Virus record (IMG/VR): IMGVR_UViG_3300045284_000200 | Coordinates: 1 to 56,854 of that record | Strand: one strand, 5' to 3' | Source of the DNA: a virus | DNA: 56,854 bases | In this document: piece by piece, positions 1 through 56,854 of the stretch | How the letters are laid out: each line of letters begins with the position of its first letter | Numbering within the stretch: the stretch's first letter is position 1 | Position numbers and translations under genes: made by a program | The notes under the pieces: model-generated | What the model was told of the DNA's origin: nothing | The model's database searches: none | Seen by the model: the letters and a program-made list of their open reading frames with translations, nothing else

Positions 1-127
1 AAGGCTTCGATGGCCCGCATCTGGGCTGCTGCTGCTGGACTGATTGCCTTGATGCCGGGGTCCATCGTGATTCGGCGCATGGCCATCCGGTTGAAGTTGC
101 GTCCGGCGACGACGAACGGTGAGAACC
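1..127. repeat. Terminal direct repeat, left copy
   Basis: These 127 bases are identical to the last 127 bases of the window (56728-56854). The repeat lies inside the giant reading frame, which continues in frame across the join. That shows the sequence closes into a 56,727-bp circle. The length equals a common assembler k-mer size, so it is most simply an assembly overlap. It does not by itself show a physical terminal repeat in the virion. Confidence 0.97.
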
Positions 128-3100
128 CGGCATCCTTGAAGAACCGCTGGAACTGGCCCATGAGCCTGCCGTTGTACTGACCCATCTGGTTAACCCACTC
201 ACGGCGCTCCGCTGGCGTATCATCAACCCATCCACGGCGAACTAGATTCTTGTACATGTCATCACGCACAAGGCGCATAGCTTTGTCCACGAACGAAATG
301 ACGTTGTGATTGAAGTTGGCAATAGACGCCAACCTGCCTTCTTTTGCCACGCCCTTGGCCCGCATAGCCCCGATGTCAGCCAGTTCGGCAATCTGCCGCT
401 GCACGTCAGGCGTCTTGGCCAGAACCTTGATGGAACTGGCAACGACGCGACCGATGGCATCAGGAAGGTTCACCCCCGGAAGCTTGCGAGCCATGTCCAC
501 TAGGACATTTTTGCCGCCCTGAGAACCAGCAATTGATCCTAACCCGTTGGCAACATGCCATACGGCATCGGTGGGGCCGGCCAACTGGATGCGATTTAGC
601 AGGGTGGCCGCGTTAACGATGGCGCTGCGCTGAACCGGTCCATCCACGTCAAGTGCCTGACGCACCTCCCCGGCCAAGTCCGCCCGAACCCACAGGTTCT
701 TGACGTAGGTCCGCACCTTGTTTTCACCCGCCGGGACACCTTTACGCTCAATTGTGAACTTCACGGCTGGTTTACCGCCAATCTCCGGCGTCGGTTCGCC
801 CGGGTCGAGCATCTCGGCCAACCCGTCTTTGACCAGTTGGTCGTACATCTGACGCTTGGTTGACTCCTCGAAGTTCCCTTCGATCATCCGTTGCGCGACT
901 GTTCGGTAGTCCGTCTCGTACTTCTCAGCGGTGCCGGCGGCTGTCTTGGAGAAGCGCGATGGGCGCCGCAGCGGGTTCATCAGGTTGCCGCGCCCGCCGC
1001 CTGACAGCAGCGCCTCCTCCCCGCCTTCAAAGATAGCCTTCAGGTTCACAAACGCGCCTGTATTCAATCCTGGGCCCGCCAAAGTGCCTCCTGCCTCTTC
1101 ATGGGCGGCTTCAGCTGTGGGTTGAACGCTTGTCTTGTGCCGGTCGATGGCGGCTTGAATCTCAGGATCGGCCAGGGCGGCTTGGAACTCCGCTTCCGTC
1201 TGGAACGGTGAATCCTGTTTTCCGATCAGGCTGTTGACCTTTCGGGCTGCTTTCGTATCCCCCGCCTTAGTGAAGGCGTCCTTGATTCCACGGAGACGGT
1301 CCTCGACGAGCAGAGCGCCAAGCTTCTTGCCAAAAGACAAGTCCTTGTAGTGCGAACCCAAGACATCGGTGGCCATGCTCTCGGCGACCAGCGGGGCTGC
1401 AATCTTTGATGAAGCGTAGCGGACGAGCGCGTTGCCGGACTCCACACTGGCGGTGCTGGTCTTTGGGGCTGATTTACCGGCAAGTTGAGCGCCAACAACC
1501 TTCATGGCTGTAGGCGCCGCCTTCACGAAATCGACGGCGGCTTTAGCCACCGGTGCCAATGGAGCGAGAGGCACAGACCCAGCCTCTCCACCCTTCAATG
1601 CCCCGGGCTCGCGGACGGAGGCGGCGATGCCGCGAGGTGCAGGTGATGCAGGTGTAACGGCAGCAGGTTCTTCGAGATTGTGAGTGGGCGGTTCGACCTT
1701 CTCGTTGATCTTCTTGCTACGGTTGATGTCCTCCGCTTCCAGGATGAAGTTGTCGCCACCAGAAAACGCGCTGGCCTTTGCCTTGGCGTAAGCCGCCTGA
1801 GCCTTCGAGGTGGGTAAATCTACCCAACTGATGTTCGGTCCAAACGTGGATGCCTTCGTGATGTTAGACGTATAGAACGCGCCTCCGGTGCCACCGCCCT
1901 GAGGGCCACCTTCGCCGTGGAACAGTCGAACATGCCCGGCAGGCACTGGGGGCAGTTGCTTCAGAACCGGCATGTGTTCGGGTGCCACTGCGGTCTGGAG
2001 TGATGCAATCTTAGCGTCAATCTGTGGTCGCAACTCAGGCTTACTGACTCGCAACCGCGCCAGTGAAGGAAGATCGGATGGCAAAACAGACTCGGCAGAT
2101 TTTGCCGTGGACTGAAGCTGATTTGGCTTCTGTCCACTGGATGGCGGCTCAGGAGGCATACCACCATACTTGTTCTTGATGGCTTCGTTCTCTTTGAAAA
2201 GCGCACCACCCTCTGCGCTATCCAAGCCAAGCCCCTTACCTTTCAATCCAGCAAGTTCCGCCTGTATGTCCTGATACCTTGCGTAATCTTCTGGAGTCGC
2301 CCGATAAGTTGTTCCCAGTGGATCGCCTTGTGGATTTTTGAATCGGGAGTTTCCCTGTTTCACCACTTCAGGTTTCGTTGGTTCCGCCGCTGGTTTCTCG
2401 TCCAAGTGACCAAGCATTCCAGCAGCACTCAAGTCCTCGCTCGTGAGATGATCTGGTTTGGTGGGCTTCTTACCGGTTTGCTTCTCGAAGATGTCAGCGG
2501 CTTCTTTACGGCTGACAAACCGCTCCTTGCCAGTGGTCGGGTCTGTGGCCGTGAAGCCCTGACTCTCCGGCTTGAACAGGTCTTCGATGGGAGCATCTGG
2601 AGCAAGACTCTTGGATGCTTCACCGATGGCCAACGGATGAGCCTTACCTTTGAAGGTCTGTTCACCTATCCTAACCGCCGGAGTCAGCAATGTGCGGTCG
2701 GTTAGTGGAACTTCGGTTCCCCCCGCCGCTTTTTCTCCTCGTGCGCCTTGCGCGTCTCCGGGTGGTACTCCGCTTGGTGGAACTCCTCCACTACCTTTTT
2801 GGGTGGACAGTTGCTCATTGACCCCGGGTTGTTCCGGCAACCCTCGAAGAATTTCCGCTGCTTGTCGCTCTTGTATGGCATTTGGTTCTCCTGTTGTTGT
2901 TGGTTCTTTGGCCAACTCACGCAGCGTTTCGGGTAACGCGACTCGCGGTCCAGCCGCATGAGTTCCGGCCATTGTTGTGAATGCGCCAGTTGCCGCCAAC
3001 TCGGTGGCTGCCCTGGCAATTGCTTCCGGGTCTTTGTTCGCTACGGCTTCACCCAAGTTCCGCGCCATCTCCGGCACTTGCCTAGCCATGTCCGCCGCAA

Positions 3101-3668
3101 AAGCGCCAGACGTGAGGCGCGCAGCGGCCGGAACCGCAGCTATTCCAGCAGTTCCAGCCAGCAGTCCCAGATTCATCGGGGAGGTGAACGATTCGGCCGT
3201 CCGATAGGCGCCCTGTGTTAATCCAGAGGTAGCTTTGGCCAACGGACTGGGCGTCAACGGAGTCTCCATCAAAGCCCATCGATCTCTCTCGGAAAGGAAC
3301 GGCGCTACCATCGCCTCCATCCCAGCTTCAGTTTCCTCCGGGGTAAGTGCTAATTTGGAAAGTGGCACCAGTGCCTTGCTGGGGTCGAATGGGATGTTTG
3401 TCTGGATCTGCCCCTTATCTGTCACCTGCATCCCGTATGGGCTCATGACGGGGAGCTTGGTCGGAGGTGGCGTTGCGCCATATTCATCCTGCCAGAACTG
3501 CGGTACTGAAACGGCTGCCTGCGGCACGTAAGCATTAGCTCCCCAATCTTGGGATGGCGGGATGATTGGCCGCGGCGGAGGTGCAACAGCGATAGCCGTA
3601 TCAGGCGTGAAGTCGATACTGCTGTCCGGCGAATCCTCTTCGTCAGCGGTGAAATCTATCGTTGGCAT
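1..3668 (-). CDS. Giant phage protein, N-terminal 1,222 residues (gene spans the circular junction)
   Basis: An uninterrupted minus-strand frame runs from ATG 3668 to the window edge and resumes at 56727, ending at TGA 55752. I checked the frame codon by codon: 1,547 residues in all. The N-terminus is acidic (MPTIDFTADEEDSPDSS), followed by Ala/Gly/Pro-rich stretches. Around residues 577-660 there is a segment starting V-R-L-F-H-G-E, then G-G-A-F-Y-T-S with A-S-T-F-G behind it. This pattern is seen in ADP-ribosyltransferase-like (ART/RES-type) folds; no catalytic claim is made. Very long multi-domain proteins like this occur in podoviruses as internal virion proteins or polyvalent proteins delivered with the DNA. 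It is the last gene of the minus-strand virion block, 11 bases after the preceding gene. No strong Shine-Dalgarno is visible. A second gene is nested in another frame at 2702-2881. Confidence 0.88.
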   Translation of the reverse strand, partial: MPTIDFTADEEDSPDSSIDFTPDTAIAVAPPPRPIIPPSQDWGANAYVPQAAVSVPQFWQDEYGATPPPTKLPVMSPYGMQVTDKGQIQTNIPFDPSKALVPLSKLALTPEETEAGMEAMVAPFLSERDRWALMETPLTPSPLAKATSGLTQGAYRTAESFTSPMNLGLLAGTAGIAAVPAAARLTSGAFAADMARQVPEMARNLGEAVANKDPEAIARAATELAATGAFTTMAGTHAAGPRVALPETLRELAKEPTTTGEPNAIQERQAAEILRGLPEQPGVNEQLSTQKGSGGVPPSGVPPGDAQGARGEKAAGGTEVPLTDRTLLTPAVRIGEQTFKGKAHPLAIGEASKSLAPDAPIEDLFKPESQGFTATDPTTGKERFVSRKEAADIFEKQTGKKPTKPDHLTSEDLSAAGMLGHLDEKPAAEPTKPEVVKQGNSRFKNPQGDPLGTTYRATPEDYARYQDIQAELAGLKGKGLGLDSAEGGALFKENEAIKNKYGGMPPEPPSSGQKPNQLQSTAKSAESVLPSDLPSLARLRVSKPELRPQIDAKIASLQTAVAPEHMPVLKQLPPVPAGHVRLFHGEGGPQGGGTGGAFYTSNITKASTFGPNISWVDLPTSKAQAAYAKAKASAFSGGDNFILEAEDINRSKKINEKVEPPTHNLEEPAAVTPASPAPRGIAASVREPGALKGGEAGSVPLAPLAPVAKAAVDFVKAAPTAMKVVGAQLAGKSAPKTSTASVESGNALVRYASSKIAAPLVAESMATDVLGSHYKDLSFGKKLGALLVEDRLRGIKDAFTKAGDTKAARKVNSLIGKQDSPFQTEAEFQAALADPEIQAAIDRHKTSVQPTAEAAHEEAGGTLAGPGLNTGAFVNLKAIFEGGEEALLSGGGRGNLMNPLRRPSRFSKTAAGTAEKYETDYRTVAQRMIEGNFEESTKRQMYDQLVKDGLAEMLDPGEPTPEIGGKPAVKFTIERKGVPAGENKVRTYVKNLWVRADLAGEVRQALDVDGPVQRSAIVNAATLLNRIQLAGPTDAVWHVANGLGSIAGSQGGKNVLVDMARKLPGVNLPDAIGRVVASSIKVLAKTPDVQRQIAELADIGAMRAKGVAKEGRLASIANFNHNVISFVDKAMRLVRDDMYKNLVRRGWVDDTPAERREWVNQMGQYNGRLMGQFQRFFKDAGFSPFVVAGRNFNRMAMRRITMDPGIKAISPAAAAQMRAIEA
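2702..2881 (-). CDS. Small basic protein overprinted inside the giant gene
   Basis: A 59-residue frame on the same strand as the giant gene but in a different frame, lying over its residues 263-323. ATG 2881 is preceded by AGGAG six bases upstream, one of the best ribosome-binding sites in the region and otherwise unexplained inside a coding sequence. The protein starts MPYKSDKQRKFFEGC and carries a C-P-P-K-K motif and a basic KKRRG tail, like small phage proteins that begin MPYKS(D/E)KQRxFF. That resemblance is from memory and unsearched. Over this stretch the giant frame is low-complexity (Gly/Pro/Ala/Gln-rich), which tolerates overprinting. Function unknown. Confidence 0.68.
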   Translation of the reverse strand: MPYKSDKQRKFFEGCRNNPGSMSNCPPKKVVEEFHQAEYHPETRKAHEEKKRRGEPKFH

Positions 3669-3679
3669 CAGACGCGAGT

Positions 3680-4102
3680 TTAGTTGTCGGTGTGTCGTAA
3701 GGCGCGATATGGCTGTGATCCGCTGCGGAGCGTTCCTTTTGAAAGCCATTCATCGTTTTCCTTTTGACGTTGTGCGACAGCTTTAAGAGAACATAGGTGG
3801 CAGTCCCCTCTTCTTACACGAGCCAGCTTCAGCATGTCTTTGCTGAGTGTCTTCTCAAGGTCTTTGACTACTGGTTTATTGAGTGAGTATGCGTATCGAG
3901 CATATTCAAAGTCCGCGAGATGCTCTGTATAGCACCAAGGACAAATGTAGAATAACTTATCTTCCCGTTCGTAAATCACTTGTATCGGAAGGAAGTCCCA
4001 ATCCGATTCAGCAACAGGACACGCCTTTGCTTTAGACTTAAAAGGAATGAACTTTGCCGCTATAGCGAGGGCTAGCGTTTTGAGAAACGATCTAGTGTTC
4101 AT
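3680..4102 (-). CDS. Small Cys-pair (zinc-ribbon-like) protein
   Basis: About 140 residues. The N-terminus MNTRSFLKTLALAIAAKF is hydrophobic and resembles the Tat-like leaders of small phage proteins, but has only one Arg. A C-P-W-C pair followed by H, and a later C-H-L-C pair, suggest a zinc-binding fold. ATG 4102 overlaps the end of the upstream gene by 11 bases. An in-frame ATG at 4126 has GGAG about eight bases upstream and is an equally possible start. Function unknown. Confidence 0.7.
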   Translation of the reverse strand: MNTRSFLKTLALAIAAKFIPFKSKAKACPVAESDWDFLPIQVIYEREDKLFYICPWCYTEHLADFEYARYAYSLNKPVVKDLEKTLSKDMLKLARVRRGDCHLCSLKAVAQRQKENDEWLSKGTLRSGSQPYRALRHTDN

Positions 4103-4295
4103 TTGAAGATGAATTAAATTTGGCATTAGCAAGCTCCGGGAACTCTTTTTCCAATTCCGGGAACAGTCCGCTAGCTATAAGTCCTATCACGTCTTCTCTG
4201 CGTGCTTCCCATTCTGTTCCCTCGCAGCCCACAAACCATAGGGTAACTGGCCACTGCCTCCGAACCTTACTCTGGATTCCTTTTCTTGCTGTCAT
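4092..4295 (-). CDS. Hypothetical 67-residue protein
   Basis: Not recognised. The start overlaps the preceding stop as TAATG, a coupled junction. The sequence runs from a basic N-terminus through a W-F-V-G-C-E-G segment to an acidic helix (F-P-E-L-E-K-E-F-P-E-L). Its position between virion-type genes suggests co-expression with them. Confidence 0.7.
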   Translation of the reverse strand: MTARKGIQSKVRRQWPVTLWFVGCEGTEWEARREDVIGLIASGLFPELEKEFPELANAKFNSSSNEH

Positions 4296-5338
4296 TAAAC
4301 CTGCGCTTCCCCTTCTGAATCGATCTCTTCGTATCCAGCTTCCAAAGCCGCGTCGAGTTGGTCTTCAGGAATCATCCCAGTTTTGCCATCAGGCGATGTT
4401 ACCCGAACCATATTGGCTGCTGCTTCTTCATCTGGTTCGACTGATGCCCCACCTTCGTCTGGGGCAACTGACGACGAACCACCTGGAGGAATGGACTGCG
4501 CCGCTGGGTTTGGAACCACGGCTGGTGCTCTTGGCGGCAATGGACCGGGAATCTGCTGGGTTCCGCGTCGCTCAATGTCCTTTTCGATACGATCACGTAA
4601 AGCAGTGAGCTTTTTCTGGAGCGCCGCTTCTTCTTCTCCTGTTGCCGTATCCAGTTGTTTCGAGTAGATGCCGGCGAGAATTTGGTCTTGCCTCATTCTT
4701 CCTTCTGGAGACATCTCGGTACGTGGCAACGGAACAATAGAACCTCCGGCCCCTCTTCGTACTTTCACTCCAGTAGGATTGCCTTGTTCGTCCATCAATT
4801 CGTGGGCAACAAAATCTTGTGGACCAGTGACTCCTTTCGGAACGGCAAAAGTCATTCGCTCTGGATGTTTCGCAAAGAGCATCGGCGCGTTCTCAGTGAT
4901 GAGCTTTTGCAACGATTCACCTCTCTGTAATCCTTCTTGCACAGCTTTTGCACCTTGCATCTGTTGCGCTGCCGTCTTGGCTTCCGCCTCGGCTGCCTGT
5001 TGTTTCATCCGCAAGGTCTGCTGGAATTGATCGGCTCTCTGAGCCTGATATTCCCGTCGCAACTGCATCTGGCCCGCGGCTTGAGCAAGTTCCCGATCAT
5101 TCGTCTGCTTGAGAACTTGATCACGACGCAGAGCGGCACGTTCTTGCGCGGCTTGTTTCTCCGAATCTTGTGCGGCCAGATTAGCCGCATTCTCACGACG
5201 GAACTGGAGTTCATCAGCCTGCGCTTGAGCCGCCCGTTCGCTGGCCGCTGCCTGATTGCGCTGCGCGTTGGCCGCAAGCCTGATTCGTGCGGGAGCAATC
5301 GGGTCGAGGTTTAACCAAGGAGGAATTTGGACAGCCAT
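4295..5338 (-). CDS. Coiled-coil virion-associated protein
   Basis: The start is taken as ATG 5338 (MAVQIPPWLNLDP), four bases after the upstream gene; the earlier in-frame ATG would run back into that gene. About 347 residues. Residues 20-130 are very rich in Ala, Gln, Arg and Glu with heptad-like spacing (long coiled coil). The C-terminal third is Pro/Gly/acidic. In podoviruses, helical Ala/Gln-rich proteins next to the giant protein are often internal core or ejection proteins. That role is inferred from position and composition only. Confidence 0.8.
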   Translation of the reverse strand: MAVQIPPWLNLDPIAPARIRLAANAQRNQAAASERAAQAQADELQFRRENAANLAAQDSEKQAAQERAALRRDQVLKQTNDRELAQAAGQMQLRREYQAQRADQFQQTLRMKQQAAEAEAKTAAQQMQGAKAVQEGLQRGESLQKLITENAPMLFAKHPERMTFAVPKGVTGPQDFVAHELMDEQGNPTGVKVRRGAGGSIVPLPRTEMSPEGRMRQDQILAGIYSKQLDTATGEEEAALQKKLTALRDRIEKDIERRGTQQIPGPLPPRAPAVVPNPAAQSIPPGGSSSVAPDEGGASVEPDEEAAANMVRVTSPDGKTGMIPEDQLDAALEAGYEEIDSEGEAQV

Positions 5339-5342
5339 AAAA

Positions 5343-6302
5343 TCAAGAATAGAGTGGATCGTAATAGTCAGCAGGACCGTAATCAGTGGACAACCAATCA
5401 CCGCTCAAATCCGCCCCGCCTGGACCGCCGAACAGATCCGTGTTGAGCCCCTCCCAAGGCATTCCACCGCCGTAATCAAGACTGCCACCGAAATCTTGGT
5501 TCCCAGAGGATTGGTCATTGAAAAGCCAACCGAAAGGATCTTGATCCCCTCCTCCCGCGCTCAAAGCGTTCGGGAAGCTTCCCCAAGGAGAGTACCCACC
5601 GCCTTGCGATGTATTCTGGTTGGTTCCATATCCTATGGTCGGTGCGCCATAGCCACGCATGATGCTATCGACCGGTCGCGCCGCGCCTCCCCCACCCAAA
5701 TCGTACCTCAGTCCTGGTGTGCCGCGACCACCACCTCCGCTATCAGCCGCACCCATCGCCCGACGATAAGCCTCTTCTGGCACGGGCGCCGAAGCGTACA
5801 GATCCGCCCGTTCTTGAGCGGCCAACTGGTCATTGATGATCGCGCTTGGATCGAATGGCCTGACCGTTGGTATCTCCGATTGGACAGTTCCAAGATCCTT
5901 GAGCGCCTGATTCTCGACTCCGTAACGGGTCAGCCCAAGATCGCGGAGCAGCTTTGTATTCTCCGCCTGGCTTCCGCTCATGCCACCGTACACCGCGTTC
6001 TCGGCGGAGCTTTGTTGAAGTTCTGGCAGCAAATCCGAGATGTCTCCCTTGGCCCGCCGGCCGGTGTTGCCAAGGAGCGTTCCGAGCGTTGAGAAATACT
6101 GATCAGGGTACTGCGACCTTAACGCCGAAGATTGAGATCCAGTAATCGAATTGATGATGCCGCTCAAGCCGCCCAGATTGCTGGTGATGGCGTCAATCGG
6201 AGAGGTGACTCCCGGGATGCCACCACTGGCAGGATTGTAACTCCGCGGTTGCGCACCAGTCACACCACTTGCACCACCACTTATGATTTGTCCGCCTGGC
6301 AT
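5343..6302 (-). CDS. Gly/Ser-rich virion-associated protein
   Basis: 319 residues, starting MPGGQIISGGASG. The N-terminal half has alternating Ser/Gly/Ile segments and a helical part with Q-E-R-A. The C-terminal third is extremely Gly, Asp, Tyr and Ser rich (repeated G-G-G and Y-G), so probably disordered. It sits between the coiled-coil protein and an HNH endonuclease in the virion block, which suggests a structural or internal protein. No family recognised. Confidence 0.78.
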   Translation of the reverse strand: MPGGQIISGGASGVTGAQPRSYNPASGGIPGVTSPIDAITSNLGGLSGIINSITGSQSSALRSQYPDQYFSTLGTLLGNTGRRAKGDISDLLPELQQSSAENAVYGGMSGSQAENTKLLRDLGLTRYGVENQALKDLGTVQSEIPTVRPFDPSAIINDQLAAQERADLYASAPVPEEAYRRAMGAADSGGGGRGTPGLRYDLGGGGAARPVDSIMRGYGAPTIGYGTNQNTSQGGGYSPWGSFPNALSAGGGDQDPFGWLFNDQSSGNQDFGGSLDYGGGMPWEGLNTDLFGGPGGADLSGDWLSTDYGPADYYDPLYS

Positions 6303-6314
6303 AAAATTATTGGG

Positions 6315-6938
6315 TTAGAGTGGAAGGAACTTCTGATCATGACGATCCCAGTCTTTCAATGATTTGTTCGACTTGCTGTGGTTGCACGTAGGACACGAAG
6401 CGCAGAGATTTTCGACTGCGTGGTTTCCAGACTTTGAAAGAGCGACGATGTGATCGACGTGAACGTCCATCCCTCGAATGACCTTCCCGCAGTAGTAACA
6501 GGGAATGGTCTTTTTGCTGCGAACGAACTTGTAGAACTCATTTACACCACGAGTATCAATGCTTGCGCCAAGTATTCTTGCCCGCCTCAGCTTGGCACGT
6601 AGCACGTTTTCAGGTTGGTGGGCGTCGCTGTATTTCTTCTTGGCTCTTCGGAGAGATTCGGGATTGTTTCGCTTCTGGTTTTCAACGCTCCTTTTAACCA
6701 CTTCTGGATGAGCGGCGTGATAAGCTTTATTTGCAGCAAGTATCCGCTCTTTGTTGGCTTCGTAGTGAGCCTTTCTTGTGGCCGCGTATCTCTCTTTATT
6801 GGCGTGATAACGGGACTTGTTTTCAGATCCACGACGGTCTTTGTGATCTAACCAGAACTGCTTTTGGTATTCGCGAAGTTTCTCCCTGTGTTTTTCGCGA
6901 TAAGCTTTCTGGTAGGCTCGTTTTTCCTCTGTGATCAT
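6315..6938 (-). CDS. Free-standing HNH homing-type endonuclease
   Basis: 207 residues. The N-terminal two-thirds is a long Lys/Arg/Glu/Tyr helical region with repeated A-Y-x-x-K or Y-H-A-N-K-E-R units. The C-terminal HNH core shows C-Y-Y-C-G-K, then V-D-H-I-V-A-L-S-K-S-G, N-L-C-A-S-C-x-x-C-N and S-K-S-N-K. This matches the zinc-stabilised HNH domains common in phages. Its start overlaps the upstream stop as ATGA, so it is coupled to the adaptor-like gene. Probably a selfish element rather than part of virion assembly. Confidence 0.92.
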   Translation of the reverse strand: MITEEKRAYQKAYREKHREKLREYQKQFWLDHKDRRGSENKSRYHANKERYAATRKAHYEANKERILAANKAYHAAHPEVVKRSVENQKRNNPESLRRAKKKYSDAHQPENVLRAKLRRARILGASIDTRGVNEFYKFVRSKKTIPCYYCGKVIRGMDVHVDHIVALSKSGNHAVENLCASCPTCNHSKSNKSLKDWDRHDQKFLPL

Positions 6939-7969
6939 CTCAATGAGCCTATACGTTGATGGGACAATTTAGCAGTACCAAATGGGGCAAAATTTATGGC
7001 TGGTCGTTCTTTTCCTAGCCAAAACGTAAGTTCTCCATTCAAAAGGTTTATAGCCTTTCGGTGATGCAGTGCTGATTGACCAGCGGAGGTGGAGTCATCC
7101 ATTTCCGAGAAGCGGACGGATTGGCACTCTTCTTTCAATGCCGTGATGTTAGAGATCAGGAGATAGTCACTGTCAACCTGTACCGGAATGAGCGCGAGTT
7201 TCGCCATCGCCGTTACCTGAGTCGTTGCAGGTGCGGGCAGGACCGATCCACAGCAGTTTGGTGGGAGCCCATTTAGGAAATAGCGTCGATACCCTGCCAC
7301 CTCTTCACTGGGTTCCATCGTGAGAATCAGTCGAGATACGCCCGTCACTGTGTCCACCTCGAACACCCGCACCTGACCGACAGTAAAGTCCTTCTGCAAT
7401 CCGGTTAGCGTTATGATGTCGAACGGAGTGTCCACGAACGGTTGTGCGAATGGAATGTAGATGCCCGTAACCTCATCAACTCCATCAAGGCTGTAAATCG
7501 TCGTGCCGTTCTGGTCGGTGCCCTGCACGAGAACCCGGCGCCCGACGTCGGCCGCGTCGGTGATGTAGAACCGAAGCCGTTTGTTCGGCGGAACTATGTC
7601 GGAGAAGGTTGGGAACATGCCGCGATCGTACGTCTCCAGCCCGTTGCATTCGCAACCCGGCTGCAACCCAACTCCAGCCTCAAGGAACTCGTAGAACTCG
7701 TTCTGGATTCGCACCGGGTTACGGCAGATGTCCATGTTGATTAGCCGGGCGATGCTCCTAGGCAGGGTGATGTAGGGATTGGTTGTTCCCGTTACGGTGA
7801 ACGCCGTTCTGGCCCAAGAACCCCACCAGCCAGTCTCGCCACCCGCAAAGACCAGCCGTTGCTGTGCTTCATTGATGATCTCGATAAGCCTGTTGTTGTC
7901 CGATGCGCAAGATCCGAGCGTCTCTGGGATTCGAGATTGGCGAACGTCTTTGAGTCTAAGAATTCTCAT
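6935..7969 (-). CDS. Putative tail adaptor or tubular-type protein
   Basis: The start is ATG 7969 (MRILRLKDVRQSRIPE), one base after the upstream stop. About 344 residues. The N-terminal helix with D-N-N-R-L-I-E-I-I-N-E-A-Q-Q-R-L resembles the start of head-tail adaptor or tail-tubular proteins, which ring the connector. The rest is predicted beta-rich with a C-terminal helical segment. It lies in the tail block near the nozzle-like gene. The assignment rests on architecture and position, not a decisive motif. Confidence 0.62.
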   Translation of the reverse strand: MRILRLKDVRQSRIPETLGSCASDNNRLIEIINEAQQRLVFAGGETGWWGSWARTAFTVTGTTNPYITLPRSIARLINMDICRNPVRIQNEFYEFLEAGVGLQPGCECNGLETYDRGMFPTFSDIVPPNKRLRFYITDAADVGRRVLVQGTDQNGTTIYSLDGVDEVTGIYIPFAQPFVDTPFDIITLTGLQKDFTVGQVRVFEVDTVTGVSRLILTMEPSEEVAGYRRYFLNGLPPNCCGSVLPAPATTQVTAMAKLALIPVQVDSDYLLISNITALKEECQSVRFSEMDDSTSAGQSALHHRKAINLLNGELTFWLGKERPAINFAPFGTAKLSHQRIGSLR

Positions 7970-7970
7970 A

Positions 7971-9509
7971 TCAGGTGTCGGACATGGTAATGGCCATTTC
8001 AAATTCAATGTGTGGACCGTTCACGATGCCACCAGCGATGCCCAGTATGTCTTCCAACGGGCCGGGACCAAATATATCCGCCCTGATTTCAATGAGCGAT
8101 CCGGGGGCTTCGACAAGACTTACACTGAATTCATTTACACCAAGAGCCAGCGTAGGTGAAAAAGGAAACGCGCCGTTGCCATGATGCTTGGAAAATATCT
8201 GGGCTCCATCCTGGAAGAGAGCGATTCCGAAGAAAATATCTCCAGTCCCCAATGGCACATTTTGTTGGATGACGTTAAGACGCAACTTGAAAGTGCACGC
8301 ATGAGCATCTGCAACTATAAAGCCGTGAGCATGGACGAAAGCTTCTCCGGCGTTTGTGGCAGTCGGATTGTCCTCCAAATCAAATTGCAGAAGACCGCCA
8401 ACCGCTGATCCTCCAGCACCGGCTGTCCCGGTGGAATTGGTTGAGAAGATGTCCCAAGTGATGGCATCCCAGTCCACTCCGCAGCCTACTTCGGCTACTT
8501 CCAAAGTGAATGTCTTCTGACAACTAACTGCGCTCCCGTTGCAAGTCGCATCGACCTTGATCGCGAATGTCGATGTACCGAGATCAGTTGGAATCCCTGT
8601 CAAAGATCCGTTTTCAGCAAGAAGTATCCCCGGTGGTAAGTTTCCACTTACCAAGGTCCAGATTTCAGACGAAACAGTCGCGGGTTGCTGCACAAGCGGC
8701 TGGGCATAAACAAGCCCTATCGTTGCATTCGGAAGCGCGGTTCCAGTGACGATCTCCATGACACAAATCGTCAAGACCTTTGTCTGCGACCGGCCAAGAG
8801 AATCCGTCACCTCTACGATAAAAGTGTAGGAACCTCCGACTGTCGGAGTTCCAGTGATGGTGGCGTCGAAAAAGTCAAAGGTAAGACCTGGCGGTAGATT
8901 ACCATCAATCGACCAGATCAAATCCTCTCCATTTGAGGTGCCCAACTGGTAAAAATAGCTGATTCCAACACACACAGATGGGGGCGTTTCTCCTGAGATG
9001 CAAAACAGGTTCCGTTGCGCCAGTCTACAGGCAAGACTCCTGGCCTTCTCATCTGCAAGCGCCTGACTCAACTCGACGATGGTTCCAGCAGCCACAGTTT
9101 CCGTAAATGGTGATCCATCCGCGCAAAGCACATCACAGGTCTGAACCGAGTTCCTAAATCTTCGGATGGGGAATCTTGGATTCTGCGGAGGTAAATTATG
9201 GCCACCTCCTTTCCCTCCAGTTTCGTTCGGTCCCGGTGGAACTGGAGGCGCGGGTGGCTTTCCTCCATCATAGGTGCATTCTTCGGCACTACGAAGGGCA
9301 CAAAGATTCGCATCTTGTTGAGACACCTCTGAGAAACAGATCGATTTGCAACTCAATTGAAAATAAGTGACTCCCAACGGCGGGTTCCATTTGAAATCCC
9401 TGAAGCCGATGAACACGTCCACATCTGGCGCTTCCGCCGTGATGTTACGAATCGGATCATCGTTACACGGAAGACACTGCTTTAAGGCAAGGGAACACGG
9501 AGCGATCAT
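7971..9509 (-). CDS. Tail-associated protein with two Ig-like (He_PIG-type) domains
   Basis: 512 residues. Two segments match putative Ig/cadherin-like repeats: W-S-I-D-G-N-L-P-P-G-L-T-F with T-I-T-G-T-P-T, and W-T-L-V-S-G-N-L-P-P-G-I-L-L with S-L-T-G-I-P-T. Such domains are common on phage decoration and fibre proteins and in Verrucomicrobia surface proteins. The N-terminal part is Cys-rich with a Pro/Gly linker. The C-terminal part looks like a beta-sandwich. There is no signal peptide. A structural, probably surface-exposed virion protein is likely. Four bases separate it from the collagen-like fibre gene. Confidence 0.8.
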   Translation of the reverse strand: MIAPCSLALKQCLPCNDDPIRNITAEAPDVDVFIGFRDFKWNPPLGVTYFQLSCKSICFSEVSQQDANLCALRSAEECTYDGGKPPAPPVPPGPNETGGKGGGHNLPPQNPRFPIRRFRNSVQTCDVLCADGSPFTETVAAGTIVELSQALADEKARSLACRLAQRNLFCISGETPPSVCVGISYFYQLGTSNGEDLIWSIDGNLPPGLTFDFFDATITGTPTVGGSYTFIVEVTDSLGRSQTKVLTICVMEIVTGTALPNATIGLVYAQPLVQQPATVSSEIWTLVSGNLPPGILLAENGSLTGIPTDLGTSTFAIKVDATCNGSAVSCQKTFTLEVAEVGCGVDWDAITWDIFSTNSTGTAGAGGSAVGGLLQFDLEDNPTATNAGEAFVHAHGFIVADAHACTFKLRLNVIQQNVPLGTGDIFFGIALFQDGAQIFSKHHGNGAFPFSPTLALGVNEFSVSLVEAPGSLIEIRADIFGPGPLEDILGIAGGIVNGPHIEFEMAITMSDT

Positions 9510-9513
9510 GAGA

Positions 9514-10635
9514 TTAGTTTACTTTTCTGACCATAAGAGCCGCGATTTCAAAAGCATTGGCAAACGGCCATGAAATGTTAACCGAGTCGAACACGCCGGT
9601 AGATTCATCAAAGGCGTAGTTGTGAGTTGTCGCCGTAGCCCCAATCGCTGCCGACAGTGAAGTGTGATTTCCGACTGTCCCAGCCACCTCTCCAATCGCC
9701 AATTGAAACAGGCAGGATTTGGATTTTGAAAATTCCACATTTGCAGTCACATCAAACATGAAACCCTGGGTGTAAGTAATCGAAGACGCCGCATTGGCAT
9801 ACAGTGGGCGTGAAATATCCAGGAAGAAATAGGTAAGGTATCCTTCCTGCGCAACTATCGTTCGAGTTGAACCACCAGCGCCGCTCGTGTGATCGGTGGT
9901 TGTGACTCCTCGGCGGGTGGAAAACCTAGGCGTGGTTACTTGGTTGTAATACGCAGCCTTGGTGCCTGAGTTGAAGTTGAAATTATTCGGAGTGGTGTTT
10001 TCCCATCGAATCCCGAGGAAATTGGCTGTCGATACGCTCGCAACCATATTCGTCGTCCCTGAGCATATTCCAACGTAGCCATCACCAGTAAAAGTTGAGG
10101 TATTGTTAATCCGAATGGCACAGAAAATTTGAACTCGATTCCATTTATTACCCCATCCGAACTTGCGTCCCATTTGACCGTTAAGAATTGCCAGGGCTTG
10201 AAATGTCCGGCCATCCACCGCAGTTCTTGAAACGATGGCGCTCCCGCCGTCGGCTACACCAGGGGATGCATCCCACCCTGAACCTTTGTCCAGCGACGTA
10301 ATTGTGCCCAGGGCGTACTCCTCAAATGTATCAATCGCAAAACCATCCTTTGAATCGAACCCAGCAGCAATCGGACCCGTGGCGCCAGTCGCGCCGGTGG
10401 CACCGGTTGGTCCTGTTGGACCGGTGGCTCCGGTCGCACCAGTGGCGCCCGTAGCGCCCGTGGCCCCATTAGCTCCAGTCGGTCCCTGCGGACCTTGTGG
10501 CCCAGTGCCAATTGCGCTCTGGAGTTGTTCAACGGTTACTTTGCTGGTTGAACTGCTGCCATCCGAAACATCTATCGGAAGGACACTGGTTAATGGCGGC
10601 GGCGATGCTAAGGGAGGAAGGTCTGTGATTTTCAT
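9514..10635 (-). CDS. Collagen-like tail fibre or appendage protein
   Basis: The start is ATG 10635 ([11 protein letters not shown]), overlapping the stop of the nozzle gene as ATGA. 373 residues: an N-terminal attachment region of about 44, a collagen-like stretch of 15 Gly-x-y triplets at residues 45-89 (mostly GAT and GPT), then a beta-rich C-terminal domain of about 280 residues, probably a trimeric tip. Collagen-like shafts with globular tips are frequent in phage fibres. The Thr in the y position is notable because Thr in bacterial collagen-like proteins can carry sugars, and this phage encodes many glycosyltransferases. Confidence 0.88.
10369..10503 (-). repeat. Collagen-like Gly-x-y triplet repeat region
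   Basis: Fifteen consecutive Gly-x-y codon triplets within the fibre gene. The order is [12 protein letters not shown], then GAT five times, GPT twice, GAT three times and GPI. The DNA is correspondingly a degenerate 9-bp tandem repeat, prone to slippage and length variation. Confidence 0.93.
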
Positions 10636-12866
10636 TTGATTACAGTGATGCACTCACCAGACTGGGCAGTGATTGGTTCTCCTGCTTGAGTGGTTAGACA
10701 GTCAATAGCAATTGGCGGTGGAGGTGAAGGCGGGAGTGCGGGTGGAGTAATAAAAAACGTGTCGTCCGCACATACCAGATTCTGGTACGGCGCCTTTACT
10801 TTAGGTTGGGCGTAAATGCGTAGCCCTCGCAACCTGCACCAGCCCTTAATCGTCAGACGAATCTGGAATTGATAACCCTCCGTTGTAGGACGTGCGTTGT
10901 TCGCCTCACATTGGTTCGGAGGCGTAGGCATGGACACCGTGGCCTTGAACCCTTCGCAGTACGGTTGCACCGGATAATTGGGACACGTCACTGCTTCCGG
11001 GTCTTCACGGCAATCTTTGGCGACGCATTGTTTCCAGGCGTGCCAAGTTATCCAGCATGGGGAAGAATCCGGCCGGTATTCGACCATGAACTGGACGGTG
11101 CCAAGCATCTTGTCGAACCACAGTTCAAGACCGTCGAGCTTCTTGAGCAGGAATGGATCTCGCCACGTATAGGCGGGAGTCTCCAGATACCAAGTCACCC
11201 GGTCGCCGTCGTTTTCCACCTGACTATCCCATCGGTCCTGCGTCGTCATCTCCCAGATGTCGATGTTGCCCGTCAACTGACTGACCACGATGTCAAAGGC
11301 CCGCTGCAATCCGCCGAAGTCCGCTTCGAGCACTTGAAGATGAGACAGTCCCTCGTACATCCCTTCCCATGCAGGCGGAAGTTTGTTGTCGATGTTACCC
11401 AGAACATCGAAATCAAACGGGATGATCCCTTGATGTGCTACACCCTTGTCGGTCTGAAACGGACCCACTGATTGCCACAGTCGATTGTCGAAGTTGATAC
11501 CACTGACAAAGCGCATGAGCGCACGATTGTTGAACTTGAGCACTCTCTCTTCTGGGCTGCTTAGGGGAACGTTTCCCCACTGACCAAAGTTGCGAACGGA
11601 AATGGCAAGCGAGCGAATGCCATCCATCGCTTGATAGAACAAATCTCCATTGACATTGATAACACATCGATCACCAACCGAACCAAAGTTGATTTGAGCA
11701 ATTCGCTGCAACGGTTCGCTGAGTGCTGACCAGTCGGCACGTTTTGGTGGTACGGTGGTAGCGTAAATGTTCTTTCGAGTGAACACGTAGAGTTCACCTT
11801 CACCTAAAGCCGAGTTCAGGTTTGCACTATGCTTGAGCGCACGAATGTTCCCGGCATTGGTCGGGACAATGAAGGCATCTCCGGCCAGTGACACAGGGTT
11901 CTCAGTCGTCTTGAGGATGGAGTCCCGGTATCCGTATGGAGCAGTGCCTGAAGCTCTGCTTCCCACGATGTCACCAGCGCAGTACTGTCGCCCGAAGGCA
12001 TACCACAACCGCCCCATGTAGTAATCCATCGGACCGGCTGGCGGAAGTTCAGAGGCAATGCCGGTAGTTGTCACCGCAGATGATTTGGCCGTGATGTTCC
12101 AATTGTAGGTATGAGCCAAGAAAAATGGCTGGCTTGGACTTGGTCCAGGCACGAAAACACTAACCGTAGCCGGAGGAGTTCCAGGATAGGCGTCGGTAAG
12201 ATGCGCTGTCGCAGATCCGCCAATGGCTGGAATGGTAAACGGATCTCTTAGAGTGAAATTGCCTTGGCTGGAAGTGAACAGACTGCCCGCAGGTATCACC
12301 GTTCCAACCCGTGTGTCATCGATGTTTTGAATGGTGATGGTGAACGCATCACTTGTGGTAGTCTGACCTGCTCCAATGCCAAGAAACCCTCGGCTTCTAC
12401 GGAGCGTTACGCCATCCCAGAAGAGTGGAAGCGTAATCAGATCGCCTGATTGGATGACGAGAAACTCTTCTCCCTGCGCCATGAATCCTAGCGGCTCATT
12501 GGGTGGCATGGTCATACCAAACGCCGCCGACAAATCCACAACCGAGTTGTCCGTGTCCACGCGCACTTGGTAAATGCGTCCGCCGATCATGACTATGAGA
12601 TACGGATTGACGAAGGGCGGCTCATACATGTACGCCGCCTGAAAGATTCCCGGCCAGGGTATATTTTGCACCAGTGGCTTCCAACCGGTGCGCTGTGTGA
12701 CTCCTCCACCACGCACCGTTCCGTTAGTCAGCCACGCCAGTTGATTGAATTTCAGTCCTGTCTCGAACCCCGGAGAGTTCATCGTTGGAATACGGCCGCT
12801 ATCAATTCCGCCCTCGAACGATACCTGACCATCTACTATCCTTACGCCACCATTTCCGTTAGCCAT
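10632..12866 (-). CDS. Tail nozzle / tubular-B-like or stabilisation protein
   Basis: The start is taken as ATG 12866 ([14 protein letters not shown]); an ATG four codons earlier is possible. About 744 residues, beta-rich throughout. The N-terminus ([13 protein letters not shown] then R-T-G-W-K-P-L) resembles phage stabilisation or nozzle proteins, which commonly open with an 'F-x-G-G-x-D ... R-x-G' pattern reporting parameters of the virion tail. A Cys/Pro-rich C-terminal segment precedes a Thr/Gly tail. In podoviruses this protein forms the distal tail tube below the adaptor ring. The gene starts inside the 3' end of the GIY-YIG gene (8-bp overlap). Confidence 0.75.
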
Positions 12867-13683
12867 GTCGCCTCCCATTTTTTGGACCGGGAGTTATTTT
12901 TTTACGGGCCGAAATCTCGTCTGTCTCTTTCGCTTCGGTAGCGTATCTCCAGACATAACCACAGGCTTGGCGTCGCTTGCCATTGCACACTGCATGGATG
13001 TTCGTTCTTCCCCCTAACTCTGCCTCCGCGTGCTGGACTTGTTCAAATCGACGAATGAATTTCCAATCAAGTGAGAACTGTAACACGGCACGTTGCTGCC
13101 AAGGATTGGCCCTGTGACCCTTTGAAATGTTCTCACGCCACTCCTCCGAATATTTCTTTCCAGTCATTCTACGGCTCTGCTCCGCTTTCTGTTCTGGAGT
13201 GAACTTCCTTCCTTTGTGTCCATTCATCGCTTTGCGATGAGTGGCCAAACGCTCTGGCGACATCTTTCTACCCTTTAGAGATGCCGATACACGAGCCACG
13301 TATTCAGGATCACGCTTGATGCCTTGGCACGAATTAGATTTCGGAGATATGTTGTATCCTGTATCCGGTCGATAGCTCTGATAAAAATCCATCCAAAATT
13401 GTTCCCGTGCGATTAGCGTGGATTTGTCAGCGCCGGGAAGCTCTTCGATCACCTGCACCTCGAACGCATCTGGATTCTTGTCGAACGCCCTTTGGAAATA
13501 GCGACTGTGATGCACTCTCTTTGCAAGATCGTGGCGATGCTCAGTCCATCTGTGATTCAGGCGAACTCCACTGCCAACGTAGATTTTAAGATTGTCCCGG
13601 TTGATGATGGCATAGATTCCAGACCCCTTAACTGAATACGGAGACGTAAGGTGTCGATGGAACGTGTAGGTGCCATTTGCCAT
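12859..13683 (-). CDS. GIY-YIG homing-type endonuclease
   Basis: 274 residues. Around residues 22-37 the sequence G-S-G-I-Y-A-I-I ... K-I-Y-V-G-S-G is the GIY ... YVG signature. R-W-x-E-H-R-H-D-L follows, and a catalytic-type Glu falls near E-Q-F-W-M-D-F-Y. C-terminal repeats K-G-R-K-M-S-P-E and K-G-R-K-F-T-P-E-Q-K are NUMOD-like DNA-binding modules. The gene is squeezed between two genes: its start overlaps TerL's first possible start on the opposite strand, and its end overlaps the nozzle gene. Free-standing, with no intron boundaries recognised. Confidence 0.92.
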   Translation of the reverse strand: MANGTYTFHRHLTSPYSVKGSGIYAIINRDNLKIYVGSGVRLNHRWTEHRHDLAKRVHHSRYFQRAFDKNPDAFEVQVIEELPGADKSTLIAREQFWMDFYQSYRPDTGYNISPKSNSCQGIKRDPEYVARVSASLKGRKMSPERLATHRKAMNGHKGRKFTPEQKAEQSRRMTGKKYSEEWRENISKGHRANPWQQRAVLQFSLDWKFIRRFEQVQHAEAELGGRTNIHAVCNGKRRQACGYVWRYATEAKETDEISARKKITPGPKNGRRHG

Positions 13684-15508
13684 TACGCTGGACGCTGCGC
13701 GTCAAAAGGCACAAAGTCAACATGGCATGGCCGGACGCCGCAACCTACCCAAGCAACGAAAATATGGACTCGATTGGGAACCGCTCATGGTGGACGCGGC
13801 AATCGAGATGCAGATGGTCCGGCAGGGAGGCACCTATCGAGGACACGGAAACGGACTCTTCTTCCATTTCAAGGCCTTCATAAGCCTGCTATGGCCTGAG
13901 CACATCTGGCATCGGTGGAATGAACTCGAACTGGAAAGTTACCTGAAGTACCGCATCATCGGTGAGATGGGGCCGGCGTCGAGCGGCAAGACTCACTCGG
14001 CCGCAATCAATGTCCTAGCTGATTATTACCCTTGGAGCGATTGCACCACCGTTCTTGTTTCCTCCACCGAACGCGAGATGCTCGAAATGCGCGTCTGGGG
14101 TGAAATCAAGAAGTACCACCGCATGGCTCAGGACAAGTACCCAAACTTGATTCCTGGAAACCTCATCGAATCCCGCCAGCGCATAATCACCGATAGCCGG
14201 TTCGAGAATGCCGACGGGCGCGACTTCCGAAACGGAATTTGCGGTGTGCCTTGCAAGAAGGGCGGTTCCTACGTTGGGCTAGGAAGCTTCGCCGGTATCA
14301 AAAACAAGCGGCTGCGGATGGTGGCCGATGAGTGTCATCTGATGAGCCGGGTCTTCGTTGATGCCATAGCCAACCTTAACAAGAACGCCGATTTCAAGTG
14401 CGTCGCCTTGGGCAACCCAAAGGACACCACCGACGCTCTTGGCGTAATCTGCGAACCCGCCGCACACCTTGGCGGTTGGGACGGCGGGATTGATCAGTCG
14501 CCCAATACCAAGACGTGGCTGACGCGCTTCGATCAGGGGACATGCGTTCAACTGGTGGGAAGCGACTCACCTAACCTCGACGGAAAGCTTGGTATTCCGA
14601 TCATCGACCAGAAGTCCATCGACGCAGACATCGCTTTCTACGGTCGTGATTCTCTGCAATTCACGATGATGGACGAAGGTAGGATGCCACGCGGCCAAGG
14701 ACTCCGCCGTGTCATCACCCGCCAGATGTGCCTCAAGTTCGGCGCGATGGAGGAGGCGATTTGGAAGAGCGACAAGCGCACCAAGATTGGTTTCCTGGAT
14801 GCCGCCTACGGGTCTGTCGGCGGAGATCGTTGCGTTTATGGAGAACTTCAATTCGGACTCGATCCCAATGATCGCCAAATACTCGAATTGATTCCAGGGC
14901 GAACCATGCTGGTTCCGGTGAGTGTCGATGTGAACGAACTACCAGAGGATCAGATTGCCAATTTCGTTAAGGCTCAGTGCGAACAGAGCGGAATCCCTCC
15001 ACAACAATTCGGGTTCGACTCGACCGGTCGAGGGACATTGATGGGAGCTTTCGGTCGCATTTGGAGCCCGCACGTCGTTCCAATCGAGTTCGGAGGCAAG
15101 CCCTCGGAGAGACAGGTAACTTGGATTCCCAATTCGGTAAAGATGACGTGCCGGGATTACTACTCGAAGTTCGTCAGCGAGCTCTGGTACTCCGTGGCTT
15201 TGACCATTCAGAGCCGCCAGTTCAGGGGGATGACTGAGGAGATGATGAACGAAGGCTGTATGCGCGAATGGGGCATTGTGGGTGCCAACAAGATCGAGGT
15301 AGAGCCGAAGGATAAGATGAAACTCAAGACCGGTCGTTCACCCGACTTGTTCGACGGGCTTGCGACCGGCGTAGAGATGGCCCGCAGGATGGGGTTCACC
15401 ATCTCTATGATCGTCGCCAACGGAGCGTTGAAAATAGACGACGGCTGGAAACAGAAGTTCAAGGACCGGATGAACCGTCTCGAAGTGAATCACCGGCTGA
15501 CTTACTGA
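13670..15508 (+). CDS. terL: Terminase large subunit
   Basis: 612 residues: the ATP-driven DNA-packaging motor and headful nuclease. The ATPase part has Walker A G-E-M-G-P-A-S-S-G-K-T (98-108) and Walker B L-R-M-V-A-D-E (215-221). The RNase-H-like nuclease part has candidate acidic residues D377 (G-F-L-D-A-A-Y-G), D450 (F-G-F-D-S-T-G) and the S-P-D-L-F-D-G block (557-563). ATG 13670 overlaps the divergent GIY-YIG start; ATG 13727 (MAGRRNLPKQRKYG) is a plausible alternative that avoids the overlap. It is the only plus-strand gene inside the minus-strand virion block. Confidence 0.95.
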   Translation: MPFAITLDAARQKAQSQHGMAGRRNLPKQRKYGLDWEPLMVDAAIEMQMVRQGGTYRGHGNGLFFHFKAFISLLWPEHIWHRWNELELESYLKYRIIGEMGPASSGKTHSAAINVLADYYPWSDCTTVLVSSTEREMLEMRVWGEIKKYHRMAQDKYPNLIPGNLIESRQRIITDSRFENADGRDFRNGICGVPCKKGGSYVGLGSFAGIKNKRLRMVADECHLMSRVFVDAIANLNKNADFKCVALGNPKDTTDALGVICEPAAHLGGWDGGIDQSPNTKTWLTRFDQGTCVQLVGSDSPNLDGKLGIPIIDQKSIDADIAFYGRDSLQFTMMDEGRMPRGQGLRRVITRQMCLKFGAMEEAIWKSDKRTKIGFLDAAYGSVGGDRCVYGELQFGLDPNDRQILELIPGRTMLVPVSVDVNELPEDQIANFVKAQCEQSGIPPQQFGFDSTGRGTLMGAFGRIWSPHVVPIEFGGKPSERQVTWIPNSVKMTCRDYYSKFVSELWYSVALTIQSRQFRGMTEEMMNEGCMREWGIVGANKIEVEPKDKMKLKTGRSPDLFDGLATGVEMARRMGFTISMIVANGALKIDDGWKQKFKDRMNRLEVNHRLTY

Positions 15509-15520
15509 ACTGTCCGCTGT

Positions 15521-15667
15521 TTAAGGACGACCCTTGTTCAGTCCGCTGTATCCAACGATCAATCCGGTGATGACAGCGGCAATGGCTATGAACCATGCTG
15601 GTATCGGTGAGGTGACAAGATGGACTCCGAACAGGATCAGGAATATTGCGAGTGCGATGTTTGCCAT
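15521..15667 (-). CDS. 48-residue membrane protein (holin-like)
   Basis: A short frame, MANIALAIFLILFGV to ...GLNKGRP, with two hydrophobic segments (about 3-18 and 25-40) separated by T-S-P-I-P and ending basic. That shape suits a small class II-type holin or other membrane protein. It lies four bases after the next holin-like gene and is convergent with terL, so these two may be the lysis-side membrane genes. No endolysin was recognised nearby. Confidence 0.6.
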   Translation of the reverse strand: MANIALAIFLILFGVHLVTSPIPAWFIAIAAVITGLIVGYSGLNKGRP

Positions 15668-15671
15668 AATT

Positions 15672-15890
15672 TCAATCAGTTCCGGTTTGTTCACTGCCCT
15701 CCTTTATTCCCTCCGCTTTAGAGGCGGCATTGGAGGCTATTGTGGCTTCGGCTGTCTCCTTCTTCCACTGAGTCAGCCGACTGTTCAGTTCTTTGTGAAC
15801 CCCTCTCACCTTCCACCAAGCCAGAGCAGCCATCAAGGTTGGTGGCAACGCGACCAAGATGTCATGGATGAGCTGATTTTTGTCGATCAT
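15672..15890 (-). CDS. Putative holin or small tail-anchored membrane protein
   Basis: 72 residues: a short polar N-terminus (MIDKNQLIHDIL), one hydrophobic segment (V-A-L-P-P-T-L-M-A-A-L-A-W-W), then a charged helical tail. This is typical of phage holin-like proteins with a single transmembrane helix and a coiled tail. Its neighbour is another small membrane protein. Function is inferred from topology only. Confidence 0.65.
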   Translation of the reverse strand: MIDKNQLIHDILVALPPTLMAALAWWKVRGVHKELNSRLTQWKKETAEATIASNAASKAEGIKEGSEQTGTD

Positions 15891-15900
15891 GGTAAAACTC

Positions 15901-16425
15901 TCATTGGGGCAACGGAGGCAAGGTGCGGAACATCATGCGCTGCCTCATCAAGACTTGAACCGGATCATTTGTTACGGTCGCCAAATATATCCACGTCTGT
16001 CCATCCAATGTTCCTTCCAGCCTTACGCCAGTCGTGGTGTTGGTGCGAATACGCAACTGAAGTGGAGCAGCGGGATAATTGGTTGTTTTAACAGTATTGC
16101 TCGGATCGCTTTCGAGTCCGTCCGAAGTCCTGGCCACGACCTGAAAATAGAGAAAGCCGGACGTCAGGTTCGTAACCAAGGCTGTCAGGTTTGTTCCGAC
16201 GGATAGACTGAAGTCGGTTGCCCCCGGTTGCGGCCCCCACTTGAGAACGTAACTGATATTGGTCCCATGACTTGGCGCACGGTCCCACGAAAGAGTCAGT
16301 GACGTGAATGGAGGAACGACTCCAAACAGGTTGGTGGCTAAAATCACCAAGAACGCCAGCGCCGCGATGATCCAGATGGCCAGAGCCATCCGGGTCATCC
16401 AGATGTCTTTGATGACGGGATTCAC
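15901..16425 (-). CDS. Membrane-anchored FN3-like protein with Verrucomicrobia-type C-terminus
   Basis: 174 residues. One transmembrane helix at about 13-33 (A-L-A-I-W-I-I-A-A-L-A-F-L-V-I-L) is followed by a fibronectin-III-like sandwich (L-T-L-S-W-D to F-Y-F or Y-F-Q-V-V-A-R). The C-terminus (V-R-L-E-G-T-L-D-G-Q-T-W ... M-F-R-T-L) is a variant of a motif common in Verrucomicrobia exported proteins. It is coupled to the upstream gene by an ATGA overlap. Location is probably the inner membrane with an external domain; role unknown. Confidence 0.72.
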   Translation of the reverse strand: MNPVIKDIWMTRMALAIWIIAALAFLVILATNLFGVVPPFTSLTLSWDRAPSHGTNISYVLKWGPQPGATDFSLSVGTNLTALVTNLTSGFLYFQVVARTSDGLESDPSNTVKTTNYPAAPLQLRIRTNTTTGVRLEGTLDGQTWIYLATVTNDPVQVLMRQRMMFRTLPPLPQ

Positions 16426-16745
16426 GGATAGACAAAAATCTCGATGGGAGACTTGTTCAGTTCGCCGTCGATCTGTTCGCCGTCATTGTTGATAACAACC
16501 ACCTCTACAAAATCAGCATCAGAGGTTCGATGATGGACAAGCCCCAACCCCTGTTCATCAAAAACGCCATGAGGAGACACATAGGTTTTATCTAACGTGA
16601 AAGCGCCAGACAGAGTGCCACGAAACGATCCTTGGCTAGTCCTTGTCCAGTCGATTTCGCCCAACAGTGAGTTCTCCAAAACGATGGCAGTGATGCCGAA
16701 CGGGGACACAGTGGCTTGGGTTAGCAATGCTCGATAGGTTCTCAT
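16422..16745 (-). CDS. Hypothetical 107-residue beta-rich protein
   Basis: Starts MRTYRALLTQATVSPFG and is coupled on both sides by ATGA overlaps. Alternating hydrophobic and polar residues suggest beta strands, with no Cys and no membrane segment. Its place among tail-region genes suggests a minor structural role; not recognised. Confidence 0.7.
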   Translation of the reverse strand: MRTYRALLTQATVSPFGITAIVLENSLLGEIDWTRTSQGSFRGTLSGAFTLDKTYVSPHGVFDEQGLGLVHHRTSDADFVEVVVINNDGEQIDGELNKSPIEIFVYP

Positions 16746-16942
16746 AGATTTGTTGGGCTTTTTTCAGGTAACTGCTGTGTGGATTGTTGTTTGACTGCCA
16801 GTTGAATCTTTTGGAAAAGCACAGCAGCGTTGATTACTGCGGAAAGGCCCTGCGACTTGACTGCTGCATCAATGAGCCCGAGTAATGCCTGAACCTCTTG
16901 TTCTTTCAACGTCAGGGTAATGTCGTGGGCGGATAGGTTCAT
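16742..16942 (-). CDS. Hypothetical 66-residue helical protein
   Basis: A small, probably all-helical protein with E-Q-E-V-Q-A-L-L-G-L-I-D and a Gln-rich second helix. It precedes the 107-residue gene with an ATGA overlap. Not recognised. Confidence 0.7.
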   Translation of the reverse strand: MNLSAHDITLTLKEQEVQALLGLIDAAVKSQGLSAVINAAVLFQKIQLAVKQQSTQQLPEKSPTNL

Positions 16943-16949
16943 ATTGGAT

Positions 16950-17588
16950 TCACGTAAGGAGTCCGTATGCCCGAAGCCCGTCGTTAATTTGTTTCACCTT
17001 TCGAGCAAGTTGGTAGATGTCGTTTCGGATGGCTGCTGCATCGGTGGCATAGACCGTCAGGCTGGTGAAATCTGCAATGGTGTCATTCACTCCACCAACA
17101 GTAACGTTGTTGGTAAGGTTTGCCCCTGACACCTGCTGGACAGCGGACACTCCGAAAAAACCACAAATGTTAGACACTGCACTAAACACAAATTTGAGCC
17201 CAACTTGGTTGATAGCATCAGTGAAAATATCCAATTCTTGAGCATTTATTGCCCCTTTTGCAGAACAGTTTCCACTCTGATCAACGATGAAAGCATCTGC
17301 TCCAACACTATCTTCGCAAAGGATGTAATTGTCGGTGAATCCAAGATTGTTCATTTCCAGTCTCAACACCGTGTCCAAAGGTGCGGCATTAGCACCAAGA
17401 TCGATCTGCAACTTGCCAGTCATCGTATCCCCTGCCTTCAATACGAATTGACTGCCGCCACCACCGCCACCGCCTGCATCCAAAATTTGGCAGAGCAAAG
17501 ACACTTGCACCGCCTGCAACATTTGAGCAGGAATGCACACCTCAAGGCATCGAGCGTCAGCTATAAGTGCATTTGGATCACATGACAT
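16950..17588 (-). CDS. Tail-fibre-like protein with N-terminal Cys-rich module
   Basis: 212 residues. Residues 1-37 form a C-D-P-N-A-L-I ... C-L-E-V-C-I-P ... S-L-L-C-Q-I module also found in two neighbouring proteins. A poly-Gly linker follows, then A-G-D-T-M-T-G-K-L, the motif seen in many phage tail-fibre and side-fibre repeats. The C-terminal helix (N-D-I-Y-Q-L-A-R-K-V-K-Q-I) could trimerise. Likely a virion appendage; the module may be its anchoring end. Confidence 0.75.
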   Translation of the reverse strand: MSCDPNALIADARCLEVCIPAQMLQAVQVSLLCQILDAGGGGGGGSQFVLKAGDTMTGKLQIDLGANAAPLDTVLRLEMNNLGFTDNYILCEDSVGADAFIVDQSGNCSAKGAINAQELDIFTDAINQVGLKFVFSAVSNICGFFGVSAVQQVSGANLTNNVTVGGVNDTIADFTSLTVYATDAAAIRNDIYQLARKVKQINDGLRAYGLLT

Positions 17589-17600
17589 AATCAGAACTCC

Positions 17601-19934
17601 TCAAAACATCGCTCCCTTCTTCGCGTTGCCTGCCGAATATGCCCCTGGAGGATCGATGGCACCTCTGGGTGTGCCTTCCATGTCGAATGGCATAACCCAG
17701 TCGGTTTGGAACGCTGGCGAAGCCGTAGCTCCAAATAAGATCGAGGGTGTGAGCAATCGGTAATTTCCATCGCCGACACCGGTGCCAGAAGTGCCAGCAG
17801 CATTCCGGGTGTATCCGAGATAGTTGGTTGGGTTAACGATGCTCGAAAAATAAAGGTACCCATAGCTGTTGAGTCCGTTTTGCTCATTTCCGAAACCACT
17901 TGCTCCTACGTTCGTAATACAACCATCAATGTCGCCCGAGAACCCAACTCCGTTGATACACGACCAGTTTCCGATTCGAGCTCCGTTCGGGGATGAGAAA
18001 AAGGTGTCGGTCTTGCAATTAAAATCATCTACCACATTGTTTTTGTAAGAACACAAAATGCGATACATGGGACTGCTGCCACTGTCGTTGTAGAACATGT
18101 TTACCCGACAGCCTACAACGTTATTCTGCCAGACGATTACGTTCGTCACCTGACAGGTTGATGAGTCCGCCGCGATAAAAAAACCCTGCACCTGATCCGT
18201 TGCTATTTGTTCAATGATATTTTGAACCACAGCCCGGCCTCGCATCACATTAGTATTGAGCGCCAGTTGGAGGATCGCAGCGGAACTTGCCCGGCTCTTA
18301 ATGTAGTTGTGAGCGAAAACAAGATTTTCCTGCACCGGAGTCACCTGGCCACTTGTCTCATCTCTAAAGATCGCACCCGGCACATCGTTGGTCCCAGCGC
18401 GGTAGTTGCCAACAAATGTGTATGGCTGGCTGCTCGCTCCCAGTGTGTAAATAACGCAATCCATCACCAGTCCGAAGGTTGTATTGACGGATGATGCCGA
18501 ATAACTCGCCAGACCTTGTGGCATGTTGCTGACCACGCAAGAGGTCAAAACGACGTTGGTGCATTCATAAATCGCCGCAGCACCAGAGGCATCCAAAACA
18601 CAATTGTCCAACCAAACGCGCTCTACCAAATCCAATCCAATTGTCGTGCGAATGGCAAAGGTGAGATTTGTAAGGTGAATCTTTTGACCGATCTGACTGT
18701 CTCCGCTGGTGTTGGTCAGTTGGACGCCGTCCCGATTTACTCCCGGGTATCCAGCCACCGTTATGTAGGTGGTCGAATTGGTTCCGTATGAGGATGAGGC
18801 TCCAAAGACATTGTGCGTTCCATTGCTACACCAAATCGTGCTCCCACCCACGTCTTGACGTGTAAACCAAATCTTGTTGGACAACTGACAGGCATTCGCT
18901 GCCCTGGCCATCGTTGCGAATGGCGCAGGTGGAGTAGAGACATTCCAATTCGAGGTTACGACTCCAGTTGCATCGTTTCCGCCGCTCGTCAATACCACGG
19001 CAAAGGCCTGCCCATAAAGACTGTTGCGGTTGTTCTGAACCCTCAGCGGTGAGTAGAGAGGAGTCGGTTGAAGGTTCTTCCCGTCCGCCGTGATTAGACA
19101 GGTATTCACATCACCGATCCACGGGTAGGCAATGACATTATTGGTAATCACGTCCAGGTTGGAGAGGGAGGAGTAGTCCATTGCGATCTGATACTTGCTC
19201 ACTGCCAGTCCGGTCGCAGGGCCCCTGACCATTATTGGTTGAGTCACTATTTGGGTTACAAAGTTTCCGTGTTGGTCAGAACTCCAAAATCGGACGGCCC
19301 GCACCGGACGACCGGATTGCCCGTCTCTATGATATGCGACAAAACTCAGAAGCTTGATCGAAGATGGTGCGATGTCGCTGTCCACCGACAACCAGTTACC
19401 CAACACAGGCGCGTTACTATATTGGAGTGTGCTGTTGTTGGTTACGGACTTGGAAGCGAACGCCGCCGAGTTCGTGAAGGCTGATAAATTCGTAGATGCC
19501 ACCGCTCCGCTGATAGCCGTGGCTGTAACAGTCTCTCCGGCATAAATGAAATCTGAGAGCCAGATTCTGACGTTTACGTTGGTCGTGCTCTCGGCAATTA
19601 CATCGTTGGTATTTTGCAGTCCGTACGGTAAGCGAAGGATTTTCGTTCCATACACTGTTCTAGAAACAGTGATGGCCGCACCGGCATCATTGAACCCAGA
19701 AGATGAAACCGTGAGCACTAGCGCCGTGGTACTGCTGAGTGAATTGTTGGTACCAAACCCATTGAAGAAATTGAGATTGGTAACCGCCGCCGCAGAGCCC
19801 AGGTTTGGAGAAGTAGAGAGCTTTAGCTTATATACGGAGCCACTGGCTTCTACAGAGCCTCCAATGTATGGCCATTCGGTAGCACCAGACAAGAAGGGCA
19901 CAAAGACGCAGAGAAAACAAAGCAGCCATTTCAT
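17601..19934 (-). CDS. Secreted-type beta-helix-like protein with signal peptide
   Basis: 777 residues. The N-terminus MKWLLCFLCVFVPFLSGA has a Lys and a hydrophobic core and looks like a Sec signal peptide, cleaved after about residue 18. The body is Ser/Thr/Asn-rich and beta-structured. From about 400 to 700, repeated short strands (L-V-E-R-V-W-L-D-N-C-V-L-D, V-V-L-T-S-C-V-V-S-N) resemble right-handed parallel beta-helix proteins such as pectate-lyase-like depolymerases. The C-terminal D-M-E-G-T-P-R-G-A-I-D-P-P-G-A-Y resembles the closing segment of bacterial exported beta-helix proteins. It could be a tailspike-like depolymerase or an exported host-surface protein. Its start overlaps the upstream stop (ATGA). 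Confidence 0.78.
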   Translation of the reverse strand: MKWLLCFLCVFVPFLSGATEWPYIGGSVEASGSVYKLKLSTSPNLGSAAAVTNLNFFNGFGTNNSLSSTTALVLTVSSSGFNDAGAAITVSRTVYGTKILRLPYGLQNTNDVIAESTTNVNVRIWLSDFIYAGETVTATAISGAVASTNLSAFTNSAAFASKSVTNNSTLQYSNAPVLGNWLSVDSDIAPSSIKLLSFVAYHRDGQSGRPVRAVRFWSSDQHGNFVTQIVTQPIMVRGPATGLAVSKYQIAMDYSSLSNLDVITNNVIAYPWIGDVNTCLITADGKNLQPTPLYSPLRVQNNRNSLYGQAFAVVLTSGGNDATGVVTSNWNVSTPPAPFATMARAANACQLSNKIWFTRQDVGGSTIWCSNGTHNVFGASSSYGTNSTTYITVAGYPGVNRDGVQLTNTSGDSQIGQKIHLTNLTFAIRTTIGLDLVERVWLDNCVLDASGAAAIYECTNVVLTSCVVSNMPQGLASYSASSVNTTFGLVMDCVIYTLGASSQPYTFVGNYRAGTNDVPGAIFRDETSGQVTPVQENLVFAHNYIKSRASSAAILQLALNTNVMRGRAVVQNIIEQIATDQVQGFFIAADSSTCQVTNVIVWQNNVVGCRVNMFYNDSGSSPMYRILCSYKNNVVDDFNCKTDTFFSSPNGARIGNWSCINGVGFSGDIDGCITNVGASGFGNEQNGLNSYGYLYFSSIVNPTNYLGYTRNAAGTSGTGVGDGNYRLLTPSILFGATASPAFQTDWVMPFDMEGTPRGAIDPPGAYSAGNAKKGAMF

Positions 19935-20455
19935 GGCGCAAACCCCCTCAGATTTCCTGACACCTGTGCATTGGTAAACGAACCGTGGAACTTAAGCAAA
20001 TCCCTGTAGGTGGCATTTGTGCTCAAAGCGAAACCGGTGATCTCAATGCCGAATCGTGTATTTGGTGGATAAGCCGGATTGGTAGTAGCAGTTCGATTGC
20101 CTGTAGCATCCTGAATCGTTTCGACTGTGACGTTTTTGCCGTCGATTACATTGGTGTGAACGATGGCAAAGTTTGCCGTGGCAGTGATGCGAACCTCGTT
20201 GGTGGGTCCAAGGGCTATCCAGTCAATAATGAGATTCGTGTTACCGGTTCCGCCAAGTGAAGCGGTATATGGAGGTGCATTTGTCGTTGGCCCGCTGCTT
20301 CCTCCGGAACCAGTTATCACGATGGTTCCACTTGGGGGATTGCTAACAATCGTGACCGTTCCCGCACCAATGAATGACTGATAGCTCGGACTTGCAGCTT
20401 CGGCAGACAAGGCAAACCCAACCCAAAAACATAAGCAAAAAAAGAGATTTTTCAT
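19931..20455 (-). CDS. Signal-peptide-bearing small beta-rich protein
   Basis: About 174 residues from ATG 20455 (MKNLFFCLCFWVGF); MGMKNL from ATG 20461 is equally possible. The hydrophobic N-terminus ending A-L-S-A-E-A-A-S is a good signal peptide with an A-x-A site. The mature part is Thr/Asn/Gly-rich with no recognised domain. It is coupled by ATGA to the large beta-helix-like exported protein, so the two probably act together at the cell envelope or in the virion. Confidence 0.68.
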   Translation of the reverse strand: MKNLFFCLCFWVGFALSAEAASPSYQSFIGAGTVTIVSNPPSGTIVITGSGGSSGPTTNAPPYTASLGGTGNTNLIIDWIALGPTNEVRITATANFAIVHTNVIDGKNVTVETIQDATGNRTATTNPAYPPNTRFGIEITGFALSTNATYRDLLKFHGSFTNAQVSGNLRGFAP

Positions 20456-20715
20456 ACCCATGATGCTGAAGCTACGTCCCATTGTTGAAGTGAACCTCCT
20501 CCAGCCGGATAACTCAGCGCAGGTAATGCCGGATTATCTGGAGCTGCTGGCGCCCGACCGATGTAAAGTTGAGATGACCCTGATCCACCCCCACCACCAC
20601 CTGTCGTCGAAATCTGGCACATCAGAGCAGTGTTCACCGCAGGCATCATCCCTGGAGGAATGCAGGTAATGATGCACTTGGCCTGTTCGAGTAGAAGTGT
20701 TGGATCGCAAGCCAT
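20452..20715 (-). CDS. Short Cys-rich-module protein
   Basis: 87 residues from ATG 20715 (MACDPTLLLEQAKC), five bases after the upstream stop. The first ~36 residues are the repeated C-D-P ... C-x-x-x-C-I-P-P-G-M ... M-C-Q-I module. A G/S linker follows, then a short Q-L-Y-I-G-R-A-P ... Q-Q-W-D tail like those of fibre-tip proteins. Its mini size suggests a module that assembles with its longer paralogues. Confidence 0.72.
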   Translation of the reverse strand: MACDPTLLLEQAKCIITCIPPGMMPAVNTALMCQISTTGGGGGGSGSSQLYIGRAPAAPDNPALPALSYPAGGGSLQQWDVASASWV

Positions 20716-20720
20716 GAGGT

Positions 20721-21254
20721 CTAGTTGTTGATGATCGCCACGACCGTTATGGAAACCCAGGCTGAAACGCAAACTCCATTCACTGATCGCACTTGAATTT
20801 CGATGCTATCTCCGTTCGCGGCTCCCGTGATAACGATCACCGTTCCAGTGCTATTTACTGGCAAGGAAACCGGTGATGTAAACCCTCCGCCTTGAGTGAT
20901 GTTTTGATAGCGGATCTGGTACGCAGTCTCGTTCGTGGCATTGTCAGTCCAAGATACCGTGGTTTCTGGGGCCGGAGCGGTAGCCCCAAGTCCAGTTGGA
21001 GCGGCCGGGGTTGAACACCCTCCGCTTGCTATGTCGCAAAGGAGCGCTGCTTTAACCGCCGGCATCATTCCATACGGAATGCAGGATCGGATGCAACTGG
21101 CCTGAGCCACCAAGGTCTGAGGATCGCACGCCAACACCGTTCTGTCACGCCACGCACATAGCAGCACGATTTCCACCGCCGGGAACAAATCACCGGTCAG
21201 CAAACATTGATAGCACCTGGCTTGTGCAAGCAGAGTGTTTGGGTCACAGGCCAT
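20721..21254 (-). CDS. FN3-like protein with two tandem Cys-rich modules
   Basis: 177 residues. Two copies of the Cys-rich module are adjacent: residues 1-38 (A-C-D-P-N-T-L-L-A-Q-A-R-C, imperfect) and about 41-76 (A-C-D-P-Q-T-L-V-A-Q-A-S-C ... C-I-P-Y-G-M). A fibronectin-III-like domain follows (P-A-A-P-T-G-L ... V-S-W-T-D-N-A-T-N-E-T-A-Y-Q-I-R-Y), then strands ending I-I-N-N. Probably a virion appendage component. Confidence 0.76.
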   Translation of the reverse strand: MACDPNTLLAQARCYQCLLTGDLFPAVEIVLLCAWRDRTVLACDPQTLVAQASCIRSCIPYGMMPAVKAALLCDIASGGCSTPAAPTGLGATAPAPETTVSWTDNATNETAYQIRYQNITQGGGFTSPVSLPVNSTGTVIVITGAANGDSIEIQVRSVNGVCVSAWVSITVVAIINN

Positions 21255-21580
21255 TAAGCGTAGGCTTCATCCTCGGCTGGTGCCGATTCCGATTCGCTCT
21301 CGTTCTTGGACTCGGATTCCTCTTTACCATCCTTGTCGTCTTTGTCTCCGTAAACGCATTTGATGCTTACTTCCCCCTCGTAAACGGAAACAACTTCTAC
21401 CATCTCACGATCCCCTGGCTTTGGCTCATCCTTGAAGAAGTGCTTCGGAACGAGCGACAATTGATCCTCAGTTTCTTCGCTCTTGTTGTCGTCTTTGGTG
21501 TCGTTGCTGCCGTTAGCCACGGACGCATCCTCGGAAGTCGGAGGCGAAGCCTCGTCGTCATACATATTCTCGTCAGCCAT
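21254..21580 (-). CDS. Acidic hypothetical protein
   Basis: 108 residues from ATG 21580 (MADENMYDDEASPP). Strongly acidic, Ser/Glu/Asp/Lys-rich ends flank a small folded-looking centre (L-V-P-K-H-F-F-K-D then V-E-V-V-S-V-Y-E-G-E-V-S-I-K). It lies directly after the capsid gene's terminator. Possibly a head-decoration or head-completion protein; not recognised. Confidence 0.66.
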   Translation of the reverse strand: MADENMYDDEASPPTSEDASVANGSNDTKDDNKSEETEDQLSLVPKHFFKDEPKPGDREMVEVVSVYEGEVSIKCVYGDKDDKDGKEESESKNESESESAPAEDEAYA

Positions 21581-21600
21581 AATGAGCCTTTCGATAAGAA

Positions 21601-21632
21601 AGGGCTTGCCCGCCCCACGACAGGCAAGCCCT
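21601..21632 (-). terminator. Rho-independent-like terminator after the capsid gene
   Basis: Perfect 10-bp stem AGGGCTTGCC / GGCAAGCCCT with a 12-base loop. On the minus strand it is followed at once by a T-rich tract (TTTCTTA). It starts 26 bases beyond the capsid stop, so most transcripts from the capsid promoter would end here, and readthrough would feed the tail genes. Confidence 0.8.
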
Positions 21633-21657
21633 AACCATTGCCGCCAACCAAGAGTGA

Positions 21658-23010
21658 TTACGGGCAGAGCGGATTGCAACTGCCGTAAGTCTGAGTCGGA
21701 TACCCAGGATCAACACTGCAATTGCTGATTTCCGGCACACAGAACGGTTCGCCGCGGTGGAAGAACACGTTGATGAACTCGGTGTAGAGGGGTCGAATCG
21801 CGAGTTTGAAGTCCGCGATGAACTGACCTTTGTTGCGCCGCTTGTTCTCGACCACGCAGCCGTTCTCGCCAGCCCCGAGGTTGTCCATCACGAACTGCCA
21901 TTTGCCGCCGAAGTTGCGCGAGCTAAACGGCATCTCGGGATTCACCGGCTGGGCATCCATCACCAGAGCCTCAAGACCCTTCTTGTGCCAGATGTAGGTG
22001 ATGCGGAACTGGGCCCGGTCGAAGTCCGGGTTTTCCACAGAACCCAACCCGGGTGCGCCGCCCGCGCCGCTCGTGATCTGGTTCACGTAGGGCAACACCA
22101 CTTGGTAGCGGTAGCGATTCACGCCGACCCCTGCGCCAAGATCGCGCACGAAGTTGAACCGCAGCCCCATCGGGTCCGTTCGGACCATGAAGTTGCCGAT
22201 CTGGCCGGAGAACCCGTAGCGCCAGTAGGCATTGGCCGAATCCCACTGCGTAAAACGCCAGTTGCCGCTCACCGATGGAACGCCACCAACGCCGGTCGAA
22301 CCTCCGAGCTTGTCGAGTTCCCAGGCTGTCGAGATGTCCGTCACAAGCTCGATATACGGCGCCGTTTCCTTGAACGGGTTCTTTCCACCATACCCCCGGC
22401 GCATCAGGGGCTCGAAACGGCTCTGCAACATCTGCGGAACCAGTTTGAACACCGTCGCCGGATTGGCCGAGGTGTCGAAGAAGATTTCCTCGTCGCCCAC
22501 CACCGTCCAAACGAACGTGAACTCGGTCATCGTCCGGTTGGCGATGAACTTCTTGTCCGCGAACTGGAGCGCACGCTTGCGCAGGAAGTTCGACATGATG
22601 TCCGTTGTCGCCGGGCGAAGGATGTCCGAGATGATCTGGCGGAAATGTTCCTGTGCCTTGACGACGTGCATCTCCTGGTCGAAGCACAAAAGCGGCGTCT
22701 GCCAGCTTTGCTCTTCGAGGTAGTAGGTGATGCGCGTCGCACCCCACCCGATGCAGTGCTCGGTCTTGTCGCACGGCGTACCCACGCAATTCGCGTAGGT
22801 GGTGCGATTCCAGACCTTCGTGGTGTTCGGGAAGACGTGGCGGAACCGATCCAGCGTATGCTCGACCCCGGAGAACGCATCGAACGTGCCGGTGGCAACG
22901 TTGAGCACCCACGAGTCGGTGGGACGGATGTCGGAGAGGATTAATTTGTCGTATACAGGTTGTTGGTCTACAAGGTATTGCGCGAATTTCGTGCAGCTTA
23001 TCGTTGCCAT
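21658..23010 (-). CDS. Major capsid protein (probable)
   Basis: 450 residues, MATISCTKFAQYLVDQQ. It is a single large beta/alpha protein without repeats and is located downstream of portal and scaffold. Its gene is the only one with its own apparent promoter, leader and terminator, as expected for the most abundant virion protein. Cys-rich patches (G-T-P-C-D-K-T-E-H-C) are unusual for a capsid protein. No HK97 signature is visible by eye, so the call rests on gene order, size and expression signals. Confidence 0.78.
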   Translation of the reverse strand: MATISCTKFAQYLVDQQPVYDKLILSDIRPTDSWVLNVATGTFDAFSGVEHTLDRFRHVFPNTTKVWNRTTYANCVGTPCDKTEHCIGWGATRITYYLEEQSWQTPLLCFDQEMHVVKAQEHFRQIISDILRPATTDIMSNFLRKRALQFADKKFIANRTMTEFTFVWTVVGDEEIFFDTSANPATVFKLVPQMLQSRFEPLMRRGYGGKNPFKETAPYIELVTDISTAWELDKLGGSTGVGGVPSVSGNWRFTQWDSANAYWRYGFSGQIGNFMVRTDPMGLRFNFVRDLGAGVGVNRYRYQVVLPYVNQITSGAGGAPGLGSVENPDFDRAQFRITYIWHKKGLEALVMDAQPVNPEMPFSSRNFGGKWQFVMDNLGAGENGCVVENKRRNKGQFIADFKLAIRPLYTEFINVFFHRGEPFCVPEISNCSVDPGYPTQTYGSCNPLCP

Positions 23011-23105
23011 AAAATCATCGTTTCAAGTTCCAGAAATCCTCGCAAACGGCAACATGCCTGAATGCAGTGTGACTGGGGTGATGTCTTGAAGCTGGCTATT
23101 GCTAC

Positions 23106-23160
23106 GAGTTGATCGCCTCAACTCTCAGGTTTTTAAGCCCGTCGTCTGCGTATAGCAGAC
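23106..23160 (-). promoter_or_regulatory. Twin hairpins in the capsid-gene 5' leader
   Basis: Two perfect hairpins lie in the leader between the promoter and the capsid ATG. One has stem GAGTTGA / TCAACTC with a 5-base loop at 23106-23124. The other has stem GTCTGC / GCAGAC with a 5-base loop at 23144-23160. Neither has a downstream T run, so they are not terminators; they may stabilise the messenger or modulate translation. The rest of the leader (23011-23105) shows no gene. Confidence 0.5.
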
Positions 23161-23184
23161 AGCCAATACCAAGCCGACTGGGAG

Positions 23185-23214
23185 ATTATGTCAGACCAAC
23201 GGCTATGCTGACAA
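23185..23214 (-). promoter_or_regulatory. Sigma-70-like promoter for the capsid gene
   Basis: Minus-strand TTGTCA (-35), an 18-base spacer and CATAAT (-10), with a TG one base upstream of the -10 (extended -10 type). It lies about 175 bases upstream of the capsid ATG. This is a good match to the housekeeping promoter consensus, at the only sizeable gap of the late region. Confidence 0.55.
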
Positions 23215-23249
23215 TTCGATGAAGTAGTGTGCGGTGGGACTGCTGTCAA

Positions 23250-23846
23250 CTAAAGATTTGTCCAAGTGCGACGATTGACTATGGAATTTATGGTGCTTGT
23301 GGACACTCCAAAGCGCGTAGCTAGATCAGAATACCTGCACTTCCAAGGAGTGAACGAACTCCGAATCTCGATGACATCTGACTCTGAAAGCTTCCTTCTG
23401 CCGTTCAGTTCTCCGACGTGAGAACCCGATCTGCCTTTCAAGTGACGGTCGCGATTGTTATCGCCCTTGGTTCCAAGGAATAAGTGGTCAGGCCGAACAC
23501 AGCGGGTGTTGTCGCATTTGTGAAGCGCAAACAGTCCATCTGGAATAGGCCCATTGTGAAGTTCCCACGATACTCGGTGCGCCGAACGGAACCTTCGGTT
23601 GCCGATTGAAATTCGACCGTAGCCTTCACGACACCAGCCAATCCACTCCCAGCATCCATCGCTCTTTGAAACCTTGTCCCAGAACCGATCAGCTAATGGA
23701 CGCACCTGAGCGGGAGACGGCTGATACGACCGTCTCCACCATTTTCGTTGCGTTGCACGTTGGCACTCCCGGCAATAACTTTTGTTGTAGGGAAGTCGTT
23801 CGTTTACGCCACACCGACTGCATAATATGGGATTTGGTTCGCTCAT
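23250..23846 (-). CDS. HNH homing-type endonuclease with C-terminal HTH
   Basis: 198 residues. An N-terminal zinc-ribbon (C-S-R-C-G ... C-R-E-C-Q) is followed by C-W-E-W-I-G, the HNH-type core H-K-C-D-N-T-R-C-V-R-P-D-H-L-F-L-G-T, then a helix-turn-helix (Y-S-D-L-A-T-R-F-G-V-S-T-S-T-I-N-S-I-V). This is the HNH_3 type often inserted beside capsid genes. It sits directly upstream of the capsid promoter, separating the scaffold and capsid genes. Confidence 0.92.
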   Translation of the reverse strand: MSEPNPILCSRCGVNERLPYNKSYCRECQRATQRKWWRRSYQPSPAQVRPLADRFWDKVSKSDGCWEWIGWCREGYGRISIGNRRFRSAHRVSWELHNGPIPDGLFALHKCDNTRCVRPDHLFLGTKGDNNRDRHLKGRSGSHVGELNGRRKLSESDVIEIRSSFTPWKCRYSDLATRFGVSTSTINSIVNRRTWTNL

Positions 23847-23874
23847 TGTGGATGAGCGACATCATGGCAGTTCC

Positions 23875-23886
23875 TTAATTAAATAC
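23875..23886 (+). promoter_or_regulatory. TTAATTAAATAC intergenic element, copy A
   Basis: TTAATTAAATAC, followed by AAGCC, in the 64-base gap between the HNH gene and the 105-residue gene. The same 12-mer occurs at 46347 and 48444. No plus-strand gene starts downstream, so this copy would make antisense RNA if it is a promoter. Alternatively it acts as an operator. Confidence 0.5.
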
Positions 23887-23910
23887 AAGCCTTTACGGTG
23901 AAATTGAGGC

Positions 23911-24228
23911 TCACTTGTTCCTTCCGCAAAGCCCCATTAAATAAGCAACAGCAATCTCCGCAGGAACGAGCATGTTAATTGTCCAGTCAGTGCCGTCTCG
24001 ATAGAAGTTCATGCACTGATACTCTAAGTGGTCTTCGCAAATAGGGTTCAGAATTTCGTACCGCCAAATCTGTTTAGTCCTGAACCATTTCGTCACGTAG
24101 AAAGCACGCTCTAAAACAACCCATTCAATTCCGGTAGCTTTACGGGCATTAGCCAGCCATTCGGCAACGTGCTTGTTTTGAATCGGTTGATTCTTCTCCG
24201 ACTCCCTTATCCAAGTGCAGCAGGACAT
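23911..24228 (-). CDS. Hypothetical 105-residue protein
   Basis: MSCCTWIRESEKNQPIQ..., with aromatic and Cys-rich content (C-C-T-W, F-Y-V-T-K-W-F, E-Y-Q-C-M-N-F-Y) and a hydrophobic C-terminal helix (A-E-I-A-V-A-Y-L-M-G-L-C-G). It begins two bases after the scaffold stop. Not recognised; possibly an enzyme-like small domain or anti-host protein. Confidence 0.66.
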   Translation of the reverse strand: MSCCTWIRESEKNQPIQNKHVAEWLANARKATGIEWVVLERAFYVTKWFRTKQIWRYEILNPICEDHLEYQCMNFYRDGTDWTINMLVPAEIAVAYLMGLCGRNK

Positions 24229-24230
24229 AT

Positions 24231-25595
24231 CTAGGTGACGTAGTTCGCACTCGCCAATCTTCCCATCGCGTTGGCCATCTCGTCACCGCCACCATGCTCT
24301 CCGTTTGACTCTGATTTCGGTCCTCCGCCAGTCGGTTCTGATGCCTGAAACTCGGCGATGGCCTTCTCCAGTTCAGCGACCTTTGAACGCAAAGCCGTAT
24401 TTTCGTGCTTCAACGTCGAGAAACCGATTGCCCTGTTTCTCAGTGCCGCGTGGGCTTTGATGATCTTGTCCCGCTCCTCGGCTGTCTTGGCCTGACCGAT
24501 GTTCGATTTGAGCGTTTCATCGACGAACTTCTGAGCCTTCTCCAGCTTCTCGTTGCGCTCCGTCTCACCTTCGACGGGTCGAAGATACTCATACTTCTCG
24601 ATAGCTTCGGCGTTAACCTGTGCCCAGACCTTGGCCGTCTCCTCAGAGCGTGCCTTCTGCTTGGTCTCCATCTCGGCGGTGCGCTGTTGGTCGCGTTCAC
24701 CTCCACGGGTCTTGGAATCTTCCAGCGCCTTGGTCTGTTTGTCGGACAAGTCCCGGATGGTGCGGCGATGAGCCATCACATCGTCAGCGGAGTCACCGAA
24801 CCACGCCTTGGCCGTCGCCCTGGCTTGGCCCAGCGGCATATTTGACAGGGCGATCAAATCCTGGGCAGTGGCAGCTCGGGAAGTTCCATCATCGTTGGTA
24901 ATGACGAGTTCCTTCAGATCGGCAATAGCGTTAATCCACGCCTCCTCGTAGGGCTTTTGGTACTGCTCTGCGAACTCCTTGGATTTGGAATAGTTGACGT
25001 GCCGGATCTCGTCTTCAAGTTCCTTGTTCCTGGCTTCGATTGCAGCGAACTTCTCCTGATGTTCCTTGGGCAGTTCGCCCGGCTTAATCGAGGAGCGCAA
25101 TTGAGCAATTTCCTGCTGCAACGCGGAGTTGGTCTTCTTGTAAGACTCGACGAGTTTCCACGGCGAAGTTTTGCCCGGCTTCTCTGCGGTGGGTTCAGCC
25201 GGTTTTCCGTCAGGCCCAAGTTTCTCTTCGGGCTTGGCTTCTTCGCCGGGCTTTGTATCGCCCTCCAAAGTGGCTTCTGGCTCTTCAGCGTCGCCGGGTT
25301 TGGGCTGTGTCTTGCCGGCTGGTTTTGGTGGAGATTTCGGAGCACCTGGCGGCTTTGGTTCTTCAGCGTCCGGGTCCGCGAATCGCTCCATGTCGGCGTT
25401 GGCCTGATCAAACGGGTTTACCACCTTGGCTGCTGGCACCGATGCAGCGGATGTTGGCTTACTTGGAGGTGTGGCCGGTTTGCTTGGAGATGTTGCCGCC
25501 TTAGTGGGAGGAGCGGCAGGTGCCTTTGCGGCTGGCGCGGCGTTTGGTGAGGGTGCGGGTGCGGTGGTTGGTGGGACGGCGGCTTCGGTTGGCAT
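24231..25595 (-). CDS. Capsid scaffolding protein (probable)
   Basis: 454 residues. The N-terminal 150 are Pro/Ala/Lys-rich and disordered; the rest is almost wholly charged coiled coil (repeated E/K/A/Q), with A-A-T-A-Q-D-L-I-A-L in the middle and a Gly/acidic C-terminus. A long helical, charged protein between portal and capsid is the usual place and composition of a podovirus scaffold. No protease motif is seen. Confidence 0.75.
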   Translation of the reverse strand: MPTEAAVPPTTAPAPSPNAAPAAKAPAAPPTKAATSPSKPATPPSKPTSAASVPAAKVVNPFDQANADMERFADPDAEEPKPPGAPKSPPKPAGKTQPKPGDAEEPEATLEGDTKPGEEAKPEEKLGPDGKPAEPTAEKPGKTSPWKLVESYKKTNSALQQEIAQLRSSIKPGELPKEHQEKFAAIEARNKELEDEIRHVNYSKSKEFAEQYQKPYEEAWINAIADLKELVITNDDGTSRAATAQDLIALSNMPLGQARATAKAWFGDSADDVMAHRRTIRDLSDKQTKALEDSKTRGGERDQQRTAEMETKQKARSEETAKVWAQVNAEAIEKYEYLRPVEGETERNEKLEKAQKFVDETLKSNIGQAKTAEERDKIIKAHAALRNRAIGFSTLKHENTALRSKVAELEKAIAEFQASEPTGGGPKSESNGEHGGGDEMANAMGRLASANYVT

Positions 25596-25598
25596 GGT

Positions 25599-25877
25599 CT
25601 ATTTGGCTCCGTGGTTGAGGTTGGTTGGCTGTGGCGTTGGTGGTGTTTTTGGCATCTCGGCTACGTTTAGAAGACGGTTTATGAAATCAATGGCACCTTC
25701 AATACGATGGCAATTGGCGGCGGCTATTTCTGGATCAGATACAGAAGTAAACGACGTTACATAATCGACCAGTGCAGCATGGAGAGCTTCCCGAAACGGC
25801 GTCGAAAGGACCAGATCGCGATGGGCACCAGCGAACTGCTTCTTTTCCTGAAAATCCTTCTTGGGTGTGAGGTTCAT
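25599..25877 (-). CDS. Hypothetical 92-residue protein between portal and scaffold
   Basis: MNLTPKKDFQEKKQFAG... Helical in the middle (F-R-E-A-L-H-A-A-L-V-D-Y), Pro-rich at the end. Its start overlaps the portal stop (ATGA), so the two are translated together. Small helical proteins at this position are common in phages and may be minor head or scaffold accessory proteins. Confidence 0.72.
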   Translation of the reverse strand: MNLTPKKDFQEKKQFAGAHRDLVLSTPFREALHAALVDYVTSFTSVSDPEIAAANCHRIEGAIDFINRLLNVAEMPKTPPTPQPTNLNHGAK

Positions 25878-28207
25878 TCAGTCGTGGTTTCCGATTCGTG
25901 TTTGGCCTTTGCGCGTCCACGACGAATCTCCGCAGCCGTCTTTACGTCTTGGGCTTGGATTTCAGCCTGAGTGAACTGCGCTTCCTGAGCCATCTCAAGC
26001 TGATGCTGTTCCTGCTTTCGTTTCTCTTCCATTTCCCACTGAACTTGGCGCTGTGACGTCCTCTGGGCGTGAGATTCGGTGGCGTTCTTGGCCTTCACGG
26101 CCGCGTTCATTTCGATGCCCTTGATCTTCGCGACATCCTCCGGGGTGGGACCACCGTTCCCGTTTTGCTGTGCCGCCGCCTTCATCTGCTGCTGCAACCT
26201 TTGGGCGAACGCCTTCACCAGATTCATGATCTGGCCAAGTGCATCGGAATACTTCCGAACCCGCTCCTGATTGCCCTTGTCCTGCGAGATGATCTGGATC
26301 TGTTCCCCGATGGTCTGGCCAACGGTCTGCAACCCGACCAATTGTTCCGGTTTGGCCATGCCGCCAGTCTTCTGAATGCGCCCGACAATCATCGCCATCT
26401 CGGCCAGCAACACCTCGGTCACTTCCACCCGGTTGTCGGTCACTCCGAACTTCACCGGCAGGCCAAGCATCAGCGACCCCATTGCCACCATCGCCTTTTG
26501 CTTCGAGTCAGTGAGCTTGTCTGGTTCCTCTGGGACAAGACTCTTCGTAAGCCCAGGATCGTCGGTAGCCGACAGGGTGCTGATGCGGAGAATCTCACGC
26601 TGACTCTGTGGGTCGTAGAGCGGACGCCATTCCATGAGTTGTTGGGCGATGGCCATCTCCATCGTCTTGTTGCCGCTGCCCATCACTCGTTCCGGCTCCA
26701 GTTCCCATGCCTCTGGCACCAGCAACTTCTCTGGCACCCCAGCCTTCAGACAGTTGATACGAAACGTCCGTACATCCACATCTCTGGAATTCTTAATGCA
26801 GAACCTTCGGAATATCTCTTCGTACTCGAAGGTCTGGTACTGATACGCCTGAAGAAGAGCCGACGAGATGAGCGCCGTGGTCGCGTTAAGTTCGGCCCGA
26901 ACTTGGAACGCGGTCTTTTCGACATCTGGATTGGTCTTCCCTTGGCTCTGAACATAGGAGGATGAATTCTGGTTGATGATTAGCTGATTTTGATTCAGTC
27001 CAAGCTCGGCGAGTTGAGCATTATACTGCATCCGCTCTGCTGCCGGAAGGAACTGTACTGTCTCGTCGATGATACCTCTGCTGATAAGATTGATCTTCAG
27101 CGCACGTTCCGCGTCGTCCATCGACTTCACCCGCATGAACATCATCAAACTCTCAAACACAGCCTCACTGAACTTACAGCGAAGACGATTTTGCAGGTGA
27201 CACACTGCGTAGAGTAGGAATCCCAAGGAACGAACAGAGTGGTAACGAAACGGAGCGACAGCGGACAAGTCAGCGAACTGGAAATTGATAATCTCCGACA
27301 TCTTAGACCCGTACTTTCGAGTGCCGGGGTCGTAGAGAAATCCATCAGTGACGCCAGTCGTTTTCTTCGTGGGCATCACTCCACCGACTCCAGGCTGTCC
27401 ATAGGCATCGACGATGATTCGACGGTTCCAGCCTGATACCTTCTTATCATCGTTGAACCAGTAGAAGTCATAAGTGTCGATTGTTGGAACGGCATCGGAG
27501 GCGAACAATCCGCTATCGTCCTTCATCCGGCTTTCCATCTTCTCAGGGGACCATACCTGTGGCCATGTCGTTCCTGATAATGCTGCGCTTTCCGTGTCGC
27601 ACCACTTCAAGAGCGATTCCACCACGGGCATGTTCCAAGCAGGATCAACCTTCGGGCCGTGTGTAAGTCGATGAAGCTCGTAGGCAGTGTAAGATCGAAA
27701 GATGGCGAAGAACGGCAGGTTCTTCATGGTCAACAAGGTGTTCGCCGGGATCATCACGTCCTCAATCCCAATCGCATCCGGGCACCACATCTGCGACGTT
27801 TCCCACGCTGAAGGACCAATCCCGTGCAAACAGAGCATCGCGAACTTCGAGCGCAACGTCTCGAAATAGAGCGGCGACTGCTTCATGATCTTGTTGATTT
27901 CTCGGCTGACAATGCTGCCGTACTTCTGCCGCTTGTGAACCGGCCCCATGTTAGTCCGGGCAGTGAAGAACGCGCCGGGTTTCTGAAACGCATTACTGAA
28001 TTGCGAACGAGCGTCGTGAGCCAGCTTGGTTCCTTCGAGCGAGTTTACGTTGATCGCGATGTTGTTCTCCGTCTCTTCTTGGTCACTGTAGGGAGGACTC
28101 CCGTTGAACAACGAATCGATCCGTGCGCGATTTAGTGAGCGAGGATAATCTGCCAAGCGCAATTGGTAGCAGAGACTTTCTATTACGGGGGCTGTCGAAA
28201 AATTCAT
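25874..28207 (-). CDS. Portal protein
   Basis: 777 residues, typical length for a podovirus portal. Long, mostly helical, with a conserved-looking core (W-E-T-S-Q-M-W, D-V-M-I-P-A-N-T-L, M-S-E-I-I-N-F-Q-F). The C-terminal 150 residues are a Gln/Glu/Arg/Lys coiled coil, as in portals with a barrel extension. The dodecamer forms the packaging vertex, binding TerL and then the tail adaptor. It is the first gene of the virion block, downstream of the sugar block. Confidence 0.85.
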   Translation of the reverse strand: MNFSTAPVIESLCYQLRLADYPRSLNRARIDSLFNGSPPYSDQEETENNIAINVNSLEGTKLAHDARSQFSNAFQKPGAFFTARTNMGPVHKRQKYGSIVSREINKIMKQSPLYFETLRSKFAMLCLHGIGPSAWETSQMWCPDAIGIEDVMIPANTLLTMKNLPFFAIFRSYTAYELHRLTHGPKVDPAWNMPVVESLLKWCDTESAALSGTTWPQVWSPEKMESRMKDDSGLFASDAVPTIDTYDFYWFNDDKKVSGWNRRIIVDAYGQPGVGGVMPTKKTTGVTDGFLYDPGTRKYGSKMSEIINFQFADLSAVAPFRYHSVRSLGFLLYAVCHLQNRLRCKFSEAVFESLMMFMRVKSMDDAERALKINLISRGIIDETVQFLPAAERMQYNAQLAELGLNQNQLIINQNSSSYVQSQGKTNPDVEKTAFQVRAELNATTALISSALLQAYQYQTFEYEEIFRRFCIKNSRDVDVRTFRINCLKAGVPEKLLVPEAWELEPERVMGSGNKTMEMAIAQQLMEWRPLYDPQSQREILRISTLSATDDPGLTKSLVPEEPDKLTDSKQKAMVAMGSLMLGLPVKFGVTDNRVEVTEVLLAEMAMIVGRIQKTGGMAKPEQLVGLQTVGQTIGEQIQIISQDKGNQERVRKYSDALGQIMNLVKAFAQRLQQQMKAAAQQNGNGGPTPEDVAKIKGIEMNAAVKAKNATESHAQRTSQRQVQWEMEEKRKQEQHQLEMAQEAQFTQAEIQAQDVKTAAEIRRGRAKAKHESETTTE

Positions 28208-28220
28208 TCCACTTCGGAGG

Positions 28221-29006
28221 CTATGCCTGTGTTTGGGCTACGTCAACGCTGCTCGGAATGTCGTCATCGCCGTCCCATGCGTCTTTTCCACCAAAACATG
28301 AGCACTGCTGCTTGCGGTCTAGCGCTGCCATGAAATCGTCTTGGAGCGCACGATTCTCGATTGCTTCTGCACTGATACTCAGTATGGAGTGGCCTTTCCG
28401 TTTTTCTATGGCCTTCCATTCCGCCCATTGCGCTGGGTAATGGGCCATGACCTTTTCAGCTTGTGCGATTCTTTGATTCGGGCAGAAGAAGCAGTCGAAT
28501 CGCCCCATCTTCCGATACATTTCTATCAAGATTTTGAATCCAGCCTTCTCGCAAACCTTTACGCTCTCTGCCCTATCCACGTTGAGTGATTGCAGCGGAA
28601 AGATGTATTTTCGGTCTGGCTTGTCGTTGCGCTCGCAGAAATCATGGCCTCGCTGTTCCTCATCAGCGTTGTATCCAAGGGCGATACGTTGAGGCTTGGG
28701 TTGGCTGTTTGCGTAATCACGCAGAGCCTTTCGTTTCATACGGCGCGAGCAGTCGGTGTATCCTTGGCGGAGCATTCCACCTCTCTCGAAAAGGAACTCG
28801 TCGAACGTCATGCTTGGCTGGAGTCTAATTACAGTCAATCCGCAGATGGTTTCGATTTGCGAGATTGAGTCATACATTTCCGGGAATTGCTTCCCAGTAT
28901 CAGCCCAGATGACGTGCGCCGATGTGCTACGGATTTCTTCACGACAAAGGTAGATCATCGCTGCGCTCTCCATTCCACCTGAAAAGCTGTAAATGTCGGT
29001 TGTCAT
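28221..29006 (-). CDS. PP-loop ATPase, PAPS-reductase-like
   Basis: 261 residues. The PP-loop S-G-G-M-E-S (9-14) is a variant of the SGGxDS signature of PAPS reductases and related adenylating enzymes, with Glu in place of Asp. Then W-A-D-T-G-K-Q-F-P-E (34-43) matches the family's 'D-T-G ... F-P-E'. Cys at about 86, 124, 172, 175, 235 and 237 could bind a cluster or zinc. Family members reduce activated sulfate or thiolate RNA or DNA; which applies here is unknown. It lies next to the glycosyltransferase block and is coupled by ATGA to the following gene. Confidence 0.82.
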   Translation of the reverse strand: MTTDIYSFSGGMESAAMIYLCREEIRSTSAHVIWADTGKQFPEMYDSISQIETICGLTVIRLQPSMTFDEFLFERGGMLRQGYTDCSRRMKRKALRDYANSQPKPQRIALGYNADEEQRGHDFCERNDKPDRKYIFPLQSLNVDRAESVKVCEKAGFKILIEMYRKMGRFDCFFCPNQRIAQAEKVMAHYPAQWAEWKAIEKRKGHSILSISAEAIENRALQDDFMAALDRKQQCSCFGGKDAWDGDDDIPSSVDVAQTQA

Positions 29007-29842
29007 AACGCTGGCGGGAAGCCGATCTGCTGGTAGAAGTTCACCCCTGTAACATCAATGTGGTGCGGCATCTTTCGGCCTTCGTGCTTAGGATGGAAGA
29101 TTGGCCCCAACGTCGTGATGTCCACAAACCGGCGACGATAGGTGTGCCAAAGGAAGTTCAGCATCCATTGATCCCAGCGTTGGTGGCCTATACGAAACTG
29201 CTGTGGGATCGCCTTGTAAACCTGCTTCCACACATCGGGTTTCGCGCAGAAGAAGTCGCAGCCGTAGTCAACCACCCGCGCCCGGAAGTAGTCCTCGGTC
29301 TTCGGGTCGAACTCCAACCGTTGACTCGTCATCGCCACCGCTCCCTTGGCCCATGCTTTGTTGACCATCACCTTGAGGTCTGGTGCCACAACGATGTCGG
29401 CGTTGAGCAAGCAGACTGGAACGAAATGAGCCGAAGCAACGAGTGCCATTGATGCGATGTTAGGGAAATCTAGGCTCGGGATGAAATCAGTGGTTGGAGA
29501 TGCAAGTCGTTCATCGCGCTTTCCGAATAGAAGAATACGGTCGAACACCAAGTCCCATGAGCGTTTGGCGCGTAACTGATTCTCGGCAACCTCGGCGGAA
29601 TCGTCGAGAGCGCGGAATGATGAGACAGCGGTCAGCCCTGAGATGTACGGCTCGAACATGGCGGTTGTTGTCCCAGGAAATCCGACAGGATGAGGCTTGG
29701 TCTGTTCCAACTCGTCGTTGAGGTAGACTTCTCGAATGTGCCTTTGGAGATGTAAGGTAAGATTACCATTTACTCCGCCAATCATCTCGCCACACAAAAA
29801 GCAGCGATCCTCGAAGGTAAACCATGAATTTACGGTTCTCAC
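29003..29842 (-). CDS. Glycosyltransferase-like protein (GT-A type, probable)
   Basis: 279 residues from GTG 29842, chosen because GGAGG lies eight bases upstream and GTGA overlaps the preceding stop. The first ~35 residues carry F-E-D-R-C-F-L-C-G ... H-L-Q-R-H, a zinc-finger-like pair. The core has L-L-N-A-D-I-V-V (a likely D-x-D-type metal site), Y-G-C-D-F-F-C and a W-D-Q-W motif, which suggest a GT-A fold. It is the first of five sugar-transfer proteins in the block. Donor and acceptor unknown. Confidence 0.66.
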   Translation of the reverse strand: MRTVNSWFTFEDRCFLCGEMIGGVNGNLTLHLQRHIREVYLNDELEQTKPHPVGFPGTTTAMFEPYISGLTAVSSFRALDDSAEVAENQLRAKRSWDLVFDRILLFGKRDERLASPTTDFIPSLDFPNIASMALVASAHFVPVCLLNADIVVAPDLKVMVNKAWAKGAVAMTSQRLEFDPKTEDYFRARVVDYGCDFFCAKPDVWKQVYKAIPQQFRIGHQRWDQWMLNFLWHTYRRRFVDITTLGPIFHPKHEGRKMPHHIDVTGVNFYQQIGFPPAL

Positions 29843-30036
29843 GTTGATTCCTCCGACATGCGACGTTCCTCTTCTGGTGTAGGCACCCACTGCTTTACGA
29901 CGACAGCTTTGGTCAATTCCGGCGCGATGAACTCCACAAGGCAACGACGGGAACAGAACGCATGACGCTCATCGTTACGGGTTACGTGATACCACGGCAG
30001 TTCATCACTTGGTTTTCCGCATTTGTCGCAGTTCAT
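29839..30036 (-). CDS. Small zinc-finger protein
   Basis: 65 residues from ATG 30036 (MNCDKCGKPSDELPWYH). C-D-K-C-G-K-P ... H ... F-C-S-R-R-C-L-V-E-F is a four-Cys zinc-ribbon or TRASH-like fold. Coupled on both sides by four-base overlaps. Possibly a nucleic-acid- or protein-binding cofactor; role unknown. Confidence 0.72.
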   Translation of the reverse strand: MNCDKCGKPSDELPWYHVTRNDERHAFCSRRCLVEFIAPELTKAVVVKQWVPTPEEERRMSEEST

Positions 30037-30230
30037 ACGATTAGTGGTCCTTCCTCGTGTTGTCTGCACATACGAATGATGAAATCACCGATTACCATAT
30101 CAGCATCTCCGAATTTCGCCTTGAAGGCACACTTCTCGTCTTTCGTCATGGTTTTGAGTCCTCCGAATTCACTCATCTCGATTGCTACGTCGATGTGAGA
30201 ACGAAGGCGTTTAAGATCATCGACTGTCAT
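30033..30230 (-). CDS. Hypothetical 65-residue protein
   Basis: MTVDDLKRLRSHIDVAIEMSE..., starting at ATG 30230 inside the upstream gene's last codons (ATGA). Predicted helical, one Cys. Not recognised. Confidence 0.68.
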   Translation of the reverse strand: MTVDDLKRLRSHIDVAIEMSEFGGLKTMTKDEKCAFKAKFGDADMVIGDFIIRMCRQHEEGPLIV

Positions 30231-30973
30231 AGTGTCACCACGTTGAACGCTTTCTTCTTCGCTTCCTCGGCCCACGTCGGAGAGTGCTCCTTGTCGGCAC
30301 CATCGTAACCCGGTGAGCAACTCCAGGCCGCGCCCTTGTCACCAGAGATTAGGCCGCATCGGCCGTAGTTCTTCGCATTCTTGGATCGCGTGTAGTCGGC
30401 TCCAAAGTAACGGGCGTGCAGCAGCTTCATCCCTGTCTCGCGTCCGACGATTGGATTGCAGTTCTCAAGATCATGCTTCCCTCGAATCCAGTTGATCCTG
30501 ATGTCTGGCTGGAAAACCACGGGCTTAGAATAAACCGGCGCCGCAACTCCCATCGGATTCAGTTCGTAAATCTGGCTTTTACCGTCGTCCTTCGGGAACC
30601 CGTCTCCCAGCAAGTTGTAACCGGACGGCTTGATCACCTGTATCCCGACCGACTTCGCCAGACTCAGGGTGCCCAGCATGTCCGGCGAATAGATGAACTC
30701 GTCACTGTCAGGGATCATCACCCAATCGAACTTTCCACGAGCCTTCGGATACCACTCCTGCCAGTGCGCAAGGAACAGGTCTTCGTTGATCCCGCTCTCG
30801 TGTGGCCACTCGCGTACGAGCACCTTTGGATGGGCGTTGAGCATCTCGCGAGTGCCGTCGGTACTGTGATCGTCGAAAGCGGAAATCTCATCGGCGAACG
30901 TCTCGTAGTGGCGTAAAAAATACGGAAGGACATCGCGGCAATTGTAGGTCAGGACGAAAATTAGGATCTTCAT
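30227..30973 (-). CDS. Glycosyltransferase family 2-like protein (paralogue of 31839-32576)
   Basis: 248 residues from ATG 30973 (MKILIFVLTYNCRDVLPYF). A GT-A-like start (V-L-T-Y-N-C-R-D) is followed by A-F-D-D-H-S-T-D-G-T-R and W-V-M-I-P-D-S-D-E-F-I-Y, the D-x-D-type motif, as in GT2/GT92-like glycosyltransferases. About the same architecture as the enzyme at 31839-32576 (shared L-R-H-Y, R-E-W-P-H-E-S-G-I, Y-F/R-A-x-G-A-D-Y). Probably adds a sugar to a phage or host acceptor. Confidence 0.82.
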   Translation of the reverse strand: MKILIFVLTYNCRDVLPYFLRHYETFADEISAFDDHSTDGTREMLNAHPKVLVREWPHESGINEDLFLAHWQEWYPKARGKFDWVMIPDSDEFIYSPDMLGTLSLAKSVGIQVIKPSGYNLLGDGFPKDDGKSQIYELNPMGVAAPVYSKPVVFQPDIRINWIRGKHDLENCNPIVGRETGMKLLHARYFGADYTRSKNAKNYGRCGLISGDKGAAWSCSPGYDGADKEHSPTWAEEAKKKAFNVVTL

Positions 30974-31653
30974 GGTGCGATGTGTCGGATGACTTCCAGT
31001 AATGGGGAAGCTCCGTTCGCGTGAAATAGGCACGGATACTCGCTTGTGTCCTTCGCTTTCGGTCTTGGCTCACTGAAGTCCAAAAGCTTGTCCGATCCCA
31101 TATTCATGCAGAAACACAGCGAGCAGGTGCGATCCAGTTCGATGGGGTGTTTCCCCGATAGGAACATGTCCACGACGATCTGTTGATCGTCCTTCTCCCG
31201 CTTCGAGGCGATGGCCGCAAGTTCCTCCGTGAACGGAAGAGCCGCTTCAGTCGTCGCGATCCACATCCCGGCGTTGAGATATTTGCAACGGTGAATCGTC
31301 GGCGGGTAGAGCGCCGCCTGTTCCTGCTTTGGCCAGCAGTAGCACTCGGAGGCAAACACGATGGGCGAGTTGAGCTTCTCGAACTTCGCCATGATTTCGC
31401 CCATGCCGGCCGCGAACACCACGTCGTAGGAATCGGTGAAAACGAAGTGCGTGTATTTGTCGGCGTTCTCGCGGACGAACCGCGCCTGCCCTTCGCTCTT
31501 GCGATACCACGGAATCGTCGTCCAGTCGGCGCCGGGCCAGTCCTCCGAGTCGAAGTTCTGCGGGTCGAGTCCCTGACGCTTCGCGGTGTCGAGGAAGGCG
31601 CCCAGATACTTCTTCGGTGTCGGTCCCCATGTGCTTACGAGTACTGGTTTCAT
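30970..31653 (-). CDS. PLOD/procollagen-glycosyltransferase-like protein
   Basis: 227 residues. Y-T-H-F-V-F-T-D-S-Y-D-V-V-F (67-80) carries the D-x-x-D-type metal motif. C-Y-C-W-P, K-Y-L-N-A-G-M-W-I-A (124-133) and D-D-Q-Q-I-V (155-160) follow, then an L-F-H-A-N-G ending. This order (D-S-Y-D, S-A-E/S-E with C-W-P, Y-L-N-x-G, D-D-Q, H-x-N-G) matches the glycosyltransferase domain of procollagen-lysine glycosyltransferases (PLOD/LH3), also known from giant viruses. Recognition is by motif order, not by search. Confidence 0.78.
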   Translation of the reverse strand: MKPVLVSTWGPTPKKYLGAFLDTAKRQGLDPQNFDSEDWPGADWTTIPWYRKSEGQARFVRENADKYTHFVFTDSYDVVFAAGMGEIMAKFEKLNSPIVFASECYCWPKQEQAALYPPTIHRCKYLNAGMWIATTEAALPFTEELAAIASKREKDDQQIVVDMFLSGKHPIELDRTCSLCFCMNMGSDKLLDFSEPRPKAKDTSEYPCLFHANGASPLLEVIRHIAP

Positions 31654-31656
31654 AAT

Positions 31657-31842
31657 TCAACCGCCGTGAATTGTTACAATCGCTTCGTTGATAGCAGTCT
31701 GGATGTGGATGGCCAATTGAGCCGTTCGATCTGGCCAGTCGCCTACTGGCTTACGCATCAATTCTTCGTGCTCCTGAACTTCGTGGAGCCACTCTAAAGC
31801 AGCCTTCTTGGCGATGTCACCGATGCCGATGCTTGTGCTCAT
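31657..31842 (-). CDS. Hypothetical 61-residue protein
   Basis: From ATG 31842 (MSTSIGIGDIAKKAALEWL), overlapping the neighbouring stop (ATGA). A helical protein with conserved-looking E-W-L-H-E-V-Q-E-H-E. Not recognised. Confidence 0.66.
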   Translation of the reverse strand: MSTSIGIGDIAKKAALEWLHEVQEHEELMRKPVGDWPDRTAQLAIHIQTAINEAIVTIHGG

Positions 31843-32576
31843 ATCACCTCCGGCCATTCCTTACCAATTGCCTCATCGAACCATGCGACGCTGTGATGCC
31901 CGGTGTACTCAGGGCTCGTGTTGGTTCCAAGATTCAACGCCCTACACCTTTCCGGCACTCGTGCCCAGTTGCGGGCATGTCGCCATCTCACGTAATCCGC
32001 ACCGAGAGCGCGGTAGTGGAGCAGTTTGATCTCGGCGGTGGGTGTACTTCGAGGGTTGAACTGAGCGTAGTCCGGCCCGTGCCGACCAACCGTCCACCAC
32101 ATGTGCTTCCTAAATACGGCCGGCTTGCTCCAGATGCCGTCAGGGAATCCCGTGCGAACCTCATCGTAAATCTGGCCCTCAGTCGTCGGGAACGACTTCG
32201 ATACCATCGTGTAGCCTTGGATCTGTGGCACTTCAACGTCATCGGCGAGATACCGCCGCAACACGTCCTTGATGGCAGGATGGTAAAGGAACTCATCGGC
32301 ATCGACGAATACGATCCAATCCGCTTTGCCGCGGGCTTCCTTCCACGCTTCATTGGCGAACTCCAGAAACTTGTCATCCTGGATGCCGCTCTCGTGTGGC
32401 CACTCGCGCAACTCCGCAGTGTGACAAGACCGGATGATGTCCCGTGTTCCGTCAACGCTCATATCGTCGTAGAACACGAACTTTGTAACCCACGGTGCGT
32501 AGTGCCTGAGAAAATAAGGCATCAGCCGAGACTCATCACGGCAGATGCAAAATAGCCAGATGGAGAGTTCCTTCAC
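31839..32576 (-). CDS. Glycosyltransferase family 2-like protein
   Basis: 245 residues. F-C-I-C-R-D-E-S-R-L-M-P-Y-F-L-R-H-Y, then V-F-Y-D-D-M-S-V-D-G-T-R, and W-I-V-F-V-D-A-D-E-F-L-Y carry the nucleotide-sugar and D-x-D elements. It shares segment order and phrases with the enzyme at 30227-30973, indicating a paralogous pair. ATGA overlap on both sides. Confidence 0.83.
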   Translation of the reverse strand: MKELSIWLFCICRDESRLMPYFLRHYAPWVTKFVFYDDMSVDGTRDIIRSCHTAELREWPHESGIQDDKFLEFANEAWKEARGKADWIVFVDADEFLYHPAIKDVLRRYLADDVEVPQIQGYTMVSKSFPTTEGQIYDEVRTGFPDGIWSKPAVFRKHMWWTVGRHGPDYAQFNPRSTPTAEIKLLHYRALGADYVRWRHARNWARVPERCRALNLGTNTSPEYTGHHSVAWFDEAIGKEWPEVI

Positions 32577-33103
32577 GCGATTTCTCTCTGCGCTGAAATG
32601 GGGTTATCGGTAGTTGGGAAGTTCAATCTGGCGAATCGTCCAAACAGTTTCACCGCTTCAGCATCGTATGCACGGGCCGCATCTTCTCGCTTCCCGAACG
32701 AACCCAAGTACCGCTGCTTTCCAGACAGATAGATCGCTGCGGACCACCTGCCTTTTGTTTTTATGGTGGGATAGACACCCTTGAACCCAGACTTGTTATT
32801 GGAGCCTGCGGGCTTGTTCCTTGTGTTCTCCAGCGGAGTACATGGACGGAGGTTTTGGTTCGTGTTGTTAAGGCCGTTGCCGTCTCTGTGATCTACCATC
32901 TGCTGTGTATCCAGAATGAACTGAGCCATCTGCTGAATTACCCTCTTCCCGTTCACTCTCACCACTCGCAATGTCCGTTGGGCGTAGAAGCCTCCATTCG
33001 ATCTTTTTGTAGCGTGCCATTTGTGCTGTGTGACGCGATCAAAGTCGCACTCATCGACGATGGCGAATTGTCCCTGTGTCAATGGCACCAGCTTCGTGTT
33101 CAT
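32573..33103 (-). CDS. AP2-HNH homing-type endonuclease
   Basis: 176 residues from ATG 33103 (MNTKLVPLTQGQFAIVD), which overlaps the upstream radical-SAM stop as ATGA. The HNH core shows V-D-H-R-D-G-N-G-L-N-N-T-N-Q-N-L-R-P-C and N-K-S-G-F-K-G-V. The AP2-like C-terminus has W-S-A-A-I-Y-L-S-G-K ... L-G-S-F-G-K-R-E-D-A-A-R-A-Y-D-A-E-A. Inserted between two coupled genes without disturbing either junction, as selfish elements can be. Confidence 0.93.
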   Translation of the reverse strand: MNTKLVPLTQGQFAIVDECDFDRVTQHKWHATKRSNGGFYAQRTLRVVRVNGKRVIQQMAQFILDTQQMVDHRDGNGLNNTNQNLRPCTPLENTRNKPAGSNNKSGFKGVYPTIKTKGRWSAAIYLSGKQRYLGSFGKREDAARAYDAEAVKLFGRFARLNFPTTDNPISAQREIA

Positions 33104-33888
33104 GCTAACGCTTCCTGAACCCCAGCCTCTTTTTCCCATTCTTCCTTATTCTTGTTCTGATGATGCGGAACGTCTGGGCCTCGGCCACCGGAACAGATCT
33201 TGCACGACTCTAACGGATGTCTTCGGTTCAGGAATTCCTGCAATTTCTCATCGGTCATTCCGGGAATAGGTATTCCATCTACGTGTGGGTCGATGTCCTT
33301 CCAGCGTTCAGCACGTTTCATGTATTGCTTAGGCCAGAAGGCGGAAAGCGGACACAGATAAAAATAGCCGGAATGAATCGTTAAACAGCGATTCCACCCG
33401 CAACCATGATACGTGCTTCCGTCTGGCACGGACGCAAACACTGGCTTGAAGCTGTTGATTTCCTGCGGGCGCACGAAAAATCCCCACTCATCAGCCTTCC
33501 TCTGAATCCAAGGAACAATGTCAGGATCTAGTCCGGGATAACAACTCATGCGAAGTTCACAATGCCCATCTCGAAGCAACGCCCACAGATCGTCGCCCAT
33601 CCGCTTCAAAAGTTTTCCGTTTGTCAGAAGACCAGATTGCTTCGCGATTCCGCTTTCAATGCAAAGCCGAAGAAGTTCAACAACGTCTGGGTGAATCAAA
33701 GGATCTCCACCTTGAACCAGGAGAAGTTTCGTTCTGAGATGATTTTTCATCACCTGCAAATCCTCTTTAAGAACTTCCACCGGCATGTAGTAAACATCAG
33801 CAAAGGCGGAGCCGTGATTGCATTGGGCGCACCTTAAATTGCAGTGTCGAGTCGCGTTGATTTCACAGCCGTAGTCCGTGTTCACCAT
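33100..33888 (-). CDS. Radical SAM protein
   Basis: 262 residues. The start is ATG 33888, preceded by GGAGG. The cluster motif is H-C-N-L-R-C-A-Q-C (C16, C20, C23 from this start). L-V-Q-G-G-D-P-L-I-H-P-D is the glycine-rich strand behind it. C-terminal C-G-W-N-R-C, Y-L-C-P and C-K-I-C resemble a SPASM/twitch auxiliary region. Radical-SAM proteins of this size act in sugar, peptide or cofactor modification; adjacency to glycosyltransferases and methyltransferases suggests sugar or peptide tailoring. Substrate unknown. Confidence 0.85.
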   Translation of the reverse strand: MVNTDYGCEINATRHCNLRCAQCNHGSAFADVYYMPVEVLKEDLQVMKNHLRTKLLLVQGGDPLIHPDVVELLRLCIESGIAKQSGLLTNGKLLKRMGDDLWALLRDGHCELRMSCYPGLDPDIVPWIQRKADEWGFFVRPQEINSFKPVFASVPDGSTYHGCGWNRCLTIHSGYFYLCPLSAFWPKQYMKRAERWKDIDPHVDGIPIPGMTDEKLQEFLNRRHPLESCKICSGGRGPDVPHHQNKNKEEWEKEAGVQEALA

Positions 33889-33910
33889 AGATGCCTCCAA
33901 GTTTTGTTGT

Positions 33911-34528
33911 TCACACCTTCAGGATACCAATCCCACCATGCGGAATCACCCCTTTGTATTTTGAGTGTTCTTCAGTAGCGATAATCTCCCTCTTATCGCC
34001 TTTGAGTTCATTCCAGAATCTCGTCACCTGCAACTCCGGTGGCTGGACGCCATGCGGTCCGATGTTCGCAAGCGGGTTGATGTCGTGGAACACGATCCAG
34101 CCGCCGGGCCGGACGTGCGGCGCCCAAAGCTCGAACTCCTTGGCGATGGTTTCGTAGTAATGCCCGTCGTCGATGAACAGCAGATCGATTGGGCAACCGA
34201 AGGAGTCCTCCATTACCCGTTTTACGCACGCTTCCGTAGTGGCGTCGTCCAGAATAAGTTGAAGATTGTGGCCGTAAGGACGGCTGACGTATGTGTTGTG
34301 ATCCTCGATGTCGATGGAGACGGTCTTCTTAGAGGTAACGAGACTCAGCAGGGCTCCGGTAAATCCTCGGAACGTGCCAAGCTCTACGGTGCATTCTGGC
34401 TTCAATTCGTCGAGCACCAGCGCGAGGAACGTCCGCATCTCCCATTCGTGTTGCTGGATGTTGATGAGGTTGTGATCGGCGAAGATGGCGGTCAACGCGC
34501 TCTCAACGTAGGTTGGTAGTGGGTTCAT
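33911..34528 (-). CDS. Class I SAM-dependent methyltransferase (CmcI/Methyltransf_24-like)
   Basis: 205 residues. V-E-L-G-T-F-R-G-F-T-G (SAM-binding), S-I-D-I-E-D, then D-L-L-F-I-D-D-G-H-Y-Y-E-T and P-G-G-W-I-V-F-H-D-I are the hallmarks of small-molecule or sugar O-methyltransferases. The tail K-G-V-I-P-H-G-G-I-G-I-L-K-V closes the sheet. Likely methylates a sugar or peptide made in this block. ATGA overlap with the next gene. Confidence 0.85.
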   Translation of the reverse strand: MNPLPTYVESALTAIFADHNLINIQQHEWEMRTFLALVLDELKPECTVELGTFRGFTGALLSLVTSKKTVSIDIEDHNTYVSRPYGHNLQLILDDATTEACVKRVMEDSFGCPIDLLFIDDGHYYETIAKEFELWAPHVRPGGWIVFHDINPLANIGPHGVQPPELQVTRFWNELKGDKREIIATEEHSKYKGVIPHGGIGILKV

Positions 34529-34749
34529 GTAACTTGTGGCTGATCATGGTACGCAGTTGTTAGCGGAATCAGCTTAATCAGTAGATTATTTGGAATAATT
34601 GGACATCCGAATCGATCAACCTCAGTACACCAACACAGACCTTCAAAACAAAGTTCACCACGAATCTTGTCAGGAAACGGCTCCCACCGAACGCCATGAA
34701 AGCACATCGCCTGAAGCAGAATCGAATGGCTATTGTGTTTTCGTTTCAT
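34525..34749 (-). CDS. Hypothetical 74-residue Cys-containing protein
   Basis: From ATG 34749 (MKRKHNSHSILLQAMCF). Cys at several positions (C-F-H-G, L-C-F, L-C-W-C) and a trailing Y-H-D-Q-P-Q-V-T. Coupled by ATGA on both sides. Not recognised. Confidence 0.65.
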   Translation of the reverse strand: MKRKHNSHSILLQAMCFHGVRWEPFPDKIRGELCFEGLCWCTEVDRFGCPIIPNNLLIKLIPLTTAYHDQPQVT

Positions 34750-34931
34750 ATCAGGAACTTCTTTCCGCAACGTTTACACTCAATCGGAATCATGTGCCAC
34801 GGATGACCATCATGGCCATCTGGATAATCATGGAAATCGATCAGCCCTTTGTTTGCGGACTCTTCGCAAACGATTCTCATATTGAGACGGAATCTAGCCA
34901 GAAACCAACGAATGAACTTAGGTAGTTTCAT
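34746..34931 (-). CDS. Small zinc-ribbon-like protein
   Basis: 61 residues: a basic hydrophobic N-terminus (F-I-R-W-F-L-A-R-F-R) and a C-terminal H-M-I-P-I-E-C-K-R-C-G-K-K-F, a one-sided Cys pair that may bind zinc together with the H-D/H-x-D-G-H stretch before it. Coupled on both sides. Role unknown. Confidence 0.68.
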   Translation of the reverse strand: MKLPKFIRWFLARFRLNMRIVCEESANKGLIDFHDYPDGHDGHPWHMIPIECKRCGKKFLI

Positions 34932-35131
34932 GCTTTCTGATAGACCGTCATTTCTTTGCCAGCGCGACCTTCGCGCACCCGCTTGAGTTCACCAGTGCTC
35001 ACCATCCTCGATAACATCCGACGATACTGGACTGAGTTTTCAAAATCGCAGACGCAGAACTCCCTTCCGGTTCCGGCCACGTCGCGGATCGACTTGACCA
35101 TTGCGCCGTAAACTCGGTCGGTCTTTCTCAT
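34928..35131 (-). CDS. Small winged-helix-like protein
   Basis: 67 residues. V-Y-G-A-M-V-K-S-I-R-D-V ... N-S-V-Q-Y-R-R-M-L-S-R-M-V-S-T-G-E-L-K-R-V-R resembles a compact winged-helix or MarR-like DNA-binding fold. ATGA overlap with both neighbours. It could regulate the block; unproven. Confidence 0.66.
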   Translation of the reverse strand: MRKTDRVYGAMVKSIRDVAGTGREFCVCDFENSVQYRRMLSRMVSTGELKRVREGRAGKEMTVYQKA

Positions 35132-35781
35132 GGCTTCACGACGAGCGCCTTCTCGCCTTCGGTGAGAACGGGAAGAAGACCATGCTCCGCGGTGAACTCT
35201 GTCCAGTCGGCTACTACGCCCGGGAACCAGCCCGTAAGGTCATCCACGAGCATCCCGCCGCCGCTTGGCAGCAAGTCCCAGTATGCCTCGTAGTCCCTCC
35301 GAACATCTCCTCTTTCATGCGACGCATCTACATAAATTAGCCCCGGAACAAGACCGAGCCATTTAATCACACGCGCTCCGTTGATGCTGTCGATTGCGAA
35401 CGGAACGATCACGTCCTGACACCCGTTGGCGATGACGTTGGCCATGAAGCGATAGAAAAGGTCCGGCCTGCCGAAGTGCGGCCGTATCTTCTCGCGAGCG
35501 CCGAGGAAATGGTCGTAACCGAAGGCCCAAGTATCCACACAGAGGATCGCGCAATCTCGCTTCTGAGCCTTGATGAGCTTGGCCATGTGGATTGCCGATT
35601 CGCCGCAGAAACTACCGACTTCGATGATGATCGATGGGTTCAGACGACCGATACACTGGCCGAATATCTCGCGCTGTGCTCCACCGTCGTTGTACCAGAC
35701 GCCTTCCCAACCGTGGGGAAATCCGACGTAGGGATTTACGCCTTGGTGGATCTTGTCGAGTAACAGGCTGAATGGAGTCAT
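35128..35781 (-). CDS. Class I SAM-dependent methyltransferase (Methyltransf_24-like)
   Basis: 217 residues. I-I-E-V-G-S-F-C-G-E-S-A (SAM-binding), L-C-V-D-T-W-A-F-G, then L-I-Y-V-D-A-S-H-E-R-G-D-V and G-M-L-V-D-D-L-T-G. Same general family as the enzyme at 33911-34528 but with different insertions. Probably a sugar or small-molecule methyltransferase of the block. Confidence 0.84.
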   Translation of the reverse strand: MTPFSLLLDKIHQGVNPYVGFPHGWEGVWYNDGGAQREIFGQCIGRLNPSIIIEVGSFCGESAIHMAKLIKAQKRDCAILCVDTWAFGYDHFLGAREKIRPHFGRPDLFYRFMANVIANGCQDVIVPFAIDSINGARVIKWLGLVPGLIYVDASHERGDVRRDYEAYWDLLPSGGGMLVDDLTGWFPGVVADWTEFTAEHGLLPVLTEGEKALVVKP

Positions 35782-36014
35782 ACCGGTGTGCCGTCCTCTC
35801 GTTCGTAGGTGGCGGCGAAAATGTCAGGCTTGCAGGGATAACGCTCTCCTTTTACGCCAGTGATTATCCAATCTCCATCTGATACGCGAAGTGGTCCTTC
35901 AAGGGTTTTGATGATGGCGTTGCCCTTACTATCGTATTCGACACCTTCAGGGAGCGGCGCAATGGCCGAGAACTGCACAGCTTCGATGACGACGGGTTTC
36001 TTTCGGTATTTCAT
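35778..36014 (-). CDS. Phage conserved protein (MKYRKKPV-type)
   Basis: 78 residues from ATG 36014. It opens MKYRKKPVVIEAVQF and contains I-K-T-L-E-G-P-L, G-D-W-I-I-T-G-V-K-G-E and Y-P-C-K-P-D-I-F-A-A-T-Y. This combination is a widespread phage family of unknown function, usually in early or accessory regions. Confidence 0.8.
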   Translation of the reverse strand: MKYRKKPVVIEAVQFSAIAPLPEGVEYDSKGNAIIKTLEGPLRVSDGDWIITGVKGERYPCKPDIFAATYEREDGTPV

Positions 36015-36805
36015 AGCATTTTCAAAAGGCTCTCGGGAGTGCATTCAAACGGCTGGTCTTTGTAGTACGGCTTTTGCGGTTGTTCTGGCGAGGCATGACT
36101 CCAGAACTGAACGACCTTGTGCGGCTTCGGGAACTGACCGAGTGCTTGGTCTGGCCAGTTGTATTCGTCTCGGAAATGGCGCCACGCGACTTCACCCAAC
36201 GTGTTGAACTCGCAGAACGTCTGTGGAAAGGCGTTCTCGCAAGACTTGATGTAGTCTTCACAACTCTTGCCGGTGTGCGCTTCGATGCACTCGCGAGCCT
36301 TTGCGTAAGTCTTGCGGTAATGAACCGCCTGCGGCCGACGCATGAACTCGTGGTCTGACGTTCCACCCAAGGCTTTCTCCACCCCATCCTTCCACATTCC
36401 AAGGTTCGCCTGTTGTTCCGTGACGAGCCAGTGATAGGTGGCATGGAGCAGGACCGGTTTGCCATCGTTGATGTAATCCTCCGGTGTCGTCGGCTCGACG
36501 AACATCACGTCGGAATCCATGTGAAAGATGTAGTCCGCGTCGGTGAACTGGTCGGAGCACATGATGACGTGCTCGTGGCGCAGGAACCCTTTCCCCGGCC
36601 AGTCCTCGTAGCACTGCACCTTGGACCCAATGCCTTCGATCTGGGACAGTTCAGTGAGTAGCGGTGTGATCGCGGACAGATCCTCCTCCGGCACGAGTAC
36701 CTTCACTTGCCGAAATCCGGTGGCAAATTTCTTGCACGAAAGGAGTGCGTAGCGGAGCCACGGGTAATGTTTGGCGCACGAGACGATCAGGATGTCAGTG
36801 GTCAT
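36011..36805 (-). CDS. Glycosyltransferase-like protein
   Basis: 264 residues from ATG 36805 (MTTDILIVSCAKHYPWL). V-K-V-L-V-P-E-E-D-L, Y-I-F-H-M-D-S-D-V-M-F (D-x-D motif), then L-L-H-A-T-Y-H-W-L and H-E-F-M-R-R-P. The fold and D-x-D match GT-A-type transferases that move a sugar from a nucleotide donor. ATGA overlap with the preceding MKYRKKPV gene. Confidence 0.78.
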   Translation of the reverse strand: MTTDILIVSCAKHYPWLRYALLSCKKFATGFRQVKVLVPEEDLSAITPLLTELSQIEGIGSKVQCYEDWPGKGFLRHEHVIMCSDQFTDADYIFHMDSDVMFVEPTTPEDYINDGKPVLLHATYHWLVTEQQANLGMWKDGVEKALGGTSDHEFMRRPQAVHYRKTYAKARECIEAHTGKSCEDYIKSCENAFPQTFCEFNTLGEVAWRHFRDEYNWPDQALGQFPKPHKVVQFWSHASPEQPQKPYYKDQPFECTPESLLKML

Positions 36806-36814
36806 GTTGGCCAA

Positions 36815-37027
36815 TCATCGACGCTTGCCGGATGCTGGAAGGCTGTGTGTGGATGCGATGACTTTTGTTTCGACCGTCAGGACTTCATGCAGCACATAGC
36901 GACCTACGCGCTTCTTTTCTCCAATACTGGCGGTTTCATCGGCGGTCTTGTTCACTTGCAGCCATTCGTCTGGAGTTCCTTTTTCCTCTTGGCTGACGAA
37001 TATTTGGTCTGGGAATATTTTGTTCAT
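36815..37027 (-). CDS. Hypothetical 70-residue protein
   Basis: MNKIFPDQIFVSQEEKGTPDEW..., overlapping the double glycosyltransferase stop by four bases. Beta-rich with a Lys/Glu centre. Not recognised. Confidence 0.66.
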   Translation of the reverse strand: MNKIFPDQIFVSQEEKGTPDEWLQVNKTADETASIGEKKRVGRYVLHEVLTVETKVIASTHSLPASGKRR

Positions 37028-38442
37028 ATTGTTAGTCGGTCGATTAACGAACCGCTTTTGTCCCGATGGAAGACGACGGCGGTTTTTGGGATTTGGTTGA
37101 TGAGATGGTTGCTACCGGGAGGGAAATTTGGAGCCTCGCCTTCGAGTGCGTTGAGATAGCCGTTCTTGATCCCCCAGTAAGCGACGGCGATGTGACCAAT
37201 GTCCTTCACCTTGCCTTCCATTTCGTCTTTCCACTCTACGTCAAACGCGTTCGCGCAATGAGACATTGTGCGTGGCAAGAGATCGGGTGTATTCGGTGGA
37301 TGAATTGTCGGAGTCCCATTGCAATGCATCCCCTTCCCGACAATCGGCCCGGCGAAAGGCATTCGGCAGTTGTCGTAAACGTTCTGGAGCACGGTGAGCC
37401 ATTGTTTCTTCAGCGGGATCGCATCGGCTTCCAACCACAGCCACGAACGATCAAGCTTCTGCATCACCCTGGCCGCGTGTTGCCATGCGTAGGTCTGCGG
37501 AAAACCTGTTCCCGGTGGGATTCGATACGAGGTCTGCTGCACGTTTCCGAACACCTCTCTGGCCAGATGGAGTGATTCTCTCACAACTTGACCATTGGTG
37601 GTGAGGTCGAAGGAGAGCAGGCAATCGTGCGTCTTGTCCGCGCCGAGCGTCTTCATCCACTTCAGGTTCTTGATGAGTTGCAGCACGTCCATCATGCAGA
37701 ACGGCAGAACCACCACGAAGTTGTCGGAGGTGACAATGTTGAACTTTTTCTTCAGCAACCCCATCAGCGTGCCGTCCTTGTTCCGGTGATAGATGACAGC
37801 TTCCGGAGGGAGTTGATCCAATGTGAAAGCGTTTCGAGGTGTTTCGGCCGTTCGATTCTCGACGAAGGTCGGGGCCAAGTCCTTCTCACCGTAGAAATGG
37901 TGGATGAGCTTGGTGTGGGTGGCCAATGGCACTATAGCTTCCGCACTGGACACGTCCCATGCCTTGGCGGGTTGCGCTTCGATGCAAGGTCCGATCAGGT
38001 CGAATGCGTCAGGCGGATAAACGGCGATGCCAGACATGACCTTCATCACCTGCTCACGGTACATGTAGAGTTGTCCAAAGTAGCGGCTTCCCTTGCGCAT
38101 CTTGTCGACGGCCACCAGCCAGCCTCGCTTCACCGGGATTGCATCGGGCTCCAGCCAAAGCCAATCCACACCCTTCTCCTTGCAGTGCTTGGCGGCTACA
38201 AGCCAGAGCGCATTGGCTCCGGCTGGCCAGCCGGTGACTGGTTCGGCAGTGGTGATGAATGAAGCGCCTCTGAATGCTAGATTGGCCAAAGTGAGTGCGT
38301 CCACGGCTTTACCCCAATCGACCGCAGCATCGACGACGAGAAGGCAGTTGAATTCCTGACAGCCGCCGAGTTGGCCGATGAACTCAAGGAGCGCGAGCGC
38401 CTGATCGGCGTCGTCGGGGCAGAATGGAACGACGACGATCAT
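37024..38442 (-). CDS. Tandem double glycosyltransferase-like protein
   Basis: 472 residues made of two homologous halves. Half one (about 1-235) has V-V-V-P-F-C-P, W-L-W-L-E-P-D-A-I-P (94-103) and A-V-I-Y-H-R-N-K-D-G-T-L (215-226). Half two (about 240-472) has V-V-V-L-P-F-C, W-L-W-L-E-A-D-A-I-P (334-343) and A-V-V-F-H-R-D-K-S-G-S-L at the end. The E-x-D-A-I-P block is the likely D-x-D-type donor site. An internal tandem duplication gives two active-site-like halves in one chain. Confidence 0.82.
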   Translation of the reverse strand: MIVVVPFCPDDADQALALLEFIGQLGGCQEFNCLLVVDAAVDWGKAVDALTLANLAFRGASFITTAEPVTGWPAGANALWLVAAKHCKEKGVDWLWLEPDAIPVKRGWLVAVDKMRKGSRYFGQLYMYREQVMKVMSGIAVYPPDAFDLIGPCIEAQPAKAWDVSSAEAIVPLATHTKLIHHFYGEKDLAPTFVENRTAETPRNAFTLDQLPPEAVIYHRNKDGTLMGLLKKKFNIVTSDNFVVVLPFCMMDVLQLIKNLKWMKTLGADKTHDCLLSFDLTTNGQVVRESLHLAREVFGNVQQTSYRIPPGTGFPQTYAWQHAARVMQKLDRSWLWLEADAIPLKKQWLTVLQNVYDNCRMPFAGPIVGKGMHCNGTPTIHPPNTPDLLPRTMSHCANAFDVEWKDEMEGKVKDIGHIAVAYWGIKNGYLNALEGEAPNFPPGSNHLINQIPKTAVVFHRDKSGSLIDRLTI

Positions 38443-38666
38443 TCGCCGGGCACCTCGATAATCGGCGGTGGATATTCCGCTTGATCGGCGTGGGTAAGAA
38501 GCGATACGGCTAGAGCCCTCGCTTCCCTAGGCTTCAATTTCATCCGTGCTATTGGCGGATTGAACACAATCCTGACGGTGCCCTCGGCATGACCAAGTTG
38601 AATGTTCACCGGCTGTTCAGACTCAGGCTGCCTGCCAGGAACGTGGATTCGATTGTTGTCAGACAT
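38439..38666 (-). CDS. Hypothetical 75-residue protein
   Basis: From ATG 38666 (MSDNNRIHVPGRQPESEQPVN). Contains V-R-I-V-F-N-P-P and R-E-A-R-A-L-A-V-S-L-L, the latter common to small phage proteins of unknown role. ATGA overlap with the double glycosyltransferase. Confidence 0.7.
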   Translation of the reverse strand: MSDNNRIHVPGRQPESEQPVNIQLGHAEGTVRIVFNPPIARMKLKPREARALAVSLLTHADQAEYPPPIIEVPGE

Positions 38667-38919
38667 TGGGTTTTCCTTTCGCTTCGATGCCCTCGAACTC
38701 GGCGACGCGCTCGACGATGCGTAGAACGGCAGATGTAAACTTAACATCTAGTTGGTTCCCATGAAAATCATCGCGGTTGATTACGAACCGTATCAACCGA
38801 TTCAAGTCGCTGGCCACTTCGTTAGCCCATCCCTTATCGTGCTCCTCAGAGAACTCGTAGATCGCATTGAGTCTTTCAAGAACCTCTTCGGCGGTGAGTT
38901 GTTTGGTTTCAGTTGGCAT
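38659..38919 (-). CDS. Hypothetical 86-residue helical protein
   Basis: From ATG 38919 (MPTETKQLTAEEVLERLN). Acidic, helical, with an R-L-I-R-F-V-I-N-R-D-D centre. Overlaps both neighbours slightly. Not recognised. Confidence 0.66.
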   Translation of the reverse strand: MPTETKQLTAEEVLERLNAIYEFSEEHDKGWANEVASDLNRLIRFVINRDDFHGNQLDVKFTSAVLRIVERVAEFEGIEAKGKPNV

Positions 38920-39226
38920 TGGTAAATTTGTTCGCTGGCCCTTCGTAAAAGGCATCATTACCGTTCTTGGACACTTCCACCCACTCTTCACCAAACATTT
39001 TCGCAAGCCACTCTGGCAATGGAAGCGCATCGCCATCGCACCATGCGTCGTGAATCAGCCCGCCACTCAAAACGACCATGTGGTAGCGCCACTGAATTCC
39101 AGCGCCCTCAACCCAAATCATGTCATCCCCATGTTCCTGAATCTTATCAGCAAGCGAACCGCAATTGCCTTCCCAGTCGGCAACTGTTTCGCCGTGTCGC
39201 TTCAGGTATTCAGTCGCACGATTCAT
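38909..39226 (-). CDS. Hypothetical 105-residue protein
   Basis: From ATG 39226 (MNRATEYLKRHGETVADWEG). Contains V-E-G-A-G-I-Q-W-R-Y-H-M-V-V and L-P-L-P-E-W-L-A-K-M-F-G. Reads as a single small domain. Not recognised. Confidence 0.66.
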   Translation of the reverse strand: MNRATEYLKRHGETVADWEGNCGSLADKIQEHGDDMIWVEGAGIQWRYHMVVLSGGLIHDAWCDGDALPLPEWLAKMFGEEWVEVSKNGNDAFYEGPANKFTNAN

Positions 39227-39227
39227 A

Positions 39228-39551
39228 TCAGCCTTCGAGTTGTAGCGTCGGATGTTCCTTTCGTATTTCCGCCAACCTGTTCTGAGCACGCTGAAGCTCC
39301 GTTTGAAGACCGCGCATCTCGGCGTGTCGGGCTGTGAGTTGGTAAAGCTCCTCGATGCTCGTAAGCAGCCCGCGCTTATGATCCTCGACGAGTCCCTCCG
39401 CACGCGACTGAAGCTCCTTGGTTGCCGTCGCCGCATCTTCTCCTTCATCCAGTGTGGCCGTCATGGACACTTCCGGTCGGAGATTCGAGTATTGTTCGTG
39501 GGGATGGTTGAACGTACGACCGGCAGTGACGGTGATGGTGTTAATTTTCAT
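39228..39551 (-). CDS. Hypothetical 107-residue early-type protein
   Basis: From ATG 39551 (MKINTITVTAGRTFNHPHEQ). It begins with a beta strand and H-P-H, then S-M-T-A-T-L-D-E-G-E-D, then a Gln/Glu helix. The opening resembles conserved phage proteins of unknown function, typically early. Overlaps the next gene by four bases. Confidence 0.72.
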   Translation of the reverse strand: MKINTITVTAGRTFNHPHEQYSNLRPEVSMTATLDEGEDAATATKELQSRAEGLVEDHKRGLLTSIEELYQLTARHAEMRGLQTELQRAQNRLAEIRKEHPTLQLEG

Positions 39552-40240
39552 GTGTCTTTTAGGATCCAGCAGCGAGGATCGAGTTTGGTTTTGGTGTCTT
39601 CTGATGTGTGGGCGAGGACGTGATCCATCGGCACCCATACCTTGAGCTTGAGCGGGCAGTCACAGACGGAACAGACGGTGAGTTTATCGTCGTGCGGAGT
39701 GCGCAGTTGAAGATCTCCGCGGATCTCCAGTTGCGTGTGAATCTTGTCCGCGATTGGTTTCGTGAAATAGTCGAGGATGCTTCCGCCGTTGTTCTTCGGG
39801 CAGCCCGCACAAATCGACGCCCGGGCGTCCGCGAGCGATTGCTGGACAGCCTTGCCACCACTCCCGAGCCAATCGAGGAGCACGCCAACTCCAGCCGCCA
39901 CGTTTCTAACTGCTCCCACAACACTTGTTTTTTTTTGAGCCGGTGGTGGCATCACATAGGTCGGAGCGGCCGGCGTCGCGTCGTCCTGGATGATGAAGTT
40001 CAACCAGCCGCCAGCGATGCAACGAGCCGTGTTGTACTGATCTACCTCGTGCTCCACACCCTCACGATCCAGACGCCAGCCATGTCTCTCCGCCAGGAAC
40101 GAGTTGGCCTGACGCAGCATCATCACCTGCTCAACGACGTGGTTAAAGGAGCCGACGATGGGTGAAGACTGCCCGGTTTCAGGCTGGAGAAACTGAAACG
40201 AGTAAGGCGGATGTTCGGTGCGTGACTTCAGATGTGCCAT
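39548..40240 (-). CDS. Cys-rich hypothetical protein
   Basis: 230 residues. The C-terminal third has C-A-G-C-P, C-S-V-C-D-C-P-L and C-W-I-L, suggesting a zinc-rich domain; A-A-G-V-G-V-L-L in the middle is a hydrophobic helix. The N-terminal part (H-P-P-Y-S-F-Q-F ... V-E-Q-V) is separate. Not recognised; likely host- or DNA-binding. Confidence 0.7.
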   Translation of the reverse strand: MAHLKSRTEHPPYSFQFLQPETGQSSPIVGSFNHVVEQVMMLRQANSFLAERHGWRLDREGVEHEVDQYNTARCIAGGWLNFIIQDDATPAAPTYVMPPPAQKKTSVVGAVRNVAAGVGVLLDWLGSGGKAVQQSLADARASICAGCPKNNGGSILDYFTKPIADKIHTQLEIRGDLQLRTPHDDKLTVCSVCDCPLKLKVWVPMDHVLAHTSEDTKTKLDPRCWILKDT

Positions 40241-40283
40241 AAGCGGCTATTCGTCACGGTTTCCAGCGTTTTCGCAAGCATCC

Positions 40284-40538
40284 TCATTCTGCGTGCGAGT
40301 GTTGATGCTTGGTTTCGGTCGAGTGTCTGCGGTTAAGAACGCGGATCATGTGGCAGAAGTCCTTCGGCTTCCTGCCCAGCGCCCAGAGAATGGCGTCGCG
40401 TTGAGAGAGGTAAAGCGCCACTTCCATTCGGCACACCATACACAGACACGGCAAGTACGAATCAATCCTCCACTCGATCAACTCCAGCAGTTCCTCCAAT
40501 TGCTGTTTGGTCTTTGGCTTTGGGTTCTTCAGAGGCAT
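40284..40538 (-). CDS. Hypothetical 84-residue protein
   Basis: MPLKNPKPKTKQQLEELLELI... The basic/helical start is followed by a Cys/Met patch (C-L-C-M-V-C). Overlaps the start of the RusA-like gene by ten bases. Not recognised. Confidence 0.64.
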   Translation of the reverse strand: MPLKNPKPKTKQQLEELLELIEWRIDSYLPCLCMVCRMEVALYLSQRDAILWALGRKPKDFCHMIRVLNRRHSTETKHQHSHAE

Positions 40539-40927
40539 GGGGCTATTTCGACGACTGTGCCTTCTTCGGTTTTGTGCGCAACCTTCTGCTGTCGGACTTC
40601 GAGGATGATGTGTTCTGGTGAGTCGTCGGTAATAAGATGCTGGTATCGCAGGGCGTCGATGAGGAACTTTGGGCAGAGGTTGTCCGCATCAAGTAGGCGG
40701 CATCGGTAGCTCGTAATCGTAACGCGAAGTCGAGGGCCAACTGGGCTTCGTTCTTGGCTCTCATTCTGAATCGAAGTGGACTTCCGAACAGACGGTTCAG
40801 GGACGGTATTCTGTAATCCACCCACAGCAGCAGGCGTGGCGTTGGCTCGCAGGAAACTTTCTGAGGCGTTCGGGTATCTGGCTTTGAGTTCTTCACGGGT
40901 CACAAGTCGCGCACGTTGAGATGCCAC
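40529..40927 (-). CDS. RusA-like Holliday-junction endonuclease (truncated/divergent)
   Basis: 132 residues. The C-terminal half carries L-L-D-A-D-N-L (D80, D82, N83), K-F-L-I-D-A-L (K87, D91) and I-T-D-D-S (D101, D102). The spacing matches the 'D-x-D-N-x-x-K ... D-A-L ... D-D' core of RusA resolvases, which cut four-way DNA junctions. The N-terminal half is unlike typical RusA and has many basic residues. It overlaps its neighbours and is likely an early gene. Confidence 0.78.
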   Translation of the reverse strand: MASQRARLVTREELKARYPNASESFLRANATPAAVGGLQNTVPEPSVRKSTSIQNESQERSPVGPRLRVTITSYRCRLLDADNLCPKFLIDALRYQHLITDDSPEHIILEVRQQKVAHKTEEGTVVEIAPCL

Positions 40928-41649
40928 GCGATGATGAATGTCACGCGCCGCATATGCACCGGATTCTTGTGATTATTTCGAGGATCAACGATTTCTCCGG
41001 TGATAATCGGATCGCCTGTGCCCGGTGCGAACAACCCGAACTGGTCGAAGATTTTCAACGCCATTGCCTGACTGGTGGCTTCCATGATCTTCGGTTTGGC
41101 CATCTGGATCGGGAATGTGACATCATCGAAATCTGTGGCGTGTTCGGCGTAAGACTTCTTCGTGGCGCCATCCTTCACCTCGGTATCCACGTCAGTTTGC
41201 ACCAAAGGATGCACCGATTTATACTCACCTTCACCAACCGGAAGTTGAGCGGCTGTCTGCATGAAATGCCAAGATCCGGCTTCGTAGGTTCCGAAATGCC
41301 ACTTCTTATTTGGCTTCTTGCGATTAGTTCGTATGGCGAACAGGTCGATTGGAAAATTCGGAACGATGCAGTAACCCGCTTCCAACGCCGCTTTTATTTT
41401 CTCGTAGAACGTCACGCGATTTGTCGCGAGAACGGAATGGCGCCGGAGCGTGTCCGTCTTCCATTTATTCTTGATCGCGATGGCGAGGTTTTCAGCAAGT
41501 TCGACCGCCTCGTGCTTCATCACTTCAATCTTGTGATTGCACCAAGCGATTAGCTTGTCCTGAGCTTGTGACATTTCCAATGGAGTGGTGGCGGATACCT
41601 CCAGTTCCATTCCGGTGGTGGGGACGAGTTCTTGCGTCATGCGAGCCAT
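40900..41649 (-). CDS. Hypothetical 249-residue early protein
   Basis: MARMTQELVPTTGMELEVSA..., first gene leftward from the divergent intergenic region. Central helical part (E-A-V-E-L-A-E-N-L-A-I-A-I-K-N-K-W-K), then D-L-F-A-I-R-T-N-R-K and a C-terminal H-M-R-R-V-T-F-I-I-A-W-H-L. It reads as a single-domain phage protein of unknown function. Confidence 0.75.
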   Translation of the reverse strand: MARMTQELVPTTGMELEVSATTPLEMSQAQDKLIAWCNHKIEVMKHEAVELAENLAIAIKNKWKTDTLRRHSVLATNRVTFYEKIKAALEAGYCIVPNFPIDLFAIRTNRKKPNKKWHFGTYEAGSWHFMQTAAQLPVGEGEYKSVHPLVQTDVDTEVKDGATKKSYAEHATDFDDVTFPIQMAKPKIMEATSQAMALKIFDQFGLFAPGTGDPIITGEIVDPRNNHKNPVHMRRVTFIIAWHLNVRDL

Positions 41650-41700
41650 GTTTAATTAAGCCTTGCCAAATGGCAAGCCTTATTTTAATTAAGGTGAAGC
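41650..41700. promoter_or_regulatory. Divergent intergenic element with two TTAATTAA palindromes (copy B)
   Basis: This 51-base gap separates the first leftward gene (start 41649) from the first rightward gene (start 41701). TTAATTAA occurs at 41652-41659 and 41685-41692, flanking an inverted repeat CTTGCCA / TGGCAAG. The rightward gene has AAGGTG four bases before ATG. The symmetry points to a shared operator or bidirectional control site. Confidence 0.6.
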
Positions 41701-41943
41701 ATGAGCATCAAGATCACGAACAGCCATCCGATTCCAAAGGGACACGAGCAGAGGAAACATCGCCTGCGAAAGAGCGAACGGCAGGAAGCTATGGGTCAAC
41801 TCGAAGTCGGTCATTCATTCCCACTGAAAACGTCGATGAGTTCGGTTAGCACATTGATCTGGTGGGCAAATGCGCGATGGCCAGAAAGGGAGTTCACCGC
41901 AGAGGCAGAGAAGGACGTGGTGAGAATTTGGAGAACGCAATGA
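41701..41943 (+). CDS. Hypothetical 80-residue protein
   Basis: MSIKITNSHPIPKGHEQRKH..., with a basic middle (R-L-R-K-S-E-R) and an aromatic, basic end (W-A-N-A-R-W-P-E-R-E). First rightward gene; ends in an ATGA overlap with the next. Confidence 0.64.
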   Translation: MSIKITNSHPIPKGHEQRKHRLRKSERQEAMGQLEVGHSFPLKTSMSSVSTLIWWANARWPEREFTAEAEKDVVRIWRTQ

Positions 41944-42083
41944 AAGACTGCAACCCACTGTTGAAAAGCTGGAACCAGTACCTGAAGGACGCGGCGACGT
42001 TCGTCGTGCTTCGTCGTTACGGCGTGGGGCGACTCGACAGCGAGCGCAGCGGGCGCCGGACCAAGCGGAAGGCGCGTCGATGA
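41940..42083 (+). CDS. Hypothetical 47-residue basic protein
   Basis: From ATG 41940 (MKDCNPLLKSWNQYLKDAA), ending R-R-T-K-R-K-A-R-R. Coupled on both sides by ATGA. Highly basic, possibly nucleic-acid-binding; not recognised. Confidence 0.6.
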   Translation: MKDCNPLLKSWNQYLKDAATFVVLRRYGVGRLDSERSGRRTKRKARR

Positions 42084-42289
42084 TCTTTGGTCGAAACTTC
42101 GTCAACGGGCATCACTTCATTCTGGTCGGGTTATCCGGCGAAAACCTGGACAAGATTCGAGCCAAGCATCCGCTGTCGATTGGTCCGGTGAAGAACGATC
42201 CACTGCTGGAGAACGCGACGATTACCATCATGGCCGCTGAGACGGAGGCTGACATCATCGAGGAACTCAAGAAGAAGGGGCTGATGTGA
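42080..42289 (+). CDS. Hypothetical 69-residue protein
   Basis: MIFGRNFVNGHHFILVGLSG..., an alternating strand/helix pattern ending E-E-L-K-K-K-G-L. Overlaps both neighbours by four bases. Reads as a compact alpha/beta domain; not recognised. Confidence 0.68.
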   Translation: MIFGRNFVNGHHFILVGLSGENLDKIRAKHPLSIGPVKNDPLLENATITIMAAETEADIIEELKKKGLM

Positions 42290-42420
42290 CCGCTACCGCC
42301 AACAATCTAAAACCAAAGTGCGGTAAGAGGTATCGAATTCTTCTTTACGGCTGGAGGCTGTCAGGGACTCGACATTGCAAAAAGCCAAAAGGCCACAAAG
42401 GAAGGTGTGGTGCATTGTAA
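42286..42420 (+). CDS. 44-residue Cys/His knuckle protein (GTG start)
   Basis: The GTG start overlaps the preceding stop as GTGA. The protein reads M-T-A-T-A-N-N-L ... K-C-G-K-R-Y and ends R-H-C-K-K-P-K-G-H-K-G-R-C-G-A-L. The C-x-x-P-x-G-H-x-G-x-C pattern is a small zinc-knuckle motif often seen in phage mini-proteins. Confidence 0.56.
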   Translation: MTATANNLKPKCGKRYRILLYGWRLSGTRHCKKPKGHKGRCGAL

Positions 42421-42620
42421 CCGCCACTGACGACAAGCCCAAGGCCATCCGCCGCCATGTCAACCTCTCGAAGGTCGTCGTCGAGGTTGATGGCAAACGG
42501 TATCGGTTCAGCCTGACTCGAAAGGGGCTCGTGGTGCGCCGCTGGCACTCGCAGAAGACAACGACTCTCACCTTCGACGAACTGCTTCGGGTTACGGCCA
42601 TCCAAAGGCAACTGCTGTGA
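42375..42620 (+). CDS. Hypothetical 81-residue basic protein
   Basis: Starts at TTG 42375, or at the in-frame GTG 42405. Reads V-V-V-E-V-D-G-K-R-Y-R-F-S-L-T-R-K-G-L-V-V and T-T-T-L-T-F-D-E-L-L, an alpha+beta fold. Its stop overlaps the next GTG start. Not recognised. Confidence 0.62.
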   Translation: MQKAKRPQRKVWCIVTATDDKPKAIRRHVNLSKVVVEVDGKRYRFSLTRKGLVVRRWHSQKTTTLTFDELLRVTAIQRQLL

Positions 42621-42997
42621 ACAACACCGCGAAACTCGCCGCGCTCGAAGCCCTTTACGCGATGCTCCCTAAGATCGAGTGCCAGCGGAAGTGCCAGGAG
42701 TGCTGCGGGCCGATCATGATGACGCGCCTCGAAGCCAAGAGGCTGCCGGAACTGGTCTGCGACAAGATTCCACTTAAGTTCGGCGTAGGATTTCACACCC
42801 GCACACCCAGCGCGACACTCATCTGTCCGCTGCTCAAGGACGGCGCGTGTTCCGTGTACGATCGTCGCCCGGCCATCTGCCGACTGTGGGGGATTACCGA
42901 AGAACTCCGCTGTCCATTCGGCTGTGAGCCGACGGAGCGTTGGACGGACCAACGGGCCAAGGAATGGCTGGATGCCGTACAGCGAATTGGAGTATGA
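42617..42997 (+). CDS. YkgJ-like Cys-cluster protein
   Basis: 126 residues, GTG start overlapping the preceding stop. Cys-rich core: C-Q-R-K-C-Q-E-C-C, later L-I-C-P-L-L-K-D-G-A-C-S-V-Y-D-R-R-P-A-I-C-R. This is the zinc or iron-sulfur 'YkgJ/CxxCxxxC' family, of unknown biochemical role, frequent in phages and bacteria. Confidence 0.82.
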   Translation: MNNTAKLAALEALYAMLPKIECQRKCQECCGPIMMTRLEAKRLPELVCDKIPLKFGVGFHTRTPSATLICPLLKDGACSVYDRRPAICRLWGITEELRCPFGCEPTERWTDQRAKEWLDAVQRIGV

Positions 42998-43383
42998 GTA
43001 ACTGGGAGTTAATCAACCGCGGACGAGTGCGCACTGGCATGTTCGCATCGGACGACAATCTAGGATTCAATGGTGCCTTCTGTTTGTGGATCTGCGGTGC
43101 CAGAGTTAAGGTCATCGCCAGCGATGGCGAAGGATGGCAGCACGTCTCAGTGAGTTTGCAGGATCATCCGACAACACCTCCCAAATGGGATTTGATGTGC
43201 GAAGTGAAGCGGTTGTTCTGGGAACCCGAAGATTGTGTCGTTCAATTTCACCCGCCGGAATCAGAATACGTCAACAACCACGCTGGATGCTTGCATCTTT
43301 GGCGCTGCATTGACGGGCGACAGCAACCTTTACCGCCGTCCATACTGGTCGGCATCTTAACCAAACCACCAAAACCAAAATGA
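42994..43383 (+). CDS. DUF7694-like phage protein
   Basis: 129 residues from ATG 42994 (MSNWELINRGRV), overlapping the previous stop. Contains H-V-S-V-S-L-Q-D-H, then M-C-E-V-K-R-L-F-W-E-P and H-P-P-E-S-E-Y-V-N, a set seen in a common phage family of unknown function. Four-base overlap with the next gene. Confidence 0.72.
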   Translation: MSNWELINRGRVRTGMFASDDNLGFNGAFCLWICGARVKVIASDGEGWQHVSVSLQDHPTTPPKWDLMCEVKRLFWEPEDCVVQFHPPESEYVNNHAGCLHLWRCIDGRQQPLPPSILVGILTKPPKPK

Positions 43384-43985
43384 GCACCTATAGCAAAGCA
43401 CCACCTGAAGTCCGTGACATGGCCGAGGCCATCCTCGAAGAGTTCATCTCCTACAAACCCATCGTAGAAGCCAAGGTGAAGATCGACTTCCTATTCGCCT
43501 TTGCTGAAGTCGGGGAGGACGGAGAATCCAAAGGGCACGCCCTGACCAAGCATGGCATTCGCGCCCTTGGCATCACCCGAAAGCTGGGCATCAAGGATCG
43601 AGTCATGGGCCGCGGCGACGCCGAGGTATGTCTCGACGGCGACTGGTGGGAGGACGCCACGCCAGCCCGGCGGCGGGCACTGCTAGACCACGAGATGCAT
43701 CACCTAGAAGTGAAGACCGATGAGGATGGAGTCGTGATTCGGGATGACCTGAAGCGGCCGAAGTTGAAACTGCGCAAGCATGACGTCGAAGTGGGCTGGT
43801 TCGCGCTGGTCGCCGGCCGGCACGGTAGTAATTCGCTGGAGATCGAGCAGGCCAAGCTGGTGATGGATTCCTACGGGCAACTGTTCTGGCCCTGCATCGA
43901 CGCCGTGGAGCCGCTGCAACTGACCGATGGTGAGGTCGAACAAATCACCCCACGCAAACGCGGCAGGAAGAAGGCAGCAAAGTGA
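43380..43985 (+). CDS. Putative phage metallopeptidase
   Basis: 201 residues. L-L-D-H-E-M-H-H-L-E (H104-E105-M-H-H) gives an HExxH-like zinc site, preceded by a sheet (D-A-E-V-C-L-D-G-D-W-W). This matches the 'putative phage metallopeptidase' family. The C-terminus is basic (R-K-R-G-R-K-K). Substrate unknown; such proteins can act as early anti-host factors. Confidence 0.82.
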   Translation: MSTYSKAPPEVRDMAEAILEEFISYKPIVEAKVKIDFLFAFAEVGEDGESKGHALTKHGIRALGITRKLGIKDRVMGRGDAEVCLDGDWWEDATPARRRALLDHEMHHLEVKTDEDGVVIRDDLKRPKLKLRKHDVEVGWFALVAGRHGSNSLEIEQAKLVMDSYGQLFWPCIDAVEPLQLTDGEVEQITPRKRGRKKAAK

Positions 43986-44290
43986 GCGCACAAGATGGAG
44001 GGCCGGCGTTTCCACGATCCTCGATGGGACCGGCGGGTGATCTGGACATGGCTTTCGGCATGTCATTGCGCGACTACTTCGCTGCGGCTCCGATGAGCGA
44101 CACGGAGCTGGAGACGTTGCGGGAAGCGTACGGTGCGAAGTTCCCCGGCCAGCCGCTTTCCATCAGCCGCCTGCGCTACTGGCGAGCGGACACGATGCTG
44201 GAAGCCCGGGCGCAGTGGTATGCCGAGAATCAGAAGCCCGATCCTGTGGTGGCACCGGTCGTCATTCCGGCGCAAGCGGGAGAGGAATAG
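43982..44290 (+). CDS. Phage conserved protein (DGGPAFP-type)
   Basis: 102 residues, GTG start in a GTGA overlap. D-G-G-P-A-F-P-R then G-M-S-L-R-D-Y-F-A-A-A-P matches a widespread small phage protein family of unknown role. Its TAG stop shares one base with the next GTG. Confidence 0.76.
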   Translation: MSAQDGGPAFPRSSMGPAGDLDMAFGMSLRDYFAAAPMSDTELETLREAYGAKFPGQPLSISRLRYWRADTMLEARAQWYAENQKPDPVVAPVVIPAQAGEE

Positions 44291-44514
44291 TGAACTCCAC
44301 ACTGCACCACAATTCGCCGATCAAGAACTGCCAGACGTGCGCTCATTGCGTCAGGGACACTGCCGGGCCGGAGTACAATCACTGTTCGAGATTCGGTTTC
44401 TATTGCGTGATTGCCATAAGGAGACTCTGCCAGACCAACTACTGGCAACCCAAGCCGCCGAAGCCGAAACGTCGCAGTCTGCGCCAATGGCTGCGCGATT
44501 TGCTGTGGGCATAA
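44290..44514 (+). CDS. Cys-rich 74-residue protein (GTG start)
   Basis: GTG 44290 overlaps the preceding stop. Cys-rich part: N-C-Q-T-C-A-H-C-V, then H-C-S-R-F-G-F-Y-C and R-L-C-Q-T-N-Y-W, suggesting a zinc fold. Ends before a strong terminator. Confidence 0.7.
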   Translation: MNSTLHHNSPIKNCQTCAHCVRDTAGPEYNHCSRFGFYCVIAIRRLCQTNYWQPKPPKPKRRSLRQWLRDLLWA

Positions 44515-44521
44515 AAGCAAA

Positions 44522-44554
44522 ACGGGCGCCCTTCTCCTAATGAGGGGCGCCCGT
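44522..44554. terminator. Bidirectional-type hairpin terminator
   Basis: Perfect 10-bp stem ACGGGCGCCC / GGGCGCCCGT with a 13-base loop between converging genes (plus-strand genes ending at 44514, a minus-strand gene ending at 44583). On the minus strand it is followed by TTTTGCTTTT; on the plus strand a shorter GTTT tail follows. It ends the first rightward cluster. Confidence 0.8.
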
Positions 44555-44582
44555 CGCGTTTGGAAACGGTTCGGAGGATTGC

Positions 44583-44966
44583 TTACACCGTCGGCGGAGT
44601 GACCACCGGAGGCGTCACGGCCTTGTTCAGCACGTCAGCCAGCGTCTTGGCGTTGGCCGTGTTCGCGTCGATGGCAGCGGCCAGGGTGAGCAACTGGGCA
44701 TCGGTCGGCGTATCGGCGCCGAGTTCAACCACAGCCGCGTTGACGGCGGTGGTCAGTTCAGTCAGTTCAGTGGTAGCCGCCATGACGGAGGCGGTAAGTG
44801 TTTCGAGTGCGGTCATAATTTGGTCGTGTCGATGTTGTGATTGATGCTCCAGACGCCCAAGGCGCTCCGCCAGGTGTTCCACCCTGGAAGACAAGCCCTG
44901 GACAGCGGCCAGTTGATCACTCAACAGTTTGATGAGGGCCAACTCGGTCGATGCATTATCTGGCAT
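44583..44966 (-). CDS. Coiled-coil hypothetical protein
   Basis: 127 residues, MPDNASTELALIKLLSDQ... Helical with Leu/Ala heptads (R-V-E-H-L-A-E-R-L), then Thr-rich segments and a T-P-P-V-V-T-P-P-T-V end. It runs opposite to its neighbours and shares the terminator at 44522-44554. Not recognised; a virion or accessory role is possible. Confidence 0.66.
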   Translation of the reverse strand: MPDNASTELALIKLLSDQLAAVQGLSSRVEHLAERLGRLEHQSQHRHDQIMTALETLTASVMAATTELTELTTAVNAAVVELGADTPTDAQLLTLAAAIDANTANAKTLADVLNKAVTPPVVTPPTV

Positions 44967-45458
44967 ACACCACCTTACTCCAACGCATCAACCCAAGACA
45001 AGCGGGGGATTTCCCCACCGGTCAAAACGATGGTTCTCGAAAATAGTTCTTGCGTCGGAACAGCGGAAGGAGCAAAAGACAGCCGTGAAGCAAGACGACC
45101 GTTGCAAAGACCAACTTTGCCAGACAGGAACAACTCGACCGGCCCGAGCCTGTCCTCACTTGCTTCACACCTTGTGCGACGAATGGCGGCCGTTTCCTTT
45201 ACCGGGCAGGCACGTTGGCCTAACCGCTGTGAGCGGAACTGGGCCAGTGCAGCGAGGGCCGTCTCACAGACGTGGCTATCCGCCCGGTTTCCTTTCCCCC
45301 CACCGTTACAGGCAAGGTGGGTATTCTGCTGATGGTTTGCACAACAGCCATCGGACGAAGACAAACAAAATGCGAGAGACTAACCCCGGCACCATGAATC
45401 AGGTATCGGGGGAGAGGGTAGAGGTGCCGCAAGGTTCCCTCCTAACTGCACTAGCGCG
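44967..45458. other. Sparse region without a clear gene (492 bp)
   Basis: Three overlapping open frames cover this stretch: two on plus, ending at 45332 and 45462, and one on minus, 44975-45364. None has a convincing composition or start signal, and they shadow each other. The frame ending at 45462 overlaps the next gene's GTG as GTGA, so a short gene ending there is possible. A hairpin CCCACC / GGTGGG lies near 45298, and a 7-bp inverted repeat CGGCACC / GGTGCCG flanks the end of the region. No function can be assigned. Confidence 0.4.
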
Positions 45459-45719
45459 GTGAAAACCATTCACTCAACTACGCGCCGGCTTCAGCCCTGT
45501 CAGTGGCCCACAGGCAAAGGTTCATCCTGCAACAAACCGTCCCGTTTCCACGCCTTTCTCGGCGAGGTATGGGCCGGCTCCGTTTGCCATGAACATGCCG
45601 TGGACGCTGCCAAAGACCTGAGGCTGGTTATCGCTAGCAAGTCGGACCCGACAGCCGGTGGCCTAATGCGGCACGCACATTCGCCCCGCAAACAAAGCCA
45701 GAGCGTTTCCAGCACATAG
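45459..45719 (+). CDS. Hypothetical 86-residue Cys-containing protein (GTG start)
   Basis: Starts M-K-T-I-H-S-T-T-R-R and contains P-C-Q-W-P-T-G-K, S-S-C-N-K-P and S-V-C-H-E-H, suggesting a small zinc-type domain. The start shares bases with a preceding TGA. Not recognised. Confidence 0.55.
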   Translation: MKTIHSTTRRLQPCQWPTGKGSSCNKPSRFHAFLGEVWAGSVCHEHAVDAAKDLRLVIASKSDPTAGGLMRHAHSPRKQSQSVSST

Positions 45720-45987
45720 GGATTACAGCCGTTCGCCCCCTGCGCCACAGCCCGCGCCACGCTGGTTCTGCTCCATCCTAGGGTAGGGGTGGAGTGTATC
45801 TACTCATCCAACCCAATTCCACGTAACTTCAGTCTATATCCCCTACTTACATCGAATCTGTGTCCGAAATACTACCCAGTTTTTCTGACAAGATTACCAT
45901 GTAATGTTCTCGTAAGAGAAGGACGGAACCTTAACTCGACCACCGCCTCAATCTCCAGCCTCTCCCACTGCCACCCCGCCGGGACGG
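45720..45987. other. Intergenic region (268 bp)
   Basis: Between a plus-strand gene ending at 45719 and a minus-strand gene ending at 45988. No open gene is seen. One 8-bp hairpin, CTCCATCC / GGGTGGAG (45771-45794), allowing one G-T pair, is the main structure; it lacks a T tail. Confidence 0.5.
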
Positions 45988-46302
45988 TCAGCCTTGGGAA
46001 AGAGATTCCTTCGGAACTTCTGGCAATGGCAGGACGGAAGGCGCCTTGCGTGCTCGTTCCTTCGGCAGTGGCATCTCGCGCAGGATCGGAGGCAATGATC
46101 GCCCGGAGATAATGCGAAGCCGTTCCTCCAAGACGTCGTATGCTCTGGCGCACTGAGCGCGGATATGAGGTTCCGTCTTTGGGTTTCTGATGTCTTTAAG
46201 GAGCAATTGTTGCATCTCAAGCAATTCGGAGCGGGCGGAGCGTCCGCCCGGGCGGATGCGTTTTGCGGCCAGTTCGCGGGCTTGTTGCGAGGTGAGCGCC
46301 AT
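45988..46302 (-). CDS. Hypothetical 104-residue helical protein
   Basis: MALTSQQARELAAKRIRPG... A helical, Leu/Arg-rich middle (A-R-A-Y-D-V-L-E-E-R-L-R) and a Pro-rich end (L-P-L-P-E-V-P-K). Divergent from the cluster starting at 46447, with the TTAATTAA element between. Could be a small terminase or regulatory subunit, but no motif supports either. Confidence 0.55.
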   Translation of the reverse strand: MALTSQQARELAAKRIRPGGRSARSELLEMQQLLLKDIRNPKTEPHIRAQCARAYDVLEERLRIISGRSLPPILREMPLPKERARKAPSVLPLPEVPKESLSQG

Positions 46303-46346
46303 TTGATGGGAACCGTAACGCGAAGGAACGATTGACGCCAGAAAGA

Positions 46347-46377
46347 TTAATTAAATACGGCTTGCATATTTAATTAA
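46347..46377. promoter_or_regulatory. TTAATTAAATAC element, copy C, with mirrored TTAATTAA
   Basis: TTAATTAAATAC (46347-46358), then GGCTTGCATA, then a second TTAATTAA (46370-46377). It lies in the divergent gap between the minus gene starting at 46302 and the plus gene starting at 46447, the same context as copy B. The mirrored arrangement suits an operator or a bidirectional promoter. Confidence 0.55.
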
Positions 46378-46446
46378 CGTGTGAGACATTGGCTTCAGTC
46401 AGTAGTAATAACATTACTGACAGTAACTTAGGAAAAAACAGAGACG

Positions 46447-46656
46447 ATGAAAGCAATATCACTTCACAGAAGTTCAAAGGGTTGGACTGCCACGACTACG
46501 ATCAACGGAGAGCCCGATCCAGAGCAAATCGACTTGTTCGGGACCGCCACAATTCCGACGGCGTTTACGGCGGCAGCATTGCCGGCCGTGGTGATGCGCG
46601 AGATTGCGCGGCTCAATCCTGACGCGGACGTAACGATCAACTCCAATTGCCTGTAA
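46447..46656 (+). CDS. Hypothetical 69-residue protein
   Basis: MKAISLHRSSKGWTATTTIN..., with a hydrophobic/Ala central part (A-F-T-A-A-A-L-P-A-V-V). Its leader (AGGAAAAAACAGAGACG) resembles that of the next gene. An interrupted inverted repeat around GTAATAACATTAC lies upstream. Not recognised. Confidence 0.66.
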   Translation: MKAISLHRSSKGWTATTTINGEPDPEQIDLFGTATIPTAFTAAALPAVVMREIARLNPDADVTINSNCL

Positions 46657-46679
46657 CCCTCCAACCCTTAGGAAAAGAC

Positions 46680-46859
46680 ATGACGAAACAAATTACAACG
46701 GTAGGGCTGGACTTCATTGCAGCGGATGGCAGGCGATACACGACTTGCCAGTTGCTCAAGGATGGCAAGGCCTGTTCTGGACTGCTGGCCAATTCGATAC
46801 CGCAACAGTTCAGCGTGGCGCCGCGAGGCTGGGCGAGCATTGAAGGGGGTGCGCGATGA
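46680..46859 (+). CDS. Hypothetical 59-residue protein
   Basis: From ATG 46680 (MTKQITTVGLDFIAADGRRYT), with AGGAAAAGAC just upstream as ribosome site. L-L-K-D-G-K-A-C-S and Q-F-S-V-A-P-R-G-W. Overlaps the next gene by four bases. Not recognised. Confidence 0.66.
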   Translation: MTKQITTVGLDFIAADGRRYTTCQLLKDGKACSGLLANSIPQQFSVAPRGWASIEGGAR

Positions 46860-47104
46860 AGACCATGACTGCGAAATATCCTTGGGATTGGTGTGAACAT
46901 TTATCGCCAACTTGGGAGGAGATTGCAGGCAAGGCTCATCTCTACAAGACCGCGTATCGGCGCAGTGATGGCAAATGCCTTGCCTTGCTTGGCGTCAGTC
47001 GCTTTGCCGATGGTTTGGAACTGGCGGAACCCGTGTTCATGGTCCGCGATGAATTCGGACTGGTCAGAATGACAACCGATCAACTGTGCGGCTTCTGCCT
47101 CTAA
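46856..47104 (+). CDS. Hypothetical 82-residue protein
   Basis: MKTMTAKYPWDWCEHLSPTW... with F-M-V-R-D-E-F-G-L-V-R and L-C-G-F-C-L at the end. Coupled to the preceding gene. Not recognised. Confidence 0.66.
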   Translation: MKTMTAKYPWDWCEHLSPTWEEIAGKAHLYKTAYRRSDGKCLALLGVSRFADGLELAEPVFMVRDEFGLVRMTTDQLCGFCL

Positions 47105-47111
47105 TCACACC

Positions 47112-47585
47112 ATGAACACCGAAACCAAACACACTGGCGGCGAAGTTCCGCACGCCACGATATACGAAACCGCAATGCAATTGGTTCACGGCAGCTTGTG
47201 GCCAAACGATGTTAAAAAGCCGAACGTTTTTGAGGTTGCAGAGTTAATCACAAAGCAACTCAAGCCGCTGTTGGATGAATTGCGAATAGGCCGCACGGCT
47301 ATTTCACAATCGGACAGTCTGATCGCGGCCATTGATGGCAACCGCGAAGGCATGTCGCACTCCGATCTGGTTCTAACCTGTAACATGCTGGAACGTGGCC
47401 GGGCGCAATGGCGAAAGGAGGCCGAAGACATGGCCGCAGAACTCGCCACGCTTCGGGCGGACAAGGCGGAGTTGTTAGAAGCCCTAAAGGGTTGCGTTCC
47501 TGCCTTAGAGGACGCTGGGCTTGTAGCTGGTCCACTGGTTAAAGCCCGCGCACTCATCGCCAAACACTCCAAAGCCACCACCTAA
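47112..47585 (+). CDS. Hypothetical 157-residue helical protein
   Basis: MNTETKHTGGEVPHATIYET... Largely helical, Leu/Ala/Glu-rich, with R-A-Q-W-R-K-E-A-E-D-M-A-A-E-L-A-T-L-R-A-D-K-A. Two small Cys residues. Reads as a coiled coil; function unknown. Confidence 0.72.
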   Translation: MNTETKHTGGEVPHATIYETAMQLVHGSLWPNDVKKPNVFEVAELITKQLKPLLDELRIGRTAISQSDSLIAAIDGNREGMSHSDLVLTCNMLERGRAQWRKEAEDMAAELATLRADKAELLEALKGCVPALEDAGLVAGPLVKARALIAKHSKATT

Positions 47586-47605
47586 CCCACCATAGAAAAA
47601 GACAC

Positions 47606-47878
47606 ATGAAAACGACGACACCGCCGATCACACAGATCGAAATGACCGAAGCTGACATCGAATTCGCGGAGAAGATCGCGAAGTCCTTGGGCTTCACGCA
47701 AACCGCTTACACGTCCACAAGCCAGTTGTGGGGCCTGTTTTGCCTGCCTGACCACGCGAAGCACAAACATGGCTGCATCATCAAGACTCAGGAACTAGGC
47801 TTCCTGTTCGTATCTGACCTTGAGGACATGCAACTGCACAAGCTGGCGGAGCAGGAACGCCAAATAGAGGTTGCATGA
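47606..47878 (+). CDS. Hypothetical 90-residue protein
   Basis: MKTTTPPITQIEMTEADIEF..., leader AGAAAAAGACAC. A compact alpha/beta pattern ending Q-L-H-K-L-A-E-Q-E-R-Q. Overlaps the next gene. Not recognised. Confidence 0.68.
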   Translation: MKTTTPPITQIEMTEADIEFAEKIAKSLGFTQTAYTSTSQLWGLFCLPDHAKHKHGCIIKTQELGFLFVSDLEDMQLHKLAEQERQIEVA

Positions 47879-48237
47879 ACGCAGAAGAACAACTCAAGGC
47901 GCTTATCCCAGCAGCCAGGTCCGCACTTTCGGCGCTTCGATATGTCGAAAAGGAATTGCACGATTTACGCGATGTCCTGCCGGAGCTTCAACCGGCCAAT
48001 AGATGCCTTTATGCACTAGCTGGCGAAGCGGAGAAACTGTCCGCTGCATTGCCGCCAGTTGCACAGTCTGTAAATGGAGCACAGCGGACCTTCATTGGGG
48101 CCATTGATAAAGCGATTGCTTTCCACACTCAGAATCAGAACGACCCGCATGGCATTGGGAACGCGGTCATTGCCGCTCTGAATGAAGTCAAAACCGCTTC
48201 AATGGAAGCCTATAAGGTTGATCAGAATGAAGCCTGA
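47875..48237 (+). CDS. Hypothetical 120-residue helical protein
   Basis: MNAEEQLKALIPAARSALSA... Strongly helical, Ala/Leu-rich, with an A-Y-K-V-D-Q-N-E-A end. Coupled on both sides. Not recognised. Confidence 0.68.
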   Translation: MNAEEQLKALIPAARSALSALRYVEKELHDLRDVLPELQPANRCLYALAGEAEKLSAALPPVAQSVNGAQRTFIGAIDKAIAFHTQNQNDPHGIGNAVIAALNEVKTASMEAYKVDQNEA

Positions 48238-48415
48238 AGAATTAACACCCAAACAGGAAATGTACTTCGAGGATGACGCTGGAAATCTGCATACCATGAT
48301 CGTTGATCGTATGGATCAAGACAACCGAACCGTTCTGGGCTGGACAACTGTCCGCACCAAAGCTGGTCGAAAGAGAGTCTACGTAGCCATACCAGAACAC
48401 AGAATCAGGCAATAA
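48227..48415 (+). CDS. Hypothetical 62-residue protein
   Basis: From ATG 48227 (MKPEELTPKQEMYFEDDAG), overlapping the previous stop. R-T-V-L-G-W-T-T-V-R-T-K-A-G-R-K-R-V-Y-V-A-I reads as a small beta domain. Last gene before the structured leader. Confidence 0.66.
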   Translation: MKPEELTPKQEMYFEDDAGNLHTMIVDRMDQDNRTVLGWTTVRTKAGRKRVYVAIPEHRIRQ

Positions 48416-48429
48416 CTAAGATAATTTCC

Positions 48430-48458
48430 TTGCAACTCAACTCTTAATTAAATACAAA
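48430..48458 (+). promoter_or_regulatory. Promoter candidate containing TTAATTAAATAC (copy D)
   Basis: TTGCAA (-35-like) and TACAAA (-10-like) are separated by 17 bases. The TTAATTAAATAC 12-mer (48444-48455) lies across the spacer and -10. A start about ten bases downstream would put the structured RNA at the very 5' end of the messenger. Confidence 0.5.
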
Positions 48459-48466
48459 CCATATAG

Positions 48467-48543
48467 GCACGGTTGAGGGTAGCGGCAACGCCCCTGGGTT
48501 CTTGAGCGATTCGTCTCGCTCTCTTCACCTCTAACAACCGTGC
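48467..48543 (+). ncRNA. Three-way-junction structured leader RNA (candidate)
   Basis: P1: perfect 9-bp GCACGGTTG / CAACCGTGC (48467-48475 with 48535-48543). P2: GGG..GCG / CGC..CCC with a GCAA tetraloop (48477-48494). P3: GAGCGA / TCGCTC with a 6-base loop (48504-48521). The three helices form a compact junction in an otherwise gene-free gap. The gene at 48567 starts 24 bases later. Could be a leader element, riboswitch or small RNA. Confidence 0.5.
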
Positions 48544-48566
48544 CGACTTTAGAAAAACGACAGATC

Positions 48567-48824
48567 ATGAAACTCCAAACACTCGAAATCGAACTACAGC
48601 CCTCGTACGCCCTGAATGCCGGACAATACATTGTCACCATCAAGTACGAAGACGGCCACAAGAACGGCGTGAAACTCGTCCTTGATCCCGGCATCTCAGA
48701 GCAAATACTTGGCTTTATAGGCCCAGTCATCACCGCGGCGGCGGGCAAAGCTGCCCGTGAACTCGAAGCAAACATCATCGGCTCGCTGGCGGAGATGAAA
48801 CAGCCTTTGGAGATCACGGTATGA
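48567..48824 (+). CDS. Hypothetical 85-residue protein
   Basis: From ATG 48567 (MKLQTLEIELQPSYALNAGQ). Beta strands then an Ala-rich helix (V-I-T-A-A-A-G-K-A-A-R-E-L-E-A). First gene after the structured leader; overlaps the next start by four bases. Not recognised. Confidence 0.68.
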   Translation: MKLQTLEIELQPSYALNAGQYIVTIKYEDGHKNGVKLVLDPGISEQILGFIGPVITAAAGKAARELEANIIGSLAEMKQPLEITV

Positions 48825-49126
48825 GACACTCGCCGGGTAAGTTGTTGGTTGAGGAAGCTCTGGACTCTGCTGGGAGAGTCAAGCTTGAGCTAAACATCCC
48901 ACCACACTTAGCGATGGCCGATATATGCGGTCGGGAGGCATCTCTAACAGCAGATGAATGGGAAACAGTCAAAGCCAACGCCGCCCGCCTCGCGCACTGC
49001 TGGAATACTCACGACGAATTGGTCAGGGCATGTAAGGCGGCATTGACTAAACTCGAATCATTGAATGAAGAACACAACCGTACGGGGGTGATGCTTGAGG
49101 AAGTTCTCGCGAAGGAGGCGCTATGA
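48821..49126 (+). CDS. Hypothetical 101-residue protein
   Basis: MRHSPGKLLVEEALDSAGRV... with R-E-A-S-L-T-A-D-E-W-E-T-V-K-A-N-A-A-R-L-A-H-C-W-N-T-H, which resembles conserved small phage proteins with an 'N-A-x-x-L-A-H-C-x-N' segment. Coupled to both neighbours. Confidence 0.7.
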   Translation: MRHSPGKLLVEEALDSAGRVKLELNIPPHLAMADICGREASLTADEWETVKANAARLAHCWNTHDELVRACKAALTKLESLNEEHNRTGVMLEEVLAKEAL

Positions 49127-49407
49127 CCATCACCGAACTCTATCGGGCGCTTGCGTGTCACGACTGGTTCTACGCGATGAGCGATGATCCGAAAGTGTAC
49201 CATCGCGGCCAAGAGAACTGGGATCGGCTGCAACGCGAAATGATGACGGTCGAAGGTGGACCAGAATTGGTTCGCGAGTACACCAAGCACATCTTTAGCG
49301 GGCCAGCATTCGGGACGCCGAAGCATCCCAAGCCGGCTAGGCCGGTGGATGAAGAGGTGCCACGTCAAGAAGACGAGTGGTGGACCCCTGCGGAGGACAC
49401 ACAATGA
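49123..49407 (+). CDS. Hypothetical 94-residue protein
   Basis: MTITELYRALACHDWFYAMS... An N-terminal helix with H-D-W-F-Y-A-M-S-D-D, a conserved-looking phage opening, and a Pro/acidic C-terminal tail. Overlaps neighbours by four bases. Confidence 0.7.
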   Translation: MTITELYRALACHDWFYAMSDDPKVYHRGQENWDRLQREMMTVEGGPELVREYTKHIFSGPAFGTPKHPKPARPVDEEVPRQEDEWWTPAEDTQ

Positions 49408-49499
49408 ACGACCAAATACTCGACGTGGCCACCGTGCCGCAGCAGGATCAGTCGGCTTCCGAATGTGAAACTCGGCAGGTTAATGCCTCAATTGCATAG
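49404..49499 (+). CDS. 31-residue peptide ORF
   Basis: MNDQILDVATVPQQDQSASE..., starting in the previous gene's ATGA and ending TAG just before the annealing-protein gene. Short and compositionally plain; may be a coupling leader. Confidence 0.42.
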   Translation: MNDQILDVATVPQQDQSASECETRQVNASIA

Positions 49500-49523
49500 C
49501 ATAAACCTTTAGAAGTCAAAACA

Positions 49524-50951
49524 ATGAGCACAGAACTACAAGTTATCGACCAAGTGCAATCCGCTGCATTGGTATCCGCAAACCCAATGGATTTGGAGCC
49601 TGCTGCCTTCGCTGCTGGACTTGATCGCCGAAAAGCTAATCGTGCTTTGCTAATGGCGTGGATTCGATCCGCCCTTGTCGAAGGCACGGACTACGGCTCG
49701 ATACCTACCAAGCGCGGTCCCAGCAAGCCGAGCCTTTGGAAGCCTGGCGCCGAGAAGATTTGCGGTATGCTCAATGTCACGGTGACTTTCCCAACCCTTT
49801 CCGACTACGAGGCGGCTGCCTTGGCTGGCAAGAAACTTGAAACACTCATCATCCGCTGCGAACTCATCAGCCCGGCCGGTGCCATCGTTGCCGCTGGGGT
49901 AGGTAGTCGAAGCGTGGAACATGATTACGGGGATTTGAACAAGGCCCTGAAAATGGCCTGTAAGTCAGCCCATATCGACGCGACGCTGCGTATGGGTGGG
50001 CTTTCAGAGGTGTTTACGCAAGATTTGGAGAATGGAACTCCCGAACAGACTCCTAAAACGCCGCAGGACGCGCCGCGGACGGCTCCGCCCCGAACACCCG
50101 CCCCAGCCAAGAAAGCGGCTGCTACCCCCCAAGGCGCTACAGCGGCGCCTGCTGCCGTGAAGAATGGGACTGACGCCAAATTCGACTCCGCCACCTTTCT
50201 GAAGAACTGCAAGACGAGGCTGCTGGCCTTGGTTGACCCTGAAACCGAATGGGCATGGTGGAAATACGCCGTGGACAAAGGTTGGATTCTGCCAAGCGGC
50301 GACAGCCAACATGGGTGCGAAAGCTTCGCCGACGCCACGGCGGAGAAGATGTTCGAGGGCTACAACCCAAATGCCATCCGGGCCAGCGTAGCAGAGCTTT
50401 TCGATGCCCATTGCACGGCGGTCAAGGCGATGGCAGCGAATTGCCCGCCAGAGTTCGAGGAGGAGATTAAGCGCGGGTTTGTCCCGATGCCGCGCACCCC
50501 GGACCCGGAGCCAGCTAAGACCGCTGCGGCCACACCAAAGACCGGCAATACTTGCCCATCCTGCTCGAGTACCGCAATCAAGACTCACGACGATTTGATT
50601 GGGGCTCGTTGGTGCCAGAAGTGCGGCACGCAATGGCAGGAGGATGACCCAAAGAAAGAGGCGTACGAGGAGCACGAGTGGATGTTCGCCAAGCTGCCGT
50701 TCGCCCCGAAGGACAAGGCGAAGCCTTACAAGGGACTCACTTTGGGGCAAATCGCCCGGCTCGATAACCGCTACTGGTTTGGCATTGTTTCCAACTTCAA
50801 AGCGGAGCCGTTCAAAGGACGGCCCCCGTCGGAGGAGTCGGTGAAGTTTGGGGAAGCCTGCGAGGAGGCGAGGAAGCATCTGGAGGAAGCCGACACCAGA
50901 CCGAAGCATAATCAGGATGGTGGCGACGAAGAGTCTCAAATTCCGTTCTGA
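49524..50951 (+). CDS. Single-strand annealing-like recombination protein with SSB-type tail
   Basis: 475 residues. The N-terminal domain (~1-165) has I-R-S-A-L-V-E-G-T-D-Y-G-S-I-P, W-K-P-G-A-E-K-I-C-G-M-L (72-83) and D-L-N-K-A-L-K-M-A-C-K-S-A-H-I-D-A-T, a pattern shared by phage annealing and ssDNA-binding proteins. A Pro/Ala linker (170-215) and a helical part follow, then a zinc-ribbon C-P-S-C ... C-Q-K-C (C344, C347, C364, C367) and a C-terminal D-E-E-S-Q-I-P-F. The ending mimics the SSB C-terminal tip that recruits repair proteins. With the exonuclease at 51700 it forms a two-component recombination module. Confidence 0.78.
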   Translation: MSTELQVIDQVQSAALVSANPMDLEPAAFAAGLDRRKANRALLMAWIRSALVEGTDYGSIPTKRGPSKPSLWKPGAEKICGMLNVTVTFPTLSDYEAAALAGKKLETLIIRCELISPAGAIVAAGVGSRSVEHDYGDLNKALKMACKSAHIDATLRMGGLSEVFTQDLENGTPEQTPKTPQDAPRTAPPRTPAPAKKAAATPQGATAAPAAVKNGTDAKFDSATFLKNCKTRLLALVDPETEWAWWKYAVDKGWILPSGDSQHGCESFADATAEKMFEGYNPNAIRASVAELFDAHCTAVKAMAANCPPEFEEEIKRGFVPMPRTPDPEPAKTAAATPKTGNTCPSCSSTAIKTHDDLIGARWCQKCGTQWQEDDPKKEAYEEHEWMFAKLPFAPKDKAKPYKGLTLGQIARLDNRYWFGIVSNFKAEPFKGRPPSEESVKFGEACEEARKHLEEADTRPKHNQDGGDEESQIPF

Positions 50952-51421
50952 TGAAACGCTGCTTCAAATGCGGTCAAGAGAAAGAGCGAAGCGAGTTCTA
51001 TCGACACCCACGAATGGGTGATGGTCTTCTTGGAAAGTGCAAGGATTGCGCCAAAAAGGACATCGCCGATCACACTGCCAGAAAGAAATTAGATCCGGTT
51101 TGGATGGCAAAGGAACGAGCGAGAGGTCGCGCAAAGATGAACAGGGCCAGATTGGCCGGAACAGTCAAAAAGAGTTCCGATTCAACCAGAACAAACTGGC
51201 GAAAGCGCAACCGCATAAAGAGCCGCGCTCACTCCGCTGCCGCAAGAGCACAGAAAAATGGCATCCTTAAAAAGCCAGAAAACTGCGAAAGATGCGGACA
51301 GAAAGGACGGTTGCACAAACACCATCCCGATTATTCGCGTCCACTGCATGTGCTTTGGTTATGTCCCAAATGCCACGGACAGGCACACTGGAAAGATCAA
51401 CCTGTCCTTACTGACCTATGA
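50951..51421 (+). CDS. HNH endonuclease with zinc-ribbon
   Basis: 156 residues. An N-terminal C-F-K-C-G-Q ... C-K-D-C-A-K-K zinc ribbon, a basic middle, then C-E-R-C-G-Q-K, H-K-H-H-P-D-Y-S-R-P and C-P-K-C-H-G-Q-A-H, the phage HNH form. ATG shares a base with the annealing-protein stop (TGATG) and its own stop overlaps the next ATG. It thus splits the recombination operon without breaking coupling. Confidence 0.9.
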   Translation: MKRCFKCGQEKERSEFYRHPRMGDGLLGKCKDCAKKDIADHTARKKLDPVWMAKERARGRAKMNRARLAGTVKKSSDSTRTNWRKRNRIKSRAHSAAARAQKNGILKKPENCERCGQKGRLHKHHPDYSRPLHVLWLCPKCHGQAHWKDQPVLTDL

Positions 51422-51696
51422 CCAGCGAACACGAAAAGGAGATGCGGCGGTTGACTGGAGTGATCTTGGCCTACAAGCGGATGCACCCACTGGATTTCCA
51501 AGTCTTCCTTGGTGCGCTGCTGGCCAACGTCGTTGGTGCGCTGCCCGATGACTACTGGGCACGGATGATGGTGACAAATCCCTGTGAAGTCCCTGGCTGC
51601 GATTGTCACGTCATCGCCGGTCAAGTTATGGCCGCACTGAACATCCTCCGAAACGATCACGACAAGACACTTTCCAACCGAGCAGGAAACAACTGA
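51418..51696 (+). CDS. Hypothetical 92-residue protein
   Basis: MTSEHEKEMRRLTGVILAYK... with C-E-V-P-G-C-D-C-H in the centre and a helical C-terminus. Sits between HNH and exonuclease genes; may belong to the recombination module. Not recognised. Confidence 0.7.
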   Translation: MTSEHEKEMRRLTGVILAYKRMHPLDFQVFLGALLANVVGALPDDYWARMMVTNPCEVPGCDCHVIAGQVMAALNILRNDHDKTLSNRAGNN

Positions 51697-51699
51697 CCT

Positions 51700-52443
51700 A
51701 TGGCCGGATCGCATTACTACACCAAAGACGGGGAACTCATCGACGGCGATTTACGCCAGTGTCGGAAGCTTGGAGGGCTGCCGAGTCCGACGACGGTGCT
51801 CAACATTCTCGGATCGCCCGGGTTGAAGTACTACTTCCGTCGGCAGATGTGGGAGGCCGCTTGCACGACGCCGCGGCACATCGGGATGTCCGACGAGGCG
51901 CATTGGGAAGCCTGTCAGAAGTTCGCTGATGAACATGGCCAAGCGGCTCGCGACAAGGGCGGCGACTTCCATTCGCTGGTGCAACAGTTCCATTATCACC
52001 CTGATCGCGCTCCAGCATTTGGCTATGACGCTCAAGCAATGGGGATGCGTCCACAGTTTGAGGCTTACGTTGACTGGTACTCCAAGAACGTCCGCCGCTC
52101 GCTGATGGTGGAGCAAGCCGTCATCGGGCAGGGCTACGCCGGGCGAGTCGATCATGTCGCCGAGATGATGGACGGGAAAGTGTTGTGCTTGGACGTGAAG
52201 ACTCAGGACACGACAAAGAAGAAAGGGAAGTTCACTTACTACGACCAGTGGCCCATACAACTTGGCGCTTACGCCGGTGCCTGCAAAATACCTATCGACG
52301 GACTGATGAGCGTAGCGGTTAGTAGCAACTTACCAGCGGTGGTAGAAACGAAACTCTGGGAACATACGATTGATTACTACCACGACATTTTCATTGGCTT
52401 GCTGAAGTTTTGGAAACATTCCAACGACTATTACCCGCAGTAA
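51700..52443 (+). CDS. PD-(D/E)XK exonuclease (RecB/Cas4-like)
   Basis: 247 residues. G-D-F-H-S-L (H91), M-V-E-Q-A (E138), A-G-R-V-D-H-V (D151), L-C-L-D-V-K-T (D165, K167) and W-P-I-Q-L-G-A-Y (Q187xxxY191) give the H...E...D...DxK...QxxxY order of RecB-type nucleases. It would resect DNA ends for the annealing protein. The final part is helical. Confidence 0.86.
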   Translation: MAGSHYYTKDGELIDGDLRQCRKLGGLPSPTTVLNILGSPGLKYYFRRQMWEAACTTPRHIGMSDEAHWEACQKFADEHGQAARDKGGDFHSLVQQFHYHPDRAPAFGYDAQAMGMRPQFEAYVDWYSKNVRRSLMVEQAVIGQGYAGRVDHVAEMMDGKVLCLDVKTQDTTKKKGKFTYYDQWPIQLGAYAGACKIPIDGLMSVAVSSNLPAVVETKLWEHTIDYYHDIFIGLLKFWKHSNDYYPQ

Positions 52444-52475
52444 CGAAACCAAAAACATCAACTCAAAATGATCAA

Positions 52476-53381
52476 ATGAAACCAAAACTCGCTGGCTTGC
52501 TAAGACGAGCCAATGCACATCCCGTAATCACGATCCTGTTGGCCCTACTACTCTTCGGATCAATTCCGTTCATCATCATTAACTCGCCCCTGATAGAAAA
52601 CCCTTATGCATGGGCAATTGGCGGCGGTATTACTTTCGCCCTGGGAATACCGCTGTGTATTGGATTATGGAAAAACACAGCCACTGTGATCGTCATTGCT
52701 GCTTTGTTGGCCAGCACGTCGCAATCACGCGCCGAAGAACAAAAGTCGGCCGTAGCTGTTGGAGTTGGAGTGGTTGTCATCTGTGTCGGGGCAGTCTGCG
52801 GTTACAAAGTGTACAAATTTTGCCAAAAGAAGTTTCCGCCAAAGTCCACTAATGCTCCACCGGATGAGTTCACGGCTGCTGGCGGTGAATACGGGGGATC
52901 TTGCGAGTACAGTTCCATCGGTTCCTGTTACACTCCGCCATCGCTCAACGCTTCTCCGTACGAGAACCTGTTGATCAATCCAACCACGTTCTCTCTTGGC
53001 GTTCTAGTTGAACCGATAGGAGCATCAGTTTCGATGAACGTGAACAACGATGAAGGCACCGCTCAAGACTGGACAGCCTTTCAAGCTGATATGGCCAGCC
53101 ACGGGCTATTCGTCACCGGTCATCCTTCCTCGCCACAGTTTGAACTCGGCGGTGTGCCTTGTGATCCGTCGATGGTTCCATTGCAGTTTGACCAAGAGAC
53201 TGGACGTGTCACGCATCGCACCGGTGGCGAGATGAGACGGGTTACAGTAGAGCGAAGCCCGAATCTGACTGACTGGTCCCCCCTGCTTGTAACGGACACC
53301 GGAGTTGGCAGCGGCTTCAAAGTAGTCGACACCACCCGAGAAGGTCAGATGTTCTATCGAGTAGGAGTGAGCCAGCCATGA
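52476..53381 (+). CDS. Multi-pass membrane protein with Verrucomicrobia-type C-terminal motif
   Basis: 301 residues from ATG 52476 (MKPKLAGLLRRANAHPVI). Hydrophobic segments at about 14-32, 41-59, 66-80 and 90-108 suggest four membrane helices. The C-terminal half is Cys/Ser/Thr-rich and beta, ending V-E-R-S-P-N-L-T-D-W-S-P-L-L ... M-F-Y-R-V. That ending is a motif widespread in Verrucomicrobia exported proteins, strongly suggesting the host lineage and possible capture from it. May act at the envelope, for example in superinfection exclusion. Confidence 0.72.
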   Translation: MKPKLAGLLRRANAHPVITILLALLLFGSIPFIIINSPLIENPYAWAIGGGITFALGIPLCIGLWKNTATVIVIAALLASTSQSRAEEQKSAVAVGVGVVVICVGAVCGYKVYKFCQKKFPPKSTNAPPDEFTAAGGEYGGSCEYSSIGSCYTPPSLNASPYENLLINPTTFSLGVLVEPIGASVSMNVNNDEGTAQDWTAFQADMASHGLFVTGHPSSPQFELGGVPCDPSMVPLQFDQETGRVTHRTGGEMRRVTVERSPNLTDWSPLLVTDTGVGSGFKVVDTTREGQMFYRVGVSQP

Positions 53382-53527
53382 CTTTTGCCGTCCCTGTTTC
53401 GGAATGTGGCGTCTCCCAATGCCACCCGGTACCTCCCCGGTCGCACCGGAACAGGGCGGCTCCCAATTTGCGGTCCTCCGACACGGAGTCACCAGCTATG
53501 CACAGTCGGCCTGCCGTTTGGCAGTGA
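53378..53527 (+). CDS. 49-residue possible peptide
   Basis: M-T-F-A-V-P-V-S-E-C..., starting in the previous gene's ATGA and ending TGA. Pro/Arg/Ser-rich with no clear fold; a weakly supported gene. Confidence 0.35.
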   Translation: MTFAVPVSECGVSQCHPVPPRSHRNRAAPNLRSSDTESPAMHSRPAVWQ

Positions 53528-53557
53528 GAGGAAAGGCCGGGACCGCAATCTTTATTT

Positions 53558-53683
53558 ATGAACAACGACGAAGATTCCATCTGGGCGTGGTGCTTGGCCA
53601 TTTTGCTAGGGATAACCTTCGCCTGTGGCTTCATCGCGTTCCCCGTCTTCGCATGGTGGCTTATCAGGAGCGTGTTCAAGTGA
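53558..53683 (+). CDS. 41-residue single-pass membrane protein
   Basis: MNNDEDSIWAWCLAILLGIT... One hydrophobic helix from about 8 to 37, acidic at the N-terminus and basic at the C-terminus. Its stop overlaps the next gene's GTG. Possibly a small host-envelope effector or holin-like peptide. Confidence 0.55.
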   Translation: MNNDEDSIWAWCLAILLGITFACGFIAFPVFAWWLIRSVFK

Positions 53684-53871
53684 AGTATCCGCCGTTGAGT
53701 GCCAAGGCACGCGAGCGCCGCCAGATTGGGCGCCGCATAGCCAACCAACTCCCCGTGATCCTACCTGAACGGACTGTGGCCGACATGATGGGCCTGAGCC
53801 AGACGATGGTGGCCATCATTGCCAACGAGGCTCTCTACAAAATCGCCATGAGGATGAAATGTTCCACATAG
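53680..53871 (+). CDS. Small HTH protein (sigma-region-4-like)
   Basis: 63 residues, GTG start in a GTGA overlap. R-T-V-A-D-M-M-G-L-S-Q-T-M-V-A-I-I-A-N-E-A-L resembles a sigma-region-4-like or other small DNA-binding HTH with R-R-Q-I-G-R-R-I before it. A plausible transcription regulator of the replication region. Confidence 0.62.
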   Translation: MKYPPLSAKARERRQIGRRIANQLPVILPERTVADMMGLSQTMVAIIANEALYKIAMRMKCST

Positions 53872-53897
53872 AACATTTTTCCACCCCATGTGAATAA
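53857..53897. promoter_or_regulatory. Inverted repeat and DnaA-box-like site; possible replication origin
   Basis: Perfect 8-bp inverted repeat AAATGTTC / GAACATTT with spacer CACATA (53857-53878), overlapping the HTH stop. The inner 16 bases TGTTCCACATAGAACA differ at two positions from a parS-type palindrome. TGTGAATAA (53889-53897) differs by one base from a DnaA box. Next to replication-type genes these could be origin or partition sites. Evidence is weak. Confidence 0.35.
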
Positions 53898-54327
53898 CTT
53901 GTGAGCAACTCGCAGAAAATTTCCTTGCAGCATTTGCCCGAAAGGCGCAAAAAGCCGTTGTCAGTCAAGAACGCTGTGAAAAGCGTTGGACGCGGCAACG
54001 ACGGCAAAGTAATTTCGACTCTGACCGCCGGCACTCGAAAGAGTGAGTCCTCCCCGTCCAGGATTTTTCACCCGGCGGTCTTTTCTTTGATCGGTTCTGC
54101 ATCAGCGGGCTCTGTCCTCGACAGCGACAACCCGGACAATCCCTCGAAAGAGGATGGAGTAGCAGACCGCGCCCCGTAACCAGGCTGCAAGCTACCTGAC
54201 AGCCATGAAGGGTGATGCGCGGAGGGAGCAAACGCTATGCGCTTGGCTCCGAAGGAACGAAGGCAGACCCGTGCAGGGAAAGCTGTCGCTTTCACCAAAG
54301 GAACAAAGGTTCCTGAAGTACAACAGT
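53872..54327. other. Gene-poor, structure-rich gap (456 bp)
   Basis: No convincing gene lies here. A GTG-started frame at 53901-54179 is open but has no domain-like composition, and an upstream ATG at 54205 would only extend the next gene. The gap holds several strong hairpins: AACGCT / AGCGTT (53970-53987), the three-way junction (54023-54080), CTGTC / GACAG (54112-54124), the bulged ATCCCTC / GAGGAT with a GAAA loop (54139-54155) and AGGAAC / GTTCCT (54299-54314). Confidence 0.55.
54023..54088 (+). ncRNA. Three-way-junction RNA with T-rich tail (candidate)
   Basis: P1: perfect 9-bp GACCGCCGG / CCGGCGGTC (54023-54031 with 54072-54080). P2: CACTC / GAGTG capped by GAAA (54032-54045). P3: AGTCCT / AGGATT with one G-T pair (54046-54065). 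TTTCAC joins P3 to P1, and TTTTCTTT follows. The helices abut without gaps except the single joining strand, so the fold is compact and ends like an intrinsic terminator. Structured RNA, attenuator or ribozyme-like element. Confidence 0.5.
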
Positions 54328-54708
54328 ATGAGATTTACAGTACCAACATCTGAAGAATTGAAATTGCAGGCAGCAAAAATTGGGCTGCCCGAAATTGAGG
54401 CGCAAAAGTTCTTTTGCTACTACGGGAGTAATGGCTGGCGAGTAGGCAAAAACAAGATGCGGTTTTGGAAGGTCGCTTTGAGCGGTTGGAAGCTCCGGTG
54501 GGAAGAACGTCGTGGGCTTGCTACTGTAAGTCCAACTACACTGGCCATCTTACATCAAAAGGAACTGGACGAGGTAACAGCCAAGATGCGGTCTATTCGC
54601 GGCTCCTATTCGGAGCACCAAAACTGGTCGGAGGAGGACAAGGCCCGCTGGTACAAGCTCAAGGCCAGGAGGGACGAATTGAAGAAACTCTTGGGGATGC
54701 AGGTATGA
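54328..54708 (+). CDS. DnaT-like replication protein
   Basis: 126 residues from ATG 54328 (MRFTVPTSEELKLQAAKIG); an ATG at 54205 would add 41 residues. The N-terminal 60 residues show F-T-V-P-T, then F-F-C-Y-Y-G-S-N-G-W-R-V-G-K-N-K-M-R-F-W-K. This matches the C-terminal DnaT/replication-initiation-associated module of phages ('YYxSNGWxVGKxxM.xW'). It may load or assist host replication proteins. Confidence 0.76.
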   Translation: MRFTVPTSEELKLQAAKIGLPEIEAQKFFCYYGSNGWRVGKNKMRFWKVALSGWKLRWEERRGLATVSPTTLAILHQKELDEVTAKMRSIRGSYSEHQNWSEEDKARWYKLKARRDELKKLLGMQV

Positions 54709-55040
54709 ATCTGACCATTGAAAAGATAAAAACGCACCCAGAGTTATCTGGCCTTTGGAAAGAAGCCTGTCACAACAGCGATGACGCTAAGAATTTAGAC
54801 CGAGCGATCTTGCGAGTTTATCCGGGGCTCAAGGAATTCACTCGACCGCTAATGAATTTGGAAATCCTATCATTCACAGATCCGAAAGAACTCATCAAAG
54901 GGAACAAGGAGGACATTCGCAAAATCCGAAACGAACTGAGCCGTTGTAACGCTGTCAAAGTCACCTCGATAAGCATAAGCAACGGAATGCGGTTTCGTGA
55001 GTTTTTTTTCTTACCTGAATTCACCCTTCACACTCAATGA
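54705..55040 (+). CDS. Hypothetical 111-residue protein
   Basis: From ATG 54705 (MNLTIEKIKTHPELSGLWKE) in an ATGA overlap. Helical, with R-A-I-L-R-V-Y-P-G-L and a basic end. Coupled to the next gene also. Not recognised. Confidence 0.66.
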   Translation: MNLTIEKIKTHPELSGLWKEACHNSDDAKNLDRAILRVYPGLKEFTRPLMNLEILSFTDPKELIKGNKEDIRKIRNELSRCNAVKVTSISISNGMRFREFFFLPEFTLHTQ

Positions 55041-55261
55041 ACCGAATGACATGCAAAGGCTGGTCTTTGAGCCAGTTGATCGAGGAATGGAACTACCACC
55101 GGGACGAGCGGCTGGGGATGCTGTGCGGGAGCGCCGAGCCTGAGCCCTGGATGATCCGAATGGCGGAATCGGATGCCAATGAAGCGGTGAAACGACTGGT
55201 GGGATCGCAAAGGCCAGAGAAGCCAGTTCCGCTGGGTGGGTGTCCGAATGATGATCACTAA
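55037..55261 (+). CDS. Hypothetical 74-residue protein
   Basis: MNRMTCKGWSLSQLIEEWNY..., reading like small phage proteins with a 'H-R-D-E-R-L-G-M-L' centre. Overlaps neighbours. Not recognised. Confidence 0.68.
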   Translation: MNRMTCKGWSLSQLIEEWNYHRDERLGMLCGSAEPEPWMIRMAESDANEAVKRLVGSQRPEKPVPLGGCPNDDH

Positions 55262-55655
55262 CCACCCAATCCCGACGCCGAGACACGACAAGCTTCTCGT
55301 TGATGAAGCCTGCAACTACGACGTGCCTTGGTCTGAAGAGTTCCAGAAACTAGAGCGCGAGAACATCGCGTTGCGAGAGGCATTCAAGGCTCTCCATTAT
55401 GCCGTTGCCAAGGAACACGACTCTATAAGAGAGCCGGGTTGCGAATTCTGCGATGCAATTATTGCTTCTGAACAAGCCCTCTCCCTCACCCCATCCGAAA
55501 TATCTGAGAAGTGGGTCAAGCGGGAGGTTTTGGAGAGAGTGAGATTTCTTCTGGAAGAAAGCAGACCATTTGCCGGATGCACTGCAACTCAAATTCGATA
55601 CATTGAGGAAGCTACTAATCTCGCCCGCACCGAGCTTGGAAAGGGGGAGAAGTGA
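55251..55655 (+). CDS. Hypothetical 134-residue protein
   Basis: From ATG 55251 or 55248 (MITNHPIPTPRHDKLLVDEA). Coiled-coil-like E-F-Q-K-L-E-R-E-N-I-A-L-R-E-A and C-E-F-C-D-A. Overlaps the 74-residue gene. Not recognised. Confidence 0.68.
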   Translation: MITNHPIPTPRHDKLLVDEACNYDVPWSEEFQKLERENIALREAFKALHYAVAKEHDSIREPGCEFCDAIIASEQALSLTPSEISEKWVKREVLERVRFLLEESRPFAGCTATQIRYIEEATNLARTELGKGEK

Positions 55656-55900
55656 GCGACAACGACAATAATGATCCGTGGCCACCATCAGACGCCAAGC
55701 CCGGAGATACTTGGGGCGCTTATATCCTATGCGATGATGGTTGGTGGAGACTCACTGCCCTACATCCGGCACGAAATCAATCGCCGGCGCCGTCTTCGGA
55801 GCAGCAGTGCCCCTCTTGCGCCATGCCTTCAGGAACTCCTGATATGTCGCCTTCCGTTCCGCCAACGCCTTCTGATACTCCGCCCGTTGCTCCGCGTTGA
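55652..55900 (+). CDS. Hypothetical 82-residue protein overlapping the giant gene's end
   Basis: GTG start in a GTGA overlap. M-S-D-N-D-N-N-D-P-W-P-P ... G-D-T-W-G-A-Y-I-L-C-D-D-G-W-W; the C-terminal half is Pro/Ser-rich. It runs opposite to and over the last 149 bases of the giant gene, so the tail may be an artefact of the overlap. Not recognised. Confidence 0.55.
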   Translation: MSDNDNNDPWPPSDAKPGDTWGAYILCDDGWWRLTALHPARNQSPAPSSEQQCPSCAMPSGTPDMSPSVPPTPSDTPPVAPR

Positions 55901-56854
55901 GGCTGTTCTTGAATGCCGTCTCCAATTTGTGCGACTCGTGGAACAGCGGCTTGGTCCGCGAGTTGACCCCTTCTCCAACGAACGGACGCATCCGGTGAAG
56001 GATGTCCCTGTTCTTCTGGCCTTCGGCTTTCAAATCGGCAATGGCCGATATGGCTCCAGCCTCATCCCGCTTCGCGAGCGCATCGTCGAGCGCCTTGTAC
56101 TTGCTCACCGGGAACGTCGCCGTCTGCATCTGCTCGTAATCCGCCTTCACCTTCGGGTCTGGATTGTTCTCCATCCACGACTGATGCAAGACACCCATCT
56201 TGTTGATCGCCGTGAACGGTTTCACCGTTTTCAATCCAGCCGCTCCGCCAAGTGACATCCCGATTTCTTTGAGCCCGCTCGTTCCCTTTTCCTTGCTCTT
56301 GAGCAAAGCCTCGGCAGCGGGGTTCAACTGCTTCAGAGCCGCCACGATGTTCTTGCCGTAGTCCTTCGGATTCTCCGACTCCTTGTAGCCGGTCGGAGAG
56401 TAGCCGGTGTAGCCGACGGATGCCGCATTGACCGCCGGCCCTGCCCACGGATGGATCACTCCACCCATGACATCGCGGATCACGTTCTGCGTGATTCGTC
56501 CACGGGTTTCCCCGCGCTGCGCTCCCTCAACGATGGCCTGGATGCCTGAGATGCGAAGCCCTCGGCGATGCCCCGTCCACTGTGCCGGGTCAATGACGAT
56601 GTGCTTCCCTTGGTCATCCTTGCCGGTATCGATTTGACCCATCTTCGTGCCCGGGCGCCCGCCGGGGGTGCCGGTAAGCAGGTAGTTGGCAAGTGCCGGG
56701 ATGGCAAATACGGTGGCGATCGTACCAAAGGCTTCGATGGCCCGCATCTGGGCTGCTGCTGCTGGACTGATTGCCTTGATGCCGGGGTCCATCGTGATTC
56801 GGCGCATGGCCATCCGGTTGAAGTTGCGTCCGGCGACGACGAACGGTGAGAACC
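55752..56854 (-). CDS. Giant phage protein, C-terminal part (continues at 3668-1)
   Basis: Final ~325 residues of the 1,547-residue protein; bases 56728-56854 repeat 1-127. The sequence has a membrane-like segment (I-A-T-V-F-A-I-P-A-L-A-N-Y-L-L), then G-T-P-G-G-R-P-G-T-K-M-G and V-I-D-P-A-Q-W-T-G. It ends in a charged helical region (N-A-E-Q-R-A-E-Y-Q-K-A-L-A-E-R-K-A-T). A hydrophobic stretch followed by a Gly-rich motif near the C-terminus recalls 'large polyvalent protein' domains at the ends of phage giant proteins. It ends inside the opposite-strand gene at 55652-55900. Confidence 0.86.
   Translation of the reverse strand, partial: FSPFVVAGRNFNRMAMRRITMDPGIKAISPAAAAQMRAIEAFGTIATVFAIPALANYLLTGTPGGRPGTKMGQIDTGKDDQGKHIVIDPAQWTGHRRGLRISGIQAIVEGAQRGETRGRITQNVIRDVMGGVIHPWAGPAVNAASVGYTGYSPTGYKESENPKDYGKNIVAALKQLNPAAEALLKSKEKGTSGLKEIGMSLGGAAGLKTVKPFTAINKMGVLHQSWMENNPDPKVKADYEQMQTATFPVSKYKALDDALAKRDEAGAISAIADLKAEGQKNRDILHRMRPFVGEGVNSRTKPLFHESHKLETAFKNSLNAEQRAEYQKALAERKATYQEFLKAWRKRGTAAPKTAPAIDFVPDVGQ
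56728..56854. repeat. Terminal direct repeat, right copy
   Basis: Identical to bases 1-127. Shows circular closure; see left copy. Confidence 0.97.

Follow-up and report, generated by a model that had tools for sequence, protein, structure and literature searches.

A probable glycan-assembly slot with a conserved core and exchangeable contents beside the portal gene of an uncultured tailed-phage family

What does a tailed phage make with six glycosyltransferase (GT) genes in a single block, and to what is the product attached? The question is raised by the window analyzed here (the whole 56,854-bp record), in which six GT genes with seven GT domains lie on the minus strand between 28.2 and 38.4 kb, accompanied by a pair of Methyltransf_24 proteins and by one radical-SAM and one PP-loop protein (Table 1). 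The original prediction described a large coupled sugar-modification block, and this description is borne out, with every named gene present on the minus strand. Neighboring genes are indeed joined mostly by four-base overlaps, which were found exactly at 12 of the 19 junctions between 25599 and 38747 when gene starts were corrected by homologs, and the whole block runs into the portal gene on the same strand. Several small open reading frames also belong to the coupled run. A promoter scan of the DNA gave no signal above that of shuffled sequences. The record has identical ends of 127 bp and therefore looks complete; the label "podovirus-like" that had been attached to it was not established.

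Table 1. Features of the block and its borders (positions in the window)
Feature	Position	Strand	Basis or remark
Putative portal protein, downstream slot border	25874..28207	-	Size and gene order
PP-loop / PAPS-reductase-like protein	28221..29006	-	Pfam PAPS_reduct
Core gene 29003, GT-A glycosyltransferase, about 218 aa	29003..29659	-	In 8/8 genomes
Accessory GT, Glyco_tranf_2_4	30227..30973	-	Pfam
Accessory GT, PLOD/LH3-type GT domain	30970..31653	-	Pfam GT_PLOD, E 3e-23
Small ORF, 66 aa	31657..31857	-	
Accessory GT, Glyco_tranf_2_4 / GT92-like	31839..32576	-	Pfam
HNH/AP2 homing endonuclease inside block, probable passenger	32573..33103	-	Both domains below curated cut-offs
Accessory radical-SAM protein	33100..33900	-	Pfam Radical_SAM, E 1e-11, above cut-off
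Accessory class I SAM methyltransferase, Methyltransf_24 + RMNT_CmcI	33911..34528	-	Both above cut-off
Three small ORFs (34525-34770, 34746-34931, 34928-35131)	34525..35131	-	
Accessory class I SAM methyltransferase, Methyltransf_24 / rhamnosyl O-methyltransferase-like	35128..35781	-	Profile
Small ORF, 78 aa	35778..36014	-	
Core gene 36011, putative GT, 267 aa	36011..36814	-	Weak GT matches; core gene
Small ORF, 70 aa	36815..37027	-	4-base overlap with 37024
Core gene 37024, tandem double GT-A glycosyltransferase, 472 aa	37024..38442	-	In 8/8 genomes
Small protein, 102 aa by first start, opens coupled run	38439..38747	-	Homologs in several relatives
Conserved Cys-rich protein, upstream slot border	39548..40240	-	Conservation in relatives

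Comparison with relatives places the block in a fixed slot between the Cys-rich gene 39548 and the portal gene. The portal protein has no profile match; it is 67-90% identical in close relatives, and a search with it returned 112 IMG/VR matches. Genes 37024, 36011 and 29003 are found in eight of eight close genomes and are as constant as the portal gene, while the genes between them vary. This conservation in relatives excludes a chance origin of the block. The slot could be read in 56 contigs of wider relatives, where its median length is 4.8 kb; in the family it takes up to about 11 kb out of a genome of 55 kb, its borders are constant, its core is constant in one clade, and its contents change. 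GTs or sugar-type methyltransferases are nearly always present in these 56 slots, and radical-SAM genes occupy 13 of them. Sister phages carry other sugar-specific genes, including a C-methyltransferase with all three domains, an epimerase, RmlD, a cytidylyltransferase, a GT9 (heptosyltransferase-type) and TylF. Across the eight genomes, profile matches to glycan genes numbered 49 inside the slot and 0 outside it, a count made with profiles that were built from slot genes.

None of the core proteins (29003, 36011 and 37024) has a significant Pfam match. Searching PDB sequences with the profiles A1-A4 returned only chance matches, so that fold comparison was needed; the resulting assignments apply to the families present in the Foldseek and VIA match lists. 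In the AlphaFold model of 37024 both halves have a GT-A fold, with a Z of about 13-14 for each and glycogenin as one of the structures matched, a call that relies on per-half VIA alignments with an rmsd of 3-4 A; the full-length Foldseek alignments, in which the two domains are forced together, have a high rmsd. E-[PA]-D and a C-terminal H-R-x-K-x-G occur as motifs in each half, WLWLE[PA]D is found in both, and the gene appears to be the result of a duplication that took place in these phages. No homolog of 37024 was found in 50,697 phage records. Those records should include phages with known glycosylated virions, and the negative result counts against the virion reading preferred below. The model of 29003, a protein that starts near 29659 rather than 29944 and has an invariant LNADIVV motif, gave Z 14.7 over 171 residues to 6p61 and 14.4 to WrtF. 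In 36011, DSD and a C-terminal WSH are invariant across eight relatives, and a distant homolog matches Stealth_CR2/DUF6492. The predicted GT-like character of 30227, 31839 and 30970 is confirmed by Pfam, and that of 29003, 36011 and 37024 had rested on motifs; both of the modeled members (37024 and 29003) proved to be GT-A rather than non-transferase folds. The result includes a GT family for which Pfam has no model.

The accessory protein 30970 also matches LH3 (E 2e-12) and the R699 chain. Collagen glycosylation by this protein was considered and rejected, because the repeat of the only collagen-like protein (9514-10653) contains 0 Lys and because seven relatives, two with the GT among them, lack such a repeat. 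The radical-SAM protein 33100 has the CxxxCxxC cluster motif (CNLRCAQC) and a further Cys at its C-terminus; a search of 289 Verrucomicrobiota genomes returned the common domain only, with no informative relative.

Other genes in the block appear to be passengers. HNH endonucleases are frequent in the slot, and relative L013 has a different one at the position matching 32573-33103. The junction adjoining the portal gene also takes unrelated genes, namely the PP-loop gene, a C5 methylase (L007) and a DPPY-motif methylase (L013). The PP-loop motif of 28221 (SGGMES) is present, but the protein's scores against the cysH and PAPS reductase models fall far short of the cut-offs and the ECGxH active-site motif was not seen in the sequence, which suggests a PP-loop relative falling short of the CysH level. 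Its best solved relative is a PDB chain named PptA, and a paper search on PptA yielded nothing useful. Among the relatives scanned, the sole homolog is in L210, on the opposite strand. Since the gene is not conserved in relatives, a role in the glycan pathway was rejected and 28221 is probably an insertion passenger outside it; the PAPS-reductase-like gene had been correctly recognized, and its assignment to the sugar block probably does not hold.

On balance, this block is probably where an uncultured family of tailed phages keeps its glycan-assembly genes, and its most likely product is a methylated oligosaccharide on a virion protein. Virion decoration is the best fit of the three targets originally offered (virion, host surface and DNA). 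The proteins 37024, 36011 and 29003 would act as conserved core transferases, and interchangeable transferases and sugar-type O-methyltransferases, here also the radical-SAM enzyme, would extend and cap the chain. These soluble enzymes would draw on host nucleotide sugars and use a virion protein as acceptor; the order of the sugars and their methylation are likewise predicted. The genes are translationally coupled on a strand that runs into the portal, coat and tail genes (21658 is the coat candidate), and expression late in infection is predicted from strand and gene order. Gene exchange in the slot would then alter glycan structure, as in serotype loci. A doubtful extension of this idea is that the slot is a virion serotype locus, in which a common core, with 37024 alternating two sugars, and accessory exchange lead to coats that differ antigenically or in receptor use. 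Such a locus would resemble bacterial capsule loci, but for virus particles.

By hydropathy, all block proteins lack transmembrane segments; among the GTs the 19-residue mean peaks at 1.84, in a core strand of 29003. Soluble GTs are also able to use DNA or lipid-linked precursors at the membrane as substrates, a point against the virion reading. The block might alter the surface polysaccharide of the infected host, so that superinfection is blocked or progeny escape receptor-rich debris. Its content does resemble that of O-antigen and capsule loci, and genes for RmlD, C-methyltransferases and heptosyltransferase-type enzymes are found in sister phages. We nevertheless consider this unlikely. 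No flippase, membrane-anchored GT (the components of gtr-type serotype conversion, sought by hydropathy in every block protein) or acyltransferase was seen, and the lack of transmembrane helices makes membrane serotype conversion less likely; a host-surface target of the known membrane type loses support. Furthermore, the genes run with morphogenesis genes, which is late for exclusion, and the core is fixed in 8/8 genomes, like virion genes.

Another possibility is that the block glycosylates a modified DNA base, T4-like or TET-linked, for which the PP-loop and radical-SAM proteins would make the base handle; enzymes of both kinds occur in 7-deazaguanine pathways. Known systems use phage GTs to glycosylate DNA bases, according to PMC6024577 and PMC12838424 and to Pyle et al. 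2024 as cited in PMC12619734. However, the thymidylate synthase / dCMP hydroxymethylase family (PF00303) was found in none of eight records (the window and seven relatives) and in 9/14 control genomes, and the TGT-type/DpdA transglycosylase (PF01702) in none of the eight and in 14/14 controls. The lack of a hydroxymethylase-family protein makes DNA decoration less likely and weakens this part of the original prediction. TET/JBP (PF12851) matches were 0/8, with the control genomes likewise having none above the cut-off. A C5 cytosine methylase occurs in one relative only, and the PP-loop gene is not conserved. Six GT genes with changing C- and O-methyltransferases would, in our judgment, be unusually many enzymes for a glycan on DNA. 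We regard a DNA target as quite improbable. Least likely is a loose island of auxiliary metabolic genes with no shared product, kept in position by homing endonucleases, which are frequent in the slot, and by a junction at the portal gene that is prone to insertion and accepts unrelated genes, since most slot proteins with a profile match are sugar enzymes, three genes form a core and the junctions are 4-base coupled.

Megablast and tblastn found no cultured relative for the block, the portal or 37024, and the terminase reached only 28% identity over a third of its length. Two MAGs indicate that the hosts are probably Verrucomicrobiota, and a portal search of 388 Verrucomicrobiota genomes returned only the MAG already known. 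A whole uncultured family, probably a phage group of Verrucomicrobiota, is seen to devote a slot to sugar enzymes. Experiments have, to our knowledge, established virion glycosylation in only a few phages. If the virion does carry the product described above, its glycan structure would be a trait that phages can exchange rapidly, with the slot offering natural pairs for testing what the sugar does.

In the mycobacteriophages Che8, Corndog and Myrna, proteins of the capsid and the tail tube are glycosylated (Freeman et al. 2023, via PMC12363180 and PMC12619734); these phages share with the present ones the use of phage-encoded GTs and, as proposed here, a capsid or tail target. In tblastn searches 37024, 30227 and 30970 had no mycobacteriophage match, and the block described here has more GTs and methyltransferases, in a fixed slot whose contents swap, with a glycan that is predicted. 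In cyanophage S-SCSM2R (PQ898602) a cluster at 224-237 kb also has GTs in a row, one of them a GT25, together with a dTDP-4-dehydrorhamnose 3,5-epimerase and a radical-SAM protein that shares 25% identity with 33100, but this phage is 244 kb long and rich in 2OG oxygenases, with no 37024 homolog and with no portal in the stretch read. The 52-kb uncultured Caudovirales GX15bay (MK557849, mangrove soil) has seven consecutive GT/methyltransferase genes shortly before the terminase and portal genes; its portal and terminase are not detectably related, and it was therefore rejected as a family member and represents an independent lineage. Among individual enzymes, 30970 clearly belongs to the GT_PLOD domain family of the collagen glycosyltransferases LH3/PLOD and ColGalT, but without the hydroxylase domain. 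LARGE1 and the chondroitin and heparosan synthases have, like 37024, two GT-A domains per chain, and 37024 keeps the acid and His motifs in both halves; identity, however, is about 10%, and 37024 differs in its apparent origin by duplication in these phages. Phage glycan genes are of a known kind, and the organization into a conserved core plus a swappable slot, together with the tandem GT, represents new variants of it.

Since an identical 127-bp sequence stands at both ends of the 56,854-bp record, the genome is probably complete. ORF calling and profile searches bore out the gene list of the original prediction, which had described a large sugar-modification block (see table). The glycan-type genes lie upstream of the putative portal gene with small ORFs interspersed among them, and exact 4-base overlaps occur at 12 of the 19 junctions of the run when starts are set by homologs.

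Genes of the glycan run and other features of the window (single numbers are the left-hand coordinates of genes; GT, glycosyltransferase)
Feature	Position	Strand	Basis or remark
Fibre-like protein	9514-10653		collagen-like repeat
Putative terminase large subunit	13670-15508	plus	within late region otherwise minus-strand
Putative portal	25874-28207	minus	
PP-loop protein	28221-29006	minus	
GT	29003	minus	GT-A fold match of AlphaFold model
GT	30227	minus	Glyco_tranf_2_4, above Pfam cut-off
GT	30970	minus	GT_PLOD, above Pfam cut-off
GT	31839	minus	Glyco_tranf_2_4, above Pfam cut-off
HNH/AP2 homing endonuclease	32573		within run of glycan-type genes
Radical-SAM protein	33100	minus	
Methyltransf_24 proteins	33911, 35128	minus	
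Putative GT	36011	minus	weak GT matches, invariant DSD and WSH
Tandem GT-A protein	37024	minus	per-half fold matches of AlphaFold model
Cys-rich protein	39548-40240		slot border

A portal search of IMG/VR gave 12 close loci, and 112 in total with a broader profile; no portal homologs were found among 50,697 phage records. The genes 37024, 36011 and 29003 are present in 8/8 genomes, as are portal and terminase, and the genes between these three vary. FkbM or other Methyltransf_24 proteins replace the window's GT2_4, PLOD and radical-SAM genes in relatives; the full set of transferases plus radical SAM recurs among the eight genomes only in L013/G008 (62-90% identity), and L009/G005 has it in part.

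In the wider family, the slot between the 39548 homolog and the portal could be read in 56 contigs, with a median length of 4.8 kb. Lineage profiles placed a GT in 32 slots, a methyltransferase in 30 and at least one of the two in 42, rising to 50 when the count also takes in three large clusters without a name whose sequences look GT-like on inspection (one is DUF5672). Pfam searches of 100 otherwise unlabelled slot proteins returned GT2, GT9, DUF5672, radical SAM, RmlD, epimerase, TylF, cytidylyltransferase and transaldolase; single examples include a C-methyltransferase with all three domains, RmlD, GT9 and cytidylyltransferase. Several distinct clusters of radical-SAM genes recur in the slot (13/56 contigs, including L186, L189, L200, L205, L207 and L225, and L171, L172, L175 and L178). 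Glycan-enzyme profiles matched 49 genes within the slot and none outside it in the eight genomes, which indicates clustering rather than an absence of unrelated sugar enzymes, since the profiles were built from slot genes. In a second phage group the glycan genes lie downstream of the portal, and a single-domain 37024 homolog adjoins a 36011 homolog. The Cys-rich protein at the slot border is conserved throughout the family and adjoins terminase in the second group.

The PP-loop protein, originally counted in the block, is better treated as a passenger: the relatives scanned hold one other homolog, on the opposite strand, and in relatives the same junction is occupied by HNH genes or by a C5 or DPPY methylase. 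Its best solved relative is 21fy_C, a chain named PptA (E 2e-7). A C5 cytosine DNA methyltransferase (L007:8475-9311) and a DPPY-motif DNA methyltransferase (L013:8800-9345) are inserted between the 29003 homolog and the portal, the PP-loop spot in the window.

The assignment of the transferases draws on several kinds of match. The PLOD-type protein 30970 also matches LH3 at the sequence level. Profile searches with 36011 gave weak GT matches and none stronger; its DSD and WSH motifs are invariant across eight relatives, and a distant homolog matches Stealth_CR2/DUF6492. For 29003 and 37024 profile searches gave no useful match, and the structure prediction proposed originally, using AlphaFold models (mean pLDDT 69 and 72.5), matched both to GT-A enzymes. 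The 29003 model resembles a Leptospira GT (Z 14.7 over 171 residues) and WrtF (Z 14.4), and for each half of 37024 the matches to GT-A enzymes, glycogenin among them, have Z 13-14. Foldseek with full-length 37024 gave LARGE1, LH3 and chondroitin synthases as best matches; the global superposition was poor. The motifs WLWLE[PA]D and C-terminal HRxKxG are retained in each of the two halves.

In a tree of 37024-type halves and single-domain homologs, whose root is not fixed and in which some long branches meet, the N halves cluster together in 99% of bootstrap trees and the C halves in 100%. Single-domain homologs fall on the N side, and most have the N-half motifs EPD and HRNKDG. The simplest reading of these sequences is that the tandem would have arisen by one ancient duplication, after which the C half diverged.

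Three targets had been proposed, and the virion fits best, albeit indirectly and with a putative acceptor, because the block genes lie on one strand, are translationally coupled toward the portal and a coat candidate, and include three core genes. Modification of the host surface is disfavored by the lack of transmembrane segments in block proteins and of any flippase seen among block genes. DNA is likewise disfavored: PF00303 and TGT gave no match in eight records with controls working, and TET/JBP gave none with a weak control; a C5 methylase was found in one relative. The collagen-like fibre was tested as acceptor of the PLOD-type GT and failed. Its repeat (GATGATG...) is lysine-free and threonine-rich and, among the eight genomes, occurs in the window only; threonine residues of repeats like this one could themselves accept a glycan.

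Among the cellular (species) genomes scanned, the portal was found on two contigs only (L155, L156), both from Verrucomicrobiota MAGs: Pedosphaera sp. (52%) and a Verrucomicrobiia bacterium (44%). The latter contig carries a 39548 homolog, two GT-like genes (by sequence inspection) and the portal, ordered as in the phages. This suggests a family of uncultured Verrucomicrobiota phages, a lead only, since bins can be contaminated.

This kind of system is already known. According to PMC12363180 and PMC12619734, mycobacteriophages use GTs that they encode themselves to decorate capsid and tail-tube proteins. Rich GT clusters are also found in cyanophage S-SCSM2R, where a radical-SAM neighbor is included, and in uncultured GX15bay (genome deposited with PMC6460857), a short distance before terminase and portal in a lineage unrelated to the window phage. 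What is new here is the tandem GT family of 37024, which has no Pfam model, and the family-wide arrangement in which a single fixed slot combines a conserved core with swappable contents.
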